A stretch of DNA of 39,234 nucleotides from Bacteroidales bacterium (GTDB taxonomy: Bacteria; Bacteroidota; Bacteroidia; Bacteroidales; GWA2-32-17). Under the pieces are notes generated by a model, which saw only the letters and a program-made list of their open reading frames with translations, was not told the origin of the DNA and searched no databases. The stretch covers positions 1-39,234 of the forward strand of contig JAOADU010000028.1 of NCBI GenBank assembly GCA_026417155.1. Reading direction: 5' to 3'. Each line of letters starts with the position of its first letter. Position 1 is the stretch's first letter. The position numbers and the translations under genes are program-made. This document shows, piece after piece, positions 1 through 39,234 of the stretch.

Positions 1-242
1 TTAGTATTATTTATGCTTAATCAATACACATCTAATACGTGTTATATATGTAATGAATATATAATAAGTATGTATGAACGCATAATCATTAGATAAACAT
101 AACATATTCGGTACGTAGTGTATATATATTTATTTCGTAAACAATTTGTATTAAACACGTTATTATTTTTAGCTTATTTTTTCGTTTTTCATCGGTTTTT
201 GTTGAACAAAAAGAGAAAAAGTTTAGTTTTTTAATTTTGACC

Positions 243-469
243 TTACTCGTTTTACTCAACAGCTACAGCCACAACAGTTACATTCGAGTAAGAATTCGAG
301 TAAGGTTGAATCGACCTTACTCGAATTTGTTAAAATATGTTAATAATTTTAACAGTTTTTAAGAATTTTCGAGTAAACTTAAAATAACCTTACTCGAACT
401 TACTCGAATTTAATATATTTATATCTAATTATATTACAATATATTACATTAATATCGAGTAACGAGTAA
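243..469. repeat. Iteron-like cluster of CGAGTAA/TTACTCG
   Basis: Nine exact copies of one 7-mer occur in 227 bp. In plus orientation (CGAGTAA) they start at 285, 297, 370, 456 and 463; in inverted orientation (TTACTCG) at 243, 317, 390 and 400. A tenth, TTACTCA, lies at 252-258. Several copies extend to TTCGAGTAA or CCTTACTCGAA. Two pairs are tandem: 390/400 with period 10 and 456/463 with period 7. The copies at 295-325 form a hairpin. The mixed orientation and short word suggest protein-binding sites such as replication iterons or operator sites. The function is inferred; the copies are directly visible. Confidence 0.7.
295..325. repeat. Perfect 12-bp inverted repeat in the iteron cluster
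   Basis: The left arm TTCGAGTAAGGT (295-306) and right arm ACCTTACTCGAA (314-325) are exact reverse complements around a 7-nt spacer. The arms carry two of the 7-mer copies. There is no T-run after it, so it looks like a binding site or cruciform rather than a terminator. Confidence 0.7.
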
Positions 470-531
470 GCTTTTTTTCGAAAAATTAAACTTTCTCGCT
501 CTATGAAAAACAAACAAAAACTAATAACAAT

Positions 532-563
532 AAAAAAAGCACGCTTTTTTTCGTGCTTTTTTT
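532..563 (-). terminator. Rho-independent terminator, likely bidirectional
   Basis: The arm AAAAAAAGCACG (532-543) pairs perfectly with CGTGCTTTTTTT (552-563) around an 8-nt spacer. The A-run and T-run on the two sides give a U-tract in either direction. It lies 22 bp past the stop codon of the DUF2442 gene, so it most likely ends the minus-strand DUF4160-DUF2442 transcript. Confidence 0.85.
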
Positions 564-584
564 ATATTAAATATTTAATAAATA

Positions 585-824
585 TTATTCAAAGTGATTA
601 TTATAAATGCTTTCTCCGCTTATGTCCATTGTTCCGTCTTCCCACGATAAAAAACCATGAATAAGTTCAAAACGCTTAAACCGCTCAATATCTTTAAACT
701 GAGAAATTGAAGGATTATCAGTATTATGTATAAAATTTTTAAAATCAACGATTCTAATTTCGTCGTTATAGAAAGTTACTTCTATTTTATAGTCGCCTAA
801 ATATTTGGCATTAACGATTTTCAT
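585..824 (-). CDS. DUF2442 domain protein
   Basis: This 79-residue protein spans the DUF2442 family from end to end. The family pattern is visible: an N-terminal strand pair ending in a basic/aromatic turn (residues 1-30), a central helix region with ISQFKDIERF, and the C-terminal signature LSWEDGTMDISGESIY. Its ATG overlaps the last 4 bases of the upstream DUF4160 gene (ATGA), so the two are translationally coupled. DUF4160/DUF2442 gene pairs are widespread and are often listed as possible toxin-antitoxin modules, but the biochemical role is not established. A perfect terminator follows. The family call is firm; the toxin-antitoxin role is inference from gene pairing alone. Confidence 0.85.
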   Translation of the reverse strand: MKIVNAKYLGDYKIEVTFYNDEIRIVDFKNFIHNTDNPSISQFKDIERFKRFELIHGFLSWEDGTMDISGESIYNNHFE

Positions 825-1123
825 ACTCTATCGATTATTTCTGGTTTTACTTTTTCTTTTAATATAAACAATCTTTTGTATTTTTCAATAATATCGTATT
901 TTTTAGCAGATATTAATTTTTTTAGCAAATTTAACTTTTTTTTGTTAAACATTCTATATCCTTTTACTTCTCTATAAACAATTTTTGAAATATTTCCATT
1001 AGTAAAGTAAAAAACAACTTTTACTTGCATATTACCATCTATTGCATGAAAATGAAATGGATGATGATCTGCTGAAAAAAACCTTATTTCAATTCCTTTA
1101 TAATAGTAAATAAGAGGACTCAT
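821..1123 (-). CDS. DUF4160 domain protein
   Basis: This 100-residue protein opens with the DUF4160 hallmark: a short strand with IEIRFFSADHHPFHFHA, where the family usually has an HxPPHFHA-like motif (residues 12-28), followed by a second strand pair and a helical C-terminal half rich in lysine. The C-terminal tail (about residues 60-100) is longer and more basic than in typical short members. The ATG shares one base with the TAA stop of the broken primase-like frame upstream (TAATG), and its own end overlaps DUF2442 by 4 bp, so all three were probably read from one message. The role may be half of a toxin-antitoxin pair; this is not shown by the sequence. Confidence 0.8.
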   Translation of the reverse strand: MSPLIYYYKGIEIRFFSADHHPFHFHAIDGNMQVKVVFYFTNGNISKIVYREVKGYRMFNKKKLNLLKKLISAKKYDIIEKYKRLFILKEKVKPEIIDRV

Positions 1124-1404
1124 TAAAAAGTCAATTCATCTGTATAATAGTCTCTAAATAACGAGTGAGCATAATCTGTTGTGGTATATAAAACATAACC
1201 CCAACGACTATATTTTGTTTCTTTATCGTATTTAGTAACTCTTTAATAACCGAGCCTTTTTAACTCATTTGCTACTTTTATTTGCGAAAGTTGTTTATTG
1301 GCAAATTTTTGCAGCTCGAGCGAAATTTCGCCGTTGGTCATAAATGTTTTATTGATAATCAAATAGCTGTTCGAATCGTTTAACTTTTGTTCGAAGCATA
1401 GTTT
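1123..1404 (-). pseudogene. Primase/helicase (VapE-like) C-terminal fragment with in-frame stop
   Basis: Minus-strand translation from 1404 to the TAA at 1123-1125 gives about 93 codons broken by one in-frame TAA at 1243-1245. Before the stop it reads NKTFMTNGEISLELQKF and VANELKRLGY; after it RVTKYDKETKYSRWGYVLY and a tail ending DYYTDELTF. A helix ending in LKRLGY followed by a basic turn and W-x-Y-V-L resembles the C-terminal winged helix of phage and plasmid replication proteins of the VapE/D5 primase-helicase type. The ATPase part is absent: an in-frame TAA lies at 1405-1407 and the upstream DNA encodes another frame. The family call is tentative; the open frame and single stop are directly visible. 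Confidence 0.45.
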
Positions 1405-1880
1405 TTATTTTTAAACAATTGTTCCCAGCGTTTAAGTTCCTTTGGCGAAAATTCGCTCCGCGAAACCCATTTATTTAAACTATCGCTTACGGGTGAATAT
1501 GAACGCACGTTACCGTATTTATCTATAAATACGTTAGTACCGCTCCGAATTTTAAAAACCAGGTATGAACAAACGTTTGTATTAACTACGTCGGCAACAA
1601 CGGGCAGCTGGCTGTTGTAGAGATCTTTTACTTCATTGTTAAACGCCTGCCAATATATGACTTTTTTGGTGTAATGATTTTCAATTATTTTGCTGGCTTG
1701 TTGTACGATTTATGCAAATAATAAAAGCAAATAAGCGTAAAAAAAACAGTATAGATAAAGAAAATATTCTGAGTTTTTTTCATCACCAAATAATGCAAAA
1801 ACTATAAATAGGTTGGCAATAACAAAATTTATAAATGCCATTGTTGTTATATCGAAAGTATTAATAATTTTACAATACAT
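1380..1880 (-). pseudogene. Two-helix membrane protein, broken by one in-frame TAA
   Basis: From an ATG at 1878-1880 one minus-strand frame runs 166 codons to a TAA at 1380-1382, interrupted only by a TAA at 1710-1712. Before the stop it encodes two hydrophobic segments (around MAFINFVIANLFIVFALF and YLYCFFYAYLLLLFA). After it comes a soluble part starting IVQQASKIIENHYTKK and containing VNTNVCSYLVFKIRSG and KWVSRSEFSPKELKRWEQL. I do not recognise the family. Either a recent nonsense mutation truncated it, or the soluble part is no longer made. It overlaps the primase-like fragment by 25 bp in the -1 frame. GC in 1441-1620 is about 41% by hand count, well above the neighbouring conserved genes, which suggests foreign origin. 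Confidence 0.5.
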
Positions 1881-1947
1881 AATTTTAAAAAAAACGTATA
1901 CTTCTCATCTCATTGTATTTGTAAGAATCATTTTTCATTAAATTACT

Positions 1948-1955
1948 TAAATTTG
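1948..1955 (+). promoter_or_regulatory. Candidate -7 box for the hydrolase gene
   Basis: TAAATTTG matches the Bacteroidota -7 consensus TAnnTTTG exactly and ends 22 bp before the ATG at 1978. The only TTTG-type -33 word (1918-1921) is 26 bp upstream, rather far, so the call is moderate. Confidence 0.4.
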
Positions 1956-1977
1956 TTGTTAATAAGAATCCTATGAT

Positions 1978-2766
1978 ATGAACCTTTTTTATCGCCATTA
2001 CGGACAAGGTAAGAACCTTATTATTCTTCACGGACTTTACGGAATGTCTGACAATTGGTTTTCTATTGCCAAGCAACTTTCAGTTAATTTTCATGTTTGG
2101 CTTCCTGATTTGCGAAATCATGGACATTCTCCACACACTGACACACATACATATAACGAAATGGCAAAAGATATTTATTATTTTATAACCCAACATCAAA
2201 TCAACGAACCAGTACTTATCGGACATTCAATGGGTGGCAAAGTAGTTTTAAAAATGATTGAACTATTCCCAGAAGTGATAAAGAAAGCCATCATTTTGGA
2301 TATTGCACCTATTAATTATTCTCAGTTTTCAAAACATGAAATTAACTCACATACGCATATTATTGAAAGTTTACTTCAATTAGATATAAACAATTTGCAA
2401 AAACGAGATGATGCGGATTTGTTACTACAAGATAAAATTAAAGAACCTAAATTAAGATCATTTCTTTTAAAGAATCTTCGTCGTAATGAAAAGAATAATT
2501 TTGAATGGATGCTCAATTTGCCAGTATTGAAGAACAATTTAACCCATATTATAGACGGATTTGAGAATTATAATGTAAATACTTCAACATTAACATCAAT
2601 ATTCTTCATTAAAGGAGAACTGTCGAATTACATTCGAAAAGAATTTTTACCAGTAATTCATCAGTTTTTTCCACAATCGCAAATATTTTCAATTCCACAC
2701 AGTGGTCATTGGATTCATCATGACAATCCCGTTCATTTTATCAGGTTACTTAAAGAATTACTGTAA
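1978..2766 (+). CDS. Alpha/beta hydrolase (YbfF-like esterase)
   Basis: This 262-residue cytosolic alpha/beta-hydrolase carries the oxyanion-loop motif LHGL at 17-20, the nucleophile elbow GHSMGG at 82-87 (Ser84), and the C-terminal catalytic histidine in HSGHW (His244). The motif ILDIAP (Asp108) after strand 6 matches the placement of the acid in the YbfF/esterase subgroup, which prefers short acyl esters or thioesters. Length is normal for the family and there is no signal peptide. It is a single-gene unit on the plus strand, ending 4 bp before the stop codon of the opposing YiiX-like gene. The exact substrate cannot be told from sequence. Confidence 0.85.
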   Translation: MNLFYRHYGQGKNLIILHGLYGMSDNWFSIAKQLSVNFHVWLPDLRNHGHSPHTDTHTYNEMAKDIYYFITQHQINEPVLIGHSMGGKVVLKMIELFPEVIKKAIILDIAPINYSQFSKHEINSHTHIIESLLQLDINNLQKRDDADLLLQDKIKEPKLRSFLLKNLRRNEKNNFEWMLNLPVLKNNLTHIIDGFENYNVNTSTLTSIFFIKGELSNYIRKEFLPVIHQFFPQSQIFSIPHSGHWIHHDNPVHFIRLLKELL

Positions 2767-2770
2767 TGTT

Positions 2771-3382
2771 TTACTTATAAGGGATTATTTTTATTCTCTT
2801 TTCATTCATCATGCTTCCCGGATTTAAGCCTAATTTGCCTTCCGGAATTATATATTTCATAGCAGAAAAATATTCTACCCATATTGAGAAAAATTCATTT
2901 GTAGCAGGGTCTTTAAATGTCATAGGATAAAGTGTAAAAAAATTCTTTCCTTTTTTATCTTTATATAAAAAATATGCGAGTTCGCTACAATAATATGCCT
3001 GATTATTAAGGTCGAATACCGTATCGTATGGCTTACCAAGGTATTTAAATAATTCTTGATCATTTAATTTAAATTGCTTAGGTAATAAACCTACTTTAAT
3101 TTTATCTTTATCTGTTCGTATTAAAAATGTTTGAAGAGGTGTTAAAGACACACCTTTTGTAATAGCTTCTAAAACATATATTCCCGAATCGGTATGCCAT
3201 ACTACGCCAACATGATTGTAATGTATTCCTTTATAAGATGGTGTAACTCTATTTATAGCTTCACAAAAATTACCGCAATCTAACTGTTGAAATAACAATG
3301 CACCATGAGGCAATCTGTTTTCCTGCGACACGCATAATGTTGAAATTATTAAAAACCAAAAAGCCATAAAAACATTTTTCAT
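2771..3382 (-). CDS. YiiX/YebB-type permuted papain-like enzyme, exported
   Basis: This 203-residue protein has the motifs of circularly permuted NlpC/P60-like cysteine peptidases (YiiX family): the histidine motif YNHVGVV (His57) near the N-terminus and the cysteine motif AYYCSELAYFLY (Cys132) later. Such enzymes cleave amide or ester bonds in lipids or cell-wall material. I chose the ATG at 3380-3382 because it begins a clean signal peptide (MKNVFMAFWFLIISTLCVSQ); an upstream ATG at 3403 would add seven residues and overlap the kinase gene. It starts 1 bp after the ROK kinase stop and is the last gene of the sugar operon. Its link to sugar use is unclear; it may simply be co-transcribed. 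Confidence 0.75.
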   Translation of the reverse strand: MKNVFMAFWFLIISTLCVSQENRLPHGALLFQQLDCGNFCEAINRVTPSYKGIHYNHVGVVWHTDSGIYVLEAITKGVSLTPLQTFLIRTDKDKIKVGLLPKQFKLNDQELFKYLGKPYDTVFDLNNQAYYCSELAYFLYKDKKGKNFFTLYPMTFKDPATNEFFSIWVEYFSAMKYIIPEGKLGLNPGSMMNEKRIKIIPYK

Positions 3383-3383
3383 A

Positions 3384-4301
3384 TTAAAAAAACATTGCTG
3401 CACTACCCAATACTGCTGCGTTTTTATCCATTAGAGCTGAAGGTAATATTTTAACTTTACTTTTAAATACTGGTAAAACCATGTCATTAAGTTCGTTAAG
3501 AATAATAGGAATCATTATTGGATGAGCATGAGCTATTCCACCAAATAATATAACTGCTTCTGTATCTAAAATCATTATTAAACTTGCGATTCCTTGAGCT
3601 AACGCTTTACAAGTTAATTGATAAGTTTCTATCGCTATGGGATCATTTTTTTGAGCTAAGTTATGAATATCAATAACAGAGAGGTTTGTTGGATTGATGC
3701 CGTGTTTTTTTGTATACAATTCTTCGTAAGTTTGTTTTATTCCACGTGCCGATACTACAGTTTCAAGGCATCCCTTCATGCCACAATTGCACACACGATG
3801 CACATAACTACATTTAATATGACCAAATTCTCCTGCAAAGCCATTTTTACCTAATAATAATTCCCCATTCACAAAAATTCCGCTCCCTAATCCTGTCCCC
3901 AACGTAAGTACCACAAAATCAGTCATATTTTGAGCACAGCCAAATTTTTTTTCGCCTATTGCAGCAGCATTAGCATCGTTAGTAATTTTTACTGGAAGAT
4001 GAAAAATTTCTTCTGTAATTTTGGCAATTGGTACATGTGTCTCCCAATTTAAGTTTGGTGCATATTCGATAAGTCCCGTATATGTATTACCATTCGGTGC
4101 TCCGATACCTACGCCTGATAGTTCATAGGTTTTTGTTGCATTAAAATCTTGGTAGGCATTAAATATGTCCTGAATAAGTAACGTTGCATTGTCGTATTGT
4201 CCTGTTTTAAACTTAAACTCGACAAGTATCTCTCCATTTTCACTTACAACTCCTGCAATTGTATTTGTTCCGCCAATATCAATTCCTAAAACATATTTCA
4301 T
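3384..4301 (-). CDS. ROK family sugar kinase (glucokinase-like)
   Basis: The 305-residue protein is a complete ROK kinase, phosphorylating a hexose with ATP in the cytosol. The phosphate loop DIGGT is at 8-12, the catalytic aspartate in ITNDANAAA at Asp109, the second ATP loop LGTGLGSGIF at 134-143, and the ROK zinc site is His161 plus Cys171, Cys173 and Cys178 (CNCGMKGCLE). It overlaps the MFS transporter gene by 4 bp (ATGA), so uptake and phosphorylation are coupled. Similar Bacteroidota proteins are called glucokinase, but with a mannosidase in the same operon, mannose or a related hexose is equally possible. Confidence 0.88.
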   Translation of the reverse strand: MKYVLGIDIGGTNTIAGVVSENGEILVEFKFKTGQYDNATLLIQDIFNAYQDFNATKTYELSGVGIGAPNGNTYTGLIEYAPNLNWETHVPIAKITEEIFHLPVKITNDANAAAIGEKKFGCAQNMTDFVVLTLGTGLGSGIFVNGELLLGKNGFAGEFGHIKCSYVHRVCNCGMKGCLETVVSARGIKQTYEELYTKKHGINPTNLSVIDIHNLAQKNDPIAIETYQLTCKALAQGIASLIMILDTEAVILFGGIAHAHPIMIPIILNELNDMVLPVFKSKVKILPSALMDKNAAVLGSAAMFF

Positions 4302-5653
4302 AGTTTAACTAATTTAAAGCTTTTAATACCAAAAAATGTAAGATAAATATAGCCAATGAATGGAACTATAAACGACCATTGTACATTAAAATTATCGGCA
4401 ATTACACCCATTAGTAAAGGTAGAATAGCACCACCTACAATTGCCATTACCAACAACGATGAGGCCTTGGGAGTATGAATACCTAAATTATGGATAGATA
4501 ATGTAAAAATATTAGACCACATTATTGAATTGAATAAACCCGTAATAATTATACACCAAACAACAACATTGCCCGATAACAATACAACCAAAATTAATAG
4601 CAACATATTAGATAATGAAAAGATAGTTAAAGATATTTGTGGCTTTTTAGCAAAATATAATATACCGGAAGCTATTATTACAATAAATGAATACCAAACG
4701 GCTATATTTAATGAATGAATATATGTTATAAAACCAAACCCGCCAACACATACCAGTAAAGCATAAAATATTTTTTTATAAAAATGTTTATTATCAAGAA
4801 ATATTGCACCTAAAAATCTTCCTAACATCAAACCTGTCCAATAAAGCGATACATACTTACTCGCCATCGCTTCAGTCATATTTCCAATATAAGGTAATTT
4901 TAAAAAGCTAATGAGCATACTGCCAATACTTACCTCGGCACCAACATACATAAAAATAGCAACTATACCCCAAATTAAATGTGGGTATTGATTGATTGTA
5001 AAAACTTGATTATTGCTGGTTTGAGCTTTATATACTGGTAATTTTACAAGAAAAAATAATATCGCTATAAAAAGAAAAACACATGTAAACAATAAATATG
5101 GTGCAATTAGAGCATCTGCAGAATTTTGCTGATGCTTCGAGAAATATGTAAATACCCAATAACCACCCAACAATGGTGCAATTGCAGTACCAAAGCTATT
5201 GAAACCCTGAGCTAAATTTAATCGAGCAGAGGCAGTACGAGCATCACCAATTATAGCAACATAAGGATTGGCAGATATTTGCAATATAGTAAAACCCAGT
5301 CCCAGAATAAATAAACCTAATAGAAACACTCCATAAGAATGTAATATTACTGCTGGGTAAAAAATGCTTGTACCTAAAGCTGAAGTCAATAATCCGCAAA
5401 TTATACCGTACTTATAACCTATCTTGTTTATTGGATCGCCAAAAATATTACTGCTAATATAATAAATCAATGAACCTATAAAATACGAACCAAAAAAAGC
5501 AAACTGAATAACCATTGCCTGAGTATGATTGAGCATAAAAACCGTCTTTAAGTAAGGTATTAAAATATCGTTCATGCATGTTAAAAAACCCCACATAAAA
5601 AATAATAAAACCAAAATAGGGAATACGTATTTTTTTGTTGTTATTTGTTCCAT
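4298..5653 (-). CDS. FucP-family MFS sugar:H+ symporter
   Basis: The protein has about twelve membrane helices and the hallmarks of the FucP/GluP group of the major facilitator superfamily: FFMWGFLTCMNDILIPYLK in helix 1, ISANPYVAIIG in helix 4, and LNLAQGFNSFGTAIAP in helix 5. It probably imports a hexose across the inner membrane. The reading frame is open back to 5854, but the ATG at 5651-5653 gives the normal N-terminus (MEQITTKKYVFPILVLL) and a family-typical 451 residues; the longer form would add 67 residues overlapping the symporter gene. With this start it overlaps the upstream symporter by 13 bp. It lies directly before the ROK kinase, a common pairing for sugar uptake and activation. 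Confidence 0.85.
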   Translation of the reverse strand: MEQITTKKYVFPILVLLFFMWGFLTCMNDILIPYLKTVFMLNHTQAMVIQFAFFGSYFIGSLIYYISSNIFGDPINKIGYKYGIICGLLTSALGTSIFYPAVILHSYGVFLLGLFILGLGFTILQISANPYVAIIGDARTASARLNLAQGFNSFGTAIAPLLGGYWVFTYFSKHQQNSADALIAPYLLFTCVFLFIAILFFLVKLPVYKAQTSNNQVFTINQYPHLIWGIVAIFMYVGAEVSIGSMLISFLKLPYIGNMTEAMASKYVSLYWTGLMLGRFLGAIFLDNKHFYKKIFYALLVCVGGFGFITYIHSLNIAVWYSFIVIIASGILYFAKKPQISLTIFSLSNMLLLILVVLLSGNVVVWCIIITGLFNSIMWSNIFTLSIHNLGIHTPKASSLLVMAIVGGAILPLLMGVIADNFNVQWSFIVPFIGYIYLTFFGIKSFKLVKL

Positions 5654-7413
5654 GAAAGTTTTTTCATTAAATAAATTAATAAAACCAAAAATATGATATC
5701 GGCTATAATGTAAAATGCTGCCCAATAAAACTCTTGAAGTATAATTTTTCCAATAAAAAATAACATAAATAAAACGATCAAACATGATATAAACCACAAC
5801 ATCAATAAATGTGGGATGTTCGATTTTTCTTTCACATTCGTTATTTTTTTCCATCCACGACCTTCGGGTTTTACTTTTTCATAAAATTTCTGCAATGTTT
5901 CTTTATCGGTTGGCTTTGTTAAGAATGTTACTATTATCCAAACGAGAGTTGACCACAATAAAATAATCAATAAAGAATCGGGAAATGTTATCTGATAATT
6001 AATTAATATTGGATAAATTAGAAAAGGAGCTAATAAAGCAGATATTTCACTCCAAGCATTTATACGCCACCAGTACCAACGCAACAACAAGACAGGTCCT
6101 ATGCCAGCACTACACTCTAATATAAACTTCCATGCATCACTAATCCTATTCAACTTAGATGTAAGCAATAAACTAAATATAACTAACATAAAAATTGTGA
6201 TGCGAGATATATTGACATAATATTTTTCAGTTTTTCCTGGTTTTATGTAAGGTTTAAATAAATCGTTAATAATATACGATGTGCCCCACAAGGTTTGACT
6301 TGCAATAGTAGACATGTATGCTGCAAAAAAAGCTGCAACTAGCAAACCAAGCACTCCTGTAGGCATTAAATCTCTAATTACGTACACAAAGCCGTCTCCT
6401 TTTTGATTAGCAGGTAAATCGGGATATAAAACAAGCGAAACTAAAGCAACAATAATCCAAGGCCAGGGTCTTACGGCAAAATGAGCTATTTGAAACCACA
6501 TAGTTGCCCAAACACTGTGTTTTTCGTTTTTTGCCGACATTATTCGTTGGGCAATATAGCCACCTCCACCGGGTTCAGCACCAGGATACCAACTTGCCCA
6601 CCACTGAACACCCAAATAAGTGATAAAAGCCAATAAACTTAAATGCAACACACCTTCATTGCCAATAATTGTTGAATTTTCAATTATTGGAAAAAAACTA
6701 AAAACACTTTCGGGTAATTTCGATTTTATGCCTTCTATGCCCCCTACTACAGGATGCTGTACAGCGATTATCGCTAAAATAATACACCCAACCATTGCCA
6801 CTGTAAATTGTATAGTATCAGTAATAGCAGTTCCCATTAATCCCGAAAGTGTTGAATATAAAGCTATAAATAACATAGCAACTCCAACCCACAACAATTG
6901 AGCCGAAAGCTCAAAACCAAGAAACTTCCATTCCGTATACCCCATAAACGTTAGATTAGGAAAAAGCACCGTCAGAATTTTTACCATCGCTAAATTAACC
7001 CAGGCTATAACAATTGTGTTCATAAAAACACCGATATATATGGCACGAAAACCTCGTAAAAAGTGTGCTGGCTTGCCCGAATATCGCAAAGTAACAAATT
7101 CGCAATCGGTCATAATTCCGGCTCTACGCCACAAACGAGCAAAGAAAAATACTGTAAGCATTCCACCAAGTAGCATATTCCACCACAGCCAATTACCCGC
7201 AATTCCATTCTGAGCCACTAACTCAGTTACTGCTAAAGGAGTATCGGCTGCAAAAGTTGTTGCGACCATGCTTGTTCCTGCAATATACCATGGTAAATTT
7301 TGACCACTTAAAAAAAAGTTCTTGGTATTTACAGCTTTCTTATGAAAATAATAAGCAACTACTATATACAACAAGAAAAATACACTAACTACTAACCAAT
7401 CAACGAAATGCAT
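5641..7413 (-). CDS. Sodium:solute symporter (SSS family)
   Basis: This is an SSS/SLC5-type Na+ symporter of about 590 residues with roughly thirteen membrane helices. Visible signatures are LSGQNLPWYIAGTSMVATTF after helix 1, the helix 5-6 region YSTLSGLMGTAITDTIQF, and GGGGYIAQRIMSAKNEKHS. The C-terminal third carries extra helices and a cytosolic linker (KPTDKETLQKFYEKVKPEG), as in Bacteroidota relatives often found in carbohydrate loci. I start it at the ATG 7411-7413 (MHFVDWLVVSVFFLLYI); an upstream start at 7455 would overlap the EamA gene by 56 bp instead of 14. The substrate is probably a sugar or sialic-acid-like compound; the sequence does not decide it. Confidence 0.85.
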   Translation of the reverse strand: MHFVDWLVVSVFFLLYIVVAYYFHKKAVNTKNFFLSGQNLPWYIAGTSMVATTFAADTPLAVTELVAQNGIAGNWLWWNMLLGGMLTVFFFARLWRRAGIMTDCEFVTLRYSGKPAHFLRGFRAIYIGVFMNTIVIAWVNLAMVKILTVLFPNLTFMGYTEWKFLGFELSAQLLWVGVAMLFIALYSTLSGLMGTAITDTIQFTVAMVGCIILAIIAVQHPVVGGIEGIKSKLPESVFSFFPIIENSTIIGNEGVLHLSLLAFITYLGVQWWASWYPGAEPGGGGYIAQRIMSAKNEKHSVWATMWFQIAHFAVRPWPWIIVALVSLVLYPDLPANQKGDGFVYVIRDLMPTGVLGLLVAAFFAAYMSTIASQTLWGTSYIINDLFKPYIKPGKTEKYYVNISRITIFMLVIFSLLLTSKLNRISDAWKFILECSAGIGPVLLLRWYWWRINAWSEISALLAPFLIYPILINYQITFPDSLLIILLWSTLVWIIVTFLTKPTDKETLQKFYEKVKPEGRGWKKITNVKEKSNIPHLLMLWFISCLIVLFMLFFIGKIILQEFYWAAFYIIADIIFLVLLIYLMKKLSWNK

Positions 7414-8284
7414 AATTTTTACTTTTAATATATTGAAACACTTGTACCCATACAATTGCCATAAGTATTAGCAAAACTCCCAACCATTGATGCTTGTTCA
7501 ATGTTTCATTAAAAACAATCATTCCACCAAGTAATGCAAACAATGACTCTGATGAAAGGATAATACCTGCAACACTTGACGGAACAAAGCGTTGTGCATA
7601 TACTTGCAAAGTAAATGCAATACCAACCGAAAATAATCCTGCATATAATATTGGGATCCATGACCTAAAGTCTAAAGTGAAAACTTGTTGTTCGAATACA
7701 ATTGATGTCAATAAACTTAACATACCGCAAATAAAAAATTGAATCATTGCTATTTCTATACTTTTCTTTATCGTAGAAAAAAACTCAATTAGATTAACAT
7801 GTATAGCCCAACAAATACTTCCAATGAATACTAACAAATCGCCTACACCTATTCTCATGTTATCAATATTAATGCTCAGAAAAGCAAAACCCGTCAAAGC
7901 TATGATAATTGCAAACCAAACAGAAATGGTTGCTCTTTGTTTAAAAAAATAACCAACAATAGGAATAAATACTATATACATAGATGTAATAAAACCTGCA
8001 TTGCTTGCTTGCGTTGATATAATACCTATCTGCTGAAATGTTGAACCTAAAAACAAAAAAAATCCTAACCAAACTCCGGCCCGAATAAGCTTTTTATCGA
8101 ACAAACTATGTATTCGTTTGTGAAAAATAAATAATAATACCATAAATCCGAGTAGAAATCGTAAAAAATTAAAGTAAAATGGCTCAAAAAAACTCATGGC
8201 ATCTTTTTGAGCAACAAAAGCAAATCCCCAAATAATTGCAGAAATAAGTAGATAAACATTATATCGTAAATGAAATGCCTGCAT
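7400..8284 (-). CDS. EamA/DMT superfamily transporter
   Basis: This 294-residue inner-membrane protein has ten predicted helices in two EamA repeats (about residues 8-137 and 150-285), with the typical IWGFAFVAQKDAM opening and a second repeat starting GVGDLLVFIGSICWAIHVNLIEFF. Members transport or export metabolites, nucleotide sugars or amino acids; substrate cannot be predicted from sequence. Its ATG shares one base with the stop of the GH92 gene (TAATG) and its end overlaps the symporter gene, so it sits inside the sugar operon and may handle a sugar or a by-product of its use. Confidence 0.85.
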   Translation of the reverse strand: MQAFHLRYNVYLLISAIIWGFAFVAQKDAMSFFEPFYFNFLRFLLGFMVLLFIFHKRIHSLFDKKLIRAGVWLGFFLFLGSTFQQIGIISTQASNAGFITSMYIVFIPIVGYFFKQRATISVWFAIIIALTGFAFLSINIDNMRIGVGDLLVFIGSICWAIHVNLIEFFSTIKKSIEIAMIQFFICGMLSLLTSIVFEQQVFTLDFRSWIPILYAGLFSVGIAFTLQVYAQRFVPSSVAGIILSSESLFALLGGMIVFNETLNKHQWLGVLLILMAIVWVQVFQYIKSKNYAFR

Positions 8285-11208
8285 TATTTTATTACAATTT
8301 CATCAATAAAGAAAAAGGCCGGATATCCCGCACCAGGATGCCAGTGAGGCAAATTACCCGAACGTTTTACAAATACTTTGATATAACGTGCCCATTGAGG
8401 CGATATGTTCGTATCGAAAAATGCCGTTTGTGGTTTCCAATCGTCAATTCTAAACTTATTTTTTATGGTCGCAATACTAGTAAATTGTTTTCCATTTTTA
8501 GAAACACTAAACTCTACGTAAGGCGGAAACAATATCCAAGGACTAACATCTTGTAAAAAATGAGCACCTAAATAATTTATTTTTCTAATTTCTCCTAAAT
8601 CAATAATAGCTACCAAATCGGTATCTTGATAACCTTGCCATTCACCTGTTCTAAAATCTGTTTTTCCATATACTCCATCAATAAGTGCTATATCTCCACC
8701 ACCCGAATATTGACGATTGTATTGTGAAAATATTTTAATGGATTTTTTATCATCGAGTTTGTTAATTTCAATTTTACATAGTGCACTTTTTAATTGCCTA
8801 TGCTTAGTTGCATAAGAATAAATTACAGTCGTTGAATCGACAGTTATTGGATCAATATATGAATACCACTTGACCGAATCGAATGAATATAAAACACTTG
8901 CCAATGTATCTATAGATTTCAGAGTTACATTTTGTTTCTTTTTAAATACTCTTAATCCTTCTTGATAATAAGGTGTTGGTAAAAATTCCTTTGATTGTGT
9001 AATAGTTTTAGGACAATATGATGTGTCGGTTGCCCAATTCGAAGGCTTATCGTTAAGAAAGAATTCTAACGTCCCTCCCTGCATAATTATTCGATGCGGC
9101 AAATAACTATATTTCCATTCTTTCCCATTAAATTTGACGCTTTGAATATATTGGTTTGATTTGCCTTTTCTATGTGTGATTATTTTAAATGGTTTTGATA
9201 ATTGCAACGTTGCTTCCTCGACCTGAGGAATTCCTATAATATATACTGAATCGCCAGGTGTAACAGGATAAAAACCAAGTGCAGAGAAAATATACCATGC
9301 CGACATTTGCCCACAATCTTCATTTCCGATTAGTCCATCTGGTTTTGTTGTGTAAAATGAACATATTTTAGGTATAAGTTCTTGAGTTTTGTATGGTTTG
9401 CCAATAAAATTATACAAGTATGCTAAATGATGACTAGGTTCATTTCCATGAGCATATTGACCGATCAATCCTGTAATGTCGGGTTGAAATCGTCCGTACA
9501 AATTAGAATGAGTATTAAAAAGTGAATCTAAAGCATGTTCAAAGTTTTGCATACCCCCAAATAAACGAATTAAGCCAATAATATCGTGAGGCACATAAAA
9601 TCTATACTGCCATGCATTGGCTTCGGTATAATGAAAAGTTACATCGTATGGTGAAAAAGGACTTACCCATGCTCCATTCTTACGAGCTCTAAAAAACTTT
9701 GTATTTGGGTCGAATAAATTTTGATAATACTTTGCTCTTGTAAAAAATCGGTCTGAAACGTCGTATAAGCCTAAACTTTTTGCCATTTGTGCTATACACC
9801 AGTCGTCGTAAGCATATTCTAATGTTTTCGAAACGCTTTCACCATCATCGTCAGCTACTACAGCACCATATTTTTCATAATTTTTTAACGAAGGTATATT
9901 TCTAGTTGCCATAGTTATCATTGCATTCATTGCCATATATGGATCGTATCCTTTAATTCCTTTTTGCCATGCATCATAAATTACACTCACAGCATGATAA
10001 CCAATCATACAGTTGGTTTCATTTGCGGTAAGCTCCCAAATTGGCAATAGTTTACTATGTTTGTATTGTAATAGAAAGGTTCGAATAAAATCTCTACATG
10101 CTTCAGGTTCAAGAATTGTCATTAATGGATGCCATGCTCTATATGTATCCCATAGCGAAAATATTGTGTAGTAATTTCCTTTTTCGAGTGTATAAATAGA
10201 ATCATTTCTGCCTCTGTATTGCTTATCTACATCGTTAAATATATTTGGATGAATATACGCATGATACAGGGAGGTATAAAAAACTTTCTTTATTGAATCG
10301 GATGCTTGAATTTTTATTTTACTCAAAATGCGTTCCCATTTTCTTTTAGCACTTTTTACGTATTTACCAAAATTCCAACACGAAGCCTCTTGTTTTAAAT
10401 TTTTACGAGCTCCTTCAATGCTTACATACGATAATGCTACTTTAACCATTAATGTAGAATCGCTGCTACCAGAAAAATTAACAAATGCTTTTACATTATT
10501 TCCTTTAGCAACATCCGAATTTTGAAATTTCGAATCATCAACAACAATTCCTTTACTTATAATAGGTTTAGAAAACTGTATTACGAAAAAAAGCTTTTGA
10601 TTAGTTGCCCATGCTGATGAAAACCTATATCCTTCTATTTCATTGTCTGATACGAACTTTAAATACGAATCTATCACTTTATCGCGATGTACTAAATCTA
10701 TAATTACATTTTGAGTAATGTTTTTGGGGTAATGGTATTTATGTATTCCAACACGTTCGGTGGTAGTAAGTTCAACTTTAATATTATATTTTAATAAATC
10801 AACTGAATAATATCCTGGTAAAGCTATTTCATTTTTATGACTAAAATTACTGGCATATCCATCCCAATTGTTTTCTGCATTTCCACTTAATACCTTAACA
10901 GTACCTATTGTAGGCATTAGTAAAATATCACCTAAATCTGAAACTCCTGTTCCGCTTAAATGTGTATGCGAAAATCCGTAAATTACAGAATCTGAATAAT
11001 GATATCCACTACAACCTTCCCAACCTTCGAGCCTAGTATCGGGGCTTAATTGAACTAATCCAAATGGAACTGTGGCTCCTGGAAATGTATGACCGTTACC
11101 ATCTGTTCCAATAAAAGGGTTTACATAATTAATATAATAGAACGATTGATTATTAGTACAAGATAGAATAAAAAAACAAACAATACTGCAGAATATAGCA
11201 ACTTTCAT
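8284..11208 (-). CDS. GH92 alpha-mannosidase lipoprotein
   Basis: The 974-residue protein is a glycoside hydrolase family 92 enzyme, a calcium-dependent exo-alpha-mannosidase that removes mannose from N-glycans or mannans. It begins with a lipoprotein signal (lipobox ILSC, Cys17), so it is membrane-anchored in the periplasm or on the cell surface. The N-terminal GH92 domain shows VNPFIGTDGNGHTFPGA and YGFSHTHLSGTGVSDLGDI. The catalytic (alpha/alpha)6 domain, to about residue 740, has GNEPSHHLAYLYNF and GLIGNEDCGQMSAWYIFSA, motifs carrying the family's active-site acids. About residues 800-974 form a discoidin/F5-8-type domain ending ARYIKVFVKRSG and FFIDEIVIK. It follows lacI by 4 bp and is the first catabolic gene of the operon. 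Confidence 0.92.
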   Translation of the reverse strand: MKVAIFCSIVCFFILSCTNNQSFYYINYVNPFIGTDGNGHTFPGATVPFGLVQLSPDTRLEGWEGCSGYHYSDSVIYGFSHTHLSGTGVSDLGDILLMPTIGTVKVLSGNAENNWDGYASNFSHKNEIALPGYYSVDLLKYNIKVELTTTERVGIHKYHYPKNITQNVIIDLVHRDKVIDSYLKFVSDNEIEGYRFSSAWATNQKLFFVIQFSKPIISKGIVVDDSKFQNSDVAKGNNVKAFVNFSGSSDSTLMVKVALSYVSIEGARKNLKQEASCWNFGKYVKSAKRKWERILSKIKIQASDSIKKVFYTSLYHAYIHPNIFNDVDKQYRGRNDSIYTLEKGNYYTIFSLWDTYRAWHPLMTILEPEACRDFIRTFLLQYKHSKLLPIWELTANETNCMIGYHAVSVIYDAWQKGIKGYDPYMAMNAMITMATRNIPSLKNYEKYGAVVADDDGESVSKTLEYAYDDWCIAQMAKSLGLYDVSDRFFTRAKYYQNLFDPNTKFFRARKNGAWVSPFSPYDVTFHYTEANAWQYRFYVPHDIIGLIRLFGGMQNFEHALDSLFNTHSNLYGRFQPDITGLIGQYAHGNEPSHHLAYLYNFIGKPYKTQELIPKICSFYTTKPDGLIGNEDCGQMSAWYIFSALGFYPVTPGDSVYIIGIPQVEEATLQLSKPFKIITHRKGKSNQYIQSVKFNGKEWKYSYLPHRIIMQGGTLEFFLNDKPSNWATDTSYCPKTITQSKEFLPTPYYQEGLRVFKKKQNVTLKSIDTLASVLYSFDSVKWYSYIDPITVDSTTVIYSYATKHRQLKSALCKIEINKLDDKKSIKIFSQYNRQYSGGGDIALIDGVYGKTDFRTGEWQGYQDTDLVAIIDLGEIRKINYLGAHFLQDVSPWILFPPYVEFSVSKNGKQFTSIATIKNKFRIDDWKPQTAFFDTNISPQWARYIKVFVKRSGNLPHWHPGAGYPAFFFIDEIVIK

Positions 11209-11212
11209 TGTG

Positions 11213-12259
11213 TTAATTGTACTTTGCCACAGATTCTCGTAATATAAGATTTGTTTGTAGTTTAACTTGATATAATTCGTTTAATTCTTCGTTGGCTTTT
11301 GTTTTGCTAATTACTTTGAGTAATGTTTCGACTGCCTTTTGGGCAATACTTTCAATGGGTTGTAAGACAGAAGTGATGGGCGGATTATAGAAACGAAAAA
11401 CATCAATATCATCAAAGCTAATTATTGATAACTTCGATGGTATAAGTATTTTCATTTCTTTACATACTTCAAGTAATGCGAGTGTTATTTGATTGTTTGC
11501 TGAGAAAATAGCCGTTGGCATTACCTTATTATTTGACCAATCTCGAAGTATATTATATATTGACTTATACATATTTTCTCTTGGAATTACCTTATGATAG
11601 AAATCATCAAAACTTTCGGTGCTTAAATCTATCGCTTGCTTATATCCTAAGAATCGTTCGACTTGTGTACTTATATGAGCAGGTGAAATAGTAAAACAAG
11701 CAATGCGTTTATGTCCTTGTTCAAGCAAATACTGCGTAGCTTCACGTGCTCCAAAAACATTATCTACGACTACATAATGACTAGGATACGAAGAATAAAT
11801 ACGGTCGACTAAAACATATGAAACTTGTTCATTTTGAATCTTCTGCAAATGTTCAGTATCTTCAATTGTAGAAGAAATTATTATTCCATCAACTTGTTTC
11901 TCGAGCAGAGTATCAATAATTTTATGCTCTTTGGTTGAATTCTCATCAGAGTTGCAAATTATTAAATTATACTGATTTTGACTACAATAATCTTCCACAT
12001 AACGAGCCATTTTTGCATAAAAAGGGTTGGAAATATCGGAAACAATTAATCCAATTGTGTTAGACTTACCAATTCTAAGGCTGCGTGCAAATTGATTGGG
12101 TTTATAATTGAGTTCCTGTGCCAGCTTAAAAACTCTTTCTTGTGTGGCTTTACTTATCCCATTTTCGTCGCCTTTCCCATTCAAAACCATAGAGACTAGG
12201 GTTTTAGAGACACCAAGTTTTTCGGCAATATCGCTTAATGAAACTTTTTTATGCTTCAT
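11213..12259 (-). CDS. LacI-family transcriptional regulator
   Basis: The 348-residue protein has the LacI layout. An N-terminal helix-turn-helix (VSLSDIAEKLGVSKTLVSMV, about residues 5-25) and hinge helix (KPNQFARSLR) are followed by a periplasmic-binding-protein-like sensor domain starting NTIGLIVSDISNPFYAKMA and ending near SVLQPIESIAQKAVETLL. It normally binds a palindromic operator and releases it on binding a sugar. It is the first gene of the operon, 4 bp before GH92, and a perfect palindrome sits 31-52 bp upstream of its ATG, so autoregulation of the whole operon is likely. The inducer is probably mannose, a mannoside or a phosphorylated derivative; that part is inference. Confidence 0.92.
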   Translation of the reverse strand: MKHKKVSLSDIAEKLGVSKTLVSMVLNGKGDENGISKATQERVFKLAQELNYKPNQFARSLRIGKSNTIGLIVSDISNPFYAKMARYVEDYCSQNQYNLIICNSDENSTKEHKIIDTLLEKQVDGIIISSTIEDTEHLQKIQNEQVSYVLVDRIYSSYPSHYVVVDNVFGAREATQYLLEQGHKRIACFTISPAHISTQVERFLGYKQAIDLSTESFDDFYHKVIPRENMYKSIYNILRDWSNNKVMPTAIFSANNQITLALLEVCKEMKILIPSKLSIISFDDIDVFRFYNPPITSVLQPIESIAQKAVETLLKVISKTKANEELNELYQVKLQTNLILRESVAKYN

Positions 12260-12276
12260 ACGAAATTATTTTTTAA

Positions 12277-12284
12277 CAAAGGTA
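12277..12284 (-). promoter_or_regulatory. -7 box of the lacI-GH92 operon promoter
   Basis: On the minus strand this reads TACCTTTG, an exact match to TAnnTTTG, 17 bp upstream of the lacI ATG. The palindrome begins 5 bp upstream of it, where it would block RNA polymerase. No clear -33 TTTG word is visible. Confidence 0.55.
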
Positions 12285-12289
12285 TAAAA

Positions 12290-12311
12290 AACTCTAAAAC
12301 GTTTTAGAGTT
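12290..12311. promoter_or_regulatory. Perfect 22-bp palindrome, likely LacI-family operator
   Basis: The half-site AACTCTAAAAC (12290-12300) is followed directly by its exact reverse complement (12301-12311), with a CG centre as is usual for LacI-type operators. It lies just upstream of the -7 box of the lacI operon. In the minus direction the second half runs into a T-run (TTTTT), so the RNA could also fold as a weak terminator for the channel gene that ends at 12334. The symmetry is directly visible; the operator role is inferred from position and family. Confidence 0.8.
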
Positions 12312-12333
12312 GTTAAAAAATTGTTTACAACTT

Positions 12334-14073
12334 TTACCTTAATACTTTTCTTACGAATGCTACCGTAAAATATGACATCATAAAAACACCAACAAATCCT
12401 TCTATTGATGACAATATTCGGCTCAAACCCTGTGGAAAAACATCGCCATAACCAATAGTAAAAAACGTTATGGCACTATGATAAAACGATTGAGCAATGA
12501 TAGACATTTTATCGGGATTGCCCACTGAACTCCATGTTTTACCCCAATCGAAAAAATGAAATAATGAAAACAATACACCAAACAAAGCCCATACTACAAC
12601 AATACTTTTGAAAACTCTTAGTGGCGAGGTTGCATACAAACCCATTTTATCGAATACAATTTTTTGGAAATAATACGCAAACCACAAATATATCTGTATG
12701 TACCAAGAACTTTGTTGTATCTTTTGCTTATACAATTTTAATTCTTCTCTTCGGAATGCAACGTATGCCTTATCTTCATCATCGTATTGACCAGTATTAT
12801 TAAAATTGCGTTTCAATAAATTAAATTGCCATGAAAAATGATTTGCATTCTGTTGTGCATTTGATTTAATTTGATTATATACTTGATTCCTGTCCCACGA
12901 GTGAAATAAACTTCCCATTAAGCGACAACCAAATAAATTGATGGCTTTTATTGCAGTAGGATTATCTTCTAACGATAAATCGATTATGTCATGAATAAAA
13001 GCATCGGATAAATTCAACTTTTCGCAATACTGTAATCTTAAGTCGGCATAACTATTGATGCTACATGCTTCAAAAGATAAATCCTTTACACTAGCCTTGT
13101 AAAATGATATTTTCGTATCGAAAAAAGTCGTTTTATCGAAATAAATATCAGTTTGCGTAAATTTTCCTTCATCGAAACTAATTTTTCCCTCCTCGAAACT
13201 AGCACTTTTAATAAGCATTTTGCCCGTTGCTATTTCACTTTCATCGAATAATACATTCGTATTGTGAAAAATTGTTTTGTTAAAATTTATCTTGCTATTA
13301 CCAAATTCGGTTTTGCTAAAATCTAATACTCCTTCACCTATATCGGCACGTTCGAACGAAAGTTGAGTATTTCCAAATATGGCAAATTTGAAATCTTTTA
13401 ACCCTTTGCCAAATACAGCAACTTTAAAATTTATACTCCCATCTCCAAATGAAGCATTAACGAAGCTCACATTTCCATTTCCCCAGTAGCTATTAGAAAA
13501 TAAGATATCGCCATTACCCCAAAAAACATACTGAAAATTTTTACTTCCATCTCCAAAAAATGTATTTTTAAAATCAATTTCTCCCTTAACAAAATTAGCA
13601 TTAAAAAAACTAACATTCCCGCTATAAAAGACAACCGAATTGAAGTTTGCATTGCCTGCTTCGAAAATGCAATTTTCGAACAATACATTTCCACGCAAAA
13701 ACAACGTATTTTGAAAACATACCGGCATGCCACTAAAAATGACATTGCTAAAATTTGTTGCTTTTTGTGCACTAAATATGGCATTTTGGCATGTTAAATT
13801 AAATATTCTTTTTTCTGAATCGTTCCACACAGGTATTTGATTTACATCAAAATTTTCTATAAATACTTCGTTTAAATCTATAGGTTCGTTTGCTATTATT
13901 TGTTTGTAAATTTCTTCGGTTTCAAGATATCCTATTTCTGTATAATAGATTTCGTGCTTCGATTCGTTTAAAAAACTTATACAGGCTGTTTGTTTATAGT
14001 TCTTACCGCTAAACGATTGAAAAGGTTTATCTATAATTCTAATTTTATAATACTTAAATGATGTGGGATACAT
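12334..14073 (-). CDS. Two-TM potassium channel with N-terminal 12-residue-repeat beta-solenoid
   Basis: The 579-residue protein ends in a simple K+ channel pore: a helix near 483-505 (VFKSIVVVWALFGVLFSLF), a pore loop with the selectivity filter TIGYGD at 539-544, and a second helix near 553-576. The N-terminal half has about twenty tandem units of exactly 12 residues (about 92-331; DNA 13081-13800), each with Phe or another hydrophobic at positions 5 and 10 and often Gly at 1 and 11, for example GEIDFKNTFFGD, GNVSFVNASFGD and GVLDFSKTEFGN. This predicts a long right-handed beta-solenoid, related in look to pentapeptide repeats but with a different period. A helical linker with many charged residues (about 400-460) joins it to the pore. 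It is the last gene of the ndk operon, 6 bp after addB. No ligand domain of known type is visible. Confidence 0.85.
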   Translation of the reverse strand: MYPTSFKYYKIRIIDKPFQSFSGKNYKQTACISFLNESKHEIYYTEIGYLETEEIYKQIIANEPIDLNEVFIENFDVNQIPVWNDSEKRIFNLTCQNAIFSAQKATNFSNVIFSGMPVCFQNTLFLRGNVLFENCIFEAGNANFNSVVFYSGNVSFFNANFVKGEIDFKNTFFGDGSKNFQYVFWGNGDILFSNSYWGNGNVSFVNASFGDGSINFKVAVFGKGLKDFKFAIFGNTQLSFERADIGEGVLDFSKTEFGNSKINFNKTIFHNTNVLFDESEIATGKMLIKSASFEEGKISFDEGKFTQTDIYFDKTTFFDTKISFYKASVKDLSFEACSINSYADLRLQYCEKLNLSDAFIHDIIDLSLEDNPTAIKAINLFGCRLMGSLFHSWDRNQVYNQIKSNAQQNANHFSWQFNLLKRNFNNTGQYDDEDKAYVAFRREELKLYKQKIQQSSWYIQIYLWFAYYFQKIVFDKMGLYATSPLRVFKSIVVVWALFGVLFSLFHFFDWGKTWSSVGNPDKMSIIAQSFYHSAITFFTIGYGDVFPQGLSRILSSIEGFVGVFMMSYFTVAFVRKVLR

Positions 14074-14079
14074 AAAATA

Positions 14080-16824
14080 TTAAATTTTCTTGCAAATTAT
14101 ATTAAATTTGCAATTCTTACAATTTTTTTTATCTTCTGTTTGTGTAAAAATCAACTCCTCATTTAACATTTCTCTTAATTTCGATTGAATTGCTGTTTCT
14201 ACATCAGCAATATGTTCGGTTAAATTAAATTCTTTATTAGCGACTTTTATTATACCCTCTTCGTCGGCTTTATTTAAAAAGATATTTTCTAAATATATGT
14301 GCTGATAGTTCTTATTATTAGCATAAAAAATATAACTGTAATATAAAAGTTGCAACGGATAAATATATTTTTTCATACCTGAAAAAAAATCATCAACCGA
14401 TGATAAATTCAGATTAGTATCGCTTTTTGACAACTTTAAATCAATAATGTAAATATAGTTATTGCTATTTTTTACAATTAAATCGGGGATACCTGTTAAC
14501 TTTATCTTTTGTTCATCAATTTGTATTGTGCTTTCTATATTTTGTCCATTGTTTAAAATTTCTAATGGATATGACCTATATTCTTTTTCATTTTCCGAAT
14601 TAAAAAATTTCTTTAACAGGTTTAAAACTTGTACTTTCTGTATGCTTGTGTATAACACATTGGGTTTTGCTTGAAAAAATTTATTGATTTCGGGTTCTAT
14701 ATTATTTAAGTAATTTTGTAAATCATTTATCGTAACATTTTTATTGTTTAATAAATTCTTAATTATATTATCTAAAGCATTACCTAATTCAATTTGCTCC
14801 TGAGGTTCTATAAAAATATCATCCATTTCCAATTTTAATATACATCGAAGAGCAAATCGAAGTTTGCAGGTTACAAATTCGCTAAACTCATGACGCGACA
14901 ACCCCTTTTTCAATAAGTTCTGATAAAATTCATTCCATTGCTGGTAAATTTGCCTTTTCTCTATCTGTATGTTTTTCAGAGGAGTGTCGAACACAAAAGG
15001 AATGGAAGCTTTATGAGAGTCTTTTATTTTATCGAAAAAATCTAACTGACGTATGTACGGGCTCTTATCTACTGGCTTATTGTTGGTAAAATTTGCATAA
15101 CATAGATAAACCTCCTGACTTCGTTGAAGTAAGCGATAAAAATGATATGCATCAACCACCTCACGTCGAGCATTTGTTGTTAAATTGTAATAAACCCGAA
15201 ATGAATGAAGAATAAAAGTTGCTGGAATGTGTTTTCGTGGTAGATTTTCTTCTGATAATGATAGCACCAATACGCGTTTAAAATCGAGCAAACGTGTTTC
15301 CATTAATCCCATAATTTGCAACCCTTCTATTGGCTCACCGATTAAATCAACTTTCAGCCCTGATAATATTTGCAACAAAACTTTTATTCCTGTTTGCAAT
15401 TTTTCGAAGTTTATTAGAGATTTTGAGCAACTTAATTTGAAAAAATGAATAGTTTCAATTATTTTGTTTATAGCCTGTTTTTCTATCTCGTTATGAATGT
15501 TTTTTTCTTTTTCTATGTTTTCAAGAGTGATAGAATAAAATTCTTTTATTCTATCTAAAAAAGTAAAAATATCCTGATTCTTATCGAATAATAAAGGGAA
15601 TATTTTTTCGGGTATTTTATTTTTAGCTGATGGGTTTAGTATTAACGATACTTTATTGTTTTCTATCCATTCTTTTGCCCAACTTTCGTTAAAAATATAT
15701 GGATGATAAAAAATGTTTAATAAATAATTAGTAAGAATGTTGTCGTTCCCTTTTGAAATCCAATCGTATATTAATCGAATAAACGAAAAAGCATGGGTAT
15801 GTTTTATAGAAAAACCCATAGTTACATTCACTTTTTCAATTTTTTCGGGCAAAGTATGCAATACTAAAGGCAACAACGACTCGTCGGTTAATACAAGAGC
15901 AGTTTGTTCGTATTGTTCTTCGGAATTTTTTACTAGTAAATTTAAAGCATATTTAACCTGCATTGATTCATTATCAAATTCAAAAGCTTGTATTATGGTA
16001 TTATTAAAATTATTGACACTAATGTTAAAATCGGAAGGATTGGGATGTTTTTTTATTTGTTCGCGTAAAACCTTTCCTGCAGGAATCAATTCGTTTTGTA
16101 TATAAAATTCATCATAATCCCACAAATAAGTAAGCTTTTTCCGATTGGCAAGATATTGTAAAATTTCTTGTTCGCTTTTTGTTAATACATTAAAGCCAAC
16201 TGCATATACATTATCTTCTATAGTTATTGAATCTATTTCTTTTTCTAAAAAATATCGCCATAATAATCCGTCGTATGCTAAGTTTTTTGATATAAGGGTT
16301 TTTGTAAAATTGCTATATATTTCGAATAAATTTTTTCGAATAAGATGGTGCTTATCCAATAATGATTTGTTAATTATTATTTGTTTGTATATTTCTAAAA
16401 TATTTTTTATTTCATCTTCAATCGAAAACAACTCCTGTATTTGTTCCAAATCGGCAATATTTTTAAAAAACTTTTCAACATCAACCAATTCTGCATCAAT
16501 TTCATTGAAATCGTTAAGTAATATTTTGCCAATTTGAATAAATTCATCAAACGATTTAACCAGTTCTTTTACTGAAAATGATTGGTATAATTCAAAAAGC
16601 AATACTATTTCATCGGCTAAAGTTAATGCAGAGTGCTTGCAAACCCAATCTTTAAAAGAAACTATTTCGGGAAGCCACGAAACGTTTTTATCAATTAGCT
16701 TTATGAAATGTTCTTGTAGATAAAGACACGAACGACGATTAGGCATCAAGATTAATACTTCATTTAGATTGTTTGTATGCTTTAAATAAATGCCTTTTGC
16801 AACTTCTTGTAAAAAAGTATTCAT
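14080..16824 (-). CDS. AddB-like PD-(D/E)XK nuclease/helicase-fold subunit
   Basis: The 914-residue protein fits the Bacteroidota AddB-like family, partner of AddA in double-strand break processing. The N-terminal part is a degenerate helicase fold (EVLILMPNRRSCLYLQEHF at 22-40). The C-terminal nuclease shows GIPDLIV (Asp781) and YIYIIDLKLSK (Asp795, Lys797). Cys653 (in FVTCKLRF) together with Cys902, Cys905 and Cys911 (CKNCKFNIICKK) match the four-cysteine iron-sulfur staple around AddB nuclease domains. It starts 3 bp after the cstA-like gene and 1.4 kb after addA, in one operon. The family is divergent; function rests on these motifs and on the addA neighbour. Confidence 0.82.
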   Translation of the reverse strand: MNTFLQEVAKGIYLKHTNNLNEVLILMPNRRSCLYLQEHFIKLIDKNVSWLPEIVSFKDWVCKHSALTLADEIVLLFELYQSFSVKELVKSFDEFIQIGKILLNDFNEIDAELVDVEKFFKNIADLEQIQELFSIEDEIKNILEIYKQIIINKSLLDKHHLIRKNLFEIYSNFTKTLISKNLAYDGLLWRYFLEKEIDSITIEDNVYAVGFNVLTKSEQEILQYLANRKKLTYLWDYDEFYIQNELIPAGKVLREQIKKHPNPSDFNISVNNFNNTIIQAFEFDNESMQVKYALNLLVKNSEEQYEQTALVLTDESLLPLVLHTLPEKIEKVNVTMGFSIKHTHAFSFIRLIYDWISKGNDNILTNYLLNIFYHPYIFNESWAKEWIENNKVSLILNPSAKNKIPEKIFPLLFDKNQDIFTFLDRIKEFYSITLENIEKEKNIHNEIEKQAINKIIETIHFFKLSCSKSLINFEKLQTGIKVLLQILSGLKVDLIGEPIEGLQIMGLMETRLLDFKRVLVLSLSEENLPRKHIPATFILHSFRVYYNLTTNARREVVDAYHFYRLLQRSQEVYLCYANFTNNKPVDKSPYIRQLDFFDKIKDSHKASIPFVFDTPLKNIQIEKRQIYQQWNEFYQNLLKKGLSRHEFSEFVTCKLRFALRCILKLEMDDIFIEPQEQIELGNALDNIIKNLLNNKNVTINDLQNYLNNIEPEINKFFQAKPNVLYTSIQKVQVLNLLKKFFNSENEKEYRSYPLEILNNGQNIESTIQIDEQKIKLTGIPDLIVKNSNNYIYIIDLKLSKSDTNLNLSSVDDFFSGMKKYIYPLQLLYYSYIFYANNKNYQHIYLENIFLNKADEEGIIKVANKEFNLTEHIADVETAIQSKLREMLNEELIFTQTEDKKNCKNCKFNIICKKI

Positions 16825-16827
16825 TCG

Positions 16828-18240
16828 TTATTTTCTTATTAAATGTTTAAAGATAAACCAAATGCAAAGAATAGCAGTAATAATCATGCCAAATGTATAA
16901 GAAGTTGTTTTATTCAGTGAAAAACCTTCGGGTGCTATTAATAGATATGTTGTAACAACTGCCGTCATAAATACAGCTGGAATTAGAGTAATGAAAAAAA
17001 ACTTTTTTTGTCTTACAAGAAATATCGTAATTGTCCACAAAACAATTGTTGCCAATGTTTGATTTGCCCAGGCCATATAACGCCAAATGATATCGAAATT
17101 TATTTGTGTTAATAAGAACCCACCTAAAAAGAGAAAAAAAGATATTATCAATCGGTTTTTTATAGATTTCTGCGGTATTTTGATTACATCGGCAACAATA
17201 AGTCGTGCACTCCTAAAGGCAGTATCACCACTGGTAATGGGTGCTGCCACAACCCCCAATAAAGCTAAGACGCTACCTACCGTTCCTAATAATTGCACCG
17301 TAATCTCATTAACTGCCCATGCTGCATTTCCATTATGGGCAGCCATAATAGCGTTGAGCTGAGAAACCCCGCCCCAAAAACTCATACCTACTGCAGCCCA
17401 TATCAAAGCTACCAAGCCCTCGACCACCATTGCCCCGTAAAACACTCGACGCCCATACTTTTCATTACTGATACACCTTGCCATCATCGGAGACTGAGTA
17501 GCATGAAAACCCGAAATTGCCCCACAAGCTATGGTAATGAACATTAAAGGAAAAATAGGAAATTTTTCAGCATTTTCGTGCATATTAGTCAACGTCAATT
17601 CTGGAATAGGAAGACCATTCCATATCATTGCTCCCAAAACCGACACTGCCATAAATATTAAAGCAAAACCAAAAATAGGATAAAAGCGTCCAATAATTTT
17701 ATCTATTGGCAATAATGTTGCAGCTATGTAATATATGAATATTAGGGTAGCCCAAAAAGAAATTCCCAATTGTCCTGACGATATACCATCTAATATTTTT
17801 GCTGGTCCTGTTACAAAAACTGCACCCACCATTATCATCATTATTACGACAAAAACACGCATAATTTGTTTCATCGCTTTACCCATATAAGTGCCAACAA
17901 TTTCGGTTATTGATGCTCCCTGATGCCTTAATGATATCATTCCGGAAAAATAATCATGAACAGCACCAGCCAATATGTTTCCAAATACAATCCATAAAAA
18001 AGCTACGGGTCCCCACATAGCTCCGGCAATTGCTCCAAAAATAGGTCCCAAGCCGGCTATATTCAAAAATTGAATTAAAAATATCTTAGTCCATGGTAAT
18101 GCTACATAGTCAACTCCATCGCTTTGACTTATGGCTGGAGTAACATTCTGGCTGTTGCTACCAAAAATTTTATCTACTAAGCGAGAATAAAACCAATAAC
18201 CACCAAATAATAATAAAATTGAAACAATAAAAGTTATCAT
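16828..18240 (-). CDS. CstA-type carbon starvation/peptide transporter
   Basis: The 470-residue inner-membrane protein matches the short Bacteroidota form of CstA (the E. coli protein is about 700 residues). It has about thirteen helices and the conserved stretches FLNIAGLGPIFGAIAGAMWGP, GAVHDYFSGMISLRHQG, and ISGFHATQSPMMARCISNE. CstA proteins import pyruvate or peptides under carbon limitation. Its ATG overlaps the addA stop by 4 bp (ATGA) and addB follows 3 bp later, so it lies between the two subunits of a DNA-repair nuclease, an unexpected place. The transporter call is firm; its substrate and any link to repair are unknown. Confidence 0.88.
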   Translation of the reverse strand: MITFIVSILLLFGGYWFYSRLVDKIFGSNSQNVTPAISQSDGVDYVALPWTKIFLIQFLNIAGLGPIFGAIAGAMWGPVAFLWIVFGNILAGAVHDYFSGMISLRHQGASITEIVGTYMGKAMKQIMRVFVVIMMIMVGAVFVTGPAKILDGISSGQLGISFWATLIFIYYIAATLLPIDKIIGRFYPIFGFALIFMAVSVLGAMIWNGLPIPELTLTNMHENAEKFPIFPLMFITIACGAISGFHATQSPMMARCISNEKYGRRVFYGAMVVEGLVALIWAAVGMSFWGGVSQLNAIMAAHNGNAAWAVNEITVQLLGTVGSVLALLGVVAAPITSGDTAFRSARLIVADVIKIPQKSIKNRLIISFFLFLGGFLLTQINFDIIWRYMAWANQTLATIVLWTITIFLVRQKKFFFITLIPAVFMTAVVTTYLLIAPEGFSLNKTTSYTFGMIITAILCIWFIFKHLIRK

Positions 18241-21200
18241 ACGCTAACTTCTTTATATTCATTGGTCTCTACGTAAATTAAATATGCTTTTACATTTTTA
18301 TAATTTAACTGTTTTAGTAACTGGCAATATTCCGATATTTGTTTATAGCTTGCTTCAACTTCAATTGTACTTGCTTTAAAATCGACAACAATTACAGATT
18401 CGTCGAATATAAATATTTTATCGGGTCTCCTAATCTCATTTATATTGTATATATTGCGTTCGCTGTATATTTTTTTTGCTGTTTTTAACCATCTTATTAT
18501 TAAACTTTCGGGCGAAAACAGTTTGTTAAGTTTTTCCATTATATTATTATGCAAATCATCTGAAACTTGATATTCATTTAAAACCTTTTTTGCAACATTT
18601 TGCCATTGCGTTGATTGAACTTGTTCCAATATAGCATGAATAATTTCACCATATATTTGTTGATCACTTTTCTGAAAATTTTCGCTTTGCTTTACTATAA
18701 GGTTTCTATTTTCATTAAAGTAAAGAACATCTTTTGTATTAAATGAAAAATCTTTTATTATATCTAAAGAAAACGAATCACGATTTGATAAACTACCTAA
18801 CTCAAATGTATTTTGATTTTTGTAAAAATCATCTATTTTACAATTAATACCATTGACATTAATTTCTGCATTTTTAAAATCATTATTATCAAAAATCTCT
18901 TTTACTTTTTTTCCAATACCTTTATTATAAACTTTAGCAATCATAGCATATTTAGCTCGTGTAAATGCCACATACAAAAGATTAGTATCGTCAATTTCTT
19001 TCTTTTCTTGCTCTTTACAATAACAATCTTTGAAAATAGTATGCTCAAGATCTTTTTTCATGGTAAGAAAAAGTATAGGCAATTCATTCTTAATTGTGGA
19101 ACATGCGTTTTCTACCCATAAGTAATCAGGATTTAGGTTGTTTGCTTTAGAATCCCAGCTAATTGAAGGTATTATCACGGCATCGAATTGCAATCCTTTC
19201 GAGCTATGAATGGTTTCAATAAATATGCCTTTTTCCTTTCCTGTTAGCTGTATAGTGTTATTACGACCCTCGTCGAAATACCATGCAATAAAAGCTAAGT
19301 CGCTGCCAAAAAATTGCAATGTCGAGTCGGCTAACATCGAAATAAAATGGTTGTAAAATATTAATTCTCCAACAGGGAAATTAACATGTTTTGATAATTG
19401 CGAATACATTAATTCTACTTTTGTAAGCAACGAGCTATATTTATGTTCTTCAAGTTTTTTAACAATGGTATCAACTATGTCCGAATTATTAGGTTTAATA
19501 AGTTCGGATGCTGCATAAAAACTAAGAGATGACGATGTATAAAAATAATGTAAAATGTGCATGATGCTTTCAACAACAATTGAATTTTTTAATGTTATAC
19601 TCTCTTTAGAAATAATGGGCACTTGGTTAGTTATATTCTTTTCTTGAGTTAATAACTGAAATACTTCCTGAGCCTCTATATTTTTACGAACTAATATACC
19701 TATTTGCTGATAATTTTTGTTGATTAGTTCCTGCACTTCATTAATCAACCATCTATATCTACCATTTTTCTCCTCATCATCCAAAGATTCTTGACTAATC
19801 GAATCGGCTTTTTCTTCAAAGAGTATTTTTACATACCCATCGTTGCTTTCACTTTTATTTGGATATAGCTGTTTTACATCACTGAAATTATTTTTCAATG
19901 ACTCGTTATTGGCAAAATACTGAAAAAAGATGTTATTAAATTCGATAATGTTTTTACACGAACGCCAATTTTTATCGAGTTTTTTAGATATTAATTGTGG
20001 ATAGTCTTTTTTTAATTGGGAATTCATAAGCTCCCATTCGCCATTACGCCATCGGTATATAGCCTGTTTAATATCGCCTACCATAATTGCTTTTATTCCC
20101 GATGCATTATTCGAAAGACTTTCATCTATCAGTGGTTTAATCACATTATATTGCAGTGTTGAAGTATCTTGAAATTCGTCTATTAAAAAATATTCGTATT
20201 TTATTCCAAGTTTTTCGTAAATAAAAAGATAATTTTCTTTAATGAAATCAATTATTATTTTTGCAATATCCGATAATAACAATTGCGAATTGTTTTTTTT
20301 ATATTCGTCTAATACCTGTACTACTTTATGAATAAGCCCTATGTTGAAAATATTCTCTTTAATTATTCTGTAAGTTTCATATTTTATAGCATTGTCGTTT
20401 AAATATGTACTAATTTCATGGCTTAATTTTTCAAATTCTTCTTCATACTGTTTAAAGTTACCAACATTTTTTTTATCTTTAGCAAACCATTCTTTCTGAT
20501 TGAAAAAATTTTCAAGCGAATTAGTTTTAATATCCGTTATTTTATCTCCTTTTTCGAATTTTGAAAACTTATTTTCAAAAACATTTGCAAATCCTCTATT
20601 CCCATTTTTAAAGTTTTCAATATTCAGATTGGCTTTATTTCGCAGATCTTTAAATTTTTGTGAAAAGTTATTAATTTGCTGTACAAATTCGTCCATAAAC
20701 TCATCAAGAGTATTCTTAATATATTCATAATCAAAAATTTTTTTTTCTTTGAAAATATCCTGATGAAAATAAAAGAATTCTTTATTAATTTCTTTTGCTA
20801 GTTGAATGATTTCGTTTTTTATTTGTACATTTTTATCTACCGAACTTCTATAAGCAATAAATTCACTAATCCATTCTAATATTGTATTTTCAGTATTTTC
20901 GTTTAATAGAAATTCTTCGACTGCTTTTTCAATAAGGGGGTCTATTTCAATGATAAGATCATAATTGGCATTGAATCCTATTTCGAATAACGATGATGCT
21001 AAAATTTTTTGCAGAAAGCTATCAATAGTCAAAACCGAAAAATTGTAATAATGAAATAATATATGTTGAAAAACCTTTTGAGATGTTAATTTTAGTTCAT
21101 TTACGTCGTTTATTTTTTCATTAAATTCCTGTTCAACAAAATTTGTATATTCACGAATGGTTTCTTCGTTTCCTTTGGCTAATTTATGTAATTTTTCTAA

Positions 21201-21359
21201 AATACGATTTTTCTTTTCATTGACTGCCGCATTTGTAAACGTAAGTGCCAGTATTTTTTCATAATTTTTTTCATCTTGTAGAGCTATGTAAATATAAAAC
21301 ATAGTAATATAAAAAGTCTTGCCGCTACCTGCTGAAGATGAAACAACTTGCAATGACAT
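18237..21359 (-). CDS. AddA-like UvrD-family helicase/nuclease
   Basis: The 1040-residue protein is a superfamily 1A helicase with a C-terminal RecB-type nuclease, the AddA side of an AddAB complex that resects double-strand ends for RecA loading. Helicase motifs appear in order: SSSAGSGKT (7-15, Walker A), LALTFTNAAVNEKKNRI (Ia), FLIDEFQDTS (Walker B), GDIKQAIYRWR (III), a conserved arginine in KKLDKNWRSCKN (IV), ETIHSSKGLQFDAVIIP (V) and LLYVAFTRAKYAM (VI). The nuclease end has RRPDKIFIF (Asp980) and VIVVDFKAS (Asp993, Lys995). It starts 1 bp after gmk and overlaps cstA by 4 bp. Confidence 0.9.
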   Translation of the reverse strand: MSLQVVSSSAGSGKTFYITMFYIYIALQDEKNYEKILALTFTNAAVNEKKNRILEKLHKLAKGNEETIREYTNFVEQEFNEKINDVNELKLTSQKVFQHILFHYYNFSVLTIDSFLQKILASSLFEIGFNANYDLIIEIDPLIEKAVEEFLLNENTENTILEWISEFIAYRSSVDKNVQIKNEIIQLAKEINKEFFYFHQDIFKEKKIFDYEYIKNTLDEFMDEFVQQINNFSQKFKDLRNKANLNIENFKNGNRGFANVFENKFSKFEKGDKITDIKTNSLENFFNQKEWFAKDKKNVGNFKQYEEEFEKLSHEISTYLNDNAIKYETYRIIKENIFNIGLIHKVVQVLDEYKKNNSQLLLSDIAKIIIDFIKENYLFIYEKLGIKYEYFLIDEFQDTSTLQYNVIKPLIDESLSNNASGIKAIMVGDIKQAIYRWRNGEWELMNSQLKKDYPQLISKKLDKNWRSCKNIIEFNNIFFQYFANNESLKNNFSDVKQLYPNKSESNDGYVKILFEEKADSISQESLDDEEKNGRYRWLINEVQELINKNYQQIGILVRKNIEAQEVFQLLTQEKNITNQVPIISKESITLKNSIVVESIMHILHYFYTSSSLSFYAASELIKPNNSDIVDTIVKKLEEHKYSSLLTKVELMYSQLSKHVNFPVGELIFYNHFISMLADSTLQFFGSDLAFIAWYFDEGRNNTIQLTGKEKGIFIETIHSSKGLQFDAVIIPSISWDSKANNLNPDYLWVENACSTIKNELPILFLTMKKDLEHTIFKDCYCKEQEKKEIDDTNLLYVAFTRAKYAMIAKVYNKGIGKKVKEIFDNNDFKNAEINVNGINCKIDDFYKNQNTFELGSLSNRDSFSLDIIKDFSFNTKDVLYFNENRNLIVKQSENFQKSDQQIYGEIIHAILEQVQSTQWQNVAKKVLNEYQVSDDLHNNIMEKLNKLFSPESLIIRWLKTAKKIYSERNIYNINEIRRPDKIFIFDESVIVVDFKASTIEVEASYKQISEYCQLLKQLNYKNVKAYLIYVETNEYKEVSV

Positions 21360-21360
21360 A

Positions 21361-21933
21361 TCATTTATTTTGCATTAACCAATTATTTATAATTTCAGTA
21401 ATTTTATATTGTGCTTGTTTTAAATCATCATTAATTACAACCTCATCAAATTGTGTTTGAAAAGTCATTTCGTACACTGCTTTTTCAATTCTTGTTTTTA
21501 AACTTTCTTCCGTTTCAGTTCCTCTTTTTTTTAATCTTTCAGCTAACACTTCTATATTTGGTGGACTAATAAATACTGATAAAGCATTGTCTTTAAAAAT
21601 TCTTTTCAGGTTTATTCCGCCCTTAACATCCACATCAAATAACACTATTTTACCTTTATTCCAAATTCTTTCTAACTCTGATCGCAAAGTACCATAGAAA
21701 CAACCTGGATAAACTTCTTCCCATTCAACAAATTCGTTATTTTCTATTCGTTTTTTAAACTCTTCTTGTGTGATAAAATAATAATCTTTTCCTTCCATTT
21801 CGTTGGGTCTTGGTTTTCTGCTAGTAGCCGATATACTAAATTCCATCTGCGGAAATTTCTCTAAAATGTATTGCACTAAGGTTGTTTTTCCAGCTCCCGA
21901 TGGTGCCGAAATAATAACTACTTTGTTTATCAT
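21361..21933 (-). CDS. gmk: Guanylate kinase
   Basis: The 190-residue enzyme phosphorylates GMP to GDP with ATP. It has the P-loop SAPSGAGKTT (9-18), the GMP-binding SISATSRKPRPNEMEGKDYYFI, and the VLFDVDVKGG core strand. Length is typical. It follows yicC by 3 bp and precedes addA by 1 bp. The yicC-gmk pairing is common across bacteria, and with ndk upstream this part of the operon covers the two steps GMP to GDP to GTP. Confidence 0.95.
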   Translation of the reverse strand: MINKVVIISAPSGAGKTTLVQYILEKFPQMEFSISATSRKPRPNEMEGKDYYFITQEEFKKRIENNEFVEWEEVYPGCFYGTLRSELERIWNKGKIVLFDVDVKGGINLKRIFKDNALSVFISPPNIEVLAERLKKRGTETEESLKTRIEKAVYEMTFQTQFDEVVINDDLKQAQYKITEIINNWLMQNK

Positions 21934-21936
21934 AAT

Positions 21937-22815
21937 TTACAGTATGTTCATCAACTGCTCTTTTATTTTCTCGAGTTCATCTTTCATCATCACTACAATT
22001 TGCTGAATATTAAAATCCTGAGCCTTGGCACCTAAAGTATTTATTTCTCTGGTTAATTCTTGTGCTATAAACATTAATTTTTTGCCCGCTAGTGGTTCAT
22101 TAGCAGCAACTTCTTTAAAATACTTACAATGTGATCGAACACGAACTTTCTCTTCTGTAATATCAAGTTTTTCGATATAATACACAAGTTCTTGCTCAAA
22201 CCTATTCCAATCTACATTTTGATTAAAATGTAATTCATTAAAAGAAGCTATGATGCGATTTTTTAAATTCTCTAATCGTTCATGCTCGTATGGTTTAATT
22301 TTTTCAAGGCTTTGTTCTATAATATTTAATCGTTCTAAAATATCGTTAATTAAATTTTTGCCTTCTTGTTGGCGAAATTCTTTTACTTTTTGAGCACCCA
22401 ATTCTAACAACTGAATTATAGTATTTTTCTCTTTTTCATTAATTTGTACTGATGTGTTTTGTATTACATCTGGCATTCGTACAATAATAGCAAACCAATC
22501 GGGCTCATAATCCGTAATTGACAATTCTTTTTTTATTTCCCAAAGCGACTCATAGTAATTTTTAAATAATGCTTTATTTATTACTGCCGTTGCAGGCATA
22601 TTTATCCATTCAATATTTATGGTAACATCTATTTTGCCACGGACTAATTCTTTAGAAAAGATATTACGAATGGCTTGTTCCAGCTCTTTATAAATATAAG
22701 GCAAACGAACATTAAAGTCGAATGATTTGCTATTTAATGATTTAATATCAATATGAACAATTTTATCTTCCAAGACTTCTGATAAATGACAGAAGCCTGT
22801 CATTGAAACTTGCAT
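21937..22815 (-). CDS. YicC family endoribonuclease
   Basis: The 292-residue protein carries both YicC signatures: MTGFCHLSEVL at the N-terminus (residues 5-15; the family usually has MTGFG) and the C-terminal ITEEKVRVRSHCKYFKEV followed by GKKLMFIAQELTREINTLGAKA, with a helical end (DUF1732 part). YicC proteins are endoribonucleases linked in E. coli to decay of a small RNA. It lies 11 bp after ndk and 3 bp before gmk, the usual partner. Confidence 0.92.
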   Translation of the reverse strand: MQVSMTGFCHLSEVLEDKIVHIDIKSLNSKSFDFNVRLPYIYKELEQAIRNIFSKELVRGKIDVTINIEWINMPATAVINKALFKNYYESLWEIKKELSITDYEPDWFAIIVRMPDVIQNTSVQINEKEKNTIIQLLELGAQKVKEFRQQEGKNLINDILERLNIIEQSLEKIKPYEHERLENLKNRIIASFNELHFNQNVDWNRFEQELVYYIEKLDITEEKVRVRSHCKYFKEVAANEPLAGKKLMFIAQELTREINTLGAKAQDFNIQQIVVMMKDELEKIKEQLMNIL

Positions 22816-22826
22816 GAAAAGTAATT

Positions 22827-23258
22827 TTATGGTTCTTTATAAAATCGTTCTATTTCGGGAAAGAAAAAAGCAGCTTCCCATTGAGCTGTTTCATCGCTAT
22901 CGGAACCATGTACTGCATTTCGTTGTATCGATTCGGCAAAACGTTTGCGAATAGTCCCCTCCTCTGCTTTTGCTGGATCTGTTGCTCCAATAAGTTTTCG
23001 ATAGTCTTCCACTGCATTTTCTTTCTGCAAAATGGCTGCAACTATAGGTCCCGACGACATAAAGTCAATAAGACTTTCATAAAATGGCTTATCTTTATGC
23101 ACTGCATAAAACTTGGCCGCACTATCTTTTGATAATCTCATCATCTTTAGCGACACAATATGAAACCCCGCCTGATTTATCATAGCTAAAATTTCGCCTA
23201 TGTGCTCGTTTTTTACCGCACCAGGTTTAATCATGGTAAATGTTATATCTCCTGCCAT
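22827..23258 (-). CDS. ndk: Nucleoside diphosphate kinase
   Basis: The 143-residue enzyme transfers phosphate from NTPs to NDPs through a phosphohistidine. The N-terminal [19 protein letters not shown] and the active-site RNAVHGSDS (His117) are intact. Length and motifs are standard. It is the first gene of the ndk-yicC-gmk-addA-cstA-addB-channel operon, with a good promoter just upstream. Confidence 0.95.
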
Positions 23259-23277
23259 TTTCTTAAATTTTTATTTT

Positions 23278-23309
23278 CAAAAATAAAAAATTGGTAGCAT
23301 CTTTACAAA
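23278..23309 (-). promoter_or_regulatory. Promoter of the ndk operon
   Basis: On the minus strand, TTTG (23306-23309) and TATTTTTG (23278-23285) match the Bacteroidota -33 and -7 boxes with a 20-bp spacer. The -7 box ends 19 bp before the ndk ATG. It overlaps the divergent promoter of the DHH gene. Confidence 0.65.
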
Positions 23310-23318
23310 CTATTTTTG
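23291..23318 (+). promoter_or_regulatory. Promoter of the DHH phosphoesterase operon
   Basis: TTG (23291-23293) and TATTTTTG (23311-23318) fit the -33 and -7 boxes with a 17-bp spacer. The ATG at 23332 lies only 13 bp past the -7 box, so the 5' leader would be a few bases at most. Confidence 0.6.
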
Positions 23319-23331
23319 AGCAATTTTGAAT

Positions 23332-24348
23332 ATGGAAAATGCCATTACTCAGCTTAAATTTTATATCGAACAAAGCCAAAACATTTTAATTGTGGGACAT
23401 AAAAACCCCGATGGCGATACCATTGGAAGTGTACTTGGATTTTATGGTTTATTGAAAAAACTTAATAAAAATGTCGTAGCTATATTCCCCGATGAAGCAC
23501 CAGAATTTTTAAAATGGCTGCCCTTTTACAACGAAATACTTATTTTCGATACCCATGAAAAAAAAATTATTGAATTTTTATCAACAGTAGATCTTATTAT
23601 AGGATTAGATTTTAACGAAAAAATTAGAATGGGTAAAATTGCCGAATTCATTGAACAAATAAATTGTAATAAAGCTATTATTGACCACCATCCTTACCCC
23701 GACCCATTTTTCGATATCATCATTTCTGATGTAGAAGTTAGCTCAACTGCCGAATTGGTTTTTCGATTTATCGAAAGTTGTCAATGGATTAACACTATTG
23801 ATATTAACATCGCAACCTGCATATTTACCGGAATAATGACCGATACTTTGAGCTTCAACGTTAATGCACACAGACCATCGACATATATAACTGCTGCAAA
23901 ATTACTTTCTTTTGGAGTAGATAAAAACGACATACACCAAAAAGTATTTTATAGTTATAGCGAACAACGAATGCGACTTTTGGGATATGCATTACATAAA
24001 AAAATGAAAATTATTCACGAATGGAGTACAGGCTATATCTGGTTAAATAAAGAAGAACTTAAAAATTTCTGTTTTCAAAAAGGCGACAACGAAGGTATTG
24101 TCAATTATCCGCTCAATATAAAAGGAATAAAATTAGCAGCTTTATTTTTAGAAAAAGAAAATTATATCAAAATATCGATGCGTTCTATTGGAAATGTTCC
24201 TGCCAATGAAATTATATCAAAACATTTTGTTGGCGGAGGACATTTAAATGCTGCTGGCGGTGAAGAATATAATTTATCGCTCGAAGATACATTAAAAAAA
24301 TTTGAAAGTATTTTACCATTATATAAAACTTATCTCTTAGAAAAATGA
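23332..24348 (+). CDS. DHH/DHHA1 phosphoesterase (NrnA-like)
   Basis: The protein of about 338 residues has the DHH domain motifs VGHKNPDGDTIGS, GLDFNE and AIIDHHPYP, and the C-terminal DHHA1 motif GGGHLNAAGG. This is the NrnA layout, a cytosolic manganese-dependent enzyme that degrades short RNA oligonucleotides and dephosphorylates pAp. I start at the ATG 23332; an upstream TTG at 23326 is in frame but sits even closer to the -7 box. It overlaps the FKBP gene by 4 bp (ATGA). Confidence 0.88.
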   Translation: MENAITQLKFYIEQSQNILIVGHKNPDGDTIGSVLGFYGLLKKLNKNVVAIFPDEAPEFLKWLPFYNEILIFDTHEKKIIEFLSTVDLIIGLDFNEKIRMGKIAEFIEQINCNKAIIDHHPYPDPFFDIIISDVEVSSTAELVFRFIESCQWINTIDINIATCIFTGIMTDTLSFNVNAHRPSTYITAAKLLSFGVDKNDIHQKVFYSYSEQRMRLLGYALHKKMKIIHEWSTGYIWLNKEELKNFCFQKGDNEGIVNYPLNIKGIKLAALFLEKENYIKISMRSIGNVPANEIISKHFVGGGHLNAAGGEEYNLSLEDTLKKFESILPLYKTYLLEK

Positions 24349-24866
24349 AGCTGTTTTGGTGTTTTTGTATTGTGTTAATTTTAATTTCTTGTCATTCGGA
24401 GAGACCCAAACCAAAAACAGAAGCAGAAGTTTTGGCATACAAAGAGCCTCTTGTAAAGGTAAATCAAATTTTAGTAGATAAAGACTCGTTAAGAATTGCT
24501 CGTTATAATGAACGTAAAAAACTAGGTCTTTCATTGGGCTTGCAAGGTCTATGGTATAAAATAGAACACTTAGGAAAAGGCGATTCGGCCAAACTCAATA
24601 AAGTGGCAAGCATTAAATACAAATTGTATTTGCTCGATAATGGAAAATTGTGTTATTCGAGTGATTCTGCCGGTGTAAAAAGCTTTATTATTGGAAAATC
24701 GGATGTTGAATCGGGATTAGACATTGGTATTCGAATGATGCGTGAAGGCGACAAAGCAATTTTCATTCTACCACCCAATTTAGCACACGGTTTGCTGGGC
24801 GATGGCAATTGTATTCCCCCACGAAGCATTGTTATATACGAAGTTGAATTATTACAAGTAGATTAA
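24345..24866 (+). CDS. FKBP-type peptidyl-prolyl isomerase lipoprotein (GldI-like)
   Basis: The 173-residue protein begins with a lipoprotein signal (lipobox ILISC, Cys16), then a charged spacer and an FKBP domain from about residue 75 to the end, with GLDIGIRMMREGDKAIFILP, a version of the active loop LAHGLLGDGNCIPP, and the final strand IVIYEVELLQV. Such enzymes speed proline isomerisation during folding in the periplasm. In gliding Bacteroidota the similar lipoprotein GldI is needed for motility, and a type IX secretion gene set lies 6 kb downstream. It is coupled to the DHH gene by a 4-bp overlap. Whether it serves type IX secretion here is inference. Confidence 0.85.
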   Translation: MKLFWCFCIVLILISCHSERPKPKTEAEVLAYKEPLVKVNQILVDKDSLRIARYNERKKLGLSLGLQGLWYKIEHLGKGDSAKLNKVASIKYKLYLLDNGKLCYSSDSAGVKSFIIGKSDVESGLDIGIRMMREGDKAIFILPPNLAHGLLGDGNCIPPRSIVIYEVELLQVD

Positions 24867-24869
24867 CTT

Positions 24870-26591
24870 ATGAAACAATTTGTGTTTTTAGCTACATGGT
24901 TTTTACTTTGTACTAAAATAATCGCTCAAAATCTTGTTACATACTTTGAGCAAAGCCAGTACAAAAGAACACCTCGATACGATTCAACTATATGGTTTTG
25001 CAAACAACTTGCACAAAAATGTCATTTTATTCATTACACAACTATTGGTAAAAGCCATGAAGGCAGAGACATCCCATTACTAATTGCTGCGACAAGAAAA
25101 GAATTTACACCCTTAAAAGCTCACAAATCAGGTAAAAACATTGTGCTTATTCAAGCATGTATTCATCCAGGCGAACCCGATGGTAAAGATGCTATATTAT
25201 TATTTTTCAGAGACTTATTGACTAAACCGCACCTTAAAGAATTACTAAATAATAACATTATTCTTTTTATTCCAATATTAAATGTTGACGGGCATGAGCG
25301 ATTCAGTCCATTTAATCGCATTAACCAAAATGGTCCTATTGAAATGGGATGGAGAACAAATGCCCGAAACTTAAATTTGAATCGTGATTATATTAAAGCT
25401 CAATCGCTAGAAATTCAACATTGGCTTAAATTCTTTCATCTATGGAAACCACATTTCTTTATTGATTGCCATACAACCGATGGAGCCGATTATCAATATC
25501 CTATTACTTATGCCTTAGAAGTATATGGAAATATGGACAAAGAAGTTACTTATTGGCAAAAAAATATTTTTCTACAAGAACTACACAAACGAATGGATAC
25601 ATCGGCATATCCTATTTTTAGATATGTTTCATTTAGGAATTGGTACGATTTTGAAAGCGGATTATCGACATGGGTTACACCTCCCTCTTTATCTCAAGGT
25701 TACACGGCATTAGTAAACTGTCCTGGCTTGCTCATCGAAAGCCACATGCTTAAAGATTACAAAACGAGAGTTTTGGGAACATATGAAATAATTAAACAAT
25801 CGTTACAAATCTTATCTAACGAAAAAGAAGCATTACAAAAATTTGCATTTAACGTAACGCATTCCGATTCTTTACATGTAGCTTTCTCGCTCACAAACGA
25901 TAGCACTATGGTTGATTTCAAAGGATTTGAATATGCTATTCGTTACAGTAATTTAACAAAAGGTAAATGGTTTGAATACAGCAATATTCCCAAAGTTCAT
26001 AAATTACCATTGTTCGAAACCTTTATACCTACAAAGACCATAAATGTACCCCAATTTTATATAGTACCTAAAGCATGGGCTTCATTTTTCAAGCATTATT
26101 TTGACTTGCATGACATAAAATACATTGAAACAGATGAAGAACAAGAGATTACTGCAAAATTTTATTCTTTTTCAAATGTCAAGTTGGCATCAACTTCCTA
26201 CGAAAACTGTCAACGAGTACTCAATTTTCAAGTACAAACAATATCAAGAAAAGTTAAATTTCAAAAAGGTTCATTATTGGTATCTACAAACCAACCCAAT
26301 TATCGAATACTTGTTCATTTAATAGAACCCGAAGCACCTGCATCACTTTTTACATTCGGATTTTTTAACTGTATATTTGAACAAAAAGAATATGGCGAAA
26401 CTTACGTTTTAGAACCTTTAGCTCAGAAAATGCTGGAAGATGAAACAATTAAAAAGCAATTTGAAGACTACATCCATAAAAATCCCAATGCAACAAGTTA
26501 TGAAATCTTAAATTGGTTTTACAATAAATCGAAATATGCCGATGAATGGTTAAATGTTTATCCTATAGGTAAAATCTTTACAGAAAAATAA
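24870..26591 (+). CDS. M14 family zinc carboxypeptidase, secreted
   Basis: The 573-residue protein starts with a signal peptide (MKQFVFLATWFLLCTKIIAQ) and an M14 carboxypeptidase domain. The zinc ligands are His99 and Glu102 in IHPGEPDGKDA and His201 in FFIDCHTTDG, with the substrate motif NARNLNLNRDYIKAQ between. A candidate catalytic glutamate is in LLIESHMLKDY near residue 310. A C-terminal half of mixed strands (about 340-573) has no function I recognise. It probably trims peptides or cell-wall material in the periplasm. It starts 3 bp after the FKBP gene and ends 5 bp before the oxidase gene. Confidence 0.85.
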   Translation: MKQFVFLATWFLLCTKIIAQNLVTYFEQSQYKRTPRYDSTIWFCKQLAQKCHFIHYTTIGKSHEGRDIPLLIAATRKEFTPLKAHKSGKNIVLIQACIHPGEPDGKDAILLFFRDLLTKPHLKELLNNNIILFIPILNVDGHERFSPFNRINQNGPIEMGWRTNARNLNLNRDYIKAQSLEIQHWLKFFHLWKPHFFIDCHTTDGADYQYPITYALEVYGNMDKEVTYWQKNIFLQELHKRMDTSAYPIFRYVSFRNWYDFESGLSTWVTPPSLSQGYTALVNCPGLLIESHMLKDYKTRVLGTYEIIKQSLQILSNEKEALQKFAFNVTHSDSLHVAFSLTNDSTMVDFKGFEYAIRYSNLTKGKWFEYSNIPKVHKLPLFETFIPTKTINVPQFYIVPKAWASFFKHYFDLHDIKYIETDEEQEITAKFYSFSNVKLASTSYENCQRVLNFQVQTISRKVKFQKGSLLVSTNQPNYRILVHLIEPEAPASLFTFGFFNCIFEQKEYGETYVLEPLAQKMLEDETIKKQFEDYIHKNPNATSYEILNWFYNKSKYADEWLNVYPIGKIFTEK

Positions 26592-26596
26592 ATCTT

Positions 26597-29515
26597 ATGA
26601 AAATATCACCCGAAAAATTATCTGCAATATATAAAGGAGAATTTAACCTTTCGGAAATTTATAAAATATTATACGCAACCGATGCCAGCATTTATCGCGA
26701 AATACCAATAGGTGTTGCATTTCCTTCTTCACAAGAAGAGATACTACAGCTTATCGAATTTTCAAATCAATACAAAATACCACTTATTCCTCGCGGTGCA
26801 GGAACATCATTGGCCGGTCAGGTTGTTGGCAACGGATTAGTTTTAGATTTTTCAAAATATTTTAATAACATTATTGAAATTAATACAACAGAGCAGTATG
26901 CCATTGTACAACCAGGAATAGTTTTAGATGAACTAAACTTGCAACTTAAATCTTATAATTTATTTTTTGCTCCTGAAACTTCCACTTCAAATCGTTGTAC
27001 CATTGGTGGAATGATTGGTAATAACTCATGCGGTGCACGTTCCTTAATATACAAAACAACACGCGAACACATTATAGAGCTCGAAGGCTACTTAATAGAC
27101 GGAACATATATTAAATTTCAACCCTTGAATAATGAACAATTCCAAGAAAAACTAACACTACCCACTCTTGAAGGAAAAATTTATCGTACCATATACGAAA
27201 TCCTTTCAAAACAACAAAATAAACAACATATCATTGAGAATTACCCCGACCCTCGCCTACATCGTAGAAACATGGGCTACGCTCTCGATGTTTTACTAAA
27301 AATGCAACCCTTTGATAATCACTCTAACGAATGGTTCAACTTATCAAAACTCATTGCCGGTAGCGAAGGTACACTTATGATCATTACTCAAGCTAAACTA
27401 AAACTCACTCCCATTCCACCAGCTAATGTTGGTTTAGTATGTGTCCATTTAAGCAATTTTAATGAAACATTCGATGCCAATCTGGTAGCACTTCAGCATA
27501 ACCCTACTTCTGTGGAGCTTATTGATAATATAATAATTAATTTAGCCCGTACCAATAAAGAACAAGATATCAACAGTTTTTTTGTTGAGGGTAATCCAGC
27601 TTCTATTCTAATAGTTGAATTTGCTGAACATTCTATAAATGAATTGCACAATAGAGCCAACGCATTAATCGCTCACTTAAAAGAACTTCATCTTGGTTAT
27701 GCTTTCCCAATTATCACAGGAAAAGATGTTACAAAAGTTTGGAACTTACGAAAAGCAGGATTGGGCATTTTAAGCAATATGGAAGGCGAACGCAAACCCA
27801 TCACCTTCATCGAAGATACGGCAGTACACCCTGAATACTTAAAATCTTTCACACACGATATGCAACAATTATTCAATAAATACGGAATTTCGTGTGTTTA
27901 TTATGCTCACATAGGAACAGGTGAAATTCATCTTAAACCAGCATTAAATCTTAAATCGAATAATGATAGAAAACTATTAAGAATTATTGCCGAAGAAACA
28001 GCAAAAACTGTAAAAAAATATCGTGGTTCACTCAGTGGAGAACATGGCGACGGGCGGTTACGCGGAGAATTTATTCCGTTTATGCTGGGTAATACCATAT
28101 ATCAATGGTTATTACAAATTAAAAACACTTTCGATGCCAATAATCTATTAAATCCTGGCAAAATTGTCAACACTCCACCAATGGATACAAATTTAAGGTA
28201 TCACGAAAATTACCATTCTCAGCATGTTTTCACATGGTATAATTATAAACCCGATAAAGATTGGTTAAATTCGATTGAGAAATGCAATGGATCTGCCGAT
28301 TGTCGCAGAAGCATTCATATAGGTGGCAACATGTGCCCTACATATATGGCTACAGCCAATGAATACTTTACCACACGTGCACGGGCAAATTCCTTACGAG
28401 AAATTATTAGTACTTCAGAAAATCCTTTTCAGCATAAAGAACTTTTTCATATCCTCGACAATTGTATATCGTGCAAAGCATGCAAAAGCGAATGTCCTTC
28501 GAACATTGATATGGCACAATTTAAAGCAGAATTTTTACAACATTATTACCAGCATCATAGAATACCATTTAGAACTATTGCCATTGCCAACATTTCAAAA
28601 TTTTATAAGTTAGGAAGTGCCTTTCCCTCTATTTTTAATTTATTTATGACAAACAAATTTACCTCATCACTTATCAAACATTCACTAAAATTTGCAAAAA
28701 AACGAAATTTACCAACCTTATCCAATGTGTCGCTTTATAAACATGCCAAAAAAAACAATAAACAATTAGATGAAAATGCACAAATATTCTTATTATGCGA
28801 TGAATTTACAAATTACATTGATAGCAGCATTGGTATTAAAGCTCTTGAATTGCTTCATATACTTGGTTACAAAGTAAATGTCTTACCACCAATAGAAAGT
28901 GGAAGAACTTACATTTCCAAAGGTTTGCTAAAAAAAGCAAAAAAAATAGCCATGCAAAATTCTCAACTTTTGATGGAAATTACCCCCCCTGATGCAACAA
29001 TAATAGGCATCGAACCATCGGCTATACTAACATTTCGCGATGAATATCCCGCATTACTCCCTGAAAATTTTCGATTTTACAAGAATAACATATTGCCAAA
29101 AATATTTACTATTGAAGAATTCTTATGGAAAGAAATACAAAAAGGCAATATTTTGAAAGAAAGCTTTTCATCTAATAAAAATATTAATGTTCATGTACAC
29201 GTACATTGTCAATTCAAAGCTATTAGTAATAAAAAAATTATTATTGACTTATTAAACATTATACCTAACACCAAAATTTACGAAATTCCTTCATCATGTT
29301 GTGGCATGGCAGGAAGCTTTGGTTATGAAAAGGAACATTATGAGCTTTCGATGAAAATAGGCGAGATGATGTTGTTTAAGTATATTAGAAACCTTACTAA
29401 CAACGATATAATTGTAGCTAATGGAACAAGTTGCCGACAACAAATATTTGATGGTACTGGCAAAAAGGCTTTACATCCTATTGAATTGCTTTATCAATCA
29501 GTAAAAGAAAAATGA
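26597..29515 (+). CDS. FAD/4Fe-4S oxidoreductase (D-lactate dehydrogenase type)
   Basis: The 972-residue protein joins four parts. An FAD-binding-4 domain has PLIPRGAGTSLAGQVVGNG (about 63-81) and GGMIGNNSCGARSLIYKTTR. An FAD-oxidase C-terminal domain shows IGTGEIHLKP and SGEHGDGRLRGEF. A dicluster ferredoxin region has CNGSADCRRS with MCPTYMAT, and CISCKACKSECP. A CCG region has PSSCCGMAGSFGYEKEHY and ANGTSCRQQI. This layout matches fused D-2-hydroxyacid dehydrogenases (Dld2/YdiJ type), which oxidise D-lactate or D-2-hydroxyglutarate and pass electrons to the quinone pool. It is cytosolic or membrane-associated and closes a tight run with the M14 gene. The substrate is not decided by sequence. 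Confidence 0.88.
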   Translation: MKISPEKLSAIYKGEFNLSEIYKILYATDASIYREIPIGVAFPSSQEEILQLIEFSNQYKIPLIPRGAGTSLAGQVVGNGLVLDFSKYFNNIIEINTTEQYAIVQPGIVLDELNLQLKSYNLFFAPETSTSNRCTIGGMIGNNSCGARSLIYKTTREHIIELEGYLIDGTYIKFQPLNNEQFQEKLTLPTLEGKIYRTIYEILSKQQNKQHIIENYPDPRLHRRNMGYALDVLLKMQPFDNHSNEWFNLSKLIAGSEGTLMIITQAKLKLTPIPPANVGLVCVHLSNFNETFDANLVALQHNPTSVELIDNIIINLARTNKEQDINSFFVEGNPASILIVEFAEHSINELHNRANALIAHLKELHLGYAFPIITGKDVTKVWNLRKAGLGILSNMEGERKPITFIEDTAVHPEYLKSFTHDMQQLFNKYGISCVYYAHIGTGEIHLKPALNLKSNNDRKLLRIIAEETAKTVKKYRGSLSGEHGDGRLRGEFIPFMLGNTIYQWLLQIKNTFDANNLLNPGKIVNTPPMDTNLRYHENYHSQHVFTWYNYKPDKDWLNSIEKCNGSADCRRSIHIGGNMCPTYMATANEYFTTRARANSLREIISTSENPFQHKELFHILDNCISCKACKSECPSNIDMAQFKAEFLQHYYQHHRIPFRTIAIANISKFYKLGSAFPSIFNLFMTNKFTSSLIKHSLKFAKKRNLPTLSNVSLYKHAKKNNKQLDENAQIFLLCDEFTNYIDSSIGIKALELLHILGYKVNVLPPIESGRTYISKGLLKKAKKIAMQNSQLLMEITPPDATIIGIEPSAILTFRDEYPALLPENFRFYKNNILPKIFTIEEFLWKEIQKGNILKESFSSNKNINVHVHVHCQFKAISNKKIIIDLLNIIPNTKIYEIPSSCCGMAGSFGYEKEHYELSMKIGEMMLFKYIRNLTNNDIIVANGTSCRQQIFDGTGKKALHPIELLYQSVKEK

Positions 29516-29579
29516 CAACAATTTTATGCAAATTCTTAATTTATCACTTTCTTTGTAAAGTTGTTTAATACAGAAAATT

Positions 29580-30560
29580 ATGAAATACATTTGTAAAATA
29601 ATCGGCTATCTTTTATTTTTATCAATAGTAATATATTCTTGCCAAACCAAACAGGATTTATTACCCAATTCCGGTGGTGAGCCAGGAGAAATAATTATTG
29701 TTGTCGAAAAAAATGTATGGAATAGTAGCGTAGGCGAAGAGTTAAAAAAAATTCTTATGACCGATTATCCTGCATTACCCCAAGATGAACCAAGCTTTTT
29801 ACTATACCCCGTACCATTAGAAAACTTTAACGACATTTTTCAAGCCAATCGCAACATTATAAAAATTACCTTCAACCCTAATTCCGACACCATGTTTTAC
29901 CGAATTGGTAAAGACCGTTGGGCAAAGCCACAACTGATTATTGAATTTGTTGCTAAAGACATTAAAAATATGACTGAACTCATACATCAAAAAGGTTCTG
30001 AAATAAAAGAATTATTACTATCTGAAGAACGGAACCGACTCATGAAAGTATATGAAAAATTTAGAGAAAAATCGCTTATACAACCATTAAAAAAATTCAA
30101 TATAAGTTTAATAATTCCCAAAGGCTACAGATTAAATATAGATACTACAAACTTTATCTGGATTTCTGCCGAAACTCCCTACATGAGTCAAGGATTGTTT
30201 ATCTATACCATTCCATATACGGATACATCACAATTTCAAGCTCAATACTTAATCGGTGTACGTGATTCTGTCTTAAAAAAATATATTCCTGGTCCACTGG
30301 AAGGAACATACATGACTACCGAACATTTATACCCATACGAAGTCAGAAGATTCCCATTGCACAATCGTTTTACATGTGAAATTAGAGGCTTATGGAAAAT
30401 AGAAAATGATTTTATGGGCGGACCATTTGTTATGCTTGCTACAGTTGTTAATAATCAAATTATTATAACCGAAGGATATGTTTACGCTCCTAAAGACGAT
30501 AAAAAAAATTATGTATGGCAAATTGAATCAATCCTTTATTCGATAAATATATTGAAATAG
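29580..30560 (+). CDS. DUF4837 family lipoprotein
   Basis: The 326-residue protein has a lipoprotein signal (lipobox IYSC, Cys21) followed by the DUF4837 pattern typical of Bacteroidota: PGEIIIVVEKNVWNSSVGEELKK, a central linker, and a second half starting ISLIIPKGYRLNIDTTNFIWI and including FTCEIRGLWKIENDFMGGPF. The function is unknown; it is a conserved cell-envelope protein. It stands alone, 64 bp after the oxidase gene and 70 bp before the PKD gene. Its upstream DNA contains TTTGTAAAG but no clear TAnnTTTG box. Confidence 0.85.
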   Translation: MKYICKIIGYLLFLSIVIYSCQTKQDLLPNSGGEPGEIIIVVEKNVWNSSVGEELKKILMTDYPALPQDEPSFLLYPVPLENFNDIFQANRNIIKITFNPNSDTMFYRIGKDRWAKPQLIIEFVAKDIKNMTELIHQKGSEIKELLLSEERNRLMKVYEKFREKSLIQPLKKFNISLIIPKGYRLNIDTTNFIWISAETPYMSQGLFIYTIPYTDTSQFQAQYLIGVRDSVLKKYIPGPLEGTYMTTEHLYPYEVRRFPLHNRFTCEIRGLWKIENDFMGGPFVMLATVVNNQIIITEGYVYAPKDDKKNYVWQIESILYSINILK

Positions 30561-30630
30561 TTGTTAATAAATTCTCATAAAACCTTGTAAACTTAAAGCA
30601 ATAAATTGCGTAAAAACTTGTAAAGAGAGC

Positions 30631-33600
30631 ATGAAAAAGTTTGTTTTCATATTTCTGTTGTTAGTACAATCCAATATTCAAGCACAAGATTGTAACATAA
30701 CATCGAAAGCAAACGACATGCTACCTAACAAACTTTGTGCACCGGTTACGGTTACTTGGGAAGTAACTTACAGAGGAGTAAATAACGCCGGTACACCCGT
30801 CGAAATTGTTTTCAATTGGGACGACGGCAATCCTGTTCAAGTTGTTGCTGCTACAAACACAAATCCCGTGCTTAAAGAATGGAAAGCCACAGTAGTACAT
30901 GTTTATCCACAAGGAGGTCCAAGATGCAATTACCGTCCCGAAGCTACATTAAGAGTAAACGGAGTATTATGTACAAGTAGCGTACAACAACAAAACGTTA
31001 CCGTCTGGGATACAGACAATTATAATGGTGGACAACTACGAATTAACCCTGTCGTATTTCCAATTTGTGTTGGCAATAGTGGAACCGTAACATTCCAGGA
31101 TGTTAGCTTATGGAATTGTGTGCCACCTGTCGAAAATGATAATCCTAACAATCCTACCCGTTGGACACAATGGGTTTATGGAACGAGCTATACTATCAAT
31201 GGTGTTTTAGTTGGCGGAACTCCACATACATATCCTTATTATGGACCTGTTGTACCTGCTCCCGGACCTGTATACGGACCTCAACCACCGAACAATGTTA
31301 GCCTTCCTGTCTATGCTCCTAATACAGCACTAGTAGGACAATTTTTTGAAGTAACATTGCGAAATTGGAATGTATGCAATCCTTACGACGATCCCAATAT
31401 TCCTGGACCACCTGCCGATCCTATCAACGGAGATTATCCTCCTATTACAACAACAGCTATTATTCTTATTGTACCATACCCTAACGCTACTATTCAACCA
31501 GCAGGACCTTTCTGCTCCAACGCATCTCCAGTTAATCTGCAGGCAGCAACACCCGGAGGAACATGGTCGGGACCTGGTATTACTAATAGTACAACTGGCA
31601 CTTTTAATCCTTCCGTAGCAGGTCCAGGTACACATACTATTACTTATAATGTAACAAATAATTATGGTTGTACTGGAATAGGAACAACCCAAATAACAGT
31701 ATATGCACGACCAAATATCAACATGCAACCAGGAACCAACTTAACTATATGTCCTGGCGATACTTTGTATCTCAATGCTAATCCTACACCAGGTACACCA
31801 AACGGAGGCGCCATTGCTACACATCTATGGACGGGTGCAACTACTTATTTGAATGCTACTAACATTCCTAATCCGTTTTTCGTATGCAATACACCTGGAA
31901 CATATAATCTCACATATCGAGTAACTGATGTCAATGGATGTTGGCGACAACAAAATGTTACTATTCGTGTTACTTCAGTATCTGCTAATATTTTACCCGA
32001 TCCTGCCCAGGCTTGTGTAGGCATTCCATTTCAACTAAATGGAAATCCATCGGGGGGCACAGGTAATTATATCATTCATTTATGGACAGGAGCCGACAGC
32101 TTATTATCTTCAACTACTATACGAAATCCATATTTTTTAGCTACAGCACCTGGTACATATACATTGCAATACTTCGTACAAGACAATTTAGGCTGTAACG
32201 CAACAGACAATATTGTTATACAGGTATCAGCTACACCTTTAGCTAATGCCGGTCCTGATGATACTATATGTGGTAAAAATTATACTTTAAGTGCTATTCC
32301 CAGCATTGGAACTGGAACATGGTCATTAATTAGTGGTCCTGGTACAGCAAGTTTTCAACAAACTAACAACCCTAACACAAATGTTACTGTATCACAATTT
32401 GGTACTTATTATTTTCGCTGGCAAGAGACATTTGGATTTGGATGTACCTCGCGCGACACTGTAAGAATTACATTTATACAAACACCCAATGCTAATGCAG
32501 GACAAGATAAAAGCCTTTGTGGATTACAGACAAATTTAAATGCTGTTCCAAGTATTGGTACAGGAACTTGGACAATTTTATCGGGTCCGGGAAATTGTAC
32601 TATACATAATCCTAATCATCCAAATACGTCAGTTCAAGCAGATACCTACGGAAGTTATCAATTTATTTGGACAGAAGATAACACTTCGGGTTGTTCCGAT
32701 TCGGATACAGTAACAGTTAATTTCGATGTTGTACCTATTGCTTCATTTATTCCAACAAATCCTAATGGATGCAGTCCGTTTACAATTCAATTTCAAAATA
32801 CTAGTCAATATGGACATTCTTATGTATGGAAATTTTCCGACAATACGCAAAGTTCTGATGTTAATCCTATACATACTTTTACAAACCAAACAAACCAGAA
32901 TGTTCAATATACCGTTATGCTTATTGCTACTTCACAATTTGGTTGTAAAGATAGTGTTCAACATTCGTTAATTGTACATCCTTTACCAAAGTCGCAATTT
33001 ACACATAACGCACAACCTGCATGTAGTCCTATTACAGTTAGTTTTACAAATCAATCTATTGATGCAGTTCAATACTTATGGGATTTTGGCGATGGATATA
33101 CTTCACAACAATCAAATCCTACACATACTTTTGTAAATAACACAACATTAATACAATACTACACCGTTAAGCTTATTGCTACAAACATTTACGGATGTAA
33201 CGACACAAGTTTGCAATACATTACTGTTTTTCCAGATCCAGACTATACCATTACTGCTACCCCTCAAGAAGGTTGTTCTCCTGCTCAAATTTTGTTTCAA
33301 ACACAACCAGGCGCTTCACAATATATATGGAATTTTGGCAATGGAGTTATTCAACAAGGTAGCAATATTATTCAATATTCTTATGTAAATAATACTGCGA
33401 ATCAACAAACTTTTAATGTAGAACTCATTGCCACTAATTTCTTTGGATGTAAGGATACTTCTACAATTATTGTTACGATAAATCCAAAGCCCATAGCAAA
33501 TTTTGCAATTCAAGCTATTGAAACATGCAGTCCTGCAGTCTATAATTTTACTAATCAATCGCAAAATGCTAGCCAAACACGATGGTATTGGGGTGACGGG

Positions 33601-36051
33601 ACCTTCGAAGATAACACTAATAACACCATTCAACACTCTTACATCAACAATTCAGCATCGCCAATAAATTTGACTGTTTCATTGGTGGCTATAAACACTT
33701 TTGGATGTCGTGATAGCGTATCTTTGCCTATAACAGTCTATCCCCATATCGAAGCTAATTTTACTTCCAATCAGATAGGTTGTTCTCCATTAACCGTAAA
33801 CTTTCAAAATCAATCAACTGCAAATGCTACCTACGAATGGAACTTTGGCAACGGACAAACATCACAGCAGCAAAATCCCTCACAAACATACATAAATACC
33901 ATCAATTCGCCCCAACAATTTCAAGTAATGCTAATTGCCACTTCGCCATATGGTTGTAAAGATACTGCAACAACATTAATTACTGTTTATCCCAAACCAA
34001 CTGCACAACTTCAAATACAAAATCCTAACAGTTGTGCTCCAGTTAACATATCGTTTCAAAATCTTTCTTCAGGTGCTACAAGTTACTTATATAATTTTGG
34101 CGATCAAAGTACTTCTACCAGTTCAAACCCTATCGTAACACATACTTACAATAATACTACTCCTAACCCAATAAATTATACTTGCTGGTTAGTTGTTCAA
34201 AACAACTTTGGATGTAAAGATAGTGTTTCGCAAAATATTACTATATTCCCCCAAATACAAGCAAGTTTTATATCAGATACTATTGGTTGTTCTCCACTGT
34301 ACGTTGCGTTTAACAACACTTCTACACAAGCAAACACATACTATTGGGATTTTGGCAATGGACAAACTTCTCAACAACAAAATCCATCACAAACTTTTAC
34401 AAATACAACCAATGCTCCCCAGCAATATCAAGTGATGCTTATCGCTACTTCGCAATTTGGCTGTAAAGATACTGCTTTTTCAACCATTAAAGTTTTACCA
34501 AAGCCTACTGCACAATTACAAGCACAAAATCCTGCAGGATGTGCACCTGCGAGTATTTTATTTCAAAATAATTCGTCGGGAGCTACAAGCTTTTTTTATA
34601 ACTTTGGCGATCAAAGTACATCTACAAACCCCAATAGCATAGTATCTCATACATACGAAAACATTACTCCCAATCCTATTAACTATACCTGTTGGTTAAT
34701 TGTACAAAACAATTTTGGATGTAAAGATAGCATTTCGCAAATCATCACAGTTTATCCACGTGTTTTAGCAAACTTTACTTCCGACACAGCAGGATGCTCT
34801 CCCCTTACAATTGTTTTCAACAACTATTCTATGTATGCCAATTCGTATTTATGGAATTTCGGCGATGGAAACACATCTAATTTATTTCAACCAGCACACA
34901 CTTATGTAAATAACACTACAGGAACGTTAATATATCCTGTAGTTCTAACTGCAACATCGGTTTATGGTTGTACAGCAACTTATCAAAAAAATATTTATGT
35001 ATATGCCGTTCCTAATGCAAGTTTTACGCTCGATTCGTTAGTTTTGCATTATCCAAATACAACTGTTATTATAGACAACACTACTCCGGGTACTTGGCAA
35101 TATTTATGGAATTTTGGTGACGGAACCTCATCAAACTTAATTGAACCCATTTCGCATACGTTTTCAACTTACGGAAATTACACCATAAAACTTATAGCTT
35201 ATTCTGCTTTTTGTAGCGACACTGCTATTCAAAATGTGCAAATAATACCACCGGTTCCTGTAGCATTTTATTTGCCTTCGTATGCCAATGGATGTGCTCC
35301 ATTAACAGTGAGTTTTACAAATCAAAGTCAGTATGCTACAAGTTATTTATGGTATTTTGGTGATGGTAGTAGTTCAACAGAGACCAATCCAACATATATA
35401 TATTCTACACCGGGTAGTTACGATGTAAGTTTAACTGCTATAGGACCAGGGGGTCAAAGCTCATACAGTGCTGGCAAAGTTGATGTTTATCCTAAAGCAA
35501 CTGCTTATTTTACAGTTTCGCCGAGTGTAGTATTTATTCCTTCACAACCTATTCAATGTTTTAATCTATCTCAACATGCTTCAACATTCTTATGGAATTT
35601 TGGCGATGGCTGCACTTCTACCGAAACAAACCCCAAACACTATTATACACACGAAGGCGAATACCATATACAGCTTATTGCAAATAACGAATACCAATGC
35701 CCCGATACATTCACTATTTATCGTGCCGTAGTAGCAAAATCTGAAGGAAAGATAGAATTTCCCAGTGCATTTACTCCTAATCCTAATGGACCTAATGGAG
35801 GCTACTACAATCCCAACGATTACAACAACGATGTTTTTCATCCAGTTTTTGTTGGCGTCGAAAAATACAAATTAAGCATTTTTAATCGCTGGGGCGAACT
35901 TATTTTTGAGAGCGAAGATCCTAATATAGGCTGGGATGGATATTATCGCGGAGAATTATGCAAACAAGATGTTTATGTTTGGAAAGTAAGTGGTAAATTT
36001 GTAAACGGAGAAAACTTTTTTAAAGCAGGTGATGTAACATTATTACGATAA
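30631..36051 (+). CDS. Giant PKD-repeat protein with type IX (type B) sorting domain
   Basis: This 1806-residue secreted protein has a signal peptide (MKKFVFIFLLLVQSNIQA), an N-terminal region of beta-rich domains (about 20-690; one pair of related units starts ANAGPDDTICGKN and ANAGQDKSLCGLQ), then about twelve PKD domains (about 698-1700) with the core W-x-F-G-D/N-G. The C-terminal domain (about 1708-1806) has FPSAFTPNPNGPNGG, KYKLSIFNRWGELIFES, GWDGYYRG and QDVYVWKV, the gliding-motility-associated type B signal read by the type IX secretion system. Nine of the PKD units have a matched cysteine pair (CSP or CAP, and GCKD or GCxD/A), likely a disulfide in each. PKD units 5-6 and 7-8 are near copies. 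It is probably a surface adhesin or structural protein, secreted with help from the PorP/SprF gene downstream. Confidence 0.9.
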   Translation: MKKFVFIFLLLVQSNIQAQDCNITSKANDMLPNKLCAPVTVTWEVTYRGVNNAGTPVEIVFNWDDGNPVQVVAATNTNPVLKEWKATVVHVYPQGGPRCNYRPEATLRVNGVLCTSSVQQQNVTVWDTDNYNGGQLRINPVVFPICVGNSGTVTFQDVSLWNCVPPVENDNPNNPTRWTQWVYGTSYTINGVLVGGTPHTYPYYGPVVPAPGPVYGPQPPNNVSLPVYAPNTALVGQFFEVTLRNWNVCNPYDDPNIPGPPADPINGDYPPITTTAIILIVPYPNATIQPAGPFCSNASPVNLQAATPGGTWSGPGITNSTTGTFNPSVAGPGTHTITYNVTNNYGCTGIGTTQITVYARPNINMQPGTNLTICPGDTLYLNANPTPGTPNGGAIATHLWTGATTYLNATNIPNPFFVCNTPGTYNLTYRVTDVNGCWRQQNVTIRVTSVSANILPDPAQACVGIPFQLNGNPSGGTGNYIIHLWTGADSLLSSTTIRNPYFLATAPGTYTLQYFVQDNLGCNATDNIVIQVSATPLANAGPDDTICGKNYTLSAIPSIGTGTWSLISGPGTASFQQTNNPNTNVTVSQFGTYYFRWQETFGFGCTSRDTVRITFIQTPNANAGQDKSLCGLQTNLNAVPSIGTGTWTILSGPGNCTIHNPNHPNTSVQADTYGSYQFIWTEDNTSGCSDSDTVTVNFDVVPIASFIPTNPNGCSPFTIQFQNTSQYGHSYVWKFSDNTQSSDVNPIHTFTNQTNQNVQYTVMLIATSQFGCKDSVQHSLIVHPLPKSQFTHNAQPACSPITVSFTNQSIDAVQYLWDFGDGYTSQQSNPTHTFVNNTTLIQYYTVKLIATNIYGCNDTSLQYITVFPDPDYTITATPQEGCSPAQILFQTQPGASQYIWNFGNGVIQQGSNIIQYSYVNNTANQQTFNVELIATNFFGCKDTSTIIVTINPKPIANFAIQAIETCSPAVYNFTNQSQNASQTRWYWGDGTFEDNTNNTIQHSYINNSASPINLTVSLVAINTFGCRDSVSLPITVYPHIEANFTSNQIGCSPLTVNFQNQSTANATYEWNFGNGQTSQQQNPSQTYINTINSPQQFQVMLIATSPYGCKDTATTLITVYPKPTAQLQIQNPNSCAPVNISFQNLSSGATSYLYNFGDQSTSTSSNPIVTHTYNNTTPNPINYTCWLVVQNNFGCKDSVSQNITIFPQIQASFISDTIGCSPLYVAFNNTSTQANTYYWDFGNGQTSQQQNPSQTFTNTTNAPQQYQVMLIATSQFGCKDTAFSTIKVLPKPTAQLQAQNPAGCAPASILFQNNSSGATSFFYNFGDQSTSTNPNSIVSHTYENITPNPINYTCWLIVQNNFGCKDSISQIITVYPRVLANFTSDTAGCSPLTIVFNNYSMYANSYLWNFGDGNTSNLFQPAHTYVNNTTGTLIYPVVLTATSVYGCTATYQKNIYVYAVPNASFTLDSLVLHYPNTTVIIDNTTPGTWQYLWNFGDGTSSNLIEPISHTFSTYGNYTIKLIAYSAFCSDTAIQNVQIIPPVPVAFYLPSYANGCAPLTVSFTNQSQYATSYLWYFGDGSSSTETNPTYIYSTPGSYDVSLTAIGPGGQSSYSAGKVDVYPKATAYFTVSPSVVFIPSQPIQCFNLSQHASTFLWNFGDGCTSTETNPKHYYTHEGEYHIQLIANNEYQCPDTFTIYRAVVAKSEGKIEFPSAFTPNPNGPNGGYYNPNDYNNDVFHPVFVGVEKYKLSIFNRWGELIFESEDPNIGWDGYYRGELCKQDVYVWKVSGKFVNGENFFKAGDVTLLR
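33740..34760 (+). repeat. Duplicated pair of PKD domains (period 507 bp)
   Basis: Two consecutive PKD pairs match: NFGNGQTSQQQNPSQT occurs near 33842 and again near 34350, and YNFGDQSTST follows in each. The offset between equivalent bases (GGACAAAC at 33853 and 34360) is 507 bp, or 169 residues. The similarity is higher than between other units, so this looks like a recent in-frame tandem duplication. Confidence 0.75.
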
Positions 36052-36054
36052 TAC

Positions 36055-37623
36055 ATGAAAATAATAATAACGATAGTAAGTCTTTTATTGATTGTCAATT
36101 ATAATTATTGCCAAAAAAAGCATTCAAAACTATATTATACAAAACTTGACAAAGCAAACAGAGAATATTTTCTTGAAAATTATCATATCGCTCTTCCGTT
36201 ATTTAGCGAACTTTATGCAATGGATACAACCAACCTCGATGTGGCGTATAAACTTGGAAAATGTATTTTTTCTGTAAGAAGAGAATCGCAAGAATCGTTT
36301 TACTATTTCCAAAAAGCCAAAGTGCAATATCCATGTGCAAATTTTTATTTAGGCCGCTTATATCATGCTCAACAAATGTTCGATAAAGCTTTAGAAGCAT
36401 TTTTAGAATGCAAAAATGCAGGCGAAAACAGAGATGTTAGTATTGACGATATTGATTACTATATGCAAAAATCGCAAAATGCAAAAGAAATGATGCTCAT
36501 TCGTTCCAATGCAATCATTAGTAATATGAACAATGGTATCAACACTCCATTCCCCGAATATTGCCCATTATTAAGTCCCGACGAAAATACCATTTATTTT
36601 ACAAGCCGACGAAAAGGATCTACAGGCAATAAACTTGATGTTAACTACGAATATTTCGAAGATATTTATTACGCTCAACGAAACAATGGGACATGGTCTG
36701 AGGTTAAGAATATAGGTCCACCCATCAATACCGAACTTCACGATGCAACAGTAGCAATTTCAAAAGACGGACAACAAATGTATATTTTTCGAACAGCTCC
36801 CAATTTAATACAGGGAACAATTTTAGTATCAACACTCAATGATGGAAAATGGACTGAACCTAAAGCTATTGATTTTCCTATATTTAATGAAACAGGAACT
36901 GTTACATCATTAACTATTTCGCAAGATATGAATACTATATATTTTGCTGCCAACTTTGAAGGTGGGTATGGTGGAAAAGATCTATACCGTATTACTCGCA
37001 TGCCCGATAGCTCATGGAGCAAGCCTATGAATTTAGGACCTACTATTAATACACCGTATGATGAAGAATCGCCATACATACATCCCGATGGTATTACTTT
37101 ATACTTTTCGTCAAAAGGACATAAAAACATGGGGGGCTACGATGTATTTCGTTCAGTTAAAAATGAAGACGGACAATGGTCGGCACCAGAAAATTTAGGC
37201 TACCCTATTAATAGCGTTATGGACGATTTATATTTTATAGCTACTTTCGACGGGAAAACTTTTTATCTTTCATCCAATCGTGATGACGGCAATGGTTCGA
37301 TGGATATTTATAAAGGTGAAATAATTGATCCACAACTCAATAGAATGATTTTACGAGGAACTATCATGACTAACGAACCCGAAGTTTCGCCCGTAAAAGC
37401 TACTATTACGATCATTGATTATGATACAAAGGAACTTCAAGGAATATATAGAACTACAAAAAACGGTAAATACATCTTAGTACTCCTACCCCGAAAAAAA
37501 TACAAAATGATTGTTGAAGCAGAAAATTACTACCCTTTTTCAACAGAAATAGATTTGAAAGAAAGAATACAATTTGAAGATCTTTTTAAAACAATAATTT
37601 TAAAGCCAGTACAACAAGAATGA
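36055..37623 (+). CDS. TPR/PD40 protein, PorE-like without OmpA domain
   Basis: The 522-residue exported protein (signal peptide MKIIITIVSLLLIVNYNYC) has tetratricopeptide-like helices (about 30-135), a WD40-like PD40 beta-propeller (about 165-425; LSPDENTIYFTSRRKGSTG, ISQDMNTIYFAANFEGGYG, DGITLYFSSKGHKNMGGYD), and a carboxypeptidase-regulatory-like domain (about 430-515; TIIDYDTKELQGIYRT). PorE of type IX secretion has these parts plus a C-terminal OmpA peptidoglycan-binding domain, which is missing here; the protein ends at LKPVQQE. It starts 3 bp after the PKD gene and overlaps the PorP gene by 4 bp, so the three form one unit. Confidence 0.82.
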   Translation: MKIIITIVSLLLIVNYNYCQKKHSKLYYTKLDKANREYFLENYHIALPLFSELYAMDTTNLDVAYKLGKCIFSVRRESQESFYYFQKAKVQYPCANFYLGRLYHAQQMFDKALEAFLECKNAGENRDVSIDDIDYYMQKSQNAKEMMLIRSNAIISNMNNGINTPFPEYCPLLSPDENTIYFTSRRKGSTGNKLDVNYEYFEDIYYAQRNNGTWSEVKNIGPPINTELHDATVAISKDGQQMYIFRTAPNLIQGTILVSTLNDGKWTEPKAIDFPIFNETGTVTSLTISQDMNTIYFAANFEGGYGGKDLYRITRMPDSSWSKPMNLGPTINTPYDEESPYIHPDGITLYFSSKGHKNMGGYDVFRSVKNEDGQWSAPENLGYPINSVMDDLYFIATFDGKTFYLSSNRDDGNGSMDIYKGEIIDPQLNRMILRGTIMTNEPEVSPVKATITIIDYDTKELQGIYRTTKNGKYILVLLPRKKYKMIVEAENYYPFSTEIDLKERIQFEDLFKTIILKPVQQE

Positions 37624-38624
37624 AGCGACAAATATTTTTTTTATACTTTTTAGTTTTATCTTTCACTGAAATAACAGCTCAAGATCCTCACTTTTCTCAA
37701 TTTTATGTTAATTCATTATATCTATCACCATCATTTGCAGGTAGTACACGAGGGTCGAGAGTCATCACAGTAATACGCGACCAATGGCCTGGTATTCCAG
37801 GATCCTTTTTTACTTCTACCCTATCATTCGATCATTTCATTCCCAATCTAAATAGTGGTGTAGGAGTATTGCTAATGAAAGATATAGCAGGACGAGGAAG
37901 ATTAGGAAGCCTACAAACCGGCATTCAATATACATATCAATTCAGAATTTTTCAAAATTATTTAGTACGACCCGGCATACATTTTTATCGTTCTAACAGA
38001 ACTATTCAATTTGATCGTTTGATATTCAACGATCAGTTAACTCTTTCGGGTATAACAGGTGGTTCGGTCGAAGTTCCTCCTTTAAAACAAGTAGGATATG
38101 TCGATTTTGCATCGTCCATATTAATTTATAATCCTACTCAGTGGCTTGGTTTTACATGGGACCACATGTTAGAACCTAATCAGTCAATACTCGATGGTTT
38201 AAGTAACATTCCTGCAAAATACACTGTTTTTGGCGGAAAAAAAATTTATCTGAACGGTAAAACAAGTGAATACAACGAAGAAAGCATCAACATTTGGGGA
38301 CACTATCGCTCACAAGGGAAGTTCGATCAAGTTGATATTGGAGCATATTGGATTAAAACTCCGATAATTCTTGGGCTATGGTACAGAGGCATTCCTTTAT
38401 TTAAAGCCTATAAAAAAGGTTATCAAAACAATGATGCCGTAATTTTTCAGGTAGGTTATGTATGGAACGATTTTAAATTTGGTTATTCGTACGATATAAC
38501 TATTTCTCGCTTAATTGCCAATACCTTTGGTTCGCATGAAGTTAGTATCGTATACGAGTTTAACCAAAATCAAAAAATGAATAAAAAAACAAGAAAAGTA
38601 ATAATACCTTGTCCAAAATACTAA
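37620..38624 (+). CDS. PorP/SprF family type IX secretion membrane protein
   Basis: The 334-residue outer-membrane beta-barrel begins with a signal peptide (MKRQIFFLYFLVLSFTEITAQ) and the PorP/SprF opening QDPHFSQFYVNSLYLSPSFAG. It continues with alternating strands (RVITVIRDQWPGIPGSF, GVGVLLMKDIAGRG, FKFGYSYDITISRL) and ends with the typical HEVSIVYEF. PorP/SprF proteins help deliver large type-B-signal proteins through the type IX system, and each is often coded next to its cargo, here the PKD protein two genes upstream. It overlaps the PorE-like gene by 4 bp. Confidence 0.9.
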   Translation: MKRQIFFLYFLVLSFTEITAQDPHFSQFYVNSLYLSPSFAGSTRGSRVITVIRDQWPGIPGSFFTSTLSFDHFIPNLNSGVGVLLMKDIAGRGRLGSLQTGIQYTYQFRIFQNYLVRPGIHFYRSNRTIQFDRLIFNDQLTLSGITGGSVEVPPLKQVGYVDFASSILIYNPTQWLGFTWDHMLEPNQSILDGLSNIPAKYTVFGGKKIYLNGKTSEYNEESINIWGHYRSQGKFDQVDIGAYWIKTPIILGLWYRGIPLFKAYKKGYQNNDAVIFQVGYVWNDFKFGYSYDITISRLIANTFGSHEVSIVYEFNQNQKMNKKTRKVIIPCPKY

Positions 38625-38629
38625 GAATT

Positions 38630-39034
38630 ATGAAAATTGCAGTTGATTTTGATGGTACGATTGTCGAAAACAAATATCCGCTAATTGGCGAGGAAAAAAT
38701 GTTTGCCATAGAAACGTTAAAACAACTGCAACAACGCGGACATCAAATAATCTTATGGACATACCGAACAGGCAAGGAATTAGAAGAAGCCGTAGAATTT
38801 TGTCGTAAACGTGGTTTAGAATTTTATGCTGTTAATAATAATTATCCGGAAGAAAAACCCGAAGATGGCTTGCCACGAAAAATAAATGCCGATTTATTTA
38901 TTGACGATAGAAATTTAGGTGGTTTTATTGAATGGGGTAAGGCTTGGCAAATGATAACCAATGAAACAATTGAATCGCTTGAGTTGCAATTTAACAATCA
39001 GAAAAAAAGCTTCTGGAAAAGACTATTTGGATAA
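38630..39034 (+). CDS. Small HAD-like phosphatase (BT0820-like)
   Basis: The protein of about 134 residues is a capless HAD hydrolase. Motif I is VDFDGTI (Asp6, Asp8), motif II the Thr in LWTYRTGKEL, and the motif IV acids lie in LFIDDRNLGG. Bacteroidota have a conserved group of this size. I start at ATG 38630 (MKIAVDFDGT); the frame is open to 38609 but that start overlaps the PorP gene. The substrate is unknown. It ends 6 bp before the convergent tRNA gene. Confidence 0.82.
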   Translation: MKIAVDFDGTIVENKYPLIGEEKMFAIETLKQLQQRGHQIILWTYRTGKELEEAVEFCRKRGLEFYAVNNNYPEEKPEDGLPRKINADLFIDDRNLGGFIEWGKAWQMITNETIESLELQFNNQKKSFWKRLFG

Positions 39035-39040
39035 TTTTTG

Positions 39041-39112
39041 TGGCCCTACCAGGAATCGAACCTGGATTTAAAGTTTAGGAAACTTCCGTTCTATCCATTG
39101 AACTATAGGACC
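39041..39112 (-). tRNA. tRNA-Arg (anticodon CCT)
   Basis: The minus strand folds as a full cloverleaf of 72 nt. The acceptor stem GGTCCTA pairs with TAGGGCC (one G-U), with discriminator A. The D-stem is GTTC/GAAC, the anticodon stem GAAGT/ACTTT with loop TTCCTAA giving anticodon CCT, and the T-arm CCAGG-TTCGATT-CCTGG. The decoded codon is AGG, arginine. The 3' CCA is not encoded. Confidence 0.95.
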
Positions 39113-39163
39113 TGCTGATGAAAACACTTTCGGCCAATCTGCAGCCGGAAAATTTTACGCCGG

Positions 39164-39171
39164 CAAAGGTA
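39164..39171 (-). promoter_or_regulatory. Candidate -7 box for tRNA-Arg
   Basis: The minus strand reads TACCTTTG, matching TAnnTTTG, 51 bp upstream of the mature tRNA 5' end. The same box (TACCTTTG) occurs at the lacI promoter. No clear -33 word is seen within the window. Confidence 0.4.
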
Positions 39172-39234
39172 TTGAAAATTAAAATAAAAAACGAAAGTCC
39201 TTTCCCTGACGGCAACAGACAAGAGGCTTATTGC

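Follow-up and report, generated by a model that had tools for sequence, protein, structure and literature searches.

The window, the whole 39,234-nucleotide stretch of DNA that was analyzed, carries on its minus strand a gene for a 579-residue protein in which a repetitive soluble half is followed by an ion channel pore. According to the list of open reading frames and the translation, the frame has boundaries of exactly 12334–14073. The parts of this gene, and the gene next to it, are given below.

12334–14073, minus strand: whole channel gene, 579 aa, ATG start (open reading frame list and translation)
13810–14073, minus strand: N-terminal domain, residues 1–88, presumed cytosolic (AlphaFold2 model, block pLDDT 69–95)
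13081–13800, minus strand: β-solenoid, residues 92–331, twenty 12-residue units in ten predicted 24-residue turns (periodicity, model, and Streptomyces pentapeptide-repeat matches)
12898–13080, minus strand: solenoid end and cap, residues 332–392 (conservation)
12664–12897, minus strand: linker, residues 393–470, presumed helical (conservation; the helix comes from a low-confidence model region only)
12544–12663, minus strand: slide-helix motif DKMGLYATSPxRV and TM1, residues 471–510 (conservation and hydropathy)
12433–12495, minus strand: pore helix and selectivity filter TIGYGD, filter residues 539–544 (Ion_trans_2)
12337–12432, minus strand: TM2, ending FTVAFVRKVLR and then stop, without a C-terminal domain (chain end after the filter across 51 members)
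14080–16824, minus strand: AddB-like PD-(D/E)XK nuclease gene, upstream, 6 bp from the channel gene (Pfam PDDEXK_1)

The region 14080–21359 encodes the AddB-like nuclease, a CstA carbon starvation protein, and a UvrD/AddA-like helicase in one minus-strand run that ends in the channel, with the CstA gene lying between the addA- and addB-like genes. An AddB-like gene is found just upstream of the channel, on the same strand, in about 14 of 51 loci. Because the other loci have unrelated neighbors, this linkage is read as inherited gene order; no neighboring gene is constant across the loci of the channel family. In one relative (L012), the genes after the channel are, in order, one for a methyl-accepting-like membrane protein and a TrkH-like K+ uptake gene (assigned by eye), an arrangement in which a link to K+ physiology is possible.

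The pore is identified in Pfam as Ion_trans_2 (E 3.7e-10), scoring 40 bits where the cut-off is 22.5, and the same model was matched in all 19 family members searched. Only two strongly hydrophobic segments are evident from hydropathy, at about residues 484–507 and 557–577, and they flank a re-entrant loop; an N-terminal hydrophobic or signal peptide-like segment was not found by hydropathy in the 579-residue channel. Indeed, the minimal two-helix K+ pore with an intact TIGYGD filter that the first-pass annotation had described is borne out by these results. The filter, T[IV]G[YF]G[DE], is present in all 51 members examined. Upon comparison of the family profile with solved structures, Kir7.1 was the best match (E 7e-7), and the pores of other K+ channels were matched as well. 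The channel is presumably tetrameric and K+ selective, with the solenoid half placed in the cytosol.

Control via a voltage sensor or a C-terminal domain is common among the best-studied K+ channels of bacteria. In the 579-residue channel, no RCK, cyclic nucleotide-binding, or bactofilin domain was found in Pfam at E values up to 10, in agreement with the earlier remark that neither a nucleotide-binding nor an RCK domain was visible. Of the 51 members, 48 terminate 35 residues past the filter and the other 3 terminate 36 residues past it, in every case with RK[IV]LR. A two-TM pore with a slide helix is also the arrangement in KirBac and Kir channels, but Kir channels have a C-terminal cytosolic domain, whereas the chain of the solenoid channel stops at TM2. 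Similarly, RCK and cyclic nucleotide-gated channels carry a C-terminal RCK domain or CNBD, and the solenoid channel has neither.

Residues 92–331 can be set out in a 12-residue register. Phenylalanine occupies position 5 in 18 of the 20 units, and position 10 is aromatic or aliphatic in 19. Glycine is found at position 1 in 12 units and at position 11 in 8, and the first unit (residues 92–103) fits the repeat poorly. The consensus unit of the family is G-D-V-S-F-K-N-A-E-F-G-N. The autocorrelation of hydrophobic residues was 0.49, 0.43, and 0.50 at lags of 12, 24, and 36, respectively; among 2000 shuffles, the maximum over lags 1–40 averaged 0.13 and was at its highest 0.30. Comparison of the repeat region with itself gave 30% residue identity at lag 12. 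The 12-residue period is genuine, and the first reading of about twenty such repeats, with hydrophobic residues at positions 5 and 10 and glycine often at 1 and 11, stands.

The fold was predicted with AlphaFold2 from alignments of two and three sequences, which were enough for the soluble half and not for the pore. The soluble half (residues 1–395) attained a pLDDT of 87.8 and a pTM of 0.86, and in the full-length job the linker and pore were mostly below 50. The solenoid that had been expected is present in the model of the soluble part, as a right-handed β-helix. The strand pattern of residues 92–331 has an autocorrelation of 0.79 at lag 24 versus 0.39 at lag 12, which indicates two 12-residue units per turn and ten turns. 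Residues 1–88 form three strands (8–14, 28–36, and 41–49) and a helix (52–60) in the model and are the soluble part with the lowest conservation among 44 non-redundant relatives. Structural alignment returned right-handed β-helices (Z ∼23, rmsd 3.7, 324 residues), high Z-scores that indicate the general β-helix class only. Foldseek matched the pentapeptide protein EfsQnr (probability 0.97, E 0.015), with AlbG also among the matches, and gave no low-E match in the PDB, the best E being 0.003. AlphaFold2 is biased toward confident β-solenoids for perfect repeats, which it over-predicts (PMC11795689). Since the present repeats are imperfect (30%), hydrophobic or small residues occupy the inward positions, and independent Pfam evidence agrees, the solenoid is accepted as the predicted fold of residues 92–331, and its fine detail is not.

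The strict period of 12 had been taken to point to a solenoid geometry different from that of pentapeptide repeats. Against Pfam, the window protein itself has no pentapeptide match, Pentapeptide_3 included, at E values up to 10. Three channel relatives score above the Pentapeptide_3 cut-off of 27 bits (L020 with 58.9, L018 with 42.6, and L016 with 40.7). In tblastn searches, residues ∼92–340 matched Streptomyces pentapeptide repeat-containing proteins at E values down to 8e-25, with 28%–31% identity over ∼240 residues of the solenoid, and the same Streptomyces proteins score PF13576 Pentapeptide_3 at E 1e-29 to 1e-45. Simple-repeat convergence may explain the BLAST score; the repeat type is the same regardless. 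Like the window solenoid, the Streptomyces proteins WP_135567495.1, WP_329583145.1, and WP_328741277.1 have a strict 5+7=12 repeat, and F-F spacings of 5, 7, 12, and 24 occur in both; they differ in having no K+ pore and appear to carry hydrophobic segments of their own near the N terminus. Read from the sequence, the inward pairs (positions 3/5 and 8/10) fit the pentapeptide i−2/i pattern, with two additional residues in every second loop. The shared spacing, the similarity to the Streptomyces proteins, and the relatives above the cut-off together point to the strict 12-residue period being that of a known, Pentapeptide_3-like pentapeptide subtype.

The classical pentapeptide coil consists of four pentapeptides, and the classical Rfr definition asks for a minimum of eight pentapeptides in a row, with four making up each coil (PMC8145042). 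Classical Rfr proteins (MfpA, Qnr, and EfsQnr) form a right-handed β-helix with stacked inward i−2/i pairs, as is predicted here, but their coil has 20 residues, whereas the window solenoid has a period of 12 and 24 residues per predicted turn. The solenoid thus falls outside the classical Rfr definition with its 20-residue coils, and the predicted 24-residue coil would differ from the classical coil of four pentapeptides. The claim of a different geometry holds for the predicted turn and fails for the repeat type, which is that of Pentapeptide_3 proteins. The match to an ordinary period-5 pentapeptide family that would have spoken against the claim was found in part, through the relatives; the window protein has no such match and its period is 12. 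That the repeat forms a solenoid class of its own, without relation to pentapeptide repeats, might be argued from that missing Pfam match at E values up to 10 and from a predicted turn of 24 rather than 20 residues, but the 5+7 spacing and significant similarity shared with annotated Pentapeptide_3 proteins, the channel relatives above the cut-off, and the i−2/i pattern of the inward pairs make it very unlikely, and the Pentapeptide_3 similarity largely refutes it.

Another protein of the same order (L109) also has an N-terminal pentapeptide-type domain followed by a two-TM C-terminal pore and ends soon after TM2. It is above the Pfam cut-offs of both Pentapeptide_4 and Ion_trans_2, and a pentapeptide-type domain joined to a two-TM pore is therefore not new as a general kind. 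L109 differs from the window channel in having no 12-residue period, a shorter and more irregular solenoid, and a different linker. A literature search, mostly without subscription journals, yielded nothing on K+ channels with pentapeptide repeats. The family of the window channel is distinct, with a locked length, and consists of a minimal K+ pore fused to a rod of 12-residue repeats in ten predicted turns; what defines it as a variant is this repeat together with the fixed length and the conservation of the linker. The 12-residue Pentapeptide_3 repeat of the Streptomyces proteins is thus also coupled to an ion channel.

Of 393 genomes sampled from the order, 71 held relatives (E below 1e-30), and 31 of 99 nearby genomes matched, mostly with full channels and some with the pore only. 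A query with the solenoid only added another 14 genomes from other parts of the class, all with the full channel including the pore: in this class, the solenoid module goes with the pore. In a sample of the phylum searched with a profile of the whole protein, a full-length match was obtained only in the window's own genome, and the others covered the pore or little more; this sample missed relatives, as the 14 channel genomes found with the solenoid-only query indicate. Viral contigs gave 273 pattern matches and no relatives of the channel. The one close relative recovered by a scan of genome contigs comes from an uncultured Bacteroidales MAG, where its gene is split by a frameshift. In the closest relative (L002 and L021, 73% identity), a frameshift splits the channel gene near residue 135, which may reflect an assembly error or decay.

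The length of the rod varies in steps. The span from F100 to F324 is exactly 224 in 15 of 19 aligned members, lies close to 224 in whatever else belongs to the main class, and is ∼308 in three of the 19. Across 51 members, the solenoid falls into the main class, a class shorter by ∼24 residues, and a class longer by ∼84, with a scatter of a few residues in some. The steps of −24 and +84 are multiples of 12, and the shorter class is without one predicted turn. In 22 order-level genomes, the open frame has 623–701 residues.

Conservation was computed over the 44 non-redundant relatives. In the solenoid end and cap, D344, R346, L355, D362, D365, G382, and G387 are conserved. The linker is near-invariant at W393, Q416, LK420–421, G428, ED433–434, Y437, R442, and E444, as is the end of TM2 (RKxLR), and the slide helix is invariant at D475, G478, T482, R486, and V487. 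The central solenoid units carry conserved charged residues at outward positions (K217, D227, E241, R242, D251, E256, R266, E277, and K285); the letters are the family consensus at window numbering, and at some of these positions the window protein itself has another residue, e.g., K266 and D277. These outward charges could form a binding face or a subunit contact.

The protein would be a two-TM K+ channel that assembles as a tetramer, its N-terminal half lying in the cytosol as a Pentapeptide_3-like right-handed β-helix of ten 24-residue turns. The usual gating route via a C-terminal domain is absent, the chain stopping at the inner end of TM2, and because nothing follows TM2, control by the soluble module would have to pass through the linker and slide helix, on the N-terminal side. 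Of the roles considered for the solenoid, the most likely is that of a regulatory or docking rod, with a cytosolic partner or ligand binding its conserved charged surface. Binding would be passed via the linker (W393–E444) to the slide helix and TM1 (D475–V487), which would lie beside the TM2 end with its invariant RKxLR, and would thereby shift the pore between closed and open. The strong conservation of the linker and slide helix, the conserved outward charges, the locked solenoid length, and the lack of a C-terminal domain favor such a rod; that no ligand or partner was found for the solenoid and that no neighboring gene is constant count against it, and the rod, though conserved, could have a purely structural anchoring role. 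Taken as a whole, the explanation of the solenoid as a cytosolic regulatory or docking rod acting on the slide helix is evenly poised between right and wrong. With a large, length-locked N-terminal β-rod and nothing past TM2, the family would isolate N-terminal control of a minimal pore.

Lengths locked into classes are also what a spacer would need, and the absence of a ligand domain and of a constant gene partner is likewise consistent with a passive solenoid, a tether or spacer that anchors the channel to some cytosolic structure or sets its assembly, with gating residing in the filter or absent as in a leak channel. Nevertheless, the near-invariant linker and slide helix suggest a coupling to the pore beyond mere holding, and we regard the passive role as possible but somewhat doubtful. 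In a stronger form of regulation, the solenoid would itself be both sensor and gate lever, the charged rod binding a cytosolic ligand or protein and opening the pore from the N-terminal, TM1 side. This appears unlikely; if true, it would represent K+ channel gating without a C-terminal domain, a voltage sensor, or a known ligand domain. The channel might also be an effector that depolarizes the cell when the solenoid senses a signal of stress or phage. One of 19 relatives weakly matched the anti-phage HalA model (E 3e-4, the member and region not being traced), but PADLOC matched none of the 19 members and the neighboring genes are housekeeping or variable, which leaves an effector role highly improbable.

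A second Bacteroidota family (L097, L098, L100, L101, L102, and L103) was considered as a relative and rejected, its pore end being similar but its soluble part different. In its proteins, of ∼570–630 aa, the N-terminal region holds a hydrophobic segment, the soluble part is irregular, and the filter reads TLG[YF]GE; they end just past TM2 and have marginal or absent Pfam pore scores. Two other proteins (L023 and L026) have two-TM pores that end at TM2, preceded by other N-terminal soluble domains, one of them TPR-like by look; control from the N-terminal side alone may be a recurring feature of the phylum.

Elsewhere in the window, the region 30631–38624 encodes an 1806-aa protein that combines at least 10 PKD domains with a CHU_C type IX secretion signal; the genes for a PD40 protein and PorP/SprF come next. 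At 5641–5854, the open reading frame of an MFS transporter overlaps that of a sodium-solute symporter by ∼214 bp in a different frame, and the MFS start probably lies further downstream than the longest frame suggests.
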